From Pelosinus fermentans DSM 17108 (lineage in GTDB: Bacteria > Bacillota > Negativicutes > DSM-13327), in NCBI RefSeq assembly GCF_000271485.2, contig NZ_AKVN02000001.1, forward strand, positions 1,926,001 to 1,990,000: DNA of 64,000 nucleotides. Reading direction: 5' to 3'. The translations under genes were made by a program, and so were the position numbers. Shown here piece by piece: positions 1-64,000 of this stretch; the first letter of the stretch is position 1, and every line of letters begins with the position of its first letter. The notes under the pieces were generated by a model that had not been told where the DNA came from, ran no database searches, and was given only the letters and a program-made list of their open reading frames with translations.

Positions 1-243
1 GATTGCTTCCAAATCAGCATCACTTATAACTACATATCTATCCTCTGACAGTTTATAACCCTTACAAATCTCAGTTGCTGGAACTTCCGCGCCATCACTA
101 GCAACTTTTTTGTATTGTATCCTGCTATAGTCACTCTTTCGAAGTTGGTTAAAACTAATAGTTTTGGAACGGGTAGCCTTAACCATTGTTACAGGGACAT
201 TTACCAAGCCAAAAGACAAAAGACCTTTCCACATTGATTTCAT
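1..243 (-). CDS. ku: Ku DNA end-binding protein, N-terminal part (truncated by window edge)
   Basis: The reverse strand from 243 encodes 81 codons that run off the window. The N terminus contains WKGLLSFGLVNVPV, then SFNQL, a Y-x-K-V-x-DG pattern and KGYKLSEDRYVVISDADLEAI, which closely follows the start of bacterial Ku (WKGxISFGLVNIPV ... KGYE ... YVVLxDEDLE). Bacterial Ku is a homodimeric ring that binds double-strand ends and recruits LigD for non-homologous end joining. The start ATG is preceded by a modest GGTGGG Shine-Dalgarno. No ligD is visible; it could lie outside the window. The gene sits on the element side of the tRNA-Lys scar at 1133-1179, so it may be cargo of an integrated element. 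The identity is secure although only the N-terminal third is present. Confidence 0.88.
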   Translation of the reverse strand, partial: MKSMWKGLLSFGLVNVPVTMVKATRSKTISFNQLRKSDYSRIQYKKVASDGAEVPATEICKGYKLSEDRYVVISDADLEAI

Positions 244-277
244 GTTCCCACCACTTTCTATTTATAATTTAGTTCAC

Positions 278-294
278 ATAATAATGATTATTAT
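278..294. promoter_or_regulatory. AT palindrome resembling a Fur box upstream of ku
   Basis: A perfect 17-bp palindrome (arms ATAATAAT and ATTATTAT around G286) lies 35 bp upstream of the ku start. The inner 15 bp match 12 of the 14 non-central positions of the Fur 7-1-7 motif TGATAAT-N-ATTATCA. AT-rich palindromes arise easily in this genome, and Ku is not a usual Fur target, so the assignment is weak. Confidence 0.25.
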
Positions 295-341
295 ATCATA
301 AATAAGGATATATCTGTGCTAGTAAATGTTGCAAAATAGAG

Positions 342-371
342 AAACTCCCGGCTTAATAGCATGGGGAGTTT
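342..371. terminator. Hairpin terminator after the 153-aa hypothetical
   Basis: An 8-bp stem (AAACTCCC with GGGAGTTT) encloses a 14-nt loop directly after the reverse-strand stop at 376. The downstream T-rich run is poor on the minus strand and better on the plus strand, so it may act in both directions. Confidence 0.5.
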
Positions 372-375
372 AATT

Positions 376-837
376 TTATTGCCTGGATTTCATGAAATTA
401 TCTACTTGAATCTTTGCTCTATCATCAGCTTTTTTCGCCCAATCTATCTTTTTCATTTTTAATATTTCTTCTGAAAATTCCCCTGAATAATCACTTGGGA
501 TTTCAGCCATATATTTGTCAACAAAATTAAATTCGGCTTTACCATCATAAAACATTGCATTGGCGTAATTGTAAAGGTGCTTTCCATTAGGAAAATTTTT
601 CTCTTTGTAATCAATTACAAATTTGTCTAAATTTTTATAATGGAATAAAGAAAATTTTTGGGATGCCTTTTCATAATCTGATCGTTTTAAATAATTTAAT
701 CCTTCTGCGTATGTTGTTGGCATGTCCTTTATTATTTTACTATTTGCTTCATCTTCTCTGTTTTTCTCCGAAATAGCAAATGACACCATTGCTATTATTA
801 ATATAGCGGCAACTGAAATCCAAAAACCTTTACCCAC
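376..837 (-). CDS. Hypothetical membrane-anchored protein, 153 aa
   Basis: I do not recognise a family. The protein starts with GTG at 837, preceded by a GAGG Shine-Dalgarno on the reverse strand. It has one hydrophobic N-terminal segment (about residues 5-23) and then a soluble, charged, Lys/Tyr/Phe-rich region of about 130 residues, with no lipobox Cys. It is probably anchored in the cytoplasmic membrane with the C-terminal part outside. The repeated Tyr/Leu/Ala pattern around residues 42-65 and 85-100 (EGLNYLKRSDYEKASQKF, KHLYNYANAMFY) resembles TPR-like helical hairpins, but this is only a suggestion. It lies between ku and the tRNA-Lys scar, so it is plausibly cargo of an integrated element. 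Confidence 0.7.
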   Translation of the reverse strand: MGKGFWISVAAILIIAMVSFAISEKNREDEANSKIIKDMPTTYAEGLNYLKRSDYEKASQKFSLFHYKNLDKFVIDYKEKNFPNGKHLYNYANAMFYDGKAEFNFVDKYMAEIPSDYSGEFSEEILKMKKIDWAKKADDRAKIQVDNFMKSRQ

Positions 838-911
838 GTTTTAACCTCACTCTTTTATTAAGATATTAAATTATATTTACAACAAATAACATTATATTCC
901 TGCTTAATCAT

Positions 912-940
912 GAAAAAAGCCCAACGCAATGGCTGGGCGA
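912..940 (-). terminator. Rho-independent terminator, minus strand
   Basis: On the reverse strand GCCCA and TGGGC form a stem followed immediately by six Ts. No recognisable gene ends into it from the right: only about 190 bp separate it from the tRNA scar. It may be a leftover of a deleted gene next to the attachment site. Confidence 0.6.
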
Positions 941-1010
941 ATTATTGAAATTTGCATATTATAATCAAGGAAAATATTATTTAAATAGATATGTTGCTTC
1001 AATCTTATCG

Positions 1011-1028
1011 TTGCCAAAACCGTTGCCA
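1011..1028. repeat. Short direct repeat TTGCCA near the tRNA scar
   Basis: TTGCCA occurs at 1011-1016 and again at 1023-1028, one helical turn apart, about 105 bp from the tRNA-Lys 3' fragment. Direct repeats of this size and spacing are found as arm-type integrase sites beside attachment cores. That role is inferred. Confidence 0.3.
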
Positions 1029-1132
1029 CAACAAACAATAACAAGCAGTAATGTTAATTAGTAATCATTTAACACGTGCAGTACTATCAACACATCCGAC
1101 AATCGACCATAATGAAAATATGCTCAAATTAC

Positions 1133-1179
1133 GACTCTTAATCAGTAGGTTCGGGGTTCGATTCCCCGGTGTGTCACCA
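1133..1179 (+). other. tRNA-Lys(CTT) 3' half, probable att site of an integrated element
   Basis: The sequence contains an anticodon loop CTCTTAA (anticodon CTT at 1137-1139), the 3' anticodon stem TCAG, a variable loop, a T-arm CGGGG-TTCGATT-CCCCG, the 3' acceptor strand GTGTGTC, discriminator A and encoded CCA at 1177-1179. The expected 5' half (GACACAC acceptor strand, D-arm, 5' anticodon strand) is absent upstream, so this is not a functional tRNA. A 3' tRNA copy is what site-specific recombinases leave at the distal end of an element inserted into a tRNA gene. A good terminator follows at 1189, as expected for native sequence downstream of a tRNA. The element should therefore lie to the left, with the intact tRNA beyond the window. 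Confidence 0.75.
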
Positions 1180-1188
1180 GTAAATTCA

Positions 1189-1216
1189 AGGGTTTGCAGA
1201 GATGCAAGCTCTTTTT
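1189..1216 (+). terminator. Terminator downstream of the tRNA-Lys fragment
   Basis: A 9-bp stem (GGGTTTGCA with TGCAAGCTC, including G-T wobbles) and a GAGA loop are followed by a run of Ts, 10 bp after the CCA end. This is a typical tRNA terminator left in place after the scar formed. Confidence 0.65.
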
Positions 1217-1301
1217 TATGTTCACTGAGTCTTTTTTGTTTTAGTGCTTTTGAATTACTGTTACAGGTACAAAAACATAACTTAATATAGATAAAAAAAT
1301 T

Positions 1302-1327
1302 AGCAGGCTATTTTGCCTGCTTTTTTG
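1302..1327 (+). terminator. Rho-independent terminator
   Basis: Stem AGCAGGC/GCCTGCT, loop TATTTT, then a T run. It isolates the siderophore operon from anything upstream. Confidence 0.7.
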
Positions 1328-1521
1328 CTTTTTTATATAACTACATAATTTGGCTAAATTATGCAGTTAACTAGATTGGGGCAATTTGCGTCCTTAGTTC
1401 TTCGTAGGGGGTGACTTATATGATATATAAAACGTTAAAATGTATACTCCATATTTACCGCAGAATTTTATTTAGAGAATATCATCGGGAAAAAATACAT
1501 TAATATTTGGAAATATATCCA

Positions 1522-1550
1522 TTTACTGGTATTTTTTAAATTGGTATTAT
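1522..1550 (+). promoter_or_regulatory. Candidate promoter of the siderophore operon
   Basis: TTTACT (1522-1527) and TATTAT (1545-1550) are spaced by 17 bp. The Fur box at 1564-1582 would then cover the start site and early transcribed region. The match to consensus is moderate. The interval 1328-1770 holds nothing else I can recognise apart from the Fur box. Confidence 0.4.
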
Positions 1551-1563
1551 ATTGAATAATGAT

Positions 1564-1582
1564 ATTGATAATTATTATCAAT
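1564..1582. promoter_or_regulatory. Fur box controlling the siderophore operon
   Basis: A 19-bp perfect palindrome contains TGATAAT-T-ATTATCA (1566-1580), an exact match to the 7-1-7 Fur/Per-type consensus. It lies about 190 bp before dhbA and just downstream of a candidate -10. Iron-loaded Fur bound here should block transcription when iron is plentiful, which fits a siderophore operon. Confidence 0.88.
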
Positions 1583-1770
1583 GAATTGCTTGAAAGATAG
1601 ATTGACAATGGAAGATAAAGGGGGGGATTACTGTAAATTTATTAGAGCTATGTTGATTTCTAATAGTAATTAATCACTAATATCGCAAGTAACTCAATTA
1701 TGTTTTTATTTTTAAGGATAGTGTTATACCTTAGTTTATCGGTCAATGTTTAAAGAAAGGAAATGGTAAG

Positions 1771-2556
1771 ATGAACTATTTAAAAATGAAAGGGAAGATT
1801 GCGCTTGTTACAGGAGGTGCCCAAGGCATTGGAGAGTCTGTCGTTCGGGCATTAATTGAATCCGGTGCAGTTGTTGCTATATTAGATCATAATGCAGCAA
1901 AACTTAATAGTCTTGTAAACGAATTGAAGTTACAAGGGTGCAATGTAGAGGCATTTCCTGTAGATATCAGTGATAGTAAAGCTGTTACTACAGTTGTAGA
2001 TTTGATTGAAGATGATATTGGTCCTATTGATATTTTAGTAAATGTTGCTGGTGTACTACGTATAGACTTAATTAGTTCACTTAGTGATCAGGATTGGGAG
2101 AAGACTTTTGCAGTTAACTCAACAGGGGTCTTTAATGTATCCCGTTCTGTGAGTAAGCACATGATTTCTCGCCAAAAAGGATCAATTGTAACTGTTGGGT
2201 CAAATGCCACAAGAGTTCCTCGAATATCAATGGCAGCTTATGCAGCTTCCAAAGCTGCTGCCACCATGTTTACTAAATGTTTAGGCTTAGAACTGGCTCA
2301 GTATAATATTCGTTGCAATATAGTTTCACCTGGGTCTACAGATACTGAAATGCAATGGTCTCTGTGGAAAGATGAGAATGGAGCACGAGCTGTTATTGAA
2401 GGTTCTCCTGAAGCATTTAAAATAGGAATTCCACTAAAAAAAATAGCAACACCTTCTGACATAGCAGATGCTGCCCTCTTTTTAGCTTCTGAGCGGGCCA
2501 ATCATATTACAATGATTGACTTGTGTGTGGATGGCGGAGCTACTTTAGGAGTCTAA
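1771..2556 (+). CDS. dhbA: 2,3-dihydro-2,3-dihydroxybenzoate dehydrogenase
   Basis: A 261-aa short-chain dehydrogenase that oxidises 2,3-dihydro-2,3-dihydroxybenzoate with NAD+ to 2,3-dihydroxybenzoate, the third dedicated step from chorismate. The sequence shows the Rossmann glycine motif TGGAQGIG at 14-21, NVAG at 91-94, Ser144 and the catalytic pair Tyr157/Lys161 in YAASK, with the C-terminal GG expected of the family. Length matches EntA/DhbA (248-261 aa). The start is supported by GAAAGGAA upstream. It is the first gene of the operon, downstream of the Fur box, and 62 bp before dhbC. SDR specificity alone is ambiguous; the assignment to dhbA comes from the neighbouring dhbC, dhbE and dhbB. 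Confidence 0.93.
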
Positions 2557-2618
2557 AATGCGCTTAACGATCTCTTTGAATATAGGATATTTAGTTAATA
2601 AAGGAGGCAATAAAAAAT

Positions 2619-3854
2619 ATGAAACATCAGAGTAATTCTGCAGTATTAGAAAAACAGCTTTTAAATGATTATCAGGTTGGTGATTTTTTCTTCGCTTCAC
2701 CAAAGAGAACGCTGTTGGGAAAAGGTTCTTTTGCTGTGATTCCAAGTGATCCCAAAAAAGAGAATCAATTGGAATGTCTTGCTGAACGTGTTTTGGTTGC
2801 ATTAGAAAATGCTAAAGAGCATGGTTATAGCAATCCAGTAGTTGTAGGAGCAGTGCCATTTGATTATAAAAAGAATGTCCAATTGATTGTACCTGAAACG
2901 ATGAAGTTATCAACTCCGTCACAATTCGATTCTGTCAATCCATTGCAATCGTCGATGGCATCTACATATCAAATTAAATTTGTACCGGAACCTGCTCAAT
3001 ATAAAGAAGGGGTAGGAAAAGGGATTCATTATATAAAGAATGGTCATCTTAGTAAAATTGTTTTATCAAGATCTCTGCACCTTACTTCATCGACAACAGT
3101 AAATATCCATCAGCTGCTTCATAATTTAGCACAACACAATACTCTTGGCTATACTTTTGCCGTTGATTTGCCTAAGACTATTTTAGATAAATCTGGCTTA
3201 ACGGTCTCTTTCTCAACAGGCAGAACATTAATTGGAGCCAGCCCTGAACTGCTTGTTACAAAAACGGGATTACATTTGATGGCTAATCCATTGGCAGGCT
3301 CTAGACCTCGCAGTGAAGATCCTGCAGAAGATCAGCGATTAGCTGCAGAGCTGCTTTCATCTACTAAGGATTTACATGAACATCAGGTTGTTGTTAGTGC
3401 AGTTGCTGATGCTCTTAGACCTTATTGTCTTACATTGGATGTGCCGGACAAGCCTTCATTAATGCATACAGAGACAATGTGGCATCTTTCAACAGTGATA
3501 AAGGGGGAGATTGCAAGTCCTTCGACTTCTTCTTTAGAGCTGGCAATCGCTCTTCATCCGACTCCTGCTGTTTGCGGGGCTCCTAGGGAGCTAGCACGAG
3601 AGGCAATTGGAGAAATTGAACCATTTGACCGAGGATTTTTTGCCGGGATGGTTGGCTGGTGCGATGCAAATGGTGATGGTGAATGGGCAGTCACTATTCG
3701 CTGCGCAGAGGTAGAGGCACATTCCCTTCGGTTGTTCGCAGGAGCTGGAGTGGTTGCTGAATCAACCCCAGAAGAAGAATTGGCAGAAACGTCAGCAAAG
3801 TTTCGTACCATGCTGTTTGCTATGGGACTGAGTAAGGATGTGATATATAAATGA
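2619..3854 (+). CDS. dhbC: Isochorismate synthase
   Basis: A 411-aa member of the chorismate-utilising (anthranilate/isochorismate synthase) family. It converts chorismate to isochorismate with Mg2+, committing chorismate to catechol siderophore synthesis. Visible family motifs are AGSRPR near residue 227, [14 protein letters not shown] near 312 and [12 protein letters not shown] near 337, followed by the conserved Arg of VTIRCAE and the FAGAGVV segment. Length matches DhbC/EntC (391-398 aa) with a slight N-terminal extension. An AAAGGAGG Shine-Dalgarno precedes the ATG. It overlaps dhbE by 4 bp (ATGA), indicating translational coupling. A menaquinone-type MenF role is less likely because it is embedded in the dhb operon. 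Confidence 0.94.
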
Positions 3855-5479
3855 TGCTAACTAAATATCCTTCTTGGCCTAAAGAGTTTGTTGATTTCTA
3901 CAGGAGGGAGAACTGCTGGCGCGGGGAAACATTTGGCACAATGCTGCGTGAACGTGCTAAAAGCCAACGTGAACGCATTGCCATTACAAGCGGAGAAATA
4001 AGTCTCAGTTATGCAGCATTAGACAATGAAGCTGACCGTTTAGCTGCTGGATTTCAGGCACTAGGCATAAAGAAGGGAGATCGTGTGGTACTTCACCTTC
4101 CTAATGTAATTGAGTTTTTTACAGTTATTTTTGCATTATTCAGGTTGGGGGCATTGCCTGTCTTTGCTCTCCCTTCACACCGAAGCAGTGAAATTAACTA
4201 TTTTTGTGAGTTTACTGAAGCCGTTGCCTACGTTATCCCAGATATTTACGCTGAGTTTGACTATCGTACACTTGCAAGAGAGGTTAAAAGTACAGTTTCA
4301 ACCTTACAGCATGTAATTGTAACAGGTGATTCTGAGGAATTTATATCTTTGGCAGATCTGTATGCAGATACTCTTACTGAACCACCAGAAGTAAGCCCTG
4401 GGGATATTGCTTTTCTTCAATTGTCTGGGGGGAGTACCGGATTATCCAAGTTAATTCCCCGAACACATGACGATTATATATATAGTTTGAGAGTCAGTGA
4501 TGAGATTTGTCAAATGGATCAGAATAGTGTATATCTTGCTGCTCTCCCTGTTGCGCATAATTATCCCCTTAGTTCACCTGGTGTACTTGGCACGTTGTAT
4601 GCAGGCGGTAGAGTTGTTCTTGCAGCTGGGGCTAGCCCGGATGAAGCATTTCCTCTTATTGAGCGTGAAGGCGTTACGATTACGGCGCTTGTACCGCCAC
4701 TTGCTTTAATATGGCTTGAAGCTGTATCTTCCCGCCATTATGACTTGTCTAGTCTTAAAGTGCTGCAAGTTGGTGGAGCTAAATTCAGTGAGGAAGCGGC
4801 GCGTCGAGTAAAACCTGCATTTGGTTGTATGCTGCAGCAAGTGTTTGGCATGGCCGAAGGGTTAGTTAATTATACAAGATTAGACGATTCTGAAGAAACG
4901 ATTGTGAGTACGCAAGGGAGACCCATGTCAAAGTATGATGAAATTCGGATAGTGGATGAAGACGATGTTGATGTGGAGCCAGGCAGCGTTGGACAATTAT
5001 TGACAAGAGGACCTTATACCATTCGTGGGTATTACAAAGCTGAAGAACATAATGCTAAGGCATTTACTCCCGATGGTTTTTTTCGAACAGGGGATTTGGT
5101 AAAAGTCAATGAGTCTGGGTATTTTGTCGTGGAAGGCCGCGATAAGGATCAAATCAATCGTGGTGGTGAAAAAGTTGCAGCGGAAGAAGTTGAGAATCAT
5201 CTCCTTGCTCATGATGCTGTACTTGATGCAGCAATTGTTTCAATGCCCGACGAATTTCTTGGGGAAAGATCATGTGCTTTTGTAATACCACGCCACCAAA
5301 CTCCAACTGCGGGTGAGCTTAAAAGATTTTTAAGGGAACGTGGAATCGCTGCTTTTAAAATTCCTGACCGGATTGAATTTATCCATTCGTTTCCTTATAC
5401 TCCATTAGGAAAAGTAAGTAAGAAAAAATTGCGTCAGATGATTGCTAAGAAACTTATAGTCCGTGCTGCTGCAAATTGA
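3851..5479 (+). CDS. dhbE: 2,3-dihydroxybenzoate-AMP ligase
   Basis: A 542-aa stand-alone aryl-acid adenylation enzyme. It activates 2,3-dihydroxybenzoate with ATP and loads it on the aryl carrier domain of DhbB. The phosphate-binding loop [10 protein letters not shown] begins at residue 191, an RTGDLV core motif and QINRGGEKV follow, and the catalytic lysine of [10 protein letters not shown] is Lys521. Length equals EntE/DhbE (536-539 aa). The 4-bp overlap with dhbC and the short gap to dhbB place it in the same transcript. A salicylate ligase would look alike; the adjacent dhbA argues for 2,3-dihydroxybenzoate. Confidence 0.95.
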
Positions 5480-5510
5480 TAAAGGTATATAAAAATAAAG
5501 GAGTGATTCG

Positions 5511-6416
5511 ATGGCTATTCCTGCTATCTCACCATATTCCATGCCTATGGCATCAGATTTTCCTCAAAACAGAGTATCCTGGAAAGCAAATCCGAAACGT
5601 TCGGTACTTCTCATTCATGATATGCAACAGTATTTTCTTAATGCTTATACCTTGGGGGAATCACCAATAATACAGCTTATCGAGAATATACAATTATTAA
5701 AAGCCCAATGTACAGAACTTGGTATACCCATTGTTTATACGGCACAGCCAGGTGATCAGAGACCTGAAGATCGAGCACTTCTTCAAGATTTCTGGGGACC
5801 AGGACTTGCTGATGATCCTTCTCAAACAAAAGTAATAGATGAGGTTGCGCCTAACGCAAGCGACACTGTGCTTACAAAGTGGCGATACAGTGCATTTAAG
5901 AGAACCAAACTTATGGAAATCATGCAGGAACAAGGGCGTGATCAACTGATTATTTGTGGTGTTTATGCTCATATTGGTTGTCTTTTAACAGCATGTGATG
6001 CCTTTATGCAAGACATGGAAACCTTCTTTGTGTGCGATGCAGTAGCAGATTTTTCTGCAGATCATCATAAGATGGCGATGACATATGCGGCTGATCGTTG
6101 TGCAGTAACTATTTCAACAGCGTTGCTGCTAGAGCAATTGAAAAGCATTCAGCTATCATCTAACAAAGCGGTAACAAAAGCGAATTTACACAGTCTGACA
6201 CAGCCGCTTGTGCGCCAGCAAGTTGCTGAACTTCTTGGCGAATCACCATCAGATATTGATGACAACGAGGATTTAATTGACAGGGGTTTAGATTCAATTA
6301 GAATGATGAGTCTTGTTGAGAGATGGCGCAGTAAAGGGGCTGATGTTACTTTTGTGAAGCTTGCTGCAGGACCGACGATTTCTGCTTGGTGGAATCTATT
6401 ATCATCTGCAAAATAA
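5511..6416 (+). CDS. dhbB: Isochorismatase with C-terminal aryl carrier domain
   Basis: A 301-aa bifunctional protein. Residues 1-210 form the isochorismatase that hydrolyses isochorismate to 2,3-dihydro-2,3-dihydroxybenzoate and pyruvate. Asp37 (LIHDMQ) and Lys123 (TKWRYSAF) are in place, and the nucleophile Cys of related amidohydrolases is replaced by Gly156 in GVYAHIG, as expected for isochorismatases. Residues 230-301 form the aryl carrier domain with phosphopantetheine site Ser262 in GLDSIR. It receives DHB from DhbE and presents it to the first condensation domain of DhbF. AAAGGAG supports the start. The length lies between EntB (285) and DhbB (312). Confidence 0.95.
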
Positions 6417-6462
6417 GAAACGCTGTATCATAAATGCTAATTATAAAGGAGGTCATGAAAGA

Positions 6463-9400
6463 ATGCCAAATTGTCAAGAAGCTCGTTGGACCTTGACCGG
6501 TGCGCAATCTGGTATCTGGTTCGCTCAACAACTTGAGCCAGAAAATCCGATTTATAATGCTGGTGAATATATAGAAATTAATGGGGAAATTGATTTAGAA
6601 TGCTTTGAACAAGCGCTGAGGCAGGGTGTAAGGGAAACAGAATCGTTACATGTTAAATTTGGCGTAAATGAACAGGGACCATGGCAAGTTATCCGCCCTG
6701 CTTCTGAATTTCCTTTACATGTTTTCGATGTCAGTGCAGAGGAACACCCGCAGCAAGCAGCGCAAAAGTGGATGAATGATGACCTTGCAAGTCCGATTGA
6801 TCTCAGACTGGATCCTCTTTTCTGCCAAGCTTTATTTAAAGTTTCATCCAATCGCTTTTTCTGGTATCAGCGTATTCATCACATTGTAATGGATGGATTT
6901 GGTTTTTCACTTATTTCGCAGCGCGTGGCTAGCCTTTACACTGCACTTATAAATAATCTTGCTTATGATGAAGGTGCTTTTGCTCCTTTACGTTTGGTTC
7001 TGGAAGAAGACGTATCGTATCGTGCCTCAGAGAATTTTTTGCGGGATCGTCAGTTTTGGCTAGAACGTTTTGCAGATGGACCGGAGGTTATTAGTTTAGC
7101 AAATCGAGCACCTAGGACTTCTAAGAGCGTCTTTCGCCAGACCGCTAACTTATCACCGTCTATCACGCATTCCTTGCAGACCGCAGCGCGCAATTTTAAA
7201 GGAAGCTGGCATGAAACGCTGATTGCAGCAACAGCTGTTTATGTACACCGTTTGACAGGGGCACAAGATGTAATTCTTAGTTTGCCAATGATGGGACGGT
7301 TAGGCTCCGCTTCACTGAATATTCCTAGCATGGTAATGAATTTGCTGCCGCTTCGTTTGCTAGTACGACCAGATATGGAATTTACAGAACTGGTAAAACA
7401 AGTTTCAAAAGAAGTGCGCAGCGCGGGGCGACATAAAAATTACCGACATGAGGAACTACGTCGTGATCTTAAGCTGCTTGGCGAGAATCAGAGATTATTC
7501 GGTCCGCAAATTAATATAATGCCTTTTGAGTATGGGCTGGACTTTGCTGGGAATAAAGGGATTATACATAAGTTAGCGACCGGTCCTGTTGATGATTTGT
7601 CTATTAACGTTTATAACAAATCAGATGGAAATGGATTAAGAATTGATTTAGAGGCTAATCCTGAAGTTTACAGTCCCAGCGATTTGGCTATTCACCAGAA
7701 ACGCTTTCTAGGCTTTCTTGAAAAAATTGCAACTGCGAAGCAGGATCAACTCATAGGAAAAATGGAGCTTCTCTTGCCTGAGGAGTGTGAACGGGTATTG
7801 GTTCATTGGAATCAAACGGCCCAAACATTACCGTCTGTTGACCTGCCAACATTGTTTGAGAAACAAGTTTCTGAAAATCCTGAGTTGACTGCCCTAGTAT
7901 GTGGGGACACCGTTCTTAGTTATAAGGAGTTAAATAAAAGGGTAAATCGTCTTGCTCATCTATTGATTGATCAAAAGCTGGGACCTGAGAAATTTGTGGC
8001 TTTAGCAATGCCACGTTCAGTAGAAATGGTTATCGCCATGCTGGCTGTTCTTAAGACGGGAGCTGCGTATTTGCCCATTGATCCAGATTATCCAGCAGAC
8101 CGGATTGAATTTATGCTAAGTGATGCCCAGCCTGTTTGCATGATTACAAGTACAGCAGTTGCATCAAAAGTACCCGTTGCTAGTACCCAGTTCAGGATTG
8201 TAATTGATACAGCAGAGATTGCTGGGACACTTGAGAATTATCCTGACACTAACGTATTGAGCTTACAGCGTAAAGTAGTTATTTCACCAATTAATCCAGC
8301 TTATATGATCTATACGTCGGGCTCTACGGGCAAGCCAAAAGGTGTTGTCGTTCTATCGGAAAGTTTAATTAATTTTCTTCAATCAATGCAAAGCCATTTT
8401 TCACTAACTCAGCAAGATCGACTTCTTGCCGTAACTACTATCGCTTTTGATATTTCAGGTTTGGAAATATTTCTTCCTCTTATCACTGGAGCAAGTTGTA
8501 TCATTGCTGAAAAGGAAACCGTTCAAGATCCTCTAGCCTTAACAAATATGATCGAAAAAAACAATATTACGATTATGCAAGCTACGCCAACGCTTTGGCA
8601 TGTCCTAGTGACAAACTATCCAAATGCGTTACGTGGACTCAGAGTTCTGGTTGGAGGAGAAGCACTTCCAATCAGTCTTGCAGCCGCTTTGCATGGTTTA
8701 GGCTGCGAAGTTACCAATCTATATGGACCAACTGAAACGACGATTTGGTCAACCGCAGTTACCCTTGATCCTGAGCAGACGGGAGTACCTTCTATCGGAA
8801 AGCCAATTTGGAATACTCAGATGTATGTGTTAGATTCTGGTTTACAGCCAGTTCCTCCGGGAGTTGCAGGAGATTTATATATTGCTGGTACGGGACTCGC
8901 TCGCGGTTATTTAGGTCGTCCAGCTTTGACGTCTGAACGCTTTGTTGCGAATCCTTATGGTCCTAAGGGAAGTCGAATGTATCGAACTGGCGACCTTGTT
9001 CGTTGGAGTCCTGACGGTTCTTTAGATTACATTAGCCGCGCTGATCATCAAATTAAAATGCGTGGTTTTCGAATAGAGCTTGGAGAAATTGAGGCTGTAC
9101 TTGCCAAGCATTCTGCTATTGACCAGGTTACGGTTATTGTTCGTGAAGATCAGCCAGGAGATAAGCGTTTGGTAGCCTATATTGTTCCTGCTTTGAACAA
9201 TAGTCCGGATTCAGCCGAGCTCCGTCAGTATATGGGGAGTCGTCTGCCAGATTATATGGTACCTTCCGCATTCGTGCTAATGAGCGAGTTGCCGCTGACA
9301 CCAAATGGCAAGATTAATCGTAAAGAGCTGCCGGTACCTGATCTCTCTGCAATAGCTACTAGCCGCGGGCCTAGGTCGCCCCAAGAGGGAATTTTGAGGG

Positions 9401-12400
9401 ATTTGTTTGCCGAGGTTCTGGGGATTTCTCATATTGGGATCGATGATAGCTTTTTTGATTTAGGTGGTCATTCTCTTCTTGCATCCATTCTAATGATTCG
9501 CATACGTGACACTTTTGGTGTCGAACTAGGCATTGGTAAAATTTTTGAATCGCCTACAGTTGCAGGTCTCGTAGAGCAGCTGAGCAGCGGCAAGAGTGCA
9601 CGATTACCTGTGCATAAAGCTGTAAAACGCTCAAAGATCCCCCTTTCTTTCGCACAGCGCCGCCTATGGTTCCTTTACCGCCTGGAAGGTCCTAGTCCAA
9701 CCTATAATATTCCAATGGTTGTACACCTGTCGGGAAAACTAGACCGAAGTGCGTTGCAGGGAGCTATGAATGATGTGGTTGAACGTCATGAAATCTTGCG
9801 TACTATCTTCCCGGAGACGATGGGCATCTCCCATCAATGCGTTTTAGATGCTGCTGCGGCAAAAGTAGAGCTGCTTATTTCGAATATCAGTAAGACCGAA
9901 CTTCAAAATAAGCTTACTGATGCTGTGCGATATCGTTTTGATCTGGCAGCAGAACCAGCCATTCGCGCACAACTTTATATACTTGGACCAAATGAACATG
10001 TTCTGCTGCTTTTATTACATCATATTGTAGGAGATGGATGGTCGCTAACACCACTTACACGTGATCTTAGTGCAGCCTATAATGCACGTCGCTCTGGTGC
10101 AACTGTTAATTGGCCGCCGTTACCGGTACAGTATGCTGATTACGCCCTTTGGCAGGAAGAGCTTTTGGGCAATGAGAATAATGAAGATAGTTTGGCTTAC
10201 AAACAACTTGAATTCTGGAAGGAGGCACTTGCTAATCTGCCGGATCAGTTAGAATATCCTACAGATTACAAACGTCCAGAGGAGGCTAGTTATCGTGGTG
10301 AAACGCTGGAGTTTTATATCAATCCAGAACTGCATCGTCGCTTACTTGCTCTTGCCAAGGGGAGCGGTACCAGCTTATTTATGGTATTGCAGTCTGGGCT
10401 TGCTGCATTGCTTACCCGGCTTGGTGCAGGTACTGATATTCCTATTGGCAGTCCAATTGCCGGGCGCAGTGATGATGCTTTAGGCAATCTTGTAGGATTG
10501 TTCGTTAATACCTTAGTGCTGCGTACAGACACATCTGGTGATCCTAGCTTCCGTGAACTTTTGAATAGAGTCCGAAAGGTTAATCTAAATGCTTATGAAA
10601 ATCAAGACTTACCTTTTGAGCGGCTTGTTGAGGCTCTTAATCCAGTTCGGTCAAGAGCAAGACATCCTCTGTTTCAGATCATGTTGGCATTACAGAATAC
10701 GCCTGATCCTAATCTGGAAATGTCTGATCTTCAAAGTGATTTTCAGCTTCATAGTGTAGGTGCAGCAAAGTTTGATCTTACGATGGAACTTCGAGAGTTG
10801 CATACTAAAGAGGGGCATCCGGCTGGTCTGAATGGGTTTCTCGAATATAGTACAGATTTATTTAAACGTGACACGGTTAAGCTTCTTATCGACCGTATGC
10901 TGAGGCTATTGGAAGCTGCCTCTTCTGATCCAGATCAGCTGATTGGACGTTTAGAAATCCTATCCTCAGAAGAACGCCAAAAGATACTCATCGATTGGAA
11001 TCAAACTTCAGAAGAAACACGATCAAATTGTTTAACGACATTGTTTGAGGAACAAGTTACCCGAAGCCCTAAAGAAATTGCGGTGGTATTTGAGGATGCA
11101 GCATTTACCTATGAAGAGCTAAACAGGAGAGCCAATCAACTTGCCCATCTGCTGATTGCCAAGGGAGTAGGACCGGAACAATTTGTTGCGTTAGTCTTGC
11201 CTAGATCATTAGAAATGATTGTGGGTATGCTTGCTGTACTCAAGGCAGGTGCAGCATATCTGCCTATAGATCCAGAATATCCAAGTGATCGGATCGCGTT
11301 TATGCTTGGCGATGCGCTGCCTACGTGCATTTTTACAAATTTGAATGTAGCGTCAAAGCTGCCTATGATAAGGAATGGAATACAAGTTATTCTTGATGAA
11401 GTTAGTACAATAGAGGGATTAAAACAGTATCCAGCTGCCAATCCGGTTGATGCTGACCGTGTTCAACCATTATCACCTTTTCATTCAGCGTATATTATTT
11501 ATACTTCTGGTTCAACGGGTGTGCCAAAAGGCGTAGTCATTCCCCATCAAAATGTCGTTAGACTTTTTGGAACGACTGAACATTGGTTCCATTTTGATTC
11601 AGATGATGTGTGGACAATGTTTCATTCTTACGCATTTGATTTTTCCGTGTGGGAGATTTGGGGGGCGTTGCTGCATGGAGGTCGCCTAGTTGTCGTACCT
11701 CTTTCCATTAGTCGATCACCAGCAGAGTTTTTACAACTGCTTGTGAGTGAAAAGGTAACTGTTCTTAACCAGACCCCATCAGCATTCTATCAATTAATGC
11801 AGGCTGATCGAGAATGTCCAGATCTTGGGCAGGAGCTTTCCTTGCGCTTCGTGATTTTCGGTGGTGAAGCACTTGAGCTTAGTCGATTGGAAGATTGGTA
11901 TAGCAGGCATCCAGAAAATGCTCCAACTCTTATCAATATGTACGGCATCACGGAAACGACTGTACATGTCAGCTACCTTGCGCTTAACAAGAACATTGCT
12001 TCTAGGAAAGGAAACAGTCTTGTTGGTTGTGGTATAACAGATCTTGATGTGTACGTATTAGATGCTCACTTACAGCCAGTTCCGCCTGGAGTAGTGGGGG
12101 AACTATATGTTGCTGGAGCTGGACTCGCTCGTGGTTATTTAGGGCGACCTGGTCTGACGGCTCAGCGTTTTGTAGCGAATCCATTTAGTTCCTCAGGTAC
12201 TCGAATGTATCGTACGGGTGATTTAGCTCGCTTTCATGAGGATGGTTCTTTAGATTATATGGGGCGTGCAGATCATCAGATTAAGATTCGGGGGTTCCGT
12301 GTTGAACTGGGGGAAATTGAGGCTGTACTTGCAAAACATTCTAATGTTGAGCAAGTTGCGGTGATCGTTCGTGAAGACCAGCCAGGCGATAAGCGTCTAG

Positions 12401-13644
12401 TCGCTTATGTTGTATCTGCCGTAAAAAGCAGTTTTGATTCAGCTCATTTGCGGCGATATGTCGCCGATGTTCTCCCTGACTACATGATTCCTTCTGCTTT
12501 TGTAGAAATTGCAGGTCTACCGTTGACATCGAATGGAAAGCTTGATAGTAAAGCCTTACCGGCACCTGATTTTGGTGCAGTAGTAATAGGACGTGGACCT
12601 AGAACACCTCAAGAAGAGGTACTTCGTGATCTGTTTATGGAAGTTCTCGATTTGCCACGTGTTGGTATTGATGATGGTTTCTTTGACCTAGGAGGTCATT
12701 CTCTGCTTGCTGTGCATTTAATGAGTAAAATTCGTGAATCCCTCGGAGTTCAATTGAATATTGGCAATTTATTTGAGGCTCCTACGGTTGCTGGTCTTGC
12801 CGAACGACTTGAAATGGGTACTAGCCAAAGTGCATTGGATGTTCTGCTGCCTCTTAGATCCAATGGAGAACAACCCCCACTCTTTTGTGTGCATCCAGCA
12901 GGAGGGCTTAGCTGGTGCTATGCAGGACTGATGACATCCTTAGGAACCGATTATCCAATCTATGGGTTACAAGCTCGGGGTATTTCTGAATTAGTAGAAT
13001 TTCCCCAGACACTGGATGAAATGGCAGCTGATTATATCAAGCATATCCGTACCATTCAGCCAGTCGGTCCTTACCATCTACTCGGATGGTCTCTCGGAGG
13101 AAACATCATACAGGCAATGGCAACTCAGCTGCAAAATCAAGGGGAAACAATCAATCTTGTTGCCATGCTCGACGCTTATCCAAGTCACTTTTTGCCGATT
13201 AAAGATGCTCCTGATGAGGAAGAATCACTTATTGCCCTGCTTGCTTTAGGTGGTTATGATCCCGAAGGTCTAGGAGATAAACCGTTAGATGTTGCTAGTA
13301 CGATTGAAATACTTCGTCGGGATGGAAGCGCATTAGCAAGTTTAGAAGAGAGGACTATTTTGAACCTCAAAGAAACATATGTGAATTCAGTTCGTATTTT
13401 GAGTCAATACCGGCCTAAACCCTTTAATGGGAATATCTTGTTTTTTAGATCGACCATAATACCAGAGTGGTTTGATCCCATTTACCCAGAATCATGGAAG
13501 CCTTATATTGATGGACAAATTGAGCAATATGATATTGAGTGTCGTCACAAGGATATGTGCCAGCCCGGACCACTTGCTGCGATTGGGCAGATACTTGCAA
13601 GCAAACTGTGTGTAGCAGTAACTAATGAAGGAGGAGATAAATGA
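6463..13644 (+). CDS. dhbF: Dimodular nonribosomal peptide synthetase (bacillibactin-type DhbF)
   Basis: A 2393-aa synthetase with domain order C-A-PCP-C-A-PCP-TE. C1 has HHIVMDG at 139-145; A1 has [11 protein letters not shown] from 617; PCP1 Ser is 1004; C2 has HHIVGDG at 1186; A2 has [11 protein letters not shown] from 1680; PCP2 Ser is 2080; the thioesterase shows GWSLGG with Ser2210, Asp2237 and His2362. Reading the ten specificity positions gives DILQVGLIWK for A1 (one change from the glycine code DILQLGLIWK) and DFWNIGMVHK for A2 (the threonine code). The predicted product is cyclic (DHB-Gly-Thr)3. I chose ATG 6463, after AAAGGAGG; the upstream in-frame TTG at 6361 would overlap dhbB. 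Length and architecture match Bacillus DhbF (2378 aa). Confidence 0.95.
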
Positions 13645-13883
13645 TGATCAATCCTTTTGAGAACGAAAACGGTACCTATGTTGTATTGATGAATGAGGAA
13701 GGTCAATATTCTCTCTGGTCTGCTTTTCTGGATGTACCTGCTGGATGGGCTGTTGTATATGGAGAAGAAAGTCGCTTGGTATGCCTAGACTACATCAACT
13801 CGCAATGGTGCGATATGCGCCCCAATAGTCTAAAGTCTGTCACAAGTCTTAGTAAGGAGAGTGACAATGAGGATACAGCTTAA
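13641..13883 (+). CDS. MbtH-like protein
   Basis: An 80-aa MbtH-family accessory protein that binds NRPS adenylation domains and raises their activity or solubility, here presumably those of DhbF. The family signature is clear: NPFEN at the start, Y-S-L-W, VPAGW, V-x-G, CLDYI and W-C-DMRPNSL (the usual T before DMRP is Cys here, and the usual P of SLWP is Ser). It overlaps the end of dhbF by 4 bp and overlaps the MFS gene by 17 bp, so all three should be translated together. The same position after dhbF is seen in Bacillus. Confidence 0.93.
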
Positions 13884-15321
13884 TCCTAAATTAGTGGTTA
13901 GTATTGTATATGTAACAGCTATGTTTATGGCTGCAATGGACGGGACGATTGTAAATGTAGCCCTGCCTGCTATTAGTAATGAATTTCAAATTCCTCCAAC
14001 GGCTACCAGTGGAATTAATGTTGGATACTTAGTAAGTATTGCTGTGTTTCTTCCAATGGCAGGATGGCTTGGGGATCGATTTGGAACCAAGAGGATTTTT
14101 TTAATTGCGCTAAGTCTATTTACATTTGCATCAGTCTTATGTGGATTTGCTGATAATCTTCAGACTTTGAATGTATTTCGCGTACTTCAGGGGGCTGGAG
14201 GAGGATTGCTTACTCCAGTGGGAATGGCAATGTTGTTTAGAATATTTTCTCCCGAAGAACGGCTAAAAGTATCTCGATCTCTTGTTTTTCCCATTGCGAT
14301 TGCACCTGCTCTTGGTCCAATCATTGGTGGAGTATTTGTAGAACAGTTATCTTGGCGGTGGGTGTTCTACATCAATCTTCCTTTAGGGATTGTAGCATTG
14401 CTGTTTGGTTTCCTGTTTCTTATTGAACACAAAGAGCCCGAGGCAGGCCCTATAGACCTGCCGGGTTTCTTACTGTCAGCTCCGGGTTTTTCTATGTTGA
14501 TGTATGCGCTTATTCAAGGTTCTTCTCAAGGATGGAGTTCTCCAGTTATCCTTGGCACAGGAATTTGTGGCCTCATTATGGTTTGCATTTTAGTTTTAGT
14601 TGAACTGCGTGTGGAAAAACCGATGCTCGATTTACGTTTATTATCTGATCGATTGTTTCGCACGATGAGTATAATCTCACTATTTGCAGTTGCTGGTTTA
14701 GTAGGGATACTCTTTATTTTTCCCTTGATGTACCAAAATACAATAAATGCATCAGCTTTAGAAAGTGGGCTTATTATTTTTCCAGAAGCATTGGGGTTGA
14801 TGCTTGCATCCCGATTAATGCCTTGGTCATACAAAAAGTTAGGTGGGCGGCAAGTTATTTCCATTGGATTACTTGGCACGATAGTAGTGTTTGTGCTGTT
14901 AAGTATGGTTGGACCAGAAACAAATTTATGGTTTCTTAGATCTTTATTCTTTAACATCGGATTTTTCTTAGGCCACGCTGTGGTTGCGGTACAGTTCCTT
15001 ACCTTCAATAACATCACTCCTGCTTCAATGGGGAGGGCAACGACATTGTTCAACGTTCAAAATCGAATTGCTTCAGCCCTTGGTGTAGTATTGTTGGCCA
15101 GCCTTCTTGGGGCATTCGGTACTGGGACTACTGGTGCAAATGGGATAGAACAGCCTCTTTTAGCAGCTTATCAGTTCACATTGCTTGGTTCTGCTGCTTT
15201 TTTATTGGTGGGTCTGTTTTTTGCCCTGGGAATTCGGAATGCGGATATTGCAGCTGTCGTGCCAAAGCAATCTCCTGCGCAAAACTCTGAGATGGGGGCA
15301 ATTGTAAAAGTAAGCGAGTAA
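13867..15321 (+). CDS. MFS transporter (DHA2, 14-TM type), probable siderophore exporter
   Basis: A 484-aa multidrug-type major facilitator of the EmrB/QacA (DHA2) family with about 14 hydrophobic segments. Motif A-like [11 protein letters not shown] follows TM2, motif C-like [15 protein letters not shown] lies in TM5, and [12 protein letters not shown] is the family's TM1 signature. In this operon its likely job is proton-driven export of the finished catechol siderophore from the cytoplasm. ATG 13867 is preferred over the GTG two codons upstream because AAGGAG sits 7 bp before it. Substrate is inferred from context only; a drug exporter cannot be excluded. Export across the outer membrane would need another component not seen here. 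Confidence 0.85.
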
Positions 15322-15398
15322 TGCGTCATACATACTAAATATATCTTTAGGTTAGAGGAAGGGAAATTTTATACGTATTGGAGGGAGGTTACAGTACA

Positions 15399-16109
15399 TT
15401 GATCGAAGTGTATCTTTGCGAATTACCAAAAGAGAAGAATCGAATTGTTTTAGAGAAACTGCTGACCAACGTTTCGTCTGAGAAGCAGGAGCGTATTAAA
15501 AAATTTGTTAAAATCAATGATGCATATCGGACATTATTGGGAGAACTCTTGGTACGATTTGCTCTATATAAACGATATGGTTCTATTCCAAAACAATTAG
15601 AATTTGATAAAAATTTTTACGGAAAACCATTTTTATGTCAATATCCTTTTTTTCATTACAACGTATCCCATTCTGGAGACTGGGTAGTATGCGCTGTTCA
15701 TAATAAAAGAATTGGAGTTGATATAGAAAAAATTCTACCTTTTGATTGGCAAATGGCAAAAGGATTTTTTACAAGAGGAGAATATTGGGAGTTGTTGAAT
15801 ACAAAAAAGGAAAGAAACACTTTCTTTTATGATATATGGACTTTAAAAGAGAGCTATGTGAAAGCACAAGGCAGAGGATTGTCTATTCCTTTAAATTCTT
15901 TTAATGTGAAAAAACATACCTCCGATAGGATAACATTGACGGATATGAACACAGGTAAAGCAATTACAGATTTTACTTGTAAACAGTATAAGATTAATAA
16001 TCAGTATAGGCTTTCAGTTTGTGCAAATCATGATAATAGGAATCACTTTGCGAAATTACCTTTTTTAGTTTCTTTCAATAAGATATGCAATGATTTAAAG
16101 ATTTCTTAG
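15399..16109 (+). CDS. sfp: Sfp-type 4'-phosphopantetheinyl transferase
   Basis: About 236 aa. It transfers phosphopantetheine from CoA to carrier-domain serines, here Ser262 of DhbB and Ser1004/Ser2080 of DhbF. The Mg2+/CoA motifs are present: IGVDIEKI near residue 111 and [15 protein letters not shown] near 146, with KPF and FNVSHS (here [10 protein letters not shown]) before them, so this is the Sfp/Gsp type and not AcpS. GGAGGGAGG lies 10 bp before TTG 15399, which I take as the start; an in-frame TTG at 15378 would itself contain this site. Its composition is somewhat more AT-rich than the genes before it. Confidence 0.9.
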
Positions 16110-16158
16110 CGCAGATCAAGAGCCAATAATTAAATCAAATGACGAAAGGGTGACAATA

Positions 16159-17235
16159 ATGAGTAATAACGAATTACGTCAATTGCAAACAAGAGTCGAC
16201 GATGTAAATTTGAAGATATTAAAGTTAATTAATGAAAGAGGTAAACTGATTCAAGATATAGAGCAAGCCAAGGGAACCCAAGAAATTCACCAATACGATC
16301 CGATCAGTGATAGAAAAATGCTGGATAACATTCATGACTATAATAATGGCCCTTTCAAAAAATCAACCATTGAGCATATTTTTAAGGAAATTTTTAAAGC
16401 TGGATTAGAACTTAATAAAAATGATCACCGCAAGGCGCTGCTCGTCTCACGTAAGTACAAGCCAGAGAATACCATCGTAAACCTTAGAGGTGAACAAATT
16501 GGTGATAATAAACAGCATTTCATATTTGGACCTTGCGCTGTAGAATCCTATGAACAAGTAGCTGCAGTAGCAAACGCCATGAAGGAAAAGGGCCTGAAAC
16601 TTTTAAGAGGAGGAGCTTATAAACCGCGAACCTCTCCCTATGACTTCCAGGGGCTGGGGATTGAGGGCTTGAAAATTTTAAAACGTATTGCCGATGAATA
16701 TGATATGGCAGTAATCAGTGAAATAGTCAATGCTGCTGATCTCAAAATGGCTGCAAACTACATTGATGTCATTCAAATTGGATCTAGGAATATGCAAAAC
16801 TTTGAGCTGTTAAAGGAAGCTGGAGGGATGAAGAAACCTGTACTTCTAAAAAGGGGCTTAGCGGCTACGATTGAAGAATTTATTAATGCGGCAGAGTATA
16901 TAATGTCACAGGGCAATGACCAAATTATTCTTTGCGAACGAGGGATTAGAACCTATGAAACCGCAACTAGAAATACGTTAGATATCTCAGCTGTTCCAAT
17001 ATTAAAACAAGAAACACATTTGCCGGTTTTTGTTGATGTAACTCATTCTACAGGGCGGAGGGATTTATTATTGCCTGCCGCTAAAGCTGCAATGGCAATT
17101 GGAGCAGATGGAGTCATGGCTGAAGTACATCCAGATCCTGCTGTAGCACTGTCTGACTCTGCACAGCAAATGGATTTAAAACAGTTTGATCATTTCTTTA
17201 ATGAATTGTTATCTTCAAAATTCATCAAAGTTTAA
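16159..17235 (+). CDS. aroF: Bifunctional chorismate mutase / 3-deoxy-7-phosphoheptulonate (DAHP) synthase
   Basis: A 358-aa protein with an AroQ-type chorismate mutase-like domain (residues 1 to about 85) fused to a KDO8P-like class Ib DAHP synthase (about 105-358). It makes DAHP from PEP and erythrose 4-phosphate, the first step to chorismate. Motifs are [41 protein letters not shown] and [18 protein letters not shown]. Length and most of the sequence closely follow Bacillus AroA. The N-terminal domain in that family senses chorismate or prephenate. Lying 49 bp after the PPTase with the same orientation, it probably raises chorismate supply for dihydroxybenzoate synthesis. ATG 16159 is preferred; an upstream GTG at 16150 abuts the ribosome-binding site. 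Confidence 0.93.
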
Positions 17236-17236
17236 T

Positions 17237-17289
17237 ATAGAAAAGCAACGGTTGTCTGTCTTCACAGAGTTAGTCAGAAGCTTTTCTAT
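17237..17289 (+). terminator. Inverted repeat at the end of the siderophore operon
   Basis: Arms ATAGAAAAGC (17237-17246) and GCTTTTCTAT (17280-17289) enclose a 33-nt loop just after the aroF stop. No long T run follows the second arm, although the arm itself is T-rich. It probably ends or stabilises the operon transcript. Confidence 0.5.
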
Positions 17290-17301
17290 TAGCATATCTA
17301 T

Positions 17302-17363
17302 AACGCTAAAAAGTCCGTGAATTCACCTTTCAAGGAGGCGATATACATGGCCTTCTTAGCGTT
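17302..17363. terminator. Bidirectional hairpin between aroF and the lipase gene
   Basis: AACGCTAAAAAG and CTTCTTAGCGTT pair with one mismatch. TTTTTATT-like sequence follows on the plus strand. It sits at the convergent ends of the siderophore operon and the reverse-strand lipase gene (stop at 17365). The loop contains an AAGGAGG and a 9-codon ATG frame that I treat as chance. Confidence 0.55.
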
Positions 17364-17364
17364 T

Positions 17365-18744
17365 TTATTGCTCTAGCTGATTGGCGTATACTTGATTTTT
17401 GGTAGATTCATGTATGGTTGCATCACGCAGCCAAGTATGCTGGAGGGAATTCATTCCTTTGGAAGCATGGATAAAAGCCTCTAGGGGAGTTAAGTTGTAA
17501 GTTCCTGTGGAAAAAATGGCAGTATCAACAACAGCGCCGGTAGCGACATCATACACTGTCTGGCTTATTGCTATGTAATAGGTGCTTCTTTCTTGCTTTA
17601 CGCGTATTGCATTCACTTCAGATAGTATCGCCCATTGGCAGCCGGAGGCAATTGCTGCTTCTCGCCATGAAGTAGATGTCGCTTCATTCGATAAAGTATA
17701 ATTTGGTATTGTCTGTCGGTATTCATCAGATAACGCCTCGTTCATATACCAAAAGTCTGTTGTCAAACTTGCTGGTAGATTATTTTGGAGTGGGGCAATG
17801 TAGACGCGTCCGTGATTTGAGCGTTTGGCGGCAGCAGTCGGAGCAGGCAGATGGATTCCGGCTGCTGCTGCTTGGCGGCGTTGATCATAATAATTCTTTA
17901 ATGCGGAGTCTAAGTAACCAATCAATAAATGGGGATCATTAACGGTGGGAGGTGTAGTCCATTTGATTTCTTGGCCAAACTGTTTGTACCCGCCAACTAA
18001 GGTTTGCAGGATGCCGGTAACTGGATCACCGGAATTGACTACCCGTGTCAGAGAAAGAAGGGGTTCGAATTTAGCAGCAAACGCAGCATTACCCACTGCA
18101 GGAGCGCCAAAGGTAATGACTCTGATTTGCTCAGGGCGAATTCCCATACTGATCAGCCTTGCTCCGGTTAAGGTTGCGGCTGCGCCTCCCAAACTATGAC
18201 CGGTAAGGTAAATCTTGTTTCTGCTGTCATTTAGAAGTAAATCTGGTAGAGAAAATGGTGTCTGGTAGGCATCCCGCAAGGTTGCAGAGGGACCGGCCTG
18301 CACAAACTCGTAAAAACCTCTATGAACTTTTGGTTCACTATTAGGAACCTTTTCTTTGGCGGCATTGGCTGAGAATTCTTCTTCACTGCTGCCTGCAAAA
18401 TATACTTTATCAAACTTTAGGTTTGCCTTAATATCTCCATTGCTTTCTGTCCCAACAATTGCTAGAAAATACAACGGAACATTTGTATCCAGATCTTTTT
18501 TTGCCACAAGAAAGCGGATGCCAGTGTGACCTTGTGGTTGGACATAATGATCAATTTGCCATCCGTCCTGTTCCAGATACCGGGTGGCTAATTCACCAAC
18601 CCGACCGCTGTAAGCCGCTGTACTGGCCCCTGCTGCAATATATAATAAATAGGCTTCCTCATATTCTTCTTTTGGTCCGGCATAGGAAAGAACCGGACTC
18701 CACAATAGTATAAGGCTGAGTAGAGAAAGGAATATTTTTTTCAT
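17365..18744 (-). CDS. Secreted class 3 lipase-like protein
   Basis: A 459-aa protein starting at ATG 18744. It has a Sec signal peptide (MKKIFLSLLSLILLWSPVLSYAG, cleavage after about residue 22) and a class 3 lipase domain: the HRGFYEF element at 141, nucleophile Ser184 in TGHSLGG, Asp240 in NSGDPV and a likely catalytic His272. The C-terminal 150 residues after an Ala-rich stretch are unassigned. It should hydrolyse acyl esters outside the cytoplasmic membrane. GGAGG lies 7 bp before its ATG, giving it an independent start. The frame continues without a stop into the truncated UbiB reading frame upstream, so a read-through fusion of 751 aa (from 19620) is formally possible but would bury the signal peptide. 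Confidence 0.85.
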   Translation of the reverse strand: MKKIFLSLLSLILLWSPVLSYAGPKEEYEEAYLLYIAAGASTAAYSGRVGELATRYLEQDGWQIDHYVQPQGHTGIRFLVAKKDLDTNVPLYFLAIVGTESNGDIKANLKFDKVYFAGSSEEEFSANAAKEKVPNSEPKVHRGFYEFVQAGPSATLRDAYQTPFSLPDLLLNDSRNKIYLTGHSLGGAAATLTGARLISMGIRPEQIRVITFGAPAVGNAAFAAKFEPLLSLTRVVNSGDPVTGILQTLVGGYKQFGQEIKWTTPPTVNDPHLLIGYLDSALKNYYDQRRQAAAAGIHLPAPTAAAKRSNHGRVYIAPLQNNLPASLTTDFWYMNEALSDEYRQTIPNYTLSNEATSTSWREAAIASGCQWAILSEVNAIRVKQERSTYYIAISQTVYDVATGAVVDTAIFSTGTYNLTPLEAFIHASKGMNSLQHTWLRDATIHESTKNQVYANQLEQ

Positions 18745-19620
18745 ACAGAAACCTCCATCAGTCCACAACTTATTCAGTAGTGCTTCTCTAAGGATAACAC
18801 GTTTGGACAGGTAATGTCGAAGATTTTGGCTATCAAATGGTTCGGCAACATCAAGAATGTTCAGGCTTGGATCCAGTCTTTCAACAATTTCTTCCATAGT
18901 AAGTAATACCGTGGAGTAGTCCCAATAGATTTTGGGAACATAGATCAGGGGATTATTTATAAATTGTTTTGAAATTTTTTCTGCATTGCGGGCTTCACTC
19001 GTGTAGTCAAGTTCACTGCGAAGAGATTTTGAGAATTCATCAATCATATCCATGACCTGATACGATTTTGCCCAGTGAAAACGTCGTTCTGCCAAGTTAG
19101 ACAACTCATAAAGAATCTCCAAATCTGTTTGGATATCAATAGCAATACTGGGACGCTGAATTTTTACGGCAACTGTCCTTCCTGTTTTCAAAACGGCCTT
19201 ATGGACTTGTCCGATAGAAGCTGCCGCTATCGGCTGTGGTTCAAAGTGCTGAAAAAAATTTTCTACAGTTCCTCCCAGCTCTTCTTGAAGTACAGAAAGC
19301 ACATCAGTGAAGGGAAAGGCAGGAACTGCATCTTGAAGTTTTTCCAATTCGTCAATAATATCCGGGGGAAGAAGGTCTGGTCGTGTGCTGGCAATCTGAC
19401 CGAGTTTGACATAGGTTGGACCTAATTGCTCAAGAACCAGTCGAATTCGCTCAGCTACGCCTCCAGTATTCTCCTTTGCAAATACTGGACGAACACGCTG
19501 GTAATAGGGGACTTTCTGCATCAAGCCTGTTTCTTCTACAATATAGTCGAACCCTTGACTTAGCAGTGCAGTAGCAATTTCACGATACCGATTGATATGG
19601 CGTACTCTCTTTGCAAACAT
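18745..19620 (-). pseudogene. ubiB: UbiB/AarF (ABC1 kinase-like) protein, truncated at the catalytic loop
   Basis: The reverse strand encodes 292 residues of a UbiB-family protein, about half the usual 500-560. The N-terminal hallmarks are present: KLGQ of the KxGQ motif at 72-75 (VKLGQIASTRPDLLPPDI), the Ala-rich loop AAASIGQV at 132-139 and the nucleotide-binding Lys153 in VAVKIQRP. The frame then stops resembling UbiB at LWTDGGF, where family members continue with FHADPHPGN. The catalytic loop, metal-binding Asp and C-terminal membrane helices are missing and the lipase gene starts at once. The start at 19620 follows AGGAGG. It is therefore a deletion remnant, or a pseudokinase fragment, and unlikely to support quinone biosynthesis. 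Confidence 0.82.
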
Positions 19621-19800
19621 GAATACCTCCTGAATCAAACACAAAATCTTTGTTTCATGCTGCCTTACATTTGAAGTCGTATTTTATAAATATCCCCTCT
19701 TATGACAGTGCATATACTTTTTCTCAGCAGATTTTATCGTTCTTCTAAAGTTGATTTTAGAGAAAGTAAAGACAATGCATACCAAATTTGGAGAAATGAA

Positions 19801-19826
19801 GAATTGTGACTGATTAGTCACAATTC
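19801..19826. promoter_or_regulatory. CRP/FNR-like palindromic operator
   Basis: Perfect 11-bp arms (GAATTGTGACT and its complement) are separated by 4 bp. The core is TTGTGAC-N6-GTCACAA, like sites of the CRP/FNR superfamily. A TATAAT at 19843-19848 without a good -35 places the palindrome centre (19813.5) near -41.5, the position used by class II activators. Confidence 0.5.
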
Positions 19827-19842
19827 TGTCATATTTATCATT

Positions 19843-19848
19843 TATAAT
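19843..19848 (+). promoter_or_regulatory. -10 element of a probable activator-dependent promoter
   Basis: Consensus TATAAT, with no recognisable -35 at 17 bp. The palindrome at 19801-19826 occupies the -35 zone. The predicted transcript would carry the two small membrane-protein genes at 19967 and 20103. Confidence 0.45.
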
Positions 19849-19966
19849 GTTAATAAAATCAAATCATTAAAATTTCAGTGAAGCTTTATAGCGATTACAT
19901 ATACGATCGTTGTACTTAAAAGATCGAAGCAGTAACTGTTTTTTTATTCATATAGGGGGTATACAA

Positions 19967-20053
19967 ATGTTGTTAGATTTAGTATATGGTTCACTTTGTA
20001 TCGGTGCTATCACGTTAGGTACTGTTTTTTGTATGTATTTTAAGCTGCCATAA
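19967..20053 (+). CDS. Small membrane protein, 28 aa
   Basis: ATG follows GGGGG with suitable spacing and opens a 28-codon frame ending in TAA. The peptide starts MLLDLVYGSLCIGAI and is almost wholly hydrophobic, with one predicted membrane helix and a short KLP tail. I do not recognise a family. Its size and its neighbour at 20103 recall small accessory subunits of membrane complexes, but nothing in the sequence fixes a partner. It is too short for ordinary gene finders; the clean ribosome-binding site and a tandem partner of the same kind support it. Confidence 0.5.
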   Translation: MLLDLVYGSLCIGAITLGTVFCMYFKLP

Positions 20054-20102
20054 CAATACTACCGATGGTAAGCGGTTCACATTAATGAGTGAGGTGGGTT
20101 TA

Positions 20103-20204
20103 TTGAATAACAGTGAATGGAAAGGTCATCCGATTGTACTCTTTACTGGAGTGTTAGTATTATATACGTTAGGTAATTCAATCCTTTCATTATTTAATAT
20201 TTAG
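20103..20204 (+). CDS. Small membrane protein, 33 aa
   Basis: A TTG start preceded by GAGGTGGG opens 33 codons ending in TAG; an in-frame ATG at 20085 without a good ribosome-binding site is the alternative (39 aa). The N terminus is polar (NNSEWKGHP) and is followed by one hydrophobic helix (IVLFTGVLVLYTLGNSILSLF). It lies 49 bp after the 28-aa gene, and a terminator follows at 20273, so the pair forms a compact unit. Function unknown. Confidence 0.5.
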   Translation: MNNSEWKGHPIVLFTGVLVLYTLGNSILSLFNI

Positions 20205-20272
20205 TGTTCTTGTATCACATTTCGTGACTTTTACTTGGTAATTGTTACTATAAGTTGAATACGAGAAAATGT

Positions 20273-20300
20273 AATCGCTCTTTGAAGAGCGATTTTTTTT
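20273..20300 (+). terminator. Rho-independent terminator of the small-protein unit
   Basis: Stem AATCGCTCT/AGAGCGATT with a 3-4-nt loop and eight Ts. Confidence 0.85.
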
Positions 20301-20400
20301 AGTATAAAATTAATTTTGCAAAAAATAGTATAGTTATTTGTATATTTAAAAATAAAAAAGGATACAGTAGAAGTATCTTTAAAATAAGAAGGTGATAAAA

Positions 20401-20649
20401 ATGATATGGTTCTTAGTTGTCGGAATCGTCTCTGGATGGTTAGCTGGGGTGGTTTCCCGAGGAGGTGGATTTGGTTTATGGGGCGATTTAATAACGGGCA
20501 TTATAGGTGCTTACGTTGGTGGTTTCTTATTTAACATGATGGGTATATCTGCATATGGGATGATTGGTTCTATTGTTGTAAGTACGATAGGAGCTGTTGT
20601 ATTTCTATGGGTATTGCGGATGTTTACTCGCAACAAAACAGCTGCGTAA
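20401..20649 (+). CDS. GlsB/YeaQ/YmgE family membrane protein
   Basis: An 82-aa protein with three glycine-rich hydrophobic helices. The start MIWFLVVGIVSGWLAG, then RGGGFGLWGDLITGIIGAYVGGFLF and the helix GSIVVSTIGAVVFLWVLR match the transglycosylase-associated or stress-response membrane family (Pfam Transgly_assoc). These proteins sit in the cytoplasmic membrane and are commonly stress-induced; a molecular activity is not established. AAGGTG before ATG 20401 decides the start over GTG 20392. It is flanked by terminators on both sides and so is monocistronic. Confidence 0.9.
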   Translation: MIWFLVVGIVSGWLAGVVSRGGGFGLWGDLITGIIGAYVGGFLFNMMGISAYGMIGSIVVSTIGAVVFLWVLRMFTRNKTAA

Positions 20650-20674
20650 GCGATTTTTAGCAGCATGGTCTTGT

Positions 20675-20716
20675 GCCGTCAACCACCTCTTTGAGGGGAA
20701 GACGGCTTCTTTCATT
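20675..20716 (+). terminator. Terminator after the GlsB-like gene
   Basis: GCCGTC/GACGGC outer stem with an inner CCTC/GAGG stem, followed by a T-rich stretch. Confidence 0.65.
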
Positions 20717-20730
20717 TAAAATACCATATT

Positions 20731-20758
20731 GAAAAATGCCCAAGCTTGTCGCTTGGGC
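20731..20758 (-). terminator. Terminator of the His-rich small gene
   Basis: A strong 8-bp stem GCCCAAGC/GCTTGGGC, loop TTGTC, followed on the reverse strand by ATTTTTC. Confidence 0.75.
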
Positions 20759-20771
20759 AAAGGATTAGGTG

Positions 20772-20912
20772 TTAATGGTATTTTAAACGCCGAAGTAGTT
20801 TGGAACCAAGATACACAAGCGCGCCAGCAGTCAAAGCCATACCTAGTTTTGATCCCATCATATCTTCCATCATATGGGATTTTCTATTGTGATGCCAATG
20901 ATGACGAAACAT
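20772..20912 (-). CDS. His/Met-rich small protein, 46 aa
   Basis: The reverse strand has ATG 20912 preceded by GAGGGGGTG, a 46-codon frame and TAA, then a strong terminator 14 bp on. The N terminus is rich in His and Met (FRHHWHHNRKSHMMEDMM), followed by one hydrophobic segment (LGMALTAGALVYLGSKLL) and a basic end RRLKYH. The composition suggests a metal-binding, membrane-associated microprotein, but I know no family. Gene-like signals (ribosome-binding site, terminator) on this strand argue that it, and not the opposite-strand frame, is real. Confidence 0.6.
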   Translation of the reverse strand: MFRHHWHHNRKSHMMEDMMGSKLGMALTAGALVYLGSKLLRRLKYH

Positions 20913-21037
20913 AATTAACACCCCCTCAAAATATAGTTTTTCCTTTATGTATAATGAAATGCTAAGTAATATATGGAATGTTTAATCATGGTCCTGGATA
21001 ATTTAAGAAATTGTCTTTTGATTTAAAAGAGGGATTC

Positions 21038-21066
21038 TTGACAAAATGAGAAGATGCGCTTATACT
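21038..21066 (+). promoter_or_regulatory. Sigma-A-type promoter of the 162-aa secreted protein gene
   Basis: TTGACA (21038-21043), 17-bp spacer, TATACT (21061-21066), about 55 bp upstream of the start codon. Confidence 0.8.
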
Positions 21067-21126
21067 TTCTTCGTAAATAGGATTGTTTTGTTACTTCATA
21101 TAGTAGGTCAGTAAAAGGAGATTATC

Positions 21127-21615
21127 ATGATGCATTGGAGGTCTTTTACAGCTGGAGCCATGTTGGTGCTTTTACTTATGGCAGGCAGCGATTTATTTTT
21201 TATAGGACAAAAAGAGACTTCATCCCACTCTTCCATGGAACAGGCGGAGACAGCGATTCCTTATGACGCAGTAACAATTACGCCATTGCGCGTGATGTAC
21301 GGTAAAGAAGTACCTTTTGAGGGTAAGGCGGAACTACGGCAAGCCATAGCAGGAAAGTTGGCACAAAAAATAATAGTTGTTAATTTTCAGGCATCTGGTG
21401 AGCATGCTGATAAATCAAAGATTAACATTGTGTGGGAGAATGGTGAAGTTGAAACTATTTATCCTGGAACAAAGGATCGAATTTTTCCTCCTGAAAAAAG
21501 AGCGGCGCAAATCACTGTCGTAGGGTATAGTGTGCGTGAAAGACGTATTTTCCAAGATTCAAATCGTAAAGGTAATTTGAGTTGGGAGATTCATTACGAA
21601 CCAGTAGAATTGTAA
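21127..21615 (+). CDS. Hypothetical membrane-anchored or exported protein, 162 aa
   Basis: The start (ATG 21127 or 21130) follows AAAGGAG. An N-terminal hydrophobic segment (TAGAMLVLLLMAGSDLFFIG) is followed by a polar region of about 130 residues with no recognised domain. Conspicuous parts are PLRVMYGKEVPFEGKAELRQAI and the Glu/Lys-rich strands after it, suggesting a small beta-rich extracytoplasmic domain. There is no lipobox. It has its own near-consensus promoter and a terminator at 21653, so it is expressed alone. Function unknown. Confidence 0.75.
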   Translation: MMHWRSFTAGAMLVLLLMAGSDLFFIGQKETSSHSSMEQAETAIPYDAVTITPLRVMYGKEVPFEGKAELRQAIAGKLAQKIIVVNFQASGEHADKSKINIVWENGEVETIYPGTKDRIFPPEKRAAQITVVGYSVRERRIFQDSNRKGNLSWEIHYEPVEL

Positions 21616-21652
21616 GCGATAAATTGGCAACTGGATAAGAGTAGCTTTTTGG

Positions 21653-21683
21653 CCTCTGCTTAATTTGAATAGAGGATTTTTTT
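21653..21683 (+). terminator. Terminator after the 162-aa gene
   Basis: CCTCT/AGAGG stem with a 13-nt loop and a run of seven Ts. Confidence 0.6.
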
Positions 21684-21777
21684 CTTCAGCCTGATGAAGG
21701 AAAAATTAAGGTAATGGCGAAAATTAGGAATATGCTTTACTCTACAAAGCTCTATTTATAAGAGGAGGTCATATACT

Positions 21778-22011
21778 GTGAAAATTATAGGTATAACCAA
21801 TGTAGACAAGTTTTTAGCAGTTCTTGACAAATGTCAGGGGAAAATTGAATTGGTGACATCTGAGGGTGATCGTTTAAATTTAAGGTCAAAACTGTGCCAG
21901 TATCTAGCATTATCAAAAATCTTTAGTGAAGCCAAAATAGATGAAATTGAAATTATTACATCTGAACCAGAGGATGCAAAATTACTTTTGGAATATTTAA
22001 TAAGAGGATAA
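21778..22011 (+). CDS. Conserved hypothetical protein, 77 aa
   Basis: A GTG start follows AGAGGAGG. The small soluble protein has an alternating beta/alpha pattern (MKIIGITNVDKFLAVLDKCQ, then KIELVTSEGDRLNLRSKLCQYLALSKIF and EIEIITSEPEDAKLLLEYLI). I recall similar short proteins in clostridial-type genomes, sometimes labelled 'polya polymerase' by error propagation, but I cannot name a function. It is flanked by terminators and is likely a single-gene unit. Confidence 0.75.
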   Translation: MKIIGITNVDKFLAVLDKCQGKIELVTSEGDRLNLRSKLCQYLALSKIFSEAKIDEIEIITSEPEDAKLLLEYLIRG

Positions 22012-22018
22012 CTATTTT

Positions 22019-22059
22019 AGGCTAGAGGGAAGTTTTGCAACGTTCCTTTAGCCTTTTTA
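22019..22059 (+). terminator. Terminator after the 77-aa gene
   Basis: AGGCTA/TAGCCT outer stem with inner GGGAA/TTCC pairing, followed by five Ts. Confidence 0.8.
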
Positions 22060-22153
22060 GTGATGTTAACAGATAAAAAATTCCAATGAAGTATATTTTC
22101 TAATGAAGAGTGAGGTTATAACTATAAAGAATCCTTAAAAACAAGAGGAGAAT

Positions 22154-23434
22154 ATGATGTTATCACAACAAGCCTGGATTGCTTTAATTGTATTTCTTAT
22201 TGCTTATGTAGTTATTATTTCAGAGAAAATTCATAGAACAAAAATTGCACTGATGGGTGGGATACTTGTTCTATTCTTTAATATCATGTCTCAAGAAGAA
22301 GCAATTAAGAGCATTGATTTTAATACAATAGGCCTTTTAGTGGGAATGATGATCATTGTTGCTGTTACCAGCAAAACAGGTCTATTTCAATATGTGGCTG
22401 TAAAGTCTGCCAAAATGGTGGGCGGTGATCCAATGAAGATTTTAGTGGTTTTTTTCGGTCTTACAGCAATTTGCTCCGCTCTTTTGGATAATGTAACAAC
22501 TGTTTTGTTATTTACTAGTGTTACTTTTGCCATTAGTGATTTATTGCAAATCAATCCAATTCCTTATCTTATCACAGAAATAATAGCATCCAATATTGGC
22601 GGTACAGCGACGTTGATTGGTGACCCGCCCAATATTATGATCGGAAGTGCTACTGGTTTAGGATTTAACGACTTTGCTGTGAACTTGTTTATACCGACTT
22701 TCATTATTGGTATTGTGACTTGCTTCATACTATTTTTGTTATATCGAAATCAGATGAACATTTCTGTGCAGCAGAAACAGCGCATCATGACTTTAGAGGA
22801 ATCATCATTTCTAATTGATATCCCTTTAATGAAAAAGTGTATTGTAATTATGTGCTTGACAATTATTGGATTTGCAGTACATCAAATACTTCATTTACAT
22901 TCAGCTACGATAGCAATGGCTGGTGCTGCTGTGTTATTAATTATAGGAAGACTGGAGCCAGAAGAGGTTTTTAAAGAGATAGAATGGAATACAATTTTCT
23001 TCTTTATTGGTTTATTTATATTAGTAGGGGGACTTGAAGTTACAGGTATTATAGATCTAGTAGCTCGTTGGGCAATGACTGTGACTGAGGGAAACATCCT
23101 TTTAATGCACGTTCTTATTCTCTGGTTATCCGCTATAGGATCAGCATTTGTTGATAATATTCCTTTTGTAGCGACTATGATCCCTTTGATAAAATCCATG
23201 GGGGAAATCGGTGGTATAGATGTGACTTCCTTATGGTGGACCTTATCTTTGGGAGCTTGTCTTGGAGGAAATGGCACATTAATTGGCGCATCCGCCAATG
23301 TGGTAGTATCTAGTTTGGCAGCAGCTCATGGGCGGCCCATATCTTTTGTTGGCTATATGAAAATTGCATTTCCTCTCATGATTGTATCGATTTTAATTTC
23401 AAATATCTATATTTATGTAGCGTATTTACGCTAA
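22154..23434 (+). CDS. ArsB/NhaD-superfamily ion transporter
   Basis: A 426-aa integral membrane protein with about 11-12 hydrophobic segments and the internal two-fold repeat of the ion transporter superfamily. Family signatures are SALLDNVTTVLL, IGGTATLIGDPPNIMIG in the first half, and SAFVDNIPFVATMIPL plus GGNGTLIGASANVV in the second half. This pattern is shared by ArsB-like permeases, NhaD and the P-protein group, so the ion (Na+/H+, arsenite or an organic anion) cannot be fixed. A close paralogue is encoded at 42472-43758. AGAGGAG precedes the start. It lies upstream of the two-component genes but is separated from them by about 350 bp. Confidence 0.85.
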   Translation: MMLSQQAWIALIVFLIAYVVIISEKIHRTKIALMGGILVLFFNIMSQEEAIKSIDFNTIGLLVGMMIIVAVTSKTGLFQYVAVKSAKMVGGDPMKILVVFFGLTAICSALLDNVTTVLLFTSVTFAISDLLQINPIPYLITEIIASNIGGTATLIGDPPNIMIGSATGLGFNDFAVNLFIPTFIIGIVTCFILFLLYRNQMNISVQQKQRIMTLEESSFLIDIPLMKKCIVIMCLTIIGFAVHQILHLHSATIAMAGAAVLLIIGRLEPEEVFKEIEWNTIFFFIGLFILVGGLEVTGIIDLVARWAMTVTEGNILLMHVLILWLSAIGSAFVDNIPFVATMIPLIKSMGEIGGIDVTSLWWTLSLGACLGGNGTLIGASANVVVSSLAAAHGRPISFVGYMKIAFPLMIVSILISNIYIYVAYLR

Positions 23435-23656
23435 TACATGTTTCTCTGAAAATTATAAAAAATCTATGATTAACTTTAAAATAATGGCAGGAATTTAATG
23501 ATGTGTAATAGAAGCATATAAGAAATCATAGTTTACTTGTGAAAGTATAATAAGTCGCTGAACTCTACGTTGTGAGAATGTGTCGCTACATAGATAAGGC
23601 TTTGAACAGAATATGGTGCTATTTTTCTACTATGAGGAGAGAATAGGCGTTTAAAG
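23435..23656. other. Intergenic region without a recognised feature
   Basis: About 220 bp between the transporter and the hairpin preceding the histidine kinase. A TATAAT at 23546-23551 lacks a good -35. I see no operon-specific operator here. Confidence 0.4.
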
Positions 23657-23692
23657 GTGGAGTCTGTCAAAACAGGCTCCACTTTACTTTTT
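23657..23692 (+). terminator. GGAGYCTGTCA-type hairpin upstream of the histidine kinase
   Basis: GTGGAGTCTG and CAGGCTCCAC form a stem followed by a T-rich tract with a run of six Ts. Similar hairpins lie at 31615 and 42320, each 100-150 bp upstream of a start codon. It can be a terminator for upstream transcription or a leader attenuator. Confidence 0.6.
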
Positions 23693-23781
23693 TGTCTTTT
23701 TACAAAAAATTCCTTATTATTAAGATCATTCCTTTATTGTGGAGAACAATTTGTGAAAAGATAGCGAAAGGTGAGGATTAC

Positions 23782-25392
23782 ATGAGGACGAAGAAGTCTT
23801 TATTTAGTTTGCAAACTAAGATTGCAGTACTTGCATGTATTGTGGTTGCTTTTGCGTTATTAGTGGCAGATGTTATTATAAATGCTAAAATTTCTGAGAA
23901 TGCCCAAACTGAAGCATCGAATGAAGCAATTGAAATTGCTCGAATTGTTGCCAATTCTGCTGTTGTGATTGAGGGACTAAGCGGGAAGCGTGATGAAAAA
24001 CACATCCAGAACTTTACCGAAAAAACCCTTAGTATTAGTGATGTTCGATTTATTACCGTGATGGATATGAACAGGGTGAGAAAGTCTCATCCAACTGCAA
24101 GTAAAATCGGAGAGTATTATGAAGAAGATGATGCGGATCCTGTGTTTGAAGGGAGAGAAAACACTTCTATTAATCAAGGGTCATTAGGAACCTCTTTGCG
24201 TGCTTTATCTCCTGTATTTGATGAAGATGGCAGGCAGATAGGAGTGGTACTTGTAGGAATTATGGTGGAAAGTGTGCAAGCTGCAATTGATGATAGTCGG
24301 GCAGGTATCTATATTGGTGTTGGAGTCGGAATGTTAGTAGGAGTGCTGGGGGCATTACTATTGGCTAGAAATATAAAGAAAATTCTATTTGGATTGGAAC
24401 CTTCTGCTATTGCAAAAATATTTGAGGAACGCAGCGCTATGCTGCAATCTGTGCGTGAAGGGATATTGGCTGTTGATCAAGAATCGCGCATGACCATTGC
24501 TAATGAGGAGGCCATCAGGCTTTTTCAGCAAGCAGGTATAGAGGGGGATCCTATCGGCAAAAAGGTGGATGAATATGTACCTAATACAAGATTGCAAAAT
24601 ATTTTAAAAACAGGAGAAGCAGAGTTAGATCAGGAGCAGGATCTAAATGGAACCATAATTTTGGCAAATCGTATTCCTGTAATAGTAGATGGGGAGATCG
24701 TAGGAGCGATTGCCACCTTTCGTGATAAAACAGAAATTCGGCAGTTAGCAGAAAAACTTACGGGTGTTAGAATTTATGCTGAAGCATTACGATCTCAGAC
24801 TCATGAATTTATGAATAAATTGCATGTTATTCTCGGAATGATTCGTATGGGATACTATGAACGATTGACCCAATATGTAAGTGGAATTGCCCACCAGTAT
24901 CAATTGGAAGTTGGATTTGTAGTGAAAAAAATAAAGGATCCTGTATTAGCCGGATTTCTGCTAGGAAAGCTCAGTTTAGCCAGAGAAGCTGGTGTAGAGA
25001 TGAAATTAACGGAATCTAGTTTTTTACCTGAACCGGATCAACCTGAAATCGTTCATGAATTAATCACTATAATCGGCAATCTAATCAATAATGCGCTAGA
25101 TGCCGTAGAGAAATCAATAACAAAAGAGATTGGAATTGATTTTTCCCATATGAACAATGTTCTGACAATCGAAGTGAGTGATTCCGGGATGGGAATGGAT
25201 GAAGAAGTAAAACAAAATATCTTTAGTAAAGGGTATTCGACTAAGGGAGAAGATCGAGGGCTTGGATTATATCTCATTCAGAGAAGTCTAGAACGCCTAG
25301 GCGGAGAAATCAATGTGATATCAAATGTTAGTAAGGGAACTTTGTTTAGGGTGACTGTACTTTACTGGAGTAAGGAGGGATACATTGATTAA
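23782..25392 (+). CDS. CitA/DcuS-type sensor histidine kinase
   Basis: A 536-aa membrane sensor. TM1 is at about 14-35, an extracytoplasmic PDC sensor at 36-172 has the carboxylate-sensor pattern R-x-SHP...IG (RKSHPTASKIG at 100-110), and TM2 is at 175-196. A cytoplasmic PAS domain (about 215-320) follows, then the SpoOB-like dimerisation helix with phospho-acceptor His341 (QTHEFMNKLH), and an ATPase domain with N box GNLINNALDAV at 432-442 and DSGMGMDEEV. This class responds to citrate or C4-dicarboxylates outside the cell. ATG 23782 follows AAAGGTGAGG; the longer frame upstream is unsupported. It overlaps its regulator gene and precedes the decarboxylase modules, so succinate or a related acid is a sensible ligand. 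Confidence 0.9.
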   Translation: MRTKKSLFSLQTKIAVLACIVVAFALLVADVIINAKISENAQTEASNEAIEIARIVANSAVVIEGLSGKRDEKHIQNFTEKTLSISDVRFITVMDMNRVRKSHPTASKIGEYYEEDDADPVFEGRENTSINQGSLGTSLRALSPVFDEDGRQIGVVLVGIMVESVQAAIDDSRAGIYIGVGVGMLVGVLGALLLARNIKKILFGLEPSAIAKIFEERSAMLQSVREGILAVDQESRMTIANEEAIRLFQQAGIEGDPIGKKVDEYVPNTRLQNILKTGEAELDQEQDLNGTIILANRIPVIVDGEIVGAIATFRDKTEIRQLAEKLTGVRIYAEALRSQTHEFMNKLHVILGMIRMGYYERLTQYVSGIAHQYQLEVGFVVKKIKDPVLAGFLLGKLSLAREAGVEMKLTESSFLPEPDQPEIVHELITIIGNLINNALDAVEKSITKEIGIDFSHMNNVLTIEVSDSGMGMDEEVKQNIFSKGYSTKGEDRGLGLYLIQRSLERLGGEINVISNVSKGTLFRVTVLYWSKEGYID

Positions 25393-26086
25393 GGTAATGA
25401 TTGTGGAAGATGATCCTATGGTGGCAGAATTCAACAAATGTTATTTGGAATTAGTAGAAGGATTTACGTTGCAGGCGTTAGTCCATTCTGCCGATGAAGC
25501 ATTTAGTGTATTGGATCAAACTGAAATTGACTTAATTATGTTAGATATCTTTATGCCAGGTATGAATGGCTTAGATTTTTTAATTAATCTAAGGCAGCAG
25601 GGAAAAAGTGCGGATGTGATTGTTATTTCAGCTGCTTGTGATAACAATCATATCAAAAAGGCATTGCAATTTGGAGCCGTTGATTATATCATCAAGCCTT
25701 TTCAATTTGAGCGTTTAAATTCAGCATTACTGGGATATAAGGGACTGGTGGGTTTAATGGAACAAGATGTACTCAATCAGGTGGAGCTGGATCAGTGTAT
25801 ATTATATAAGGAGCAGTCTGTTGCTGCCAAATTGCCCAAAGGCGTTGATAGAAATACGCTAAATGTTATATGGGAGAAAATACAAGAATTAGGTCAGAGT
25901 CCTTTTTCTACGGAAGAAATAGCTAACCAAATCGGCGTTTCTCGGGTTTCAATGCGCAAATACTTAGAATTTTTAAAGCAAATAGGCTCTTTAAAATTGG
26001 AGCTTATCTATGGAACAGTTGGGAGACCAATTTATAAATATAGATGCATTCATACAATGAATAATTTTATACATCGTTATTTATAG
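25385..26086 (+). CDS. CitB/DcuR-type response regulator
   Basis: A 233-aa protein with a receiver domain (residues 1-120: Asp9/Asp10, phospho-acceptor Asp54 in LIMLDIFMPGMNG, Lys104 in IIKPF) and a C-terminal helix-turn-helix of the CitB/DcuR type (FSTEEIANQIGVSRVSMRKYLEFL). TTG 25385 follows GGAGGG and overlaps the kinase gene by 8 bp, so kinase and regulator are co-translated. It should activate carboxylate uptake and decarboxylation genes; the directly repeated AT-rich sites at 26241-26288 before mmdA are candidate targets. Confidence 0.9.
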   Translation: MIKVMIVEDDPMVAEFNKCYLELVEGFTLQALVHSADEAFSVLDQTEIDLIMLDIFMPGMNGLDFLINLRQQGKSADVIVISAACDNNHIKKALQFGAVDYIIKPFQFERLNSALLGYKGLVGLMEQDVLNQVELDQCILYKEQSVAAKLPKGVDRNTLNVIWEKIQELGQSPFSTEEIANQIGVSRVSMRKYLEFLKQIGSLKLELIYGTVGRPIYKYRCIHTMNNFIHRYL

Positions 26087-26141
26087 TTCTGTATCTTGGT
26101 ATCATTTAACAATAAAAATTTGATTATCAAATCCTAATTAG

Positions 26142-26168
26142 AATCGGCCGAAAGGTCGGTTTTTTTTA
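26142..26168 (+). terminator. Terminator of the two-component operon
   Basis: AATCGGCC/GGTCGGTT stem with a GAAA tetraloop and eight Ts. Confidence 0.9.
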
Positions 26169-26240
26169 TAATACTAGCATATAAGTTCTTCTGGTTCAAA
26201 ACGGTTATGTTTTAAAGGACGTGCAGTGTTGTTCGTGGTT

Positions 26241-26288
26241 ACTTTAATTACTAAAATAACTTTAATTACAAAGTTGTTTATAAAGTTG
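26241..26288. promoter_or_regulatory. Direct AT-rich repeats, candidate CitB/DcuR operator
   Basis: ACTTTAATTAC occurs at 26241-26251 and 26259-26269, followed by AAAGTTG at 26270 and 26282. The repeats lie immediately upstream of a possible TTGGAT (26286-26291)/TTATAT (26309-26314) promoter of the first mmd operon. Binding by the adjacent response regulator is inferred. Confidence 0.4.
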
Positions 26289-26420
26289 GATTATATATTA
26301 AATTATCATTATATTTTGTATATTTAAATTGCTTCATTAATATAGCAATCATCTAATGTAAAAATAAAAAGGAGGTCGCTGTTTGTATTCAGGAGTAAAA
26401 AGATATGTGGAGGTGTAACA

Positions 26421-27950
26421 TTGTCTACAACACTTGAGAAGCTCGATGATATGAATAAACGAACCCAGAAAGTTATGGTGGGCGGTGGTACGAAACGTAT
26501 TGATAAACAACATGCTTTAGGAAAAATGACTGCTCGTGAGCGTATTGAAAAGTTACTTGATGTTAATTCCTTTATGGAACTTGATCGTTTTGTGACACAT
26601 CGCTGTACTAATTTTGGCATGGAGAAAGAAGAAGCTCCAGGTGAAGGTGTTGTAACAGGCTATGGCACCATTGATGGCCGCCTAGTTTATGTATTTGCTC
26701 AAGATTTTACTGTAGTTGGCGGATCTCTTGGTGAAATGCATGCAGCAAAGATTTGTAAAGTACAAGAACTGGCTATGAAGATGGGAGTACCGATCATTGG
26801 TATTAATGATTCAGGCGGTGCAAGGATCCAGGAAGCTGTGGATGCATTATCGGGTTACGGCAAGATCTTCTATAAAAATACCTTGGCTTCTGGGGTTATT
26901 CCGCAAATTTCAGCGATAATGGGGCCTTGTGCTGGAGGTGCCGTATATTCTCCTGCTTTAACTGATTTTATTTATATGGTAAAAAACACGAGTCAAATGT
27001 TCATTACAGGTCCTCAAGTAATCAAAACAGTAACTGGTGAAGAAGTAAGCGCAGAAGAACTAGGTGGAGCCATGACTCATAATGCTACATCAGGAGTGGC
27101 TCATTTCATTGCAGAAAACGATACGGATTGCTTAGAGCAAATCCGCAGGCTTATCAGTTTTCTTCCCAGCAATAATTTAGATGGATCACCGGTCATTGAG
27201 TGTAGTGATGATCCTTCCCGTGTGGAAGAAGAGCTGAATACACTCATTCCTGATCATTCCAACCAGTCCTATGATATGAAAGAAATCATTACTAAGATTG
27301 TAGACAATGGGGACTTTTATGAAGTGCAGCCCTACTATGCAGCCAATTTAATTACCACCTTCGCTCGTTTGGATGGTCAAACCATTGGTATTATTGCCAA
27401 TCAGCCGAAAGTAATGGCAGGATGCCTGGATATTAATGCTTCAGATAAATCTTCCCGATTCATTCGCTTTTGTGATGCATTTAATATTCCCTTGCTAAAT
27501 CTTGTGGATGTACCAGGGTTCTTACCAGGAACGAATCAGGAATATGGCGGCATCATTCGGCATGGGGCAAAAATGCTGTATGCTTACTCTGAAGCGACTG
27601 TACCTAAAGTAACCCTTGTCGTTCGTAAAGCTTATGGTGGTTCCTATCTGGCTATGTGCTCCCGGGATTTAGGAGCCGATCAGGTGATTGCGTGGCCGAC
27701 AGCGGAAATTGCTGTTATGGGACCTGCTGGCGCAGCCAATATTATATTTAAAAAAGATCCGGATATTAAGACAAAAACGGATGAGTACGTAAAGAACTTT
27801 GCTACTCCTTATCAAGCTGCCAAACGTGGTTTTGTCGATATGGTTATTGAGCCGCAAGAAACACGCCCAGTACTGATTAGCACTTTTAGTATGCTTGCTT
27901 CTAAGCGTGAAGGACGTCCTGCCAAGCGGCATGGTAACTTTCCCGTATAA
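26421..27950 (+). CDS. mmdA: Methylmalonyl-CoA decarboxylase alpha subunit (carboxyltransferase), module 1
   Basis: A 509-aa carboxyltransferase of the acyl-CoA carboxylase beta family. It moves CO2 from (S)-methylmalonyl-CoA to biotin on the gamma subunit. The sequence has the crotonase-fold CoA/biotin motifs [49 protein letters not shown] and [24 protein letters not shown] 26421 follows GGAGGTG. It heads an mmdA-D-C-B-DASS operon. The protein is almost identical to the copy at 35880 from residue 213 on, and part of the DNA is identical too. Propionyl-CoA carboxylase is excluded by the downstream Na+-pump subunit; malonyl-CoA as substrate cannot be excluded. Confidence 0.9.
   Translation: MSTTLEKLDDMNKRTQKVMVGGGTKRIDKQHALGKMTARERIEKLLDVNSFMELDRFVTHRCTNFGMEKEEAPGEGVVTGYGTIDGRLVYVFAQDFTVVGGSLGEMHAAKICKVQELAMKMGVPIIGINDSGGARIQEAVDALSGYGKIFYKNTLASGVIPQISAIMGPCAGGAVYSPALTDFIYMVKNTSQMFITGPQVIKTVTGEEVSAEELGGAMTHNATSGVAHFIAENDTDCLEQIRRLISFLPSNNLDGSPVIECSDDPSRVEEELNTLIPDHSNQSYDMKEIITKIVDNGDFYEVQPYYAANLITTFARLDGQTIGIIANQPKVMAGCLDINASDKSSRFIRFCDAFNIPLLNLVDVPGFLPGTNQEYGGIIRHGAKMLYAYSEATVPKVTLVVRKAYGGSYLAMCSRDLGADQVIAWPTAEIAVMGPAGAANIIFKKDPDIKTKTDEYVKNFATPYQAAKRGFVDMVIEPQETRPVLISTFSMLASKREGRPAKRHGNFPV
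27063..27451. repeat. Near-identical tract shared by mmdA copies 1 and 2
   Basis: These 389 bp differ from 36522-36910 at four positions only, and the last 266 bp are identical, while flanking parts of the two genes differ at many synonymous sites. This is a gene-conversion footprint. Confidence 0.8.
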
Positions 27951-27993
27951 AGTTGACACTGCTTAATAAATGAATTAAATGGAGGTGACTTCA

Positions 27994-28350
27994 GTGGGCC
28001 AGCCAATTACGACAAATCCCATATTAATTGCTTTAATTAATATGACGGTGGTTTTTGCTGTTTTGTATGGACTCAGTTTGGTAGTTAGGTTGATTCAAGT
28101 TATTGATCCTACGCAAAAAAAAAAGAGGGAAGAAACAGAATCTAACTCCTTAGTTAAAACGGCAGCGACAGCTACCGAAACAAATGTGCTGCAAGAAGAT
28201 TATGATGAAATGATTATATTATTTACCGCAGCGGTTGCAGCCTATGGATATAGTAATATGCGCGTTGTTTCCATTCGATCGGCGAATGGCAGTACTTGGT
28301 CGCAAGCTGCTCGTATGGAAATGGTAAGTACACGAAATCAGATGAATTAA
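27994..28350 (+). CDS. mmdD: Decarboxylase delta subunit (OadG/MmdD-like), module 1
   Basis: About 118 aa. One N-terminal membrane helix (LIALINMTVVFAVLYGLSLVVRLI) anchors the peripheral subunits to the beta subunit. A Lys/Glu-rich linker follows, then a C-terminal domain (YDEMIILFTAAVAAYGYS...) that resembles the stand-alone MmdE-type protein at 57320. In this module the delta and epsilon functions thus appear fused. GTG 27994 follows GGAGGTGA and matches the start of the second copy (37474). It lies between mmdA and mmdC as in Veillonella. Confidence 0.85.
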   Translation: MGQPITTNPILIALINMTVVFAVLYGLSLVVRLIQVIDPTQKKKREETESNSLVKTAATATETNVLQEDYDEMIILFTAAVAAYGYSNMRVVSIRSANGSTWSQAARMEMVSTRNQMN

Positions 28351-28380
28351 TACATGCATAAAGATTGAGGAGGAAAATAG

Positions 28381-28761
28381 ATGAAACGGTTTCAGATAAC
28401 ATTTAAAGGGCAAGTTTATGAATTGGATGTTGAAGAAATTCGCAGCTCAGCACCGACTATAAAAAAATCTGCTCCAACCCCTGTACCAAATGCTGCTCCG
28501 GTAACGGTTCCAACTCCAAAAGCTGTGCAGCCTACTGCTCCAGCTGGTGCGCAAACAGTACTTGCACCTATGCCGGGAAAAATCTTGGCTGTGAATATTA
28601 AGGCTGGTGATGCTGTAAAACGGGGGGATGTAATCTTTATTTTAGAAGCGATGAAAATGCAAAATGAAATCATGGCCAATCAGGATGGTCAAATATCTAA
28701 TGTGAGTGTAACTGTAGGGCAAACTGTGTCAACTGGCGATGTGTTAGCTATTTTGGGCTAG
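28381..28761 (+). CDS. mmdC: Biotin carboxyl carrier (gamma) subunit, module 1
   Basis: A 126-aa biotinyl protein. The N-terminal 25 residues (MKRFQITFKGQVYELDVEEI) are typical of decarboxylase carriers. A flexible Pro/Ala linker follows, and then the biotinyl domain with the AMKM site (ILEAMKMQNEI), whose Lys is biotinylated. It shuttles CO2 from MmdA to MmdB. It ends in the usual G-D-V-L-A-I-L-G. GGAGG precedes the ATG. Confidence 0.95.
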   Translation: MKRFQITFKGQVYELDVEEIRSSAPTIKKSAPTPVPNAAPVTVPTPKAVQPTAPAGAQTVLAPMPGKILAVNIKAGDAVKRGDVIFILEAMKMQNEIMANQDGQISNVSVTVGQTVSTGDVLAILG

Positions 28762-28800
28762 TAAAATTACATAATAAGAAGAAACATAGGAGGAAAAAGA

Positions 28801-29922
28801 ATGGACGCATTCATCGTCTCCCTGCAGGCAGTATGGTCTGACAGCGGTTTTACCGCTTTTACCTCTGGCAATGCCATTATGATTGCTGTAGGAGTCATTT
28901 TGCTATATTTAGCCTTTGCAAAAGGGTTTGAACCCTTACTCTTGTCTCCCATTGCTTTTGGATGTATTTTAGCTAATTTCCCCAAGACAGGTTTTGAAAC
29001 AGATCCAGGATTAATGCAATTGATCAGCTTTGGTATTTCCCATGAGGTATTTCCGCCACTGATTTTTCTAGGAGTCGGTGCAATGACGGATTTCGGTCCT
29101 TTGATTGCTCGGCCGTCCACGCTATTGTTAGGTGCTGCTGCACAAGTAGGGGTATTTGTTGCCTTAATGGGAGCAATGGCTCTAGGTTTTAATGTCCAGG
29201 AAGCTGCTTCAATTGGTATTATTGGCGGTGCAGACGGTCCAACAGCTATCTACTTAACGATGAAATTAGCACCGCATCTTTTAGGTGCGATTGCAGTTGC
29301 TGCTTATTCCTATATGTCTTTAGTGCCTTTAATTCAACCGCCCATTATGAAATTGTTGACAACGAAGAAGGAACGGGAGATTGTAATGGATCAATTGCGT
29401 CCCGTCTCCAAGTTTGAGAAACTTGCATTCCCCGTAGTTACTACTATTATTATCAGCTTATTATTGCCTCCGATTGCATCTCTTATGGGAATGCTGATGT
29501 TAGGAAATTTATTTCGTGAGTCAGGAGTCACAGCCCGTCTTGCAGAAACTTCTGAAAATGCTCTTATTAATATTGTCACCATTTTCTTGGCAACAGGGAC
29601 TGGTCTTACGATGAAGGCTGAAAACTTTTTGAACATCCAGACTATTATGATCATTGGTCTTGGTCTAATAGCATTTGCTGCTGGTACGGCTGGCGGTGTG
29701 CTCTTTGGTAAACTCATGAATTATTTTAGCGGCGGCAAGATTAACCCTCTGATTGGCTCTGCTGGTGTTTCGGCAGTACCTATGGCTGCCCGTGTTAGTC
29801 AGGTAGTAGGTCAGCAAGCCAACCCTGGAAACTATCTATTAATGCATGCTATGGGACCAAATGTAGCCGGCGTTATTGGTACTGCTGTTGCAGCAGGCAC
29901 CATGCTGGCAATGCTCAAGTAG
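28801..29922 (+). CDS. mmdB: Na+-pumping decarboxylase beta subunit, module 1
   Basis: A 373-aa integral membrane protein of the OadB/MmdB/GcdB family. It decarboxylates carboxybiotin and couples this to Na+ export. Family hallmarks are [35 protein letters not shown] (with the Asp implicated in Na+ binding), and [16 protein letters not shown] with [20 protein letters not shown] near the end. About nine to eleven hydrophobic segments are visible. It is about 93% identical by eye to the second copy at 38296, but with diverged synonymous sites. Confidence 0.94.
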
Positions 29923-29977
29923 TGATACAAATATAACTTTCTCCTAGAATTATAAGTGAAAAATGGAGGGAAATGAT

Positions 29978-31261
29978 ATGTCACCTGCTATAGTAACACT
30001 AATTGTTTTGGCTTTCGTGGCTTTGTTGTTTGTGACGGAAGTAATTCCTTTGGCCATTACGGCTATTGGAGGGGCAATTGTTCTCGGTATTATTGGAATC
30101 ATTCCAATGAACATGGTTTTTTCAGGGTTATCCAATTCTACAGTCGTTTTATTTGCAGGTATGTTTGTCATTGGAGCATCTATGTTTCATACTGGTTTAG
30201 CGCAAAAGCTCGGAGAATCCGTGGTACGTGTTGCAGGCAAGAGCGAGAACGGCTTAATGTTTGGAACCATGGTTATTGCGGCGGCAATTTCTTCCGTATC
30301 ATCTAATACGGGTACAACGGCAGCTTTAATGCCTGTTATCGTTGGTATTTGTAAAGTGGCAGAAATACCTGCCTCCCGTCAATTGATGCCATTAGCTTTT
30401 GGCGCAGGATTAGGCGGCATTATTACTCTTGTTGGCACACCTCCCAATATTATTGCTGCCGGAGCGTTAAAGGCAGCCGGTCTTAAACCTTTTGGATTTT
30501 TTGAATTTGCCTGGATCGGCATTCCATTAACGATTGCTGGTATTGCGTACATGATGTTTATCGGAAAGTATTTACTGCCCAAGGCTCATATTACAGGTGA
30601 CCTGGAAATTGATGAAGAGGCAAAACAAGAAGCTACAGCCGGTTCCACTGATCCTAAAAAGATGTGGATCACCGCCCTTACTCTGCTGGCAGTTGTTATT
30701 GTAATGGCTCTTGATTTAAAACAGCTGCCCCTTGAAATTGCAGCGGTTATTGGGGCTCTCGTTCTTGTTCTCACGAAATGCTTAACAGAAAAACAGGCCT
30801 ACACAGGAATTGACTGGGTGACCATCTTTCTGTTTGCTGGTATGATGCCCATTGCTACTGCTATGGACATCAGCGGAGCAGGTAAGCTGATTGCTGATCA
30901 AGTCGTGAGTATCCTTGGCGGAAACCCCAGTCCATTGTTTGTAACAGCAATTTTGTTTTTGCTTTCCGGTGGCTTAACCCAAATCATGTCTAATACTGCA
31001 TGTACGGCTTTGTTGGCACCTATCGGTATTTCCATTGCCAAAGGTCTGGGAGCAAGTCCGCACGCAGTCCTCATGGCGATAGCGGTAGCATCCTCTTGCG
31101 CATTTTCAACTCCGGTGGGTACGCCGCCGAATACCTTGGTACTTGGACCTGGTGGTTATAAATTTATGGATTATGTGAAAGCTGGTACGGGTCTTGTCAT
31201 TGTTTGCTTTATTGTTTCCATTATTGTTATTCCAATGGTATGGCCATTTTTCCCTAAATAA
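29978..31261 (+). CDS. DASS/INDY-family dicarboxylate transporter, module 1
   Basis: A 427-aa carrier of the divalent anion:Na+ symporter family. Both half-repeats carry the diagnostic SNT motif (SNTGTTAALMP and SNTACTALLAP) together with TPPNIIAAG and TPVGTPPNTLVLGPGGYKFMDY. It most likely imports succinate or a related C4-dicarboxylate with Na+, feeding decarboxylation and using the Na+ gradient the pump creates. ATG 29978 follows GGAGGGAA and matches the paralogue start at 39582. Confidence 0.88.
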   Translation: MSPAIVTLIVLAFVALLFVTEVIPLAITAIGGAIVLGIIGIIPMNMVFSGLSNSTVVLFAGMFVIGASMFHTGLAQKLGESVVRVAGKSENGLMFGTMVIAAAISSVSSNTGTTAALMPVIVGICKVAEIPASRQLMPLAFGAGLGGIITLVGTPPNIIAAGALKAAGLKPFGFFEFAWIGIPLTIAGIAYMMFIGKYLLPKAHITGDLEIDEEAKQEATAGSTDPKKMWITALTLLAVVIVMALDLKQLPLEIAAVIGALVLVLTKCLTEKQAYTGIDWVTIFLFAGMMPIATAMDISGAGKLIADQVVSILGGNPSPLFVTAILFLLSGGLTQIMSNTACTALLAPIGISIAKGLGASPHAVLMAIAVASSCAFSTPVGTPPNTLVLGPGGYKFMDYVKAGTGLVIVCFIVSIIVIPMVWPFFPK

Positions 31262-31290
31262 GTTAAGGGCATAGAAAGGTGGTTAGCAAG

Positions 31291-31557
31291 ATGACAGAAT
31301 TAGATCAAGTAGTACGAATTTTATCTGCTTTCTTTACTGCCTTAGTTATTATTTACATAATAGCCAAGATGGTTGGTGAAAAAAGAAAGGCCACATGGTT
31401 TAAAAAGCGAACGAAGTCTACCATCTTTACCCGTAGAGGAGTATTAGGTGAAACATGGCATTTTGGTGTTCCATGTAAATGGCAAGGATTTGTTGTTAGT
31501 TTCTTAATGTTTAGCATTATTGGTGTTGTAAGTTATTTTATGATTTTTGCGGTATAA
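31291..31557 (+). CDS. Small membrane protein, 88 aa, end of module 1
   Basis: An unrecognised protein with two predicted membrane helices (about 10-25 and 62-86) joined by a basic loop (EKRKATWFKKRTKSTIFTRRG). ATG 31291 follows AGAAAGGTGG, 29 bp after the transporter gene, so it belongs to the same operon. Being specific to module 1 and absent after the second transporter, it could be an accessory of that transporter; this is inference. Confidence 0.65.
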   Translation: MTELDQVVRILSAFFTALVIIYIIAKMVGEKRKATWFKKRTKSTIFTRRGVLGETWHFGVPCKWQGFVVSFLMFSIIGVVSYFMIFAV

Positions 31558-31611
31558 TCTTTAACAATTGAAAATGGCCTTTCCTATATAACGTAGGTGC
31601 ATTACATGGTG

Positions 31612-31644
31612 GAGCCTGTCAACAAGGCCCCACCATGTTTTTTT
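31612..31644 (+). terminator. Terminator of module 1, GGAGYCTGTCA-type hairpin
   Basis: ACATGGTGG and CCACCATGT arms with a central GCCTGTCAACAAGGC stretch, followed by seven Ts. It belongs to the same sequence family as the hairpins at 23657 and 42320. Confidence 0.85.
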
Positions 31645-31671
31645 GCATGCGATATAGGAAAGTAATATAAA
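31643..31671 (+). promoter_or_regulatory. Candidate promoter of module 2
   Basis: TTGCAT (31643-31648), 17-bp spacer, TATAAA (31666-31671), directly behind the module 1 terminator and 80 bp before the CoA transferase start. Confidence 0.5.
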
Positions 31672-31751
31672 TCTGTGAGTGGAAGATGAAGTACGGGAGG
31701 TGATAGCAACCTGTAATTATAAATGAAAATACGAAATGGGGAGGTAAATGT

Positions 31752-33257
31752 ATGGATATCAAAGATCGTGTGCGTAATAAAGCGCTTCATGCCAAAATAG
31801 TGAGCGCCGAAGAAGCAGCGACAGTTATTAAGCCTGGAATGAATATCGGAACCAGTGGATTTACGCCATCTGGTTATCCCAAAGCCGTACCGTTGGCATT
31901 AGCTGAACGAATCAAAAAAGAACATTTCCAAATTAACCTTTGGACTGGTGCATCCGTAGGAAAAGAATTAGATGGTGCGTTAGCCGCCGTAAATGGGATT
32001 AATAAAAGATTACCCTATCAGACTAATAATGAGATTCGCAAATCCTTAAACTCCGGTGGCGTAAAATACTGCGATTTACATTTGAGTCACACAGCTCAAA
32101 TGTCTCGATATGGATTTTTAGGCGGTAAGGTGGATGTAGCGATTATTGAAGCATGTGCCATTACCGAAGAAGGACATATTATACCGACCACATCCATGGG
32201 GAACTCTGCCTCCTTTGTGCAAAGTGCCGACATTGTGATCGTGGAAGTCAATACAAGCCAGCCCTTAGCCTTAGAAGGAATGCATGATGTATATATTCCG
32301 CTGGATCCTCCTCATCGTCTGCCAATTCCGATTGTAAAAGCCGATGATCGTATTGGGACTCCTTATATCCCATGTGGTCTTGATAAAATAACCTACATCG
32401 TTCCATGTGATATTCGGGATGATGTTCGTGATTTAGCAGCCATTGATGATGATGCCAGAGCGATGAGTGCACTTTTTATTGACTTTTTGAAAAAAGATAT
32501 AAAAGCTGGACGCATGCCCAAAGGACTCTTACCGCTGCAATCCGGTGTAGGATCCGTTGCCAATGCAGTAGTAAGCGGCTTTGCTGAATCTGAATTTACG
32601 GATTTAGAAGTGTACACAGAAGTCATTCAAGATGGAATGCTCGATTTAGCGGATGTTGGCAAGTTAAAATCGGCATCTGGTACTTCGTTCTCCCCATCGC
32701 CTGCTGGACTGGAAAGATTCTACCAAAATATTGATACCTATCGAAAAATCATGATGCTGCGTCCTCAGGAAATAGCAAATAGTCCTGAAATTGCCAGAAG
32801 GATAGGCGTTATTGCCATGAATACAGCCATTGAACTCGATATTTATGGGAATGTAAATTCGACTCATATCATGGGTACAAAAATGATGAATGGTATAGGC
32901 GGTTCAGGAGATTTTGCCCGTAATGCATATCTAACCTGCTTCTTTAGTACCTCCACCGCAAAAAATGGAGCCATTTCATCCATTGTTCCTATGGTTTCCC
33001 ATGTGGATCATACAGAACATGATGTCGATATATTTGTAACTGAATTGGGTGTGGCCGATGTCCGTGGACTTAGTCCAAAAGAACGGGCACGGGTAATTAT
33101 AGAAAATTGTGCTCATCCAGACTATAAGCCTATGCTGATGGACTATCTGGAAAGAGCCGAAAAAGCGACAAAATGTGCGCAAACACCACATATTTTAACC
33201 GAAGCACTTTCATGGCACACCCGGTTTATAGAGACTGGCACCATGAAGAAGCAGTAA
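31752..33257 (+). CDS. Succinyl-CoA:acetate/propionate CoA-transferase, module 2
   Basis: A 501-aa family I CoA-transferase (acetyl-CoA hydrolase/transferase group). It should activate succinate by taking CoA from propionyl-CoA or acetyl-CoA, closing the succinate-to-propionate cycle without ATP. The likely catalytic Glu290 sits in VYTEVIQDGMLDL, and the GxGG-type segment IGGSGDFARNAYLT follows near residue 385. A GGGGAGG Shine-Dalgarno supports the ATG. From codon 2 on, the DNA is the same as the module 3 copy at 50676, which has one extra Ile codon after the ATG. Being upstream of the mutase genes, succinate is the likeliest substrate; 4-hydroxybutyrate-type transferases are a less likely alternative. 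Confidence 0.88.
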   Translation: MDIKDRVRNKALHAKIVSAEEAATVIKPGMNIGTSGFTPSGYPKAVPLALAERIKKEHFQINLWTGASVGKELDGALAAVNGINKRLPYQTNNEIRKSLNSGGVKYCDLHLSHTAQMSRYGFLGGKVDVAIIEACAITEEGHIIPTTSMGNSASFVQSADIVIVEVNTSQPLALEGMHDVYIPLDPPHRLPIPIVKADDRIGTPYIPCGLDKITYIVPCDIRDDVRDLAAIDDDARAMSALFIDFLKKDIKAGRMPKGLLPLQSGVGSVANAVVSGFAESEFTDLEVYTEVIQDGMLDLADVGKLKSASGTSFSPSPAGLERFYQNIDTYRKIMMLRPQEIANSPEIARRIGVIAMNTAIELDIYGNVNSTHIMGTKMMNGIGGSGDFARNAYLTCFFSTSTAKNGAISSIVPMVSHVDHTEHDVDIFVTELGVADVRGLSPKERARVIIENCAHPDYKPMLMDYLERAEKATKCAQTPHILTEALSWHTRFIETGTMKKQ

Positions 33258-35330
33258 AGGAGGATTATTAGTATGGATAATGAGAGTTTAAAATTAAAAG
33301 TGGCAGAGTATACTGCCAAAGTAGAAAAAGCAAGTGCCAAATTCCCAGAACGTAAAAACCTGGAGTATAACCGATTATATACTCCGCTAGACCTTGAGGG
33401 TCAAGATTATGAAAGAGATTTAGGATTACCAGGATCCTATCCCTTTACCCGTGGTGTGCAGCCGACAATGTATCGCGGTCGTTTCTGGACCATGCGTATG
33501 TATGCTGGCTTCTCAACAGCTGAAGAATCTAACAAACGGTATCGTTACCTCTTAGAATCCGGTGGTACGGGTCTATCTTGCGCCTTTGACTTGCCTACTC
33601 AAATCGGATATGACTCAGATGATATCATATCCGAAGGTGAAGTTGGTAAAGTAGGGGTAGCCATTGACTCTTTGGCAGATATGGAAATTTTATTTGACCA
33701 AATTGATTTGGGTAAAGTATCCACTTCGATGACGATTAATGCACCAGCCTCTGTACTGCTTGCCATGTATATTGCAGTAGCCGAGAAAAATGGCATTGGA
33801 CCAGAAAAATTAAATGGTACCATTCAAAATGATATTTTGAAAGAGTATGCAGCTCGCGGTACGTATATTTTCCCTCCAAAGCCATCCATGCGTTTGATTA
33901 CCAATATCTTTGAATATTGTTCAAAGAATGTACCGAACTGGAATACCATTTCCATCTCTGGTTATCACATTCGTGAAGCTGGTTCCACTGCAGCGCAGGA
34001 AATTGCTTTCACCATTGCAGATGGTATTGCGTACTGCGAAGCGGCAATTAAAGCTGGACTTGATGTAGATGCCTTTGCTGGCCGCTTATCCTTCTTCTGG
34101 AATGCGCACAATAATGTATTAGAAGAAGTAGCAAAATTCCGTGCTTCTCGTCGTGTATGGGCGAAAATCATGAAAGAACGCTTTGGTGCTAAAAATCCTA
34201 AATCCTGGATGCTTCGTGTACATACACAAACAGCAGGATCCATGCTGACTGCGCAACAGCCAGACAACAATGTAGTACGTGTTGCCTTGCAGACGGCAGC
34301 GGCTGTTATGGGTGGAACCCAGTCCTTACACACCAACTCTAAAGATGAAGCATTGGCATTGCCTACGGAAGCTTCCGTACGTGTTGCACTTCGTACCCAG
34401 CAAATTGTAGCCTATGAAAGTGGTTTAGCAGATGTAGTAGATCCTTTAGCGGGTTCCTACTATGTAGAAGCAATGACAAACCAAATCGAAGCAGAAGCAT
34501 TGAAATACATTCAAAAAATTGATGACATCGGCGGTGCTGTTGTTGCGATTGAAGAAGGTTATATCCAGCGGGAAATTCAAGACAGTGCATATAAATGGCA
34601 AAAAGAAGTAGAAAACAATGATCGAGTCATTGTTGGTGTGAACAAATTCCAAATTGAAGAAAAACCAGTAGAAGGCCTCTTACGTGTAGATGCTTCTGTA
34701 GGTGAATTGCAAAAGAAAAAGCTTGCTGATCTAAGAGCAAAGCGGGATAATGCTGCTGTAACTGCGGCGTTGGCAAAACTAGAAGCAGCTTGCGGTGATG
34801 ACAGCGTTAATTTGATGCCAATCATCTTAGAAGCAGTAAAAACCTATGCAACACTTGGTGAAATTTGTGGCGTAATGCGTAAAGTTTTTGGTGAATACCA
34901 AGCGCATGCAACACTGTAAGAGGATAGGAGGAATAACGATGGAAAAACGTGTTAGAGTATTAGTTGCAAAACCTGGTTTGGATGGACATGATCGGGGAGC
35001 GAAAGTAGTAGCTCGTGCCCTGCGTGATGCAGGCTTTGAGGTAATTTATACGGGTCTGCGTCAAACTCCCGAGCAAATAGCAGAAGCTGCGCTGCAAGAA
35101 GACGTAAATGTAATTGCGTTGAGTTTATTATCTGGTGCTCACAATCACTTGTTCCCACGTATTGTTGAGTTAATCCATGAAAAAGGTATGACAGATGTAT
35201 TAATCATTGGTGGCGGCGTTATTCCTGATGCTGATATACCGGTTCTTAAAACAGCTGGCATATCCGAAGTGTTTACGCCAGGTACATCAACAACTACTAT
35301 CATTGATTACATCAAGGAAAATGTGAAATA
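31755..35330 (+). repeat. 3,576-bp direct repeat, copy A
   Basis: This block appears identical, base for base, to 50682-54257 (constant offset of 18,927). It starts at codon 2 of the CoA transferase and ends within the stop codon of the mutase small subunit (TAG here, TAA in copy B). All antisense and out-of-frame reading frames are also the same in both copies, which requires near-complete DNA identity. Confidence 0.93.
33273..34919 (+). CDS. mcmA1: Methylmalonyl-CoA mutase large subunit, module 2
   Basis: A 548-aa catalytic (TIM-barrel) subunit of the two-chain methylmalonyl-CoA mutase. It isomerises succinyl-CoA and (R)-methylmalonyl-CoA by a radical mechanism with adenosylcobalamin bound on the partner subunit. 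Family sequence [35 protein letters not shown] and the [14 protein letters not shown] region are intact. AAGGAGG precedes the ATG, 15 bp after the CoA transferase gene. The copy at 52200 encodes the same protein. Isobutyryl-CoA or ethylmalonyl-CoA mutases are related, but the epimerase and decarboxylase neighbours support methylmalonyl-CoA. Confidence 0.95.
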
Positions 35331-35331
35331 G
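34939..35331 (+). CDS. mcmA2: Methylmalonyl-CoA mutase small (B12-binding) subunit, module 2
   Basis: A 130-aa cobalamin-binding domain. The DxHxxG signature is LDGHDRG at 14-20, with His17 the axial cobalt ligand, followed by the [12 protein letters not shown] and IGGGVIP elements. AGGAGG before ATG 34939 sets the start; the longer frame from 34888 would overlap the large-subunit gene. Ends in TAG, the only coding difference from the copy at 53866. Confidence 0.95.
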
Positions 35332-35439
35332 AGAGAAAAAATTAAGATACTAGATTCTTTTGAAGAGCACTAATACAAAAGGTGAAGCTGCTCTATCAAA
35401 AGAGGATTGAAGAATAATTGGATATTGGAGGATATATAG

Positions 35440-35847
35440 ATGTTTAAAACATTAAAGGTTGATCATATTGGTATTGCCGTAAAAGATCTAGAACAGGCTA
35501 AGAAGTTTTATAGCGAAGTACTTGGTATGGAAGCAGCAGGAGAGGAAACCGTAGAACAGCAAAAGGTAAAAGTTTGCTTTTATCCTTGCGGTGACAGCGA
35601 AATTGAGCTCTTGGAATCGACTTCACCAGATGGCCCCATTGCCAAATATATTGAGAAAAATGGTGAGGGTATACAGCATCTTGCTTTGCGTGTGGATAAT
35701 ATTGAAGCAGCAATTGCTGATTTGAAAGCAAAAGGCGTGCGCATGATTGATGAGTCACCTCGTTATGGAGCAGGGGGAGCTGCAATTGCCTTTGTTCATC
35801 CGAAAGCAACCGGCGGGATTTTGCTTGAGTTATCACAACGTAAGTAA
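35440..35847 (+). CDS. mce: Methylmalonyl-CoA epimerase, module 2
   Basis: A 135-aa vicinal-oxygen-chelate protein. It interconverts (R)- and (S)-methylmalonyl-CoA, linking the mutase to the S-specific decarboxylase. Metal ligands are expected at His10 (VDHIGIA), the Gln/His of GIQHLALRV and Glu of ILLEL near the C terminus, all visible. TTGGAGG precedes the ATG. The second copy at 55268 differs mainly at silent sites, apart from an identical 77-bp tract (35464-35540). The 108-bp gap before it, where module 3 has meaB, holds no gene. Confidence 0.94.
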
Positions 35848-35879
35848 TTTTTAAACGAAGTATTTTATGGAGGTGCAAT

Positions 35880-37409
35880 ATGACAACAGTTAAGGAAAAA
35901 ATACAGGAGTTAAAACAACGTCAGAAAAAGATCAAAATGGGCGGCGGACAGAAAAGGATTGATAGTCAGCATGCAAAAGGCAAGTTAACTGCTCGTGAGC
36001 GCATTGCCATTTTACTTGATGAAGGCTCTTTTATAGAGCTGGATCAGTTTGTCGAACATCGCTGCACCAACTTTGGCATGGAGAAAGAAGAAGCTCCAGG
36101 TGAAGGTGTCGTAACAGGTTATGGTACCATTGACAATCGACTCGTGTATGTATTTGCTCAAGATTTCACAGTAATTGGCGGTTCACTAGGTGAGATGCAC
36201 GCAGCGAAAATTTGTAAAGTACAAGAACTGGCCATGAAAATGGGAGTTCCCATCATCGGAATTAATGATTCTGGTGGTGCTAGGATTCAAGAAGCGGTAG
36301 ATGCGTTGTCCGGTTATGGAAAGATTTTCTATCAGAATACCTTGGCTTCTGGCGTTATTCCTCAAATCTCAGTGATTATGGGGCCTTGCGCAGGTGGTGC
36401 CGTGTATTCTCCTGCGTTAACTGACTTTATCTATATGGTGAGAAATACCAGTCAGATGTTTATTACCGGACCACAGGTTATAAAAACCGTAACTGGTGAA
36501 GAAGTGACAGCAGAAGAACTTGGTGGAGCCATGACTCATAATGCTACATCGGGAGTTGCTCATTTCATTGCAGAAAACGATACGGATTGCTTAGAGCAAA
36601 TCCGCAGGCTTATCAGTTTTCTTCCCAGCAATAATTTAGACGGGTCACCGGTCATTGAGTGTAGTGATGATCCTTCCCGTGTGGAAGAAGAGCTGAATAC
36701 ACTCATTCCTGATCATTCCAACCAGTCCTATGATATGAAAGAAATCATTACTAAGATTGTAGACAATGGGGACTTTTATGAAGTGCAGCCCTACTATGCA
36801 GCCAATTTAATTACCACCTTCGCTCGTTTGGATGGTCAAACCATTGGTATTATTGCCAATCAGCCGAAAGTAATGGCAGGATGCCTGGATATTAATGCTT
36901 CAGATAAATCCTCTCGATTCATTCGCTTTTGCGATGCATTCAATATTCCTTTACTCAATCTTGTTGATGTTCCCGGCTTTTTGCCTGGAACAAATCAGGA
37001 ATATGGCGGTATTATTCGTCATGGTGCTAAGATGCTGTATGCGTACTCTGAAGCTACCGTACCTAAAGTAACCCTTGTCGTTCGCAAAGCTTATGGTGGT
37101 TCCTATCTGGCTATGTGCTCCCGGGATTTAGGAGCCGATCAGGTCATTGCATGGCCAACGGCTGAAATAGCTGTTATGGGACCTGCAGGTGCAGCCAATA
37201 TTATTTTTAAGAAAGATCCGGATATCAAAACAAAAACCGACGAGTATGTAAAAAACTTTGCGACTCCTTATCAAGCTGCCAAACGTGGTTTTGTCGATAT
37301 GGTGATTGAGCCCCAGGAAACACGCTCCATACTAATCAGCACATTTAGTATGTTGGCCTCTAAACGTGAAGGGCGTCCCGCCAAGCGTCATGGTAATTTC
37401 CCAGTGTAA
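35880..37409 (+). CDS. mmdA: Methylmalonyl-CoA decarboxylase alpha subunit, module 2
   Basis: A 509-aa carboxyltransferase, closely related to the module 1 protein, with the same CoA and biotin motifs ([32 protein letters not shown]). It starts at ATG 35880 after ATGGAGGTG, 32 bp behind the epimerase gene. The N-terminal 60 residues are diverged from copy 1 ([23 protein letters not shown]), while residues 213-509 are nearly the same; part of this arises from DNA tract sharing with copy 1. Acts with MmdD, MmdC and MmdB encoded directly downstream. Confidence 0.92.
36522..36910. repeat. Near-identical tract shared by mmdA copies 2 and 1
   Basis: Partner of 27063-27451; four mismatches, all within the first 125 bp. 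Confidence 0.8.
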
Positions 37410-37473
37410 TTTGCGGGCAAAAGATTAGGAATCCAAGATAGAGGAAGCGATATTACAAGAAGAGGTGAAATCA

Positions 37474-37830
37474 ATGAGTCAACCAATTACAACCAATCCC
37501 GTCTTAATTGCTCTAATCAATATGACTGTGGTATTTTGCGTTTTGTATGGATTAAGCTTAGTTGTCAGATTAATAAAAGTAATTGATCCTACGCAAAAAA
37601 AAAAAGTAGCGCAAGAGGAAACTAATGTTGCAGAAAAAGCGGTATCAACAGTCGCTCCTGTAAGTCTGCCGCAGGAAGAGTATGATGAAATGATTATTTT
37701 ATTTACGGCAGCCATTGCAGCCTATGGATATAGCGGTGCAAGAGTTGTTGCTATTAGACCCGTCAGTAACAATACTTGGTCTCAAGCTGCCCGTATGGAA
37801 ACAGTAAATTCTCGTAATCAAATGCGTTAA
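37474..37830 (+). CDS. mmdD: Decarboxylase delta subunit (MmdD-like), module 2
   Basis: A 118-aa protein with an N-terminal membrane helix (LIALINMTVVFCVLYGLSLVVRLI), a charged linker with Pro near the middle, and a C-terminal epsilon-like domain (YDEMIILFTAAIAAYGYSGARVVAIR). AGAGGTGA places the start at ATG 37474. It anchors MmdA and the carrier to MmdB. Same architecture as the module 1 copy. Confidence 0.85.
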   Translation: MSQPITTNPVLIALINMTVVFCVLYGLSLVVRLIKVIDPTQKKKVAQEETNVAEKAVSTVAPVSLPQEEYDEMIILFTAAIAAYGYSGARVVAIRPVSNNTWSQAARMETVNSRNQMR

Positions 37831-37873
37831 TAGTAGTCAATAAAATGAATTGAAAATTAAGGGGGATTAAGAA

Positions 37874-38260
37874 ATGAAAAAGTTTCAAATTACATTTAAA
37901 GGACAAGTATATGAGCTAGACGTTGAAGAAATCGGCGGTGCAGCTTCTGCTGGAAAGAAGGCTGTATCCTCACCTGTTTTGCCAGCTGCTCCTGCGCCGG
38001 CCCAAGCTCCAGCGCCTAAGGCTGCTCCCGCAGCGGTTCCTGCTGGTGCGCAAACCGTACTTGCACCAATGCCGGGTAAGATTTTAACTGTAAATATAAA
38101 ACCAGGGGATTCTGTGAAACGAGGTCAAGTCATTTTTATTCTGGAAGCCATGAAAATGCAAAATGAAATTATGGCAAATCAAGATGGAAAAATATCTAAA
38201 GTGAATACGGCAGTTGGTCAAACAGTATCCACTGGGGATGTTTTGGCTGTTCTTGGCTAA
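37874..38260 (+). CDS. mmdC: Biotin carboxyl carrier (gamma) subunit, module 2
   Basis: A 128-aa biotinyl protein with the same N-terminal segment as copy 1 (MKKFQITFKGQVYELDVEEI), a longer Ala/Pro-rich linker (about residues 30-60) and the EAMKMQ biotinylation site. Preceded by GGGGGA. Confidence 0.95.
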   Translation: MKKFQITFKGQVYELDVEEIGGAASAGKKAVSSPVLPAAPAPAQAPAPKAAPAAVPAGAQTVLAPMPGKILTVNIKPGDSVKRGQVIFILEAMKMQNEIMANQDGKISKVNTAVGQTVSTGDVLAVLG

Positions 38261-38295
38261 CCCGATAAACAATTAAGAAGATTGGAGGAAAAATA

Positions 38296-39417
38296 ATGGA
38301 TGCATTTATTGTCTCTCTGCAGGCAGTGTGGAATGATAGCGGTTTTACCGCTTTTACAAGTGGCAATGCGATTATGATTGCTGTTGGTGTGATTTTACTA
38401 TATTTAGCGTTTGCGAAAGGGTTTGAGCCCCTGCTCTTGTCTCCCATTGCTTTTGGCTGCATTCTGGCGAACTTTCCGAAAACCGGTTTTGAAACAGACC
38501 CGGGTTTGATGCAGCTCATTAGTTTTGGTATCTCTCATGAAGTATTTCCACCCCTAATTTTCCTAGGGGTAGGTGCCATGACTGATTTTGGTCCTCTCAT
38601 TGCTCGTCCGTCTGTACTTTTACTAGGTGCTGCAGCCCAAATTGGTGTTTTTGTTGCATTAATAGGTGCAATGACTCTAGGTTTTGATGTACGAGAAGCC
38701 GCCGCTATTGGCATTATTGGCGGCGCGGATGGTCCTACTGCCATATACCTGTCCATCAAGTTGGCTCCTCACCTGCTTGGCGCCATAGCAGTTGCAGCCT
38801 ATTCCTATATGTCCTTAGTTCCTCTGATTCAACCGCCGATTATGAAATTACTGACTACAAAGAAGGAACGGGAAATTGTCATGGACCAATTACGTCCTGT
38901 TTCCAAGTTTGAAAAATTAGCCTTTCCGGTAGTCACGACGATTATTATCAGCCTATTGCTGCCTCCCATTGCATCCCTCATGGGTATGCTGATGTTAGGC
39001 AATCTATTTCGCGAGTCTGGTGTTACGGATCGACTTTCTGATACAGCTCAAAATGCATTGATCAACATTGTTACTATTTTCTTGGCAACGGGTACTGGTC
39101 TGACAATGAAGGCTGAGAATTTCTTAAATTACCAGACGCTGCTGATCATTGCTTTGGGACTGGTTGCTTTTGCTGCTGGGACTGCTAGCGGTGTACTCTT
39201 TGGGAAAGTGATGAACTTTTTCAGCGGCGGTAAGGTTAACCCGCTTATCGGATCTGCAGGTGTATCTGCAGTGCCTATGGCTGCCCGTGTTAGCCAGGTG
39301 GTTGGTCAGCAATCCAATCCAGGAAACTATCTATTAATGCATGCCATGGGACCTAATGTAGCTGGTGTAATTGGTACTGCTGTTGCAGCTGGTACCATGC
39401 TGGCTATGCTCAAATAA
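38296..39417 (+). CDS. mmdB: Na+-pumping decarboxylase beta subunit, module 2
   Basis: A 373-aa polytopic carboxybiotin decarboxylase and Na+ pump, with the family motifs [13 protein letters not shown] and [18 protein letters not shown]. Preceded by TTGGAGG. It completes a four-gene mmdADCB set. A strong hairpin follows at 39427. Confidence 0.94.
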
Positions 39418-39426
39418 TATAAAAAT

Positions 39427-39460
39427 GGATTCAGATGAAGTTTTGACTTCATCTGAATCC
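39427..39460 (+). other. Perfect 14-bp-stem hairpin between mmdB and the DASS gene
   Basis: GGATTCAGATGAAG and CTTCATCTGAATCC pair perfectly around TTTTGA. No U-tract follows (GAATTATTATC), so this is more likely an RNA-stabilising or processing hairpin, or a weak terminator, than a canonical one. Confidence 0.6.
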
Positions 39461-39581
39461 GAATTATTATCTCCTAGATATAGTGGGCGAATCAATGTAT
39501 ATTTATCAACATTGATGTCGCGGATTTAGATATCAGCATAAAAGTTTGATGGTAATTTGTTGTAAATAGGAGGAGAAATAT

Positions 39582-40853
39582 ATGTCACCAGCGATAATAA
39601 CACTTATTGTGTTGGGAATTGTAGCGTTGTTATTTGTTACAGAGGCGATACCTTTGGCTATTGCAGCTATGGGTGGAGCCATTGCCTTAGGTATTCTGGG
39701 GGTCATTCCTATAACTCAAGTATTCTCGGGCCTTTCTAACTCCACAGTTATTCTATTCGCAGGTATGTTTGTGATTGGTGGATCTATGTTTCACACTGGT
39801 CTCGCCCAAAAGATGGGGGAAACCGTCGTGAAGTATGCCGGTAAGAGTGAAAATGGTTTGATGTTTGCGGTGATGCTTATTACTGCAGTTTTATCAGCTG
39901 TTAGCTCCAATACCGGTACAACAGCAGCGCTTATGCCTGTCATTATTGGTATCTGCGCCGTGGCTAAGATTTCAGCCTCTCGTCAGCTTATGCCTCTGGC
40001 CTTTGCTGCTGGCTTAGGAGGGATTATAACCCTTGTTGGTACACCCCCTAATATTATTGCGGCTGGTGCGTTAAAAGCTGCCGGCTTTGAGCCTTTTGGC
40101 TTTTTCGAATTTGCTTGGATCGGTATTCCCCTTACGATTGCCGGTATGGTATACATGATGTTTATCGGGAAACATTTGTTGCCTAAAATGGAAATTTCAA
40201 CGGATCAAGAAATTGAACAAGAGATTGAAGTGAGTGTGAATGATCCGAAGAAAATGTGGATTTCGGGTATTATCCTGCTTGCTGTAGTGATTGTTATGGG
40301 ACTTGATCTTAAAGCAATACCTCTTGAGATCGCTGCCATTATTGGAGCAATTCTTGCTGTGCTTACAGGCTGCTTAAAAGAAAAACAAGCCTATCATAGT
40401 ATTGACTGGGTAACTATTTTTCTCTTTGCAGGCATGATGCCGATTGCTGCTGCTATGGAAAAAAGCGGGGCAGGCAAGATGATAGCCGATATTGTTGTAA
40501 ATGCAATGGGAGGAAGTCCATCACCGATGGTAGTGACTGCAAGTCTCTTTATCCTTTCTTGCGGATTGACGCAGTTTATGTCTAATACTGCTTCGACTGC
40601 TTTATTGGCACCGATTGGCATTTCTATTGCAAAAGGAATCGGAGCCAGTCCTCACGCTGTATTGATGGCTATTGCCGTTGCTGCATCCTGCGCCTTTGCC
40701 ACTCCTGTAGGAACTCCGCCGAATACACTGGTGCTTGGTCCTGGTGGATATAAATTTATGGACTATGTGAAAGCTGGGAGCGGTCTTGTTCTTGTCTGCT
40801 TTATCGTTTCCATTATTATTATTCCCATGGTATGGCCATTTTTTCCGAAATAA
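39582..40853 (+). CDS. DASS/INDY-family dicarboxylate transporter, module 2
   Basis: A 423-aa paralogue of the module 1 carrier with both SNT motifs (SNTGTTAALMP, SNTASTALLAP), TPPNIIAAG and the C-terminal TPVGTPPNTLVLGPGGYKF. Expected to import succinate with Na+. It starts at ATG after AGGAGGAG, 164 bp beyond mmdB, and the hairpin between them could reduce its expression relative to the pump. Confidence 0.88.
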   Translation: MSPAIITLIVLGIVALLFVTEAIPLAIAAMGGAIALGILGVIPITQVFSGLSNSTVILFAGMFVIGGSMFHTGLAQKMGETVVKYAGKSENGLMFAVMLITAVLSAVSSNTGTTAALMPVIIGICAVAKISASRQLMPLAFAAGLGGIITLVGTPPNIIAAGALKAAGFEPFGFFEFAWIGIPLTIAGMVYMMFIGKHLLPKMEISTDQEIEQEIEVSVNDPKKMWISGIILLAVVIVMGLDLKAIPLEIAAIIGAILAVLTGCLKEKQAYHSIDWVTIFLFAGMMPIAAAMEKSGAGKMIADIVVNAMGGSPSPMVVTASLFILSCGLTQFMSNTASTALLAPIGISIAKGIGASPHAVLMAIAVAASCAFATPVGTPPNTLVLGPGGYKFMDYVKAGSGLVLVCFIVSIIIIPMVWPFFPK

Positions 40854-40977
40854 GATCATCCTTTGTCAGGGGGGCAAGAAGATGCTTGCTCCCTTGAGTG
40901 TATTTACGATATGATAATAGTAAGAGTTTTCTTGAGAAATGGTCTTGCATTCTAAATGACTTGAACACGGAGGTATC

Positions 40978-41466
40978 ATGGTAAAATATCAAGAAACATC
41001 ACAATTTTGTAAAGAAAAACTTTTCTGGATGGGTTTATCTGTCATTGCACTTATCATATGGATGGGAATTGAGGTTCAATCATATATTGCAGGGAAACCC
41101 AGTTTCCTTGGCATAGCCTATATTGGTTTGTTTTGTGGATTGTTACTGTGGCGCTATGCTGTACGCTATACCTATGTGCTAACAAATAAAGAGCTAATCA
41201 TTACAAGTCAATTCCTCTATGTTTCTCGTACATTTACAGTCCACTTGGACTCTCTGGAGTGCTATTCCAATCAATATAAAGGAAATATTTTTAAGCGTAG
41301 GGGCGTAAGCCGCCTTATTCATCGCTATTCTGCTGCTGATGGCAGAGATACTCGAATGTTAACATTTATGGAGAAGGGAAAAGCCTGTGGTTTGCTCCTT
41401 AAAATCAGTGATGCATTTATGAATAAGTTGAAGATCTTGCGACCAGAGATATATGAAAGCATGTAA
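40978..41466 (+). CDS. Hypothetical membrane protein with PH-like domain
   Basis: A 162-aa protein with two N-terminal membrane helices (about 17-36 and 44-62) followed by a beta-rich domain (YTYVLTNKELIITSQFLYVSRTFTVHLDSLECYS) similar in layout to bacterial PH-like (bPH/YdbS-type) proteins, in which a TM pair precedes a cytoplasmic PH fold. CGGAGGT precedes the ATG. It is separate from module 2 by 124 bp and ends at a good terminator. No specific function can be assigned. Confidence 0.7.
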   Translation: MVKYQETSQFCKEKLFWMGLSVIALIIWMGIEVQSYIAGKPSFLGIAYIGLFCGLLLWRYAVRYTYVLTNKELIITSQFLYVSRTFTVHLDSLECYSNQYKGNIFKRRGVSRLIHRYSAADGRDTRMLTFMEKGKACGLLLKISDAFMNKLKILRPEIYESM

Positions 41467-41487
41467 GGCAATAGAATCACTAAATGG

Positions 41488-41534
41488 AATGTAGGAGCCT
41501 CTCAGAAAAGTTGGGAGATTCCTACATTTTTTTT
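41488..41534 (+). terminator. Rho-independent terminator
   Basis: Outer stem AATGTAGGA/TCCTACATT with inner CTC/GAG pairing and a run of eight Ts. Confidence 0.85.
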
Positions 41535-41651
41535 ATATAAAAGAATTTAGGCTATAAACTTTGATGAGATAATGATATACTACAAAGTATATTATTTTAG
41601 TGGCTATATTTTATATAGAGAGGAGCAGTGCGCACCTAGCGCCAAGGGATA

Positions 41652-42206
41652 ATGGATTTTGTTGCAATTGATTTTGAAACGGCCAATGCCAGCCGGTCAA
41701 GTGTATGTAGTATGGCGGCTGTAACAGTAGAAAATGGACAGATTGTGCGCTCGGCTTATTCGTTAATTCGACCACCTATGCTAAAGTTTGATTTTCGGAA
41801 TATACAAGTTCACGGCATACATCCAGAGCAGGTAGTAAATAAGCCAACCTTTGATCAACTGTGGGAAAGAATCCGTCCTCATCTTGAAAATAAGATTGTG
41901 ATCGCGCACAATGCGACCTTTGATATTAGTGTATTACGAAGTATCTTACGAGAATATTCTTTACCCGTTCCTGCATTTAAACATGCTTGTACGGTTCAAA
42001 TTGCCAAAAAAGCATGGCCAGGTGGAGAAAACTATAAGTTAAATACCTTGGCCCAGCGTTTTCAGATTGATTTTGATCATCATAATGCTCTGCATGATGC
42101 TCGAACTTGTGCTCAAATTGCTCTGCTTGCCGGGCAGGAATTAAAATCAAGTAATTTTTTGCAGATGATGCATTTGTTAAAGCTCTCAGTAAAAGATTTT
42201 GTGTAA
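41652..42206 (+). CDS. DEDDh 3'-5' exonuclease (DNA polymerase III epsilon-like)
   Basis: A 184-aa single-domain exonuclease. The four motifs are visible: Asp7 and Glu9 in AIDFETAN, the Exo II Asp in HNATFDISVL and the His/Asp of ALHDARTCAQI. It removes nucleotides from 3' ends using two metal ions. Similar stand-alone proteins act in DNA repair or RNA processing; the sequence does not choose. AAGGGAT precedes the ATG. Transcribed alone. Confidence 0.88.
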   Translation: MDFVAIDFETANASRSSVCSMAAVTVENGQIVRSAYSLIRPPMLKFDFRNIQVHGIHPEQVVNKPTFDQLWERIRPHLENKIVIAHNATFDISVLRSILREYSLPVPAFKHACTVQIAKKAWPGGENYKLNTLAQRFQIDFDHHNALHDARTCAQIALLAGQELKSSNFLQMMHLLKLSVKDFV

Positions 42207-42319
42207 GTGTAATGGACAGGAAAAGTAATCTTGTGGTAAAATACTTTTAGTTTGTATAGGCTGATATCGTTTTTCATATGATATTAGTATATCGCTAGAC
42301 AAATACATATGGGAACGTT

Positions 42320-42354
42320 TATGGAGGAGTCTGTCACCCGGCAGGCTTCTTTTT
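42320..42354 (+). terminator. GGAGYCTGTCA-type hairpin upstream of the second ArsB/NhaD-like gene
   Basis: GGAGTCTG/CAGGCTTC with T runs behind. Third member of the hairpin family seen at 23657 and 31612; about 120 bp before the transporter start. The remaining 42207-42471 interval has no other recognised element. Confidence 0.55.
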
Positions 42355-42471
42355 GCATTTTTGGGGAAGACTAAGGGCGAAAAGGGGTTGAAGTAATGAT
42401 TAGGAACAAAATTGCAATGAATGAGTTTTATAAGCTTATCATCGAATACTAGGAATAAGAGGAGACGTTAT

Positions 42472-43758
42472 ATGGAAAAATCACTTATTGCGGTCATTGT
42501 GTTTTTAGTGGCATATGCCTTAATTATTTCAGAAAAGATTCATCGTACAGTTACTGCTTTGGGAGGAGCTGTTTTATTAATTCTCTTTCAGGTAATTAAT
42601 CAAGAAACAGCGTTTCATCATATTGATTTTAATACAATTGGACTTTTGATCGGGATGATGATTATGGTCTCGATTGTTAGTCAAACAGGCTTATTTAATT
42701 ATTTAGCAATATGGGCAGCTAAAAAAGTGAATGCTGATCCTGTGAAGCTCTTAGTTTCCCTTGCTATTTTAACTGCTGTAAGTTCGGCACTTTTAGACAA
42801 CGTAACAACGGTGCTTTTAATGACTCCTGTTATTTTCAGCATTACTGCTCAGCTGAAAGTTCCGCCAATACCATATTTAATTACGGAAATCATTGCATCA
42901 AATATTGGCGGTACAGCAACTTTGATTGGCGATCCTCCCAATATTATGATTGGCAGTGCCGTGAAAGAGTTAACATTTGCAGCATTTATTAATAATTTAG
43001 CATTGATTTCATGCTTCATTCTGGTTATTACATTAGGGATATTGGTGCTTATTTATCGCAATCGTCTGAAGACTACGGAGGAACTTAAAGCGAAAGTAAT
43101 GGAACTGGATGAGAAAAAGCAACTTCAAGATATTCCTTTGCTTAAAAAATCGTTGTTTGTCCTTTCAATTACTATCGGCGCTTTCTGCTTTCATCAGGTT
43201 CTTCATTTAGAGTCGGCTACGGTTGCCCTTTCCGGAGCAGTATTATTATTAATAATGACCTATGCCCAATCAGAACATGAGCTGGAAAGGATTTTTCACA
43301 AAATTGAATGGTTAACGATTTTCTTCTTCGTTGGCTTATTTATCCTGGTGTCTGGATTAGTTGAGACGGGTATTATTTCTGTATTAGCCCAAGATCTAAT
43401 GAATTTAACGGCAGGTAATTCCGTGGCTACTGCAATGGTGATCTTGTGGCTGAGTGCGATTGCTTCGGCTTTTGTTGATAATATTCCCTTTGTGGCTACG
43501 ATGATTCCCCTTATCAAAGAAATGGGAACCATGGGCGTTGCTAATCTTGAACCTCTCTGGTGGAGCTTAGCCCTAGGAGCTTGTCTAGGAGGAAATGGTA
43601 CATTAATTGGAGCTAGCGCTAATGTGATTGTTGTTGGGCTAGCCGCACAAAATGGTCATAGCATTTCTTTTATAAAATACTTTAAAGTGGCATTTCCGTT
43701 AATGATATTATCAATTGTGATTTCTAGTGTATATATTTATTTAAGATATCTTGGATAA
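42472..43758 (+). CDS. ArsB/NhaD-superfamily ion transporter (paralogue of 22154)
   Basis: A 428-aa polytopic protein, clearly homologous along its length to the product of 22154-23434. It has the same TM1 start (IAVIVFLVAYALIISEKIHRT), SALLDNVTTVLL, IGDPPNIMIGSA, SAFVDNIPFVATMIPL and GGNGTLIGASANV. AGAGGAG before ATG 42472 decides the start; the frame from 42421 adds an unsupported, basic extension. Substrate undetermined (Na+/H+ exchange or anion). Confidence 0.87.
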   Translation: MEKSLIAVIVFLVAYALIISEKIHRTVTALGGAVLLILFQVINQETAFHHIDFNTIGLLIGMMIMVSIVSQTGLFNYLAIWAAKKVNADPVKLLVSLAILTAVSSALLDNVTTVLLMTPVIFSITAQLKVPPIPYLITEIIASNIGGTATLIGDPPNIMIGSAVKELTFAAFINNLALISCFILVITLGILVLIYRNRLKTTEELKAKVMELDEKKQLQDIPLLKKSLFVLSITIGAFCFHQVLHLESATVALSGAVLLLIMTYAQSEHELERIFHKIEWLTIFFFVGLFILVSGLVETGIISVLAQDLMNLTAGNSVATAMVILWLSAIASAFVDNIPFVATMIPLIKEMGTMGVANLEPLWWSLALGACLGGNGTLIGASANVIVVGLAAQNGHSISFIKYFKVAFPLMILSIVISSVYIYLRYLG

Positions 43759-43828
43759 CTATAGGTATGAGATAAGCTGCTAATTGAGTGGATATTTATT
43801 TCTAGAGTATAGAATCTTGTATGTATTC

Positions 43829-43865
43829 TTGACAAATACTATATACTATGGGTATAGTATATAGT
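43829..43865 (+). promoter_or_regulatory. valS promoter with overlapping palindrome
   Basis: TTGACA (43829-43834) and TATAGT (43853-43858) spaced by 18 bp. A 12-bp inverted repeat (ACTATATACTAT at 43838-43849, ATAGTATATAGT at 43854-43865) spans the spacer and -10, so a repressor could compete with RNA polymerase. Confidence 0.6.
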
Positions 43866-43867
43866 AT

Positions 43868-44136
43868 ATATTTTTAGAGGCTATGATAGGAAGGAGTACG
43901 TTATTACCGCCGTATAGAGAGGAGATCCGTGGCTGAAAGATCTCTCGGAAGTGGGATAGCGGAAGGTAGTCCTGGAGCTATTGCATTGAATTGATAGTAG
44001 GTGCAGTCGGTATGCCCCGTTATGGTACTGGAGTTTGAGTGATTCTAAAGAGTAGAGTTATCTCAAAGAAACAAGGTGGTACCACGAAAGTATGCTCTTT
44101 CGTCCTTTTAGGATGAAAGGGCTTTTCTATTTTTTC
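43868..44136 (+). promoter_or_regulatory. valS: T-box leader of valS
   Basis: The 5' leader carries a structured stem I region (AGAGAGGAGATC pairing with GATCTCTC), the conserved T-box segment AAGGTGGTACCACG at 44073-44086, whose TGGT bulge pairs with the NCCA end of uncharged tRNA, and an intrinsic terminator (GCTCTTTCGTCC/GGATGAAAGGGC, 44094-44122, then Ts). Uncharged tRNA-Val stabilises the antiterminator and allows valS expression. A GTC at 43969-43971 is a candidate specifier codon for valine, but I cannot place it with certainty. Confidence 0.9.
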
Positions 44137-44183
44137 AGCATAATATTTTTCTCATAGTTATTAAATAGTAGGAGGATCTCTAG

Positions 44184-46862
44184 ATGGAAAAGAATATTCC
44201 AACTGTGTATGACCCACAGGCAGTGGAAGAAAAGTGGTATAAATATTGGGAAGAGAATGGTTTCTTTCATGAGGAAGTAAATAAGGACAAAAAACCTTTT
44301 AGCATTGTGATTCCCCCGCCTAATGTAACTGGGCAGTTACATATGGGCCATGCGTTAGATAATGCCTTGCAGGACATTCTAATTCGTTTTCGCCGTATGC
44401 AAGGCTACAATACCTTGTGGATGCCAGGAACCGACCATGCTGGTATTGCTACGCAAATAAAAGTAGAAGAAATGTTGGTTAAAGAAGGCAGCTCTCGCCA
44501 CGATCTGGGGCGTGAGAAGTTTATCGAAAAAGTTTGGGAATGGAAAGAGCAGTATGGGGATCGGATTATTAAACAATTAAAAAGTTTAGGTGCTTCTTGT
44601 GATTGGCAAAGAGAGCGCTTTACCATGGATGAAGGCTGCTCTGAAGCAGTGCGTGAGGTTTTTGTCTCATTATACGAGAAGGGACTTATTTATCAGGGCA
44701 ACCGCATTACCAATTGGTGTCCTCGTTGTAATACTGCACTTAGCGATATTGAAGTAGAACATGAAGAAAAACCAGGGAATTTATATCATGTTCGTTATCT
44801 GGTAAAGGGAAGCCAGGGGGAATATGTCACGGTGGCTACGACTCGGCCAGAAACCATGCTGGGTGATACTGCAGTAGCTGTAAATCCAGAAGATGCTCGC
44901 TTTCGTGATTTAATTGGGAAACAATTAGTATTGCCTTTAGTAGGACGGCTGATTCCAGTTATTGCAGATGAATATGTAGATCCTGCTTTTGGTACAGGTG
45001 CTGTTAAGATAACGCCTGCTCATGACCCGAATGATTTTGAAATGGGGCTGCGTCATAATTTACCCCAAATCGTTGTAATTGCTAACGATGGTACAATGGC
45101 AGCGGATACTGGTAAATATGCAGGGATGGATCGTTATGAGTGCCGTAAAATATTGGTTGCTGACTTAGAAGAAATAGGTTCTTTGGTAAAAGTGGATGAC
45201 CATATGCATGCTGTAGGGCACTGTCAGCGTTGTACTACTGTTGTAGAACCATTAGTATCTAAGCAGTGGTTTGTTAAAATTCAGTCATTAGCAGAACCGG
45301 CGATTGAGGCTGTGACAACAGGTGCCATTCAGTTTGTGCCTGAGCGATTTACTAAAACCTATATTAATTGGATGGAGAATATTCGGGATTGGTGTATTTC
45401 TCGCCAGCTTTGGTGGGGACATCGTATTCCAGCTTGGTATTGTGAATGTGGAGAAACCATTGTAGCTCGTGAAGCAGTTACTGCATGCCCTAAATGCGGC
45501 AGTCATCGCATAGAACAAGATGAAGATGTATTAGATACTTGGTTTAGCTCCGGCTTATGGCCTTTTTCTACCATGGGATGGCCAGAAGCTACAGAAGAAT
45601 TAGAGCAGTTTTACCCTACAAGTGTACTGGTAACTGGTTATGATATTATTTTCTTCTGGGTAGCCAGAATGATTATGATGGGTTTAGAATTTAAGAAAGA
45701 AATTCCTTTTAAACATGTATTTATTCATGGCTTGGTACGTGACTCACAAGGACGTAAAATGAGTAAATCCTTAGGAAATGGGATTGATCCATTGGAAGTT
45801 ATTGATAAAAATGGTGCAGATACTCTACGTTTTACATTAGTGACAGGTAATACGCCGGGAAATGATATGCGCTTTTATTGGGAACGGGTAGAATCTAGTC
45901 GTAATTTTGCCAATAAGCTTTGGAATGCATCTCGCTTTGTATTGATGAATTTAGAAGACGTAACCACTGTGGAACAATTAGCAAGTTATGGTGCCGCAGC
46001 CAAGGAGAAGGATTATTTCACATTAGCAGATAAATGGATCTTAAGCCGTTACGCTAAGACGGTGAGTGAGGTAACTCGTAATTTAGAACGCTTTGAATTA
46101 GGAGAAGCAGCTCGTCTGTTATATGAATTTATTTGGAATGAATATTGTGACTGGTACATTGAAATGGCAAAAGCAAGATTGTACAACAAAGAAGCAGTCC
46201 AGGATCGGAATACTGCTCAGTATGTCTTATGGTATGTATTAGAAAATACATTAAAACTGTTGCATCCATTTATGCCATTTATTACAGAAAGTATTTGGCA
46301 GCATTTGCCTCATGATGGACAGAGCATCATGGTAGCTGATTGGCCTGCTGACAATTCAGCAATACTTGTTAATGAAGATACCGAACAACAGATGGTTACA
46401 ATGATGGAAACCATTAAGTCAATTCGCAATATGAGAGCGGAAGTGAACGTGCCGCCAGGGAAAAAGAGTGAAGTTATTTTGCAAATTATAGCTAGTGAAT
46501 TTCAGCAGGTGTTTGCAAGCAATTTACAGTATATAAAAACTCTGGCTTCAGCAGAATCTGTCCAATTGTTAGGAGCCGATGACGCCAAACCAGATAATGC
46601 GATGACTGCAGTAGTGAGTGGTGTGGAAATTTATCTGCCATTAAAAGGTTTAATTGATATAGAAAAAGAATCTCTTCGCTTAAATAAAGAATTAACAACA
46701 TTAGGCAAAGAAATTGCTCGTATTGATGGAAAGCTTTCTAATGAAGGTTTTGTAGCGAAGGCACCAGCAGAAGTGATTGCAAAAGAAAAAGCAAAAGCAG
46801 AAGAGTATCAAGAAAAACAAACAGCAATTCGGGAACGGTTAGCTTATTTGGCTACGTTGTAA
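44184..46862 (+). CDS. valS: Valyl-tRNA synthetase
   Basis: An 892-aa class Ia aminoacyl-tRNA synthetase. HIGH-like HMGH is at 53-56 and KMSKS at 525-529, the editing domain contains [15 protein letters not shown], and an Ala/Glu/Lys-rich C-terminal coiled coil (about 825-892) is typical of ValRS. AGGAGG precedes the ATG. Essential for translation; controlled by the T-box leader above. Its location between two long direct repeats should make loop-out of the interval lethal. Confidence 0.98.
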
Positions 46863-46890
46863 AGGTAGTAAATAGAGTGGTATGGTTTGT

Positions 46891-46985
46891 GAACCACAAA
46901 GGCACAGTGCTGCTTTAAGGCATATAAAGTAGGTATGAAGGAAGTTTATTAAAGTCTCCTTTTGTCCTTTGTACTTTTGTGGTTC
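46891..46985 (+). terminator. Inverted repeat between valS and folC
   Basis: GAACCACAA (46891-46899) and TTGTGGTTC (46977-46985) are complementary. ACAAAGG (46896-46902) can alternatively pair with CCTTTGT (46966-46972). A CATTATTTTTC stretch follows. It may be a long-loop terminator or an attenuator before folC. Confidence 0.4.
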
Positions 46986-47022
46986 CATTATTTTTCAGTT
47001 TGTTTAGGAAGGCGTGAAAACA

Positions 47023-48306
47023 ATGACATATGAAGAAGCCCTGACCTATTTAACTAATTTAACTAAGTTTGGCATTAATTTAGGCTTAGCTAGAATTGAA
47101 AAGCTATTAGAATTGATGGACCATCCGGAAAAAAAATTTAAAACCATTCATATAGCTGGTACGAATGGCAAAGGATCAACGACAGCAATGTTAGCATCCA
47201 TTCTAAGGTCTTCAGGAATAAAAACAGGTATGTATACATCGCCCCACTTATCTGCGTATACAGAACGTATGATTGTGAATGGAAAAGAAATTACTCCTGA
47301 TGAATTTGGAGAGGCTATTGCGTATACAAGTAGATTTATGGGGAAAATAGTAGAGCAAGGATTTGGTCATCCAACTGAATTTGAAGTGCTAACGGCTGCT
47401 GCATTTTATTATTTTGCAGCCTGCGGTGTGGAGTATGCTGTAATTGAAGTTGGTTTGGGCGGGCTTTTGGATTCAACCAATGTGATTATGCCTGAAATAA
47501 CAGTGATTACCAACGTTACTCTGGACCATACAGATAAATGTGGCAGTACCGTAAGGGAAATTGCCTATCATAAATCAGGAATTATTAAAGAAAATGTCCC
47601 GGTGATTACAGGTGCCCAAGGAGAAGCTTTAGATGTTATAAAAAATATCTCACAAAAAAGCGCAGCGACTTGTTACGTATTCAGAGAAGATTTTTCAGCA
47701 GCATTTCTTGAAATGGAAGGGGAATGTCAAAGAGTAATGGTAGCGATTGGAACTGAAAGAAAAGCAGTTCCCTTTCTTGTTAATCTTCTAGGCGGACATC
47801 AAGTCGATAATTGTGCAGTCGCAGTTATGACTGCAATGGTTCTGGGAAAAGATGAAAGACGTATTGATCTATCTGCAATCGAAAAGGGACTACTAACAGT
47901 ACGGTGGCCTGGACGGTTTGAGGTTATGCCTGGACGACCGACTGTGATTATTGATGGTGCACATAATCCCGATGGGATAAGAGCACTGCGGGAAAATTTA
48001 GATCGATTTTGTAGAGGAAAAAAAATAATTTTCTTGTTAGGAATTTTACAAGATAAAGATGTGAAGACTATGGTTACCACATTAATACGATTGCAAGATA
48101 AAGTAGTTGTTGTGGCCCCTATGTCTGAAAGAGCAGGAAAACCAGAAATGGTTGCCCGGGAAATAAAGGCTGAACATGTAGAAGTCGCCTCTTCAATTGA
48201 GGAAGGGGTAAAACGTGCTCAATTATTAGCCAGTGAAGAAGACATTCTTTGTGTTGCAGGTTCCTTATATCTGATTGGTGCCGTCCGAAAAATAATATGT
48301 AGCTAG
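47023..48306 (+). CDS. folC: Folylpolyglutamate/dihydrofolate synthase
   Basis: A 427-aa Mur-ligase-family enzyme. It adds glutamate to folates and, in many bacteria, to dihydropteroate. The ATP loop is GTNGKGST at 46-53, and YTSPHLSAYTERMIVNG, VIEVGLGGLLDSTNV and the NVTLDHTD segment are family hallmarks. ATG 47023 is preferred because AGGAAGG lies 10 bp before it; GTG 47014 is too close. Commonly linked to valS in Firmicutes. Confidence 0.95.
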   Translation: MTYEEALTYLTNLTKFGINLGLARIEKLLELMDHPEKKFKTIHIAGTNGKGSTTAMLASILRSSGIKTGMYTSPHLSAYTERMIVNGKEITPDEFGEAIAYTSRFMGKIVEQGFGHPTEFEVLTAAAFYYFAACGVEYAVIEVGLGGLLDSTNVIMPEITVITNVTLDHTDKCGSTVREIAYHKSGIIKENVPVITGAQGEALDVIKNISQKSAATCYVFREDFSAAFLEMEGECQRVMVAIGTERKAVPFLVNLLGGHQVDNCAVAVMTAMVLGKDERRIDLSAIEKGLLTVRWPGRFEVMPGRPTVIIDGAHNPDGIRALRENLDRFCRGKKIIFLLGILQDKDVKTMVTTLIRLQDKVVVVAPMSERAGKPEMVAREIKAEHVEVASSIEEGVKRAQLLASEEDILCVAGSLYLIGAVRKIICS

Positions 48307-48419
48307 ACAAATGGCTCTTTCTTAGCTATAATTAAAAATGGTATTGAATTTGGCAGTTACTAAATAGTATGAGTACGTAGAAAATACTAAATGGTAAGTG
48401 CTATTAGACGGGTGAATTT

Positions 48420-49682
48420 ATGTATATAACATATAGAACTACCCATACCCAGTATTTTTTAGAATATTTGATTGAGCACTGCATACTGGCGGTGACCTTT
48501 TTTTTGCCATTGTCCCTTAAATGGAGCAGTATCTTTCTAGGTCTAGGTGCTTTGTTATGGCTGGGAAAAATCATAGTTCAGCAAAAAATGGATTTTAAGG
48601 CGACTCCTTTTGATGCTGGTATAGCTTTGTTAGTCCTATTATCGGCTGCTTCTATTTTGGCATCCCCTGATAGAGACTTTAGTTTTTATAATTATTACAA
48701 CTTAATGGGAAGATACATATTACTTTATTATTTGGTTGTCAATAATATGCGCTCTAGCAGTCAAGTAAAACGGCTTATATGGAGTATGTTAACATCGGCG
48801 GTAGTGGTTTCTCTGTATGGCTTTTATCAATATTTCTTTGGATCGACCCTTTCAGCTCTTGAGTGGGTCGATGGAGAGCAGTTTCCAGATCTAAAGATGC
48901 GAGTTTTTTCTACTCTGGAAAACCCTAATTTGTTGGCTGGGTTTTTAGTTACTATGATGGCAATTGCTTCAGGTATGGGATACAAAGCACAGGAGAATAA
49001 GTATAAAATAGTATATTCTGTGTTAGTAATCTTGTTTGGCGGATGTCTACTTCTTACTTACTCGCGAGGTGCCTGGCTTAGCGTACTAGCCATTGTAGCT
49101 ATGTATGGTATGTTGTGCAATCGTAAAGTATTTTGGCTGCTGTTGTTATTGCCTGTTATTGCATTTTTTGCTCATGATGCATTACTAGAGCGGCTCATGT
49201 CAATTATGAATCCTACTGATACTTCATCAACGCTTCGATTAGCTCTATGGGAAAGTACAATTGCGATGATTGCAAATAAGCCATTTTTGGGCATTGGTTG
49301 GGGAGCTTATTGGATGGTATATCCCGACTATGATTTTTTCATAAATAATCCGAATACTAAGATTTTTCATGCTCATAATATGTATTTAAATATTGCTGCT
49401 GAAATTGGTATTCCAGGTTTGATTACCTTTTTGACAATCATGTGTGGACATTTGCGTTTAGCCTTATCTTCAGTAAGAGAGTCTTTTCGATGGTCATCCG
49501 GAATTATGTTAGGAATTGTAGGAGCGATATTTGGTTTGATTGTAAATGGGTTTACGGATTATGTAATGTTTAATATACAGCTTTCCATGTTGTTTTGGTT
49601 ATTGAATGCACTCATTGTAGTAGTTTGGCAGCAAAATAATCAGCGGCAGGATCAGAATTTTCGATTGAAAAAAGTAATATAG
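48420..49682 (+). CDS. O-antigen ligase/polymerase-like membrane protein (Wzy_C family)
   Basis: A 420-aa protein with about 10-12 membrane helices and the large periplasmic loop late in the sequence characteristic of the WaaL/Wzy superfamily. The central YSRGAWLSVLAI and the loop IGWGAYWMVYPDYDFF...HAHNMYLNIAAEIG, including the conserved H-x-N-x-x-L pattern, are typical. It would transfer or polymerise lipid-linked glycans at the outer face of the cytoplasmic membrane, consistent with a Gram-negative-type envelope. Acceptor and donor unknown; a bicarbonate-transporter-like role sometimes given to this family is less likely. Confidence 0.82.
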   Translation: MYITYRTTHTQYFLEYLIEHCILAVTFFLPLSLKWSSIFLGLGALLWLGKIIVQQKMDFKATPFDAGIALLVLLSAASILASPDRDFSFYNYYNLMGRYILLYYLVVNNMRSSSQVKRLIWSMLTSAVVVSLYGFYQYFFGSTLSALEWVDGEQFPDLKMRVFSTLENPNLLAGFLVTMMAIASGMGYKAQENKYKIVYSVLVILFGGCLLLTYSRGAWLSVLAIVAMYGMLCNRKVFWLLLLLPVIAFFAHDALLERLMSIMNPTDTSSTLRLALWESTIAMIANKPFLGIGWGAYWMVYPDYDFFINNPNTKIFHAHNMYLNIAAEIGIPGLITFLTIMCGHLRLALSSVRESFRWSSGIMLGIVGAIFGLIVNGFTDYVMFNIQLSMLFWLLNALIVVVWQQNNQRQDQNFRLKKVI

Positions 49683-49693
49683 AGTATTGTTAC

Positions 49694-49723
49694 AAAAAAT
49701 AGAGCCATTGTGCTCTATTTTTG
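49694..49723 (+). terminator. Rho-independent terminator
   Basis: AAAATAGAGC/GCTCTATTTT stem with a short loop and five Ts, closing the folC/O-antigen ligase unit. Confidence 0.85.
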
Positions 49724-49994
49724 CTATCAAGGAAAACAAAGCCTTTAAGAATGCGGTTTATGCGTTAATTGCATATTACATAGAATAGAAGGAATTAAAA
49801 TGCATTTTTAGCATAAAAAGTAAGAATATGTTGAAAATAATTAAAAAATTTAAATAAAAATAAAATAATATCTTAATAAGAGGCAGGATTTTTTAGTTTA
49901 TGTGAGAAATTGTACATACTAGAGAAATGAGAGAAAATAGAGAAAAGAATGTTAACTGCTCATTCGCCACTTACATTCGAGGGAGGATTCTGGC
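49724..49994. other. AT-rich upstream region of rex, no recognised motif
   Basis: I could not find a convincing Rex operator (TTGTTAA-type inverted repeat) or consensus promoter in this 270-bp stretch, though it must contain the promoter of the rex-module 3 operon. Confidence 0.4.
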
Positions 49995-50645
49995 TTGAAA
50001 GACAGTAAAGACAAAATTTCCATTTCCAAAGCTACGATAGATCGTTTACCATTATATTTTCGGACCCTAAGGCTAAGTCAGGAAGAAAGTATGGAGATTA
50101 TTTCTTCAGAAGAACTGGGGCAGCGTTTAGGGGTGACTCCGGAACAAATTCGTAAAGATTTAGCTTCTTTTGGTCAATTTGGCAAAAAGGGTGTTGGCTA
50201 CTATGTGAGTGAACTCATTCGCAATATAGGAGAAATCTTAGGACTTGATTACAATTGGCATATTGCTGTGGTGGGTGTAGGACACTTAGGCTGGGCATTG
50301 GCTAATTACCGTAATTTTGATTCATTAGGTTTCAATTTAGTAGCTATGTTTGATGTTGATCCCAATAAAATTGGGCAATGTATAAAAGGTACAGAGGTCT
50401 TTCATTTAGACCGATTAAAAGAGGTGATGGAGGAAAGGACAATTCACATTGGCATTATTGCCGTGCCCGAAATGTATGCTCAGGAAGTAGCTGATCAATT
50501 AGTTGCTGCTGGAGTACGGGGCATATGGAATTTTGCCCCGAGAAAAATCAAGGTGCCTGAAGCTGTTCGAGTTATCAATGAAGACTTGTCAGTAGGATTA
50601 AGTAGCTTATCCTTCTACTTAGCCCGGCAGACACCAACAAATTAA
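49995..50645 (+). CDS. rex: Redox-sensing transcriptional repressor Rex
   Basis: A 216-aa NADH/NAD+ sensor. The N-terminal winged helix (about 1-80, with SSEELGQRLGVTPEQIRKDLASFGQFGKKG) binds DNA, and a Rossmann domain follows (GVGHLG at 94-99, MFDVDP), then the C-terminal swap helix. High NADH releases it from DNA. TTG 49995 follows GGGAGGAT. Only 30 bp separate it from the CoA transferase of module 3 in the same direction, so the redox sensor is probably transcribed with the methylmalonyl-CoA genes and may regulate them. Confidence 0.95.
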   Translation: MKDSKDKISISKATIDRLPLYFRTLRLSQEESMEIISSEELGQRLGVTPEQIRKDLASFGQFGKKGVGYYVSELIRNIGEILGLDYNWHIAVVGVGHLGWALANYRNFDSLGFNLVAMFDVDPNKIGQCIKGTEVFHLDRLKEVMEERTIHIGIIAVPEMYAQEVADQLVAAGVRGIWNFAPRKIKVPEAVRVINEDLSVGLSSLSFYLARQTPTN

Positions 50646-50675
50646 TCACTCAAATGTATGGAGGAAAGTGTTAAA

Positions 50676-52184
50676 ATGATTGATATCAAAGATCGTGTGC
50701 GTAATAAAGCGCTTCATGCCAAAATAGTGAGCGCCGAAGAAGCAGCGACAGTTATTAAGCCTGGAATGAATATCGGAACCAGTGGATTTACGCCATCTGG
50801 TTATCCCAAAGCCGTACCGTTGGCATTAGCTGAACGAATCAAAAAAGAACATTTCCAAATTAACCTTTGGACTGGTGCATCCGTAGGAAAAGAATTAGAT
50901 GGTGCGTTAGCCGCCGTAAATGGGATTAATAAAAGATTACCCTATCAGACTAATAATGAGATTCGCAAATCCTTAAACTCCGGTGGCGTAAAATACTGCG
51001 ATTTACATTTGAGTCACACAGCTCAAATGTCTCGATATGGATTTTTAGGCGGTAAGGTGGATGTAGCGATTATTGAAGCATGTGCCATTACCGAAGAAGG
51101 ACATATTATACCGACCACATCCATGGGGAACTCTGCCTCCTTTGTGCAAAGTGCCGACATTGTGATCGTGGAAGTCAATACAAGCCAGCCCTTAGCCTTA
51201 GAAGGAATGCATGATGTATATATTCCGCTGGATCCTCCTCATCGTCTGCCAATTCCGATTGTAAAAGCCGATGATCGTATTGGGACTCCTTATATCCCAT
51301 GTGGTCTTGATAAAATAACCTACATCGTTCCATGTGATATTCGGGATGATGTTCGTGATTTAGCAGCCATTGATGATGATGCCAGAGCGATGAGTGCACT
51401 TTTTATTGACTTTTTGAAAAAAGATATAAAAGCTGGACGCATGCCCAAAGGACTCTTACCGCTGCAATCCGGTGTAGGATCCGTTGCCAATGCAGTAGTA
51501 AGCGGCTTTGCTGAATCTGAATTTACGGATTTAGAAGTGTACACAGAAGTCATTCAAGATGGAATGCTCGATTTAGCGGATGTTGGCAAGTTAAAATCGG
51601 CATCTGGTACTTCGTTCTCCCCATCGCCTGCTGGACTGGAAAGATTCTACCAAAATATTGATACCTATCGAAAAATCATGATGCTGCGTCCTCAGGAAAT
51701 AGCAAATAGTCCTGAAATTGCCAGAAGGATAGGCGTTATTGCCATGAATACAGCCATTGAACTCGATATTTATGGGAATGTAAATTCGACTCATATCATG
51801 GGTACAAAAATGATGAATGGTATAGGCGGTTCAGGAGATTTTGCCCGTAATGCATATCTAACCTGCTTCTTTAGTACCTCCACCGCAAAAAATGGAGCCA
51901 TTTCATCCATTGTTCCTATGGTTTCCCATGTGGATCATACAGAACATGATGTCGATATATTTGTAACTGAATTGGGTGTGGCCGATGTCCGTGGACTTAG
52001 TCCAAAAGAACGGGCACGGGTAATTATAGAAAATTGTGCTCATCCAGACTATAAGCCTATGCTGATGGACTATCTGGAAAGAGCCGAAAAAGCGACAAAA
52101 TGTGCGCAAACACCACATATTTTAACCGAAGCACTTTCATGGCACACCCGGTTTATAGAGACTGGCACCATGAAGAAGCAGTAA
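50676..52184 (+). CDS. Succinyl-CoA:acetate/propionate CoA-transferase, module 3
   Basis: A 502-aa protein identical to the module 2 enzyme except for one additional Ile after the start Met. ATG 50676 is selected by GGAGGAAAG upstream; an in-frame ATG at 50658 precedes the ribosome-binding site. Catalytic Glu is in YTEVIQDGM (residue 291). First metabolic gene after rex. Expression of the two copies can differ only through the unrelated upstream regions. Confidence 0.88.
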   Translation: MIDIKDRVRNKALHAKIVSAEEAATVIKPGMNIGTSGFTPSGYPKAVPLALAERIKKEHFQINLWTGASVGKELDGALAAVNGINKRLPYQTNNEIRKSLNSGGVKYCDLHLSHTAQMSRYGFLGGKVDVAIIEACAITEEGHIIPTTSMGNSASFVQSADIVIVEVNTSQPLALEGMHDVYIPLDPPHRLPIPIVKADDRIGTPYIPCGLDKITYIVPCDIRDDVRDLAAIDDDARAMSALFIDFLKKDIKAGRMPKGLLPLQSGVGSVANAVVSGFAESEFTDLEVYTEVIQDGMLDLADVGKLKSASGTSFSPSPAGLERFYQNIDTYRKIMMLRPQEIANSPEIARRIGVIAMNTAIELDIYGNVNSTHIMGTKMMNGIGGSGDFARNAYLTCFFSTSTAKNGAISSIVPMVSHVDHTEHDVDIFVTELGVADVRGLSPKERARVIIENCAHPDYKPMLMDYLERAEKATKCAQTPHILTEALSWHTRFIETGTMKKQ

Positions 52185-54257
52185 AGGAGGATTATTAGTA
52201 TGGATAATGAGAGTTTAAAATTAAAAGTGGCAGAGTATACTGCCAAAGTAGAAAAAGCAAGTGCCAAATTCCCAGAACGTAAAAACCTGGAGTATAACCG
52301 ATTATATACTCCGCTAGACCTTGAGGGTCAAGATTATGAAAGAGATTTAGGATTACCAGGATCCTATCCCTTTACCCGTGGTGTGCAGCCGACAATGTAT
52401 CGCGGTCGTTTCTGGACCATGCGTATGTATGCTGGCTTCTCAACAGCTGAAGAATCTAACAAACGGTATCGTTACCTCTTAGAATCCGGTGGTACGGGTC
52501 TATCTTGCGCCTTTGACTTGCCTACTCAAATCGGATATGACTCAGATGATATCATATCCGAAGGTGAAGTTGGTAAAGTAGGGGTAGCCATTGACTCTTT
52601 GGCAGATATGGAAATTTTATTTGACCAAATTGATTTGGGTAAAGTATCCACTTCGATGACGATTAATGCACCAGCCTCTGTACTGCTTGCCATGTATATT
52701 GCAGTAGCCGAGAAAAATGGCATTGGACCAGAAAAATTAAATGGTACCATTCAAAATGATATTTTGAAAGAGTATGCAGCTCGCGGTACGTATATTTTCC
52801 CTCCAAAGCCATCCATGCGTTTGATTACCAATATCTTTGAATATTGTTCAAAGAATGTACCGAACTGGAATACCATTTCCATCTCTGGTTATCACATTCG
52901 TGAAGCTGGTTCCACTGCAGCGCAGGAAATTGCTTTCACCATTGCAGATGGTATTGCGTACTGCGAAGCGGCAATTAAAGCTGGACTTGATGTAGATGCC
53001 TTTGCTGGCCGCTTATCCTTCTTCTGGAATGCGCACAATAATGTATTAGAAGAAGTAGCAAAATTCCGTGCTTCTCGTCGTGTATGGGCGAAAATCATGA
53101 AAGAACGCTTTGGTGCTAAAAATCCTAAATCCTGGATGCTTCGTGTACATACACAAACAGCAGGATCCATGCTGACTGCGCAACAGCCAGACAACAATGT
53201 AGTACGTGTTGCCTTGCAGACGGCAGCGGCTGTTATGGGTGGAACCCAGTCCTTACACACCAACTCTAAAGATGAAGCATTGGCATTGCCTACGGAAGCT
53301 TCCGTACGTGTTGCACTTCGTACCCAGCAAATTGTAGCCTATGAAAGTGGTTTAGCAGATGTAGTAGATCCTTTAGCGGGTTCCTACTATGTAGAAGCAA
53401 TGACAAACCAAATCGAAGCAGAAGCATTGAAATACATTCAAAAAATTGATGACATCGGCGGTGCTGTTGTTGCGATTGAAGAAGGTTATATCCAGCGGGA
53501 AATTCAAGACAGTGCATATAAATGGCAAAAAGAAGTAGAAAACAATGATCGAGTCATTGTTGGTGTGAACAAATTCCAAATTGAAGAAAAACCAGTAGAA
53601 GGCCTCTTACGTGTAGATGCTTCTGTAGGTGAATTGCAAAAGAAAAAGCTTGCTGATCTAAGAGCAAAGCGGGATAATGCTGCTGTAACTGCGGCGTTGG
53701 CAAAACTAGAAGCAGCTTGCGGTGATGACAGCGTTAATTTGATGCCAATCATCTTAGAAGCAGTAAAAACCTATGCAACACTTGGTGAAATTTGTGGCGT
53801 AATGCGTAAAGTTTTTGGTGAATACCAAGCGCATGCAACACTGTAAGAGGATAGGAGGAATAACGATGGAAAAACGTGTTAGAGTATTAGTTGCAAAACC
53901 TGGTTTGGATGGACATGATCGGGGAGCGAAAGTAGTAGCTCGTGCCCTGCGTGATGCAGGCTTTGAGGTAATTTATACGGGTCTGCGTCAAACTCCCGAG
54001 CAAATAGCAGAAGCTGCGCTGCAAGAAGACGTAAATGTAATTGCGTTGAGTTTATTATCTGGTGCTCACAATCACTTGTTCCCACGTATTGTTGAGTTAA
54101 TCCATGAAAAAGGTATGACAGATGTATTAATCATTGGTGGCGGCGTTATTCCTGATGCTGATATACCGGTTCTTAAAACAGCTGGCATATCCGAAGTGTT
54201 TACGCCAGGTACATCAACAACTACTATCATTGATTACATCAAGGAAAATGTGAAATA
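50682..54257 (+). repeat. 3,576-bp direct repeat, copy B
   Basis: Partner of 31755-35330; carries the same three genes. Flanking sequence on both sides is unrelated to copy A, apart from the paralogous epimerase and mmdA further downstream. Confidence 0.93.
52200..53846 (+). CDS. mcmA1: Methylmalonyl-CoA mutase large subunit, module 3
   Basis: 548 aa, same sequence as the module 2 copy. It catalyses succinyl-CoA/(R)-methylmalonyl-CoA interconversion with the small subunit at 53866. Here the operon also supplies the MeaB chaperone, so this copy may be the one assembled with a G-protein repair partner, although the products of both copies are the same protein. Confidence 0.95.
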
Positions 54258-54258
54258 A
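53866..54258 (+). CDS. mcmA2: Methylmalonyl-CoA mutase small (B12-binding) subunit, module 3
   Basis: 130 aa, same protein as at 34939, with the DxHxxG axial-ligand motif (His17). Ends in TAA where the other copy has TAG; the direct repeat stops at this codon. AGGAGG precedes the ATG. Confidence 0.95.
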
Positions 54259-54307
54259 AAATAACATAGCCTAGGCTGTGTTACAGTAGCATAAGGTGGT
54301 GTAACCA

Positions 54308-55246
54308 ATGAATATTGCAGATGAATTATTAAAAGGTTCTCGATTAGCCCTTTCCAGGGCTATCACGGCTGTGGAAAATGAATATGATAATGCAGTATCG
54401 ATTATGCAAACGTTATATTCTCATACTGGTAATGCTCATATTATTGGCATTACTGGACCACCAGGCGCAGGAAAAAGTACATTAACGGATAAACTAGCTA
54501 AAGAATACCGCCGTCAGGGGAAAACCGTAGGTATTATCGCAATCGATCCTACAAGCCCTTTTTCAGGTGGAGCTATCTTAGGTGACCGTATTCGCATGAA
54601 TGAGCTAACCTTGGATCAAGGTGTTTTCATTCGCAGTATGGGTACTAGAGGCAGTTTGGGTGGTTTATCCCGTAAGACATCGGAAGCAATTAAGATTTTA
54701 GATGCTTTCGGTTTTGATGTGGTTCTTGTTGAAACCGTTGGTGTAGGGCAGTCGGAAGTTGATATTGTCAAAACTGCTGATACTACTTTAGTAGTACTAG
54801 TACCTGGTTTAGGTGATGATATTCAGGCGATTAAAGCCGGTATATTAGAAATTGGTGATGTTTTTGCCATTAATAAGGCAGATCATGAAGGGGTTGACCG
54901 CCTTCATACTGAGCTAGAAATGATGCTGGACTTAAATCAGGATAAAATAGAGTGGCGTCCACCGATTCAACGTGTTATAGCAAATCGTGGTGAAGGTATA
55001 AACGAGTTAGCTGAAGCGATTGAAAAGCAGATTGTTCACTCAAAAGAATCGGGTCAATTTGTCAACCGTCGCACCAATCGTACCAAAAGTGAATTGTTAG
55101 CGATGCTTGATGAGCAGGTTGGCAGATATGTGCGAAAACAGCTATTGGCTTATGGAAAATTCGATGAGTTAGTAATCAGTGTAGAAAAACGCGAAAAAAA
55201 TCCATATGCTGTTGTTGATGGCATAATGACAACTATTTTACGATAA
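54308..55246 (+). CDS. meaB: Methylmalonyl-CoA mutase-associated GTPase MeaB
   Basis: A 312-aa SIMIBI-class G protein. It loads and protects adenosylcobalamin on methylmalonyl-CoA mutase. The Walker A is GPPGAGKS at 50-57, followed by DPTSPFSGGAILGDRIRM, the switch segment RGSLGGLSRKTSE, VETVGVGQSE and the base-recognition NKAD. Older annotations call it ArgK. AAGGTGG precedes the ATG, 49 bp after the mutase small-subunit gene. It is absent from module 2, where the epimerase follows directly. Confidence 0.95.
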   Translation: MNIADELLKGSRLALSRAITAVENEYDNAVSIMQTLYSHTGNAHIIGITGPPGAGKSTLTDKLAKEYRRQGKTVGIIAIDPTSPFSGGAILGDRIRMNELTLDQGVFIRSMGTRGSLGGLSRKTSEAIKILDAFGFDVVLVETVGVGQSEVDIVKTADTTLVVLVPGLGDDIQAIKAGILEIGDVFAINKADHEGVDRLHTELEMMLDLNQDKIEWRPPIQRVIANRGEGINELAEAIEKQIVHSKESGQFVNRRTNRTKSELLAMLDEQVGRYVRKQLLAYGKFDELVISVEKREKNPYAVVDGIMTTILR

Positions 55247-55267
55247 TTGAAAAAAGGAGGATTTAAT

Positions 55268-55675
55268 ATGTTTAAAACATTAAAAGTAGACCATATTGGT
55301 ATTGCCGTAAAAGATCTAGAACAGGCTAAGAAGTTTTATAGCGAAGTACTTGGTATGGAAGCAGCAGGCGAGGAAACCGTAGAACAACAGAAAGTGAAAG
55401 TTTGTTTCTATCCTTGTGGAGATAGTGAGATTGAGCTTTTAGAATCCACTTCACCAGATGGCCCTATTGCTAAATATATTGACAAGAATGGTGAAGGTAT
55501 ACAGCATCTTGCTTTGCGTGTGGATAATATCGAAGCTGCGATTGCTGATTTGAAAGCAAAAGGTGTTCGCATGATTGATGAAGCCCCTCGTTATGGTGCA
55601 GGCGGTGCAGCGATTGCTTTTGTTCATCCTAAAGCGACTGGCGGCATTTTACTTGAGTTATCAGAACGTAAGTAA
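55268..55675 (+). CDS. mce: Methylmalonyl-CoA epimerase, module 3
   Basis: 135 aa, only a few residues different from the module 2 copy (for example Asp for Glu in KYIDKNGEG, Ala for Ser in DEAPRYG). AAAGGAGG before ATG 55268 sets the start. The DNA is a mosaic: 77 bp near the 5' end match the other copy exactly while the rest carries silent changes. Confidence 0.94.
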   Translation: MFKTLKVDHIGIAVKDLEQAKKFYSEVLGMEAAGEETVEQQKVKVCFYPCGDSEIELLESTSPDGPIAKYIDKNGEGIQHLALRVDNIEAAIADLKAKGVRMIDEAPRYGAGGAAIAFVHPKATGGILLELSERK

Positions 55676-55771
55676 GACTTGATAGAGTTATATAATGTAT
55701 ACAATTAGAAAATATTGCAGATTATATAGTCTTACTATATAGTGATATTTGAATGTTGTTGGAGGTGTAAA

Positions 55772-57301
55772 ATGGCTACAGTCCAAGAGAAGATTGAAGA
55801 TTTAAAAGCAAGGCAGGAAAAAATCAAATTAGGCGGCGGTCAAAAGCGGATTGATAAGCAACATGCTACTGGCAAGTTAACTGCTCGTGAACGTGTAGAA
55901 AAACTACTAGATCCTAACACGTTTGTTGAGCTGGATCAGTTTGTTACTCATCGATGTGTAAATTTTGATATGGCTTCTGTAGATGCTCCTGCTGAAGGTG
56001 TTGTTACCGGCTATGGAACAATTGAAGGACGTTTAGTGTATGTATTTGCTCAAGATTTCACTGTAGTTGGTGGATCGTTAGGTGAAATGCATGCTGCTAA
56101 AATTGTGAAAGTACAACAGTTAGCCTTGAAAATGGGGGCTCCTATCATTGGTATTAATGATTCAGGCGGCGCACGTATTCAAGAAGCAGTAGATGCGCTG
56201 GCTGGTTATGGTAAAATATTCTATAATAATACATTGGCTTCAGGGGTAATTCCTCAGATTTCAGTTATTATGGGACCATGCGCTGGTGGTGCGGTGTATT
56301 CTCCAGCTCTGACTGATTTCATTTATATGGTTAAGAATACCAGTCAAATGTTTATTACTGGTCCGCAAGTAATTAAGTCTGTTACTGCAGAAGAAGTTAC
56401 AGCGGAAGCGTTGGGTGGGGCTATGACTCACAATACAACCTCCGGGGTAGCTCATTTTGTTGCGGAAAATGATGAAGATTGCTTAGAGCAAATTCGTTGT
56501 TTGATGAGTTTCTTGCCTGGTAATAACCTGGAAGGATCTCCAGTTGTCTTAAATACAGATGACGTAAATCGTATGGAAGATTCTTTAAATACGCTGTTAC
56601 CTGATAATCCAAATCAACCTTACAACATGAAAGATATTATTTCTGCCATTGTTGATAATGGTGATTTCTATGAAGTACAGCCGTATTTTGCAAGAAATAT
56701 TCTTACTTGCTTTGCTCGTTTTGATGGTCAAACCGTAGGAATTATTGCTAACCAGCCATCAGTAATGGCAGGTTGTTTAGATGTGGATGCATCGGATAAG
56801 TCTGCCCGCTTTATTCGTTTTTGTGACGCCTTTAATATTCCTTTGGTCAACTTAGTTGACGTTCCAGGATTCTTACCAGGTGTTAGTCAAGAATATGGTG
56901 GAATTATTCGTCACGGTGCTAAAATGCTATATGCCTATTCAGAAGCAACAGTGCCAAAGGTGACAGTAATCACTCGTAAAGCTTACGGTGGTTCTTATTT
57001 AGCAATGTGTTCACAAGATTTGGGTGCGGATCAAGTTATGGCTTGGCCAACATCTGAGATTGCTGTTATGGGACCTGCCGGCGCAGCCAACATAATATTC
57101 CGTGGCGATCCAGACGTTAAAGCCAAAACTGAAGAATATATAGCAGAATTTGCCACTCCATATAAAGCGGCAGAACGTGGTTTCGTTGATCAGGTTATTG
57201 AACCAAAAGAAACTAGACCTCGTATTATCACTGCTTTAAGTATGCTGGCTAGCAAGCGCGAACAACGGCCGCAAAAGAAACATGGCAACATTCCTCTATA
57301 A
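55772..57301 (+). CDS. mmdA: Methylmalonyl-CoA decarboxylase alpha subunit/carboxyltransferase, module 3
   Basis: A 509-aa carboxyltransferase, more diverged than copies 1 and 2 are from each other (for example [50 protein letters not shown]). ATG 55772 follows GGAGGTG. It is followed by a stand-alone epsilon-like gene and a biotin carrier, but no mmdD helix and no mmdB pump. It must use a beta subunit encoded elsewhere (28801 or 38296, or outside), or work as a soluble carboxyltransferase with another partner. Confidence 0.9.
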
Positions 57302-57319
57302 AGGAAGGTGTGGAATAGT

Positions 57320-57466
57320 ATGAAGATAAATGCAAAAGGTGTTTCTCCAGAAGTAGTAGCAGTTATTACTGCGGCTATTTATGAAATGTTGGGCACAGGT
57401 TTTCAGGCTGTAAAAATTATACGCAATAGCAATGAATGGTCTATTGCTGGTCGCAAAAACGCATAA
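57320..57466 (+). CDS. mmdE: Small decarboxylase subunit MmdE-like (epsilon), 48 aa
   Basis: A 48-codon frame with AAGGAAGGTG upstream sits between mmdA and the biotin carrier. The peptide (PEVVAVITAAIYEMLGTGFQAVKIIR...) resembles the C-terminal domains of the delta subunits in modules 1 and 2 (DEMIILFTAAVAAYGYS..VVSIR). In Veillonella methylmalonyl-CoA decarboxylase, MmdE is a roughly 55-residue protein homologous to the C terminus of MmdD and stabilises the complex. The position and size fit that role. It lacks the membrane helix of delta. Confidence 0.8.
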   Translation: MKINAKGVSPEVVAVITAAIYEMLGTGFQAVKIIRNSNEWSIAGRKNA

Positions 57467-57501
57467 AATAAGTATATTATAAATATTTGGAGGTTAGTAA
57501 A

Positions 57502-57891
57502 ATGAAGAAATTTAATATTACTGTGAATGGTACTGCATATCAGGTTGAAGTAGAAGAAGTAAAAGAAGCAAAAGCAGTGGCTGCTCCTGCAGCAAAACCT
57601 GCCGCTGCTCCTGCTGCTCCTAAAGCAGCAGCTCCAGCTGCCGCTGCTGCACCTGCTGCTGCTGAAGTTGGCGCTGGTGAAACTGGTGTTCCTTCCCCAA
57701 TGCCTGGCAAAATTGTAAAAGTACTTGCTCAAGCAGGACAAGCAGTGAAAAAAGGCGATGTTTTGTTGATTCTTGAAGCAATGAAAATGCAAAATGAGAT
57801 TACTGCTCCTGTTGATGGCACTGTAAAATCCATTAATGTAGCAGCTGATCAAAGTGTAAAACCAAATGAAGTTTTGGCTGTTATTAAGTAA
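57502..57891 (+). CDS. mmdC: Biotin carboxyl carrier (gamma) subunit, module 3
   Basis: A 129-aa biotinyl protein: N-terminal MKKFNITVNGTAYQVEVEEV, a long Ala/Pro linker (about 30-65, almost only Ala, Pro and Lys) and the biotinyl domain with EAMKMQNEI near residue 95. GGAGG before ATG 57502 sets the start. Last gene of the rex-module 3 operon. Resembles transcarboxylase 1.3S and Na+-decarboxylase carriers alike. Confidence 0.94.
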   Translation: MKKFNITVNGTAYQVEVEEVKEAKAVAAPAAKPAAAPAAPKAAAPAAAAAPAAAEVGAGETGVPSPMPGKIVKVLAQAGQAVKKGDVLLILEAMKMQNEITAPVDGTVKSINVAADQSVKPNEVLAVIK

Positions 57892-57894
57892 ATA

Positions 57895-57924
57895 AAAATT
57901 ATTTAATATATATTAAATAATTTT
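57895..57924. repeat. 30-bp AT-only perfect palindrome
   Basis: AAAATTATTTAATA and its complement flank a central TA, immediately after the carrier-gene stop. It adjoins the terminator at 57927. Confidence 0.7.
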
Positions 57925-57926
57925 AA

Positions 57927-57975
57927 GGGCTGTCTCAAAGGAGTTTTATAATCCTTGAGACAGTCCTTTATTTTC
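57927..57975 (+). terminator. Terminator of the module 3 operon
   Basis: GGGCTGTCTCAA pairs with TTGAGACAGTCC (one bulge), with AGGA/TCCT inside, followed by TTTATTTTC. The region 57976-58158 beyond it shows no recognised feature. Confidence 0.85.
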
Positions 57976-58158
57976 ATATAAAACATAAAATGATTTAGGT
58001 AGTTGATCTCATTAAAGGTTGTATATTATACGAATTTACAAAATAAAATCAAATTATTAGAATTATCAAACAATAATTACAATAATAGAATAACGAATAG
58101 CGGCAAATAACGTGAAAAAAGTAACTGCTGTAGGATTCAGAATATTGCTTCTGAATGA

Positions 58159-58188
58159 TTGACAGGGGCTAATTAATTGGTGTAGAGT
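58159..58188 (+). promoter_or_regulatory. Candidate promoter of rseC-rnf
   Basis: TTGACA (58159-58164) followed 18 bp later by TAGAGT (58183-58188), about 55 bp before rseC. Confidence 0.4.
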
Positions 58189-58242
58189 AAACCTATGTGA
58201 TTTATATTCCAACAGGCAGTAATGTAGAAAGGGGCTCTTTTT

Positions 58243-58668
58243 ATGGATAAGCAACAAGAAGGAATCGTTCTTGAAGTGGTTGGCAATCATTTGGCAAAAG
58301 TAAAGACAAGTCGCCATAATGACTGTGAAAACTGTGGAGCTTGTCCCGGAAATTCGGCATTGGTACTTGAGGCGAGAAATGATATAGGAGCCAAGATTGG
58401 TCAGCGTGTAGCTATCGAAGTCAGAGAAGTGAATATGTTAAAAGCTGCTTTTATTGTGTATATTTTACCACTAATTTTAATCTTTTTTGGTGCGGTTATA
58501 GGTGGAATGTTTGCCGAGCATTTAAGCTATCAGCCATTATGGTTTCAGATTATTGGTGGTACGTTTGCTTTCATTTTATCAGTCGTGTATATTAAATTTT
58601 TCGATTCTGCTGCCAGATCCGATAGTAAGATGCAACCGATGATTGTACGAATTTTATCTAATGACTAA
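58243..58668 (+). CDS. rseC: RseC/MucC-family protein
   Basis: A 141-aa membrane protein. The N-terminal cytoplasmic part carries the Cys cluster CENCGACPG (29-37), followed by two membrane helices (about 69-90 and 99-118). The family is linked in proteobacteria to SoxR reduction and to Rnf/Rsx function, and in Firmicutes it is usually encoded beside rnf, as here. The Cys cluster suggests a redox or metal-linked role with the Rnf complex. AAAGGGG precedes the ATG. Confidence 0.9.
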   Translation: MDKQQEGIVLEVVGNHLAKVKTSRHNDCENCGACPGNSALVLEARNDIGAKIGQRVAIEVREVNMLKAAFIVYILPLILIFFGAVIGGMFAEHLSYQPLWFQIIGGTFAFILSVVYIKFFDSAARSDSKMQPMIVRILSND

Positions 58669-58721
58669 AGCATCGTAAGGCCTGTAGGTCAGAGCTAAGT
58701 TAAAGGATAAGAGGGACGAGG

Positions 58722-58744
58722 TTAAATGAAGGACCTTCATTTAA
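58722..58744. promoter_or_regulatory. 23-bp palindrome upstream of rnfC
   Basis: TTAAATGAAGG and CCTTCATTTAA flank a central A. It lies between rseC and rnfC, 65 bp before the rnfC start. It may be a repressor operator or an RNA hairpin; no T run follows. Confidence 0.45.
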
Positions 58745-58808
58745 ATAAGCCTTCCTTTGCAGGCTGAGGAAAATAAATGACATTAGTTAGTTTAAGAGGG
58801 GTGAAATT

Positions 58809-60131
58809 ATGGCAAAAAGCTTTCGTGGGGGTGTACATCCCGACGACCGTAAAAGGTATACCGCAAGTAAACCGATTGAAATTGCGCCTATACCTGAGAA
58901 AGTCATTATTCCTGTGAGACAACACATTGGTGCACCATGCTCACCAATAGTAAAAGTTGGGGATCTAATTAAAAAAGGGCAAGTAATAGCTGAAGCTCAG
59001 GCTTTCGTTTCAAGCCCGATACATGCCTCTACTTCAGGTAAGGTAGTAGAACTTGCTGAGTATCCCCATCCAGTATTTGGTACCTGTATGTCAGTTGTCA
59101 TTGAAAGTGATGGGCAAGATGAATGGGTAGAAGGTTTGCCACTGCAACGTGATTGGAAAACTTTAGAGGCGGCAGAAATTAAGGAAATTATTCGTCAAAC
59201 AGGTATGGTTGGCATGGGAGGAGCAACATTTCCTACACATGTGAAAATGGCTCCACCTGCAGAAAAACCGATTCATACCTTTATATTAAATGCAGCAGAA
59301 TGCGAACCATTCCTTACTGCAGATCATCGAGTGATGTTAGAACAGTCAGAAAGAATCGTGACGGGTGTGCAGATTGCAATGAAAGTATTGGGCGTAAGTA
59401 AAGGATATATAGGCATAGAAGAAAATAAACCTGATGCAATTGCTGTAATGAATAAAGCCTGTACTGGAATTGACGGAATTGAAGTAGTACCCCTTCAGAC
59501 GAAATATCCCCAGGGAGCAGAAAAAACATTGATTGGTGTAATTTGCGGTACGGATGTACCTTCTGGTGGATTGCCCATGGATGTTGGTGTAGTAGTTCAA
59601 AATGTTGGTACTGTGGTAGCCATTGCAGATGCTGTAGAAAAAGGAATCCCATTGATTGAGCGGGTAACAACTGTTACTGGTGGTGCGATTGCGCAGCCTA
59701 AAAATTTATTATTACGAATTGGTACTACATTTGCCCAAGCTGTAACATTGTGTGGTGGATTTACTGAAGTACCAGTTAAAGTGATAATGGGTGGACCTAT
59801 GATGGGAATGGCACAACGTACTCTTGATGTGCCCATTATAAAAGGAACTTCAGGTATTCTCGCATTAAGTGAGGCTGATGTTAATATCGGTCCAGAGCGT
59901 CCCTGTATACGCTGCGGGCGTTGTGTAGAAGCATGTCCAATGGGATTAGTGCCTAGTATGCTGAGCATATTAGCGGAACGTGATGCATATTCAGTAGCTA
60001 AGGAAGAATATGATTTATTGGATTGTGTGGAATGCGGTTCTTGTGTATATGTATGTCCTGCAAAACGTAACATCGTTCATTATATTAAATTGTCCAAAGC
60101 GCAAAATGCAGCAATGGCGGCGAAGAAATAA
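58809..60131 (+). CDS. rnfC: Rnf complex subunit RnfC
   Basis: A 440-aa peripheral subunit that carries the NADH/FMN-binding fold and two 4Fe-4S clusters: CIRCGRCVEACP and CVECGSCVYVCP near residues 365-415. The N-terminal RGGVHPDDRKRYT and the GMGGATFPTHVK segment are typical. It exchanges electrons with NAD+/NADH. GAGGGGTGA precedes the ATG. The first gene of an intact rnfCDGEAB set in the clostridial order; Rnf couples ferredoxin oxidation to Na+ or H+ export. Confidence 0.97.
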   Translation: MAKSFRGGVHPDDRKRYTASKPIEIAPIPEKVIIPVRQHIGAPCSPIVKVGDLIKKGQVIAEAQAFVSSPIHASTSGKVVELAEYPHPVFGTCMSVVIESDGQDEWVEGLPLQRDWKTLEAAEIKEIIRQTGMVGMGGATFPTHVKMAPPAEKPIHTFILNAAECEPFLTADHRVMLEQSERIVTGVQIAMKVLGVSKGYIGIEENKPDAIAVMNKACTGIDGIEVVPLQTKYPQGAEKTLIGVICGTDVPSGGLPMDVGVVVQNVGTVVAIADAVEKGIPLIERVTTVTGGAIAQPKNLLLRIGTTFAQAVTLCGGFTEVPVKVIMGGPMMGMAQRTLDVPIIKGTSGILALSEADVNIGPERPCIRCGRCVEACPMGLVPSMLSILAERDAYSVAKEEYDLLDCVECGSCVYVCPAKRNIVHYIKLSKAQNAAMAAKK

Positions 60132-60143
60132 GGAGGTGGCTGT

Positions 60144-61133
60144 ATGAGCATAGAAGCAAAAACAAAAATAGAAATAGATCATTTAATGGTTTCGGCATCA
60201 CCCCACATCCGGTGTGATGAATCAATTTCAAAAATTATGTGGAGCGTTAACGCAGCGCTAGCGCCTGCAGCACTTTTCTCTATCTTTAATTTCGGAATGC
60301 CTGCATTTGTTAATCTAGTTATTTGTATTGTTGCTGCAGTGGTAACGGAATACTTAATCTTAAAATGGCAGAATAAGCCTATGGTTATAGGAGATGGCAG
60401 TGCCTTTTTAACAGGTTTGCTGCTTGCAATGAATATTCCTGCAACATTGCCGTGGTATATGCCGCTGGTAGGGGCTATTTTTGCCATTGCTGTTGCAAAA
60501 CATACTATGGGTGGTTTAGGATTTAACATTTTTAATCCTGCTCTTATTGGGCGTGCATTTATTCTTGCATCCTGGCCGATTGCTATGACTACTTGGCCAA
60601 TCTCAAGAGATATGGTTGGCAAAGTGGACGGGCTGACATCAGCCACTCCTTTAGGTATTCTTAAGCTGCAAGGGTACGAAAAGCTTGTAGCAACTTTTGG
60701 CGATCAAGCTGCTATGTACAAGTCTTTATTTCTAGGTGAGCGGGCTGGAAGTATGGGAGAAACTTCGGCTATTCTTTTACTTTTAGGCGGGATTTATCTT
60801 ATCTATAAGGGATATATCAAATGGCAGGTTCCAGTTGTCATGATTGGTACTGTAGGAGCGTTGACTGCTGCTTTTGGCGGAGATCCGCTTTTCCACATGA
60901 TGTCTGGAGGTCTTATCTTAGGCGCCTTTTACATGGCGACAGATATGGTAACCATTCCGATTACTACTAAGGGTCAAATAATTTTTGCTGTGGGAGCTGG
61001 TGCTCTTACTGTCCTAATCCGTTTGCAGGGCGGTTATCCTGAAGGCGTATGTTATGCAATATTATTGATGAACTGCGTCACACCCCTGATTGACCGTTTA
61101 GTAAGACCTGTAAAATATGGTGCAAGGAGGTAG
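60144..61133 (+). CDS. rnfD: Rnf complex subunit RnfD
   Basis: A 329-aa integral membrane subunit of the NqrB/RnfD family. It carries a covalently bound FMN on a threonine, here Thr168 in TSATPL. About ten helices, with NPALIGRAFI as a conserved segment. GGAGGTGG precedes the ATG, 12 bp after rnfC. Confidence 0.97.
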   Translation: MSIEAKTKIEIDHLMVSASPHIRCDESISKIMWSVNAALAPAALFSIFNFGMPAFVNLVICIVAAVVTEYLILKWQNKPMVIGDGSAFLTGLLLAMNIPATLPWYMPLVGAIFAIAVAKHTMGGLGFNIFNPALIGRAFILASWPIAMTTWPISRDMVGKVDGLTSATPLGILKLQGYEKLVATFGDQAAMYKSLFLGERAGSMGETSAILLLLGGIYLIYKGYIKWQVPVVMIGTVGALTAAFGGDPLFHMMSGGLILGAFYMATDMVTIPITTKGQIIFAVGAGALTVLIRLQGGYPEGVCYAILLMNCVTPLIDRLVRPVKYGARR

Positions 61134-61138
61134 GGCAT

Positions 61139-61705
61139 ATGGCACATGATGCACATGAAGAAAATAATAGTGTTTTTAAAGTAGGTATTAATCTTACGCT
61201 TGCTTGTTTGCTTTCAAGCGCAGTAATTGCAGGTACTTATGCTGTGACGGCACCGATCGCTGCTAAAACGAGAATTCAACTTGATAATCAGGCACGAAAA
61301 GCATTAGTTGCTGATGCGCAGGATTTTAAAGCTATTGAAGGAAAAACAGGCTGGTATGCAGCACTAAAAGATGGAAAAGTAATTGCATATGTTGTACCAG
61401 CTGAAAGTAAAGGTTATGCAGGAGCTATAAAAATGTTGACTGCTGTATCTGTTGATGGCAAAATTATCGATTATGCGATTCTAAGTCATAAGGAAACGCC
61501 AGGTCTTGGGGATAAAGCTGATAAGCCAGCCTTTCGTAAGCAATTTGCTGGCAAAGCAGCAGAAAATTTAGAAGTAGTAAAAGTTCCTAGTGATAAAAAT
61601 ATTCAGGCGTTAACTGGAGCAACGATTACTTCTCGTGCTGTGACCAAAGGAATTAAGGAAGCTGTGGAAGAAGTAGCCGCTTTTGCAGCCGACAAAAAGA
61701 AGTGA
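61139..61705 (+). CDS. rnfG: Rnf complex subunit RnfG
   Basis: A 188-aa protein with one N-terminal membrane helix (about 17-37) and an extracytoplasmic FMN-binding domain. The flavinylation motif is TGAT at 159-162 (Thr162) in LTGATITSRAV; ETPGLGDKAD is the other conserved element. It accepts electrons at the outer face. Substrate of an ApbE flavin transferase not seen in this window. Confidence 0.96.
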   Translation: MAHDAHEENNSVFKVGINLTLACLLSSAVIAGTYAVTAPIAAKTRIQLDNQARKALVADAQDFKAIEGKTGWYAALKDGKVIAYVVPAESKGYAGAIKMLTAVSVDGKIIDYAILSHKETPGLGDKADKPAFRKQFAGKAAENLEVVKVPSDKNIQALTGATITSRAVTKGIKEAVEEVAAFAADKKK

Positions 61706-61715
61706 GGTGCTGAAT

Positions 61716-62345
61716 ATGAAAAATTTATGGGACATCTTTTATAAAGGTTTGTTTGATCAGAACCCCATATTCCGCCTTGCTTTAAGCTTGTGTCCGGCGT
61801 TGGCGGTAACTTCCAATGTCTATAATGCATTGGCCATGGGGTTGTCAGTTATGTTTGTTATTACAGCAAATAACGTAGTCGTATCCATTTTTCGTAAATG
61901 GGTTAATCCTAAAGTGCGGGTTCCTGTATACATTACGTCCATTGCCACGATTGTTACAGTGCTTATTTTAACATTACAAGCTTACCTTCCAGATATATAT
62001 AAGGAACTCTATCTTTATTTAAATCTTATTGTTGTGTTTGCGATTATTCTAGCCAGGGCAGAAGTATTTGCAGCTAAGAATCCTGTTTTTCCATCATTTT
62101 TGGATGGTCTGGGAATGGGTGCAGGTTTTGCTGGTGCTATGGTATTTATTGCCGTCGTCCGTGAACTATTTGGTAATGGTACGTTAATGGGTATGCCAGT
62201 TTTCGGGGCATCTTATGACCCCGCGCTCATTATGATTTTGCCACCAGGTGGATTTATTGTCATAGGACTCATGATTGCTAGCTTTAATTTGATTGGTCAA
62301 CACCAAGCCAAATTAAAGCTAGCGAAACAAGGGAGTGATGCATAA
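61716..62345 (+). CDS. rnfE: Rnf complex subunit RnfE
   Basis: A 209-aa membrane subunit (NqrD/RnfE family) with six helices. NPIFRLALSLCPALAVT at the start and the GNGTLMGMPVFG region are conserved. TGAGGTG before ATG 61716 sets the start; the frame from 61683 overlaps rnfG. With RnfA it forms the half-inverted membrane core that moves electrons across the membrane. Confidence 0.96.
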   Translation: MKNLWDIFYKGLFDQNPIFRLALSLCPALAVTSNVYNALAMGLSVMFVITANNVVVSIFRKWVNPKVRVPVYITSIATIVTVLILTLQAYLPDIYKELYLYLNLIVVFAIILARAEVFAAKNPVFPSFLDGLGMGAGFAGAMVFIAVVRELFGNGTLMGMPVFGASYDPALIMILPPGGFIVIGLMIASFNLIGQHQAKLKLAKQGSDA

Positions 62346-62926
62346 TGGAGGAATATTTAAAATTATTTGTTGCTTCGGCAATTACCAATAATATGGTGTT
62401 GACTCAATTCTTAGGCTTATGTATCTTTTTCGGTGTATCGAAGAATCTCAACGCCTCAATTGGTATGGGGATGGCAGTTACGTCAGTTATGACAATAAGT
62501 ACTTTGCTTGCTTGGGCAGTATATAATTATGTTCTCCACCCCCTTGGGTTGGAAGTACTCATGTTAATAACATTTGTGGTACTGATTGCCGGGCTTGTAC
62601 AATTACTGGAAATGGTTATTAAAAAACATGCCCCAGCTTTATATAATATGTGGGGAATCTATCTTGTGCTGATTGCGACTAACTGTGTTGTAATCGCCGT
62701 GCCGATTACTAATGCTGAGTCTCATAATGGTTTTATGACAAGTTTTGTACTTGCAATTGGCTCTGGAGTCGGATTTGCTTTGGCTCTAATTTTAATGGCT
62801 AGCCTGCGGGAAAAACTACAATATGCAGATGTACCAAAATCCTTGGAAGGACTGGGTATTTCTTTCATTTTGGCAGGAATGTTGGCATTGTCATTCTTTG
62901 GTTTTTCAGGAATGATCACACTATAA
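62345..62926 (+). CDS. rnfA: Rnf complex subunit RnfA
   Basis: A 193-aa six-helix membrane subunit (NqrE/RnfA family), homologous to RnfE. NNMVLTQFLGLCIFFGVSK and the RLREK-like SLREKLQYADVPK segment are typical. Its ATG shares a base with the rnfE stop, so translation is coupled. Confidence 0.97.
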   Translation: MEEYLKLFVASAITNNMVLTQFLGLCIFFGVSKNLNASIGMGMAVTSVMTISTLLAWAVYNYVLHPLGLEVLMLITFVVLIAGLVQLLEMVIKKHAPALYNMWGIYLVLIATNCVVIAVPITNAESHNGFMTSFVLAIGSGVGFALALILMASLREKLQYADVPKSLEGLGISFILAGMLALSFFGFSGMITL

Positions 62927-62945
62927 TGATAGAAGGTGATGAAAA

Positions 62946-63818
62946 ATGAGTACACCAATATTGATATTGATGGTATTGACGTCTCTGGGGGTATTTTTTG
63001 GTTTTCTATTGGCTTATTCAAACAAAAAGTTTTCCATCGAAGTTAATCCGCTCATCCATATCGTAGAGGATGTTTTGCCGAAAGGACAGTGCGGTGCCTG
63101 TGGTTATGCTGGTTGTATGGCTTATGCTGAGGCAGTTGTGCTCAATCCTGATGTAGCACCTAATTTATGTTCACCAGGTAAAGACGCAGTGGCAAAACTT
63201 GTTGCTGAACTTACAGGAAAAGCAGCTGCTCCTATGGAACCGCAAATTGCCCAAGTGCAATGTGCAGGTACTCATGATAAGGCTAAAAGATCCTATGCAT
63301 ATACAGGTGTCGAAGATTGCGTTGCTGCCAATTTACTTTTTGGCGGACCAAAATCTTGTAAATATGGCTGCTTAGGATTAGGTACCTGTGTTAAAAGCTG
63401 CCCTTTTGATGCTATGACTATGAGTCCAGAAGGATTACCTGTCATTGACCCTGAGAAGTGTACTTCCTGCGGTAAATGCGTTAGCGTATGTCCTAAACAA
63501 GTCATTTCTCTTATGCCTGTTGGAGCAAGAGTTCGTGTAAATTGCAATTCAAAAGATAAAGGTGCTGTAGCGAAAAAGGCCTGTAGTGTTGCTTGTATTG
63601 GCTGTTCCCTTTGTATGCGTCAGTGTCCATATGAAGCGATAAAAATGGGGAATAATTTGGCTATTGTAGATGCTAAGATTTGCGAAGAAAAATGTTCGGA
63701 TGCTGTATGCTTAAGTAAATGCCCGACAAAGGCGATTCGTCCTTTTGTAACAGGGATTGTACCTGGTACAGAAAATGAAGCAAGTACGACTCTTGCTTGT
63801 GCATCTTGCGCAAAATAG
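62946..63818 (+). CDS. rnfB: Rnf complex subunit RnfB (ferredoxin-type)
   Basis: A 290-aa subunit with one N-terminal membrane helix (about 4-24), a GCAC-type 4Fe-4S motif (CGACGYAGC with a later CSPG) and several ferredoxin-like clusters (CGKCVSVCP, CSLCMRQCP and others), ending with an extra Cys pair. It receives electrons from reduced ferredoxin on the cytoplasmic side. Last gene of the operon; a terminator follows 16 bp on. Confidence 0.97.
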   Translation: MSTPILILMVLTSLGVFFGFLLAYSNKKFSIEVNPLIHIVEDVLPKGQCGACGYAGCMAYAEAVVLNPDVAPNLCSPGKDAVAKLVAELTGKAAAPMEPQIAQVQCAGTHDKAKRSYAYTGVEDCVAANLLFGGPKSCKYGCLGLGTCVKSCPFDAMTMSPEGLPVIDPEKCTSCGKCVSVCPKQVISLMPVGARVRVNCNSKDKGAVAKKACSVACIGCSLCMRQCPYEAIKMGNNLAIVDAKICEEKCSDAVCLSKCPTKAIRPFVTGIVPGTENEASTTLACASCAK

Positions 63819-63833
63819 AGAAAATTGCTAATT

Positions 63834-63866
63834 AACCGCAGAAGAAAAAATCTTCTGCGGTTTTTT
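63834..63866 (+). terminator. Terminator of the rnf operon
   Basis: A perfect stem AACCGCAGAAGA/TCTTCTGCGGTT with an A-rich loop and six Ts. Confidence 0.93.
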
Positions 63867-63960
63867 ATATGTATCTCATTTGCATGTTAAGGGTTTTTGC
63901 GGTAAAATAATCTAGACTAACCGACAAGGCGGTAAAGTAGATAACAAAGGCTGATAAATT

Positions 63961-64000
63961 ATGAATCATACGAGACGCGTGGTGCTAATGGCTTTATTTG
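63961..64000 (+). CDS. Start of a further gene (truncated by window edge)
   Basis: ATG 63961 after AAAGG opens MNHTRRVVLMALF and runs off the window. A basic start leading into a hydrophobic helix recalls Gx-type (heptaprenyl diphosphate synthase component I-like) membrane proteins often found after rnf, but 13 residues cannot establish that. Confidence 0.35.
   Translation, partial: MNHTRRVVLMALF

Follow-up and report, generated by a model that had tools for sequence, protein, structure and literature searches.

A single open reading frame on the minus strand of the Pelosinus fermentans DSM 17108 genome (G000) joins the beginning of a UbiB-like atypical kinase to a class 3 lipase, which raises the question of whether it encodes a genuine fusion protein, reflects an assembly error, or is the remnant of a broken ubiB gene that reads into its neighbour. 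The locus lies within a 64,000-nucleotide stretch of DNA, referred to here as the window. The frame is free of stop codons from 17365 to 19644, and is 759 amino acids long from a TTG codon and 751 amino acids long from the ATG at 19620, ending at the lipase stop codon (17365-17367). Pfam searches matched ABC1 first in the frame (profile positions 1-148 of 244, E = 4.3e-48) and Lipase_3 3' of it (E = 4.7e-23), bearing out the original prediction that UbiB-like and lipase parts share one frame. Its components, from the 5' end, are as follows.

18911..19620, minus strand: ubiB 5' part, residues 1-237 (JBW45 alignment; Pfam ABC1 profile positions 1-148)
18903..18911, minus strand: junction 1 (alignment with three intact sisters; blastn break at 18911)
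18835..18910, minus strand: island of C-terminal ubiB sequence, 25 residues, VLLTMEEIVERLDPSLNILDVAEPF (JBW45 alignment)
18834..18835, minus strand: junction 2 (sister alignment; blastn break at 18834)
18745..18834, minus strand: remaining intergenic spacer, translated as DSQNLRHYLSKRVILREALLNKLWTDGGFC (residues 263-292; local DNA alignments with sister spacers)
17365..18744, minus strand: class 3 lipase, 459 amino acids (Pfam Lipase_3, 83 bits against a cut-off of 22; GHSLG serine motif)

The frame was compared with 40 genomes (the window genome counted), 35 of which match some part of it, and none besides the window genome gave a match spanning both the ubiB and the lipase parts. The nearest named relatives of the window genome are Pelosinus. 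In P. fermentans JBW45 (G003), P. propionicus DSM 13327 (G001) and an uncultured Pelosinus MAG (G007), an intact 558-codon ubiB precedes the lipase on the same strand, with a spacer of 120, 90 and 116 bp, respectively, between them, so that the separate genes sought in sister genomes were found in all three. Long frames are listed for G003 (1079) and G001 (1055); both contain stops between ubiB and lipase. A true fusion would be expected as a joined frame conserved across lineages; of the four sisters that have both genes, three keep them separate and the fourth (MAG UBA6563, G004) has a broken ubiB. A further genome, G006, has an intact ubiB of 555 amino acids and no lipase within the 7 kb stretch compared. 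Across the eight searched genomes of the genus, the window's included, ubiB is intact in four (G001, G003, G006 and G007), broken in two (G000 and G004) and without a close match in two: G002 (89% complete) has no UbiB match and G005 has only a 33% relative. We found no literature on UbiB in Pelosinus, or on a UbiB/KxGQ atypical kinase joined with a lipase.

The retained 5' part of ubiB is well preserved. It is identical to the intact JBW45 UbiB at 221 of 237 residues, no stop or frameshift was found in the 237 retained codons, and an AGGAGG ribosome-binding site is present at 19626-19631. The N-lobe motifs of UbiB/ABC1 atypical kinases include KxGQ, an A-rich loop and ExD (PMC4718504). As in the wider UbiB/ABC1 family (ADCK/COQ8, AarF; PF03109), the window remnant has KLGQ at residues 72-75 (KxGQ), AAAS at 132-135 (the A-rich loop around 131-135), the VAVK lysine at residue 153 and ELD at 203-205 (ExD), all numbered by eye from the ATG at 19620. 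Unlike the family, it has lost its C-terminal region along with the segments that carry H(A/G)DPHPGN and DFG. The H(A/G)DPHPGN motif of these kinases carries the catalytic Asp; it is absent from the window frame and occurs at residue 285 (282 in G006) in all four intact sister proteins. Likewise, the metal-binding DFG motif is absent from the window UbiB part and is found as LDFGMV at residue 305 (302 in G006) in the same four proteins. Upstream of the remnant, window positions 19734-19807 (approximately 73 bp) stand against approximately 289 bp in JBW45, with G004 resembling the window by eye, and a 12-pair hairpin at 19800-19827 is listed as terminator-like on both strands.

Alignment with the intact sister genes shows where the gene was broken. 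Colinearity ends at residue 237 of the window frame, at junction 1, where approximately 498 bp (166 codons) are lost relative to JBW45, including FHGDPHPGN (285) and LDFGMV (305). Window residues 238-262 then correspond to approximately residues 404-428 of JBW45 UbiB, far 3' of the catalytic motif; within this island, LTMEE...AEPF is identical to JBW45 at 20 of 23 residues and ends in LDVAEPF at JBW45 residue 428. At junction 2, which has at most one base of uncertain origin, approximately 422 bp are lost, comprising ubiB residues 429-558, the stop codon and the beginning of the spacer. The events at junction 1 are ambiguous, perhaps losses of 483 and 15 bp or of 6 and 492 bp; under the former, the 15 bp loss sits between short ATTA repeats (read by eye from the alignment). 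No long repeat was seen by eye at either junction. The frame is kept across both deletions, for which we put the chance, as an estimate, at roughly 1 in 9. The original prediction of a deletion junction was thus right in kind, with the catalytic core gone, but the sister alignment points to at least two deletions, neither of them at the boundary of LWTDGGF with FHADPHPGN. Deletion-derived bacterial pseudogenes may have a frame that runs into the next gene. This case shares with them the internal and 3' deletions, the lost stop codon and the intact neighbour, and differs in that both deletions happen to preserve the frame.

The residues that were taken for UbiB up to LWTDGGF have another origin. 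The UbiB frame was described as normal up to that point; however, it is colinear only to residue 237, and the DNA alignments identify residues 263-292 as spacer. Local alignment of the 90 bases that immediately precede the lipase ATG found matching spacer sequence in G004 (86 of 89 positions identical), JBW45 (81 of 91), G007 (69 of 83) and G001 (42 of 55), all four scoring above every one of 500 shuffles (163 for G004, 0 of 500). When the same tail was aligned to 150 bases of JBW45 ubiB surrounding the catalytic motif, the score was 14, a value that 326 of 500 shuffles reached. Because the tail matches sister spacers and not the catalytic region at the DNA level, LWTDGGF is translated spacer, not UbiB, and its likeness to the sequence before FHADPHPGN is chance. 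A MAFFT protein alignment placed the spacer tail before the catalytic motif, a misplacement overruled by the DNA scores (14 versus 163). Once translated, the spacer looks enough like the UbiB segment preceding the catalytic motif to deceive a protein aligner.

The lipase has its own start codon, an ATG at 18744, and the predicted GGAGG site ahead of it is present at 18752-18756 (by eye). Its N-terminus, MKKIFLSLLSLILLWSPVLSYAG, resembles a signal peptide by inspection only. As a class 3 lipase (PF01764), it has the domain well over the cut-off and the GHSLG motif, with no difference of note. The GGAGG is also present in the four sisters with the ubiB-lipase pair, where the surrounding codons read DGGF in three and NGGF in JBW45. 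Lipase relatives that are 85-95% identical adjoin ubiB or its remains in G004, G003, G001 and G007, and on the strength of this gene order we rejected translocation of the lipase into ubiB. Two more relatives (67% and 50% identity) are encoded elsewhere in the window genome. The deletion had been proposed to give the lipase a new promoter, a suggestion that fails since neither the neighbour nor the ribosome-binding site is new and sisters have both the pair and the GGAGG. Five promoter-like sites were found in the region versus 6.5 in shuffles, which is no excess; a weak site lies in the spacer (18820-18791). On the lipase strand of the JBW45 spacer no promoter-like site is listed, and the like stretch has a 19-base gap (by eye from the alignment). 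A second type of lipid hydrolase occurs beside ubiB in other genomes: a patatin-like phospholipase gene divergently adjoins ubiB in G007 (L040:4503-5303, identified by Pfam PF01734) and in G017, from another family (L042:691-1494, identified by likeness). For a patatin gene like that beside G007 ubiB, the window genome has only partial relatives (32-48%), located elsewhere. That UbiB is found next to lipid hydrolases may merit attention.

The second broken ubiB, in G004, differs from that of the window genome. It lacks 38 bp over the ribosome-binding site and start, has lost another 10 bp and gained 2 bp elsewhere, and has undergone a large deletion that leaves about the first fifth of the gene fused to its final portion; it keeps the ubiB C-terminus lost in the window genome. 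The G004 remnant frame matches no Pfam family, while the G004 lipase frame is open and 95% identical to the window lipase. The losses in G000 and G004 look independent because the alignment has no breakpoint common to the two, and an earlier loss of need for ubiB may have been shared. We also examined selection on the retained codons (236 codons compared). The G000 branch has 14 synonymous and 5 non-synonymous changes, compared to 8 and 4 on the G003 branch and 26 and 5 on the G007 branch, and pairwise dN/dS is 0.178 for G000-G003, 0.071 for G000-G007 and 0.079 for G003-G007. Relaxed selection in these codons is not clearly visible, and the counts are small. The deletions look recent because nothing shows long neutral drift; the pattern fits a recent deletion and also a remnant that has been kept.

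A profile search of the contigs with PF03109 located a complete UbiB elsewhere in the genome (C1:4014240-4014971, 260.7 bits), answering the proposal to look for a second intact ubiB. The ORF encodes 552 amino acids, with YHADPHPGN and IDFGMVG. With no more than 43% identity to the window protein across residues 72-251, it is a paralogue rather than a second copy. A weak third ABC1 match (C1:2390698, profile positions 143-229) was considered as the lost C-terminal half of ubiB and rejected, as it sits in a Ser/Thr kinase-like protein of 626 amino acids, which we take to be a Ser/Thr kinase with PASTA-like repeats. Kinase function was predicted to be lost: the catalytic core is indeed gone from the window copy, but loss of UbiB in the organism does not follow because the complete paralogue remains.

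We compared the window with 60 kb of JBW45, covering window positions 1157-55097, which are colinear by blastn in four long blocks (1157-15338, 15897-18834, 18911-19734 and 19807-55097). At window 15338-15897, where the flanking alignments are 4 bases apart in JBW45, lies most of a 4'-phosphopantetheinyl transferase gene (15378-16109), a part without counterpart here in JBW45; the gene lies 1.7 kb beyond an NRPS gene (6361-13644) that encodes two modules and a thioesterase domain. Several stretches of window 22313-57302, a number of them 1.3-3.6 kb long, align to multiple places in JBW45 at approximately 70-96%, which points to duplicated genes in the region. A T-box leader (43874-44110; Rfam RF00230, 127.1 bits) is located just before an 892-amino-acid ORF (44184-46862).

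This comparison bears on whether the joined frame is an assembly or sequencing artefact, with an intact ubiB at this locus in the real genome. An estimated assembly contamination of 4.74% leaves some room for such an error. However, the 5.03 Mb genome is in two contigs, with the window inside a 5.0 Mb contig, and 39 of 40 matched JBW45 ORFs (read from ATG to stop in six frames, 100 amino acids or longer, some of which may not be genes; counterparts at 65% identity or more) are covered over at least 90% of their length by one window ORF, the sole exception being ubiB. With this and the colinearity, the chimeric assembly suggested in the original prediction is unlikely. The spacer most resembles the one in G004 and is not a foreign piece, and two deletions flanking a homologous island are, in our judgement, atypical of misassembly. 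Real deletions are the better reading of these alignments, and we regard an artefact as very improbable. The reading first proposed, in which UbiB was cut at its catalytic motif by a deletion that joined it to the lipase and supplied a new promoter, accounts for one stop-free frame over both parts; with the lipase adjoining ubiB in sisters too and the supposed UbiB tail being spacer, it is almost certainly wrong.

It is also improbable, though a little easier to entertain, that the 751-amino-acid frame is translated as a working chimera, in which a UbiB N-lobe pseudokinase would be tethered to the lipase and the lipase signal peptide would become an internal signal anchor. In favour of this, ubiB still has its ribosome-binding site and start codon, no stop codon intervenes and the retained codons are not clearly relaxed. 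Nevertheless, the deletions are not common to G004, no other match among the 40 genomes covers both parts, the linker derives from intergenic DNA, and the start and GGAGG of the lipase are both retained, just as in the four sisters that have the pair. That the remnant is both translated and kept, with the UbiB N-lobe, lacking its catalytic core, joined to a lipid hydrolase as a domain that regulates or tethers it, seems to us a highly improbable outcome.

We consider it very likely (roughly 90%) that the locus holds a recently inactivated ubiB paralogue that suffered at least two deletions and reads through by chance into a long-standing neighbour, the lipase. One deletion removed the catalytic core and another the 3' end, taking the stop codon and some of the spacer with it, and the remnant frame was left open into the adjoining gene. 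The lipase would be translated as before, with its putative signal peptide, from its own GGAGG site, unaffected or nearly so, and UbiB activity, if needed, could be supplied by the complete paralogue. What speaks against this reading is that the 237 retained codons are unbroken and not clearly relaxed, and that both deletions preserve the frame. Direct observations are the anatomy of the locus, the order of genes in the sisters, the persistence of a complete paralogue and, in G004, breakage at other points. We infer that the remnant is without function, that the losses were tolerated as the gene was dispensable, and that lipase expression from its own start is unchanged.

Caution is required with automatic annotation, which could label the 751-amino-acid frame a 'UbiB-lipase fusion'. 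Two genomes of one genus have lost this UbiB paralogue at different positions, a hint that it can be dispensed with where another UbiB exists.
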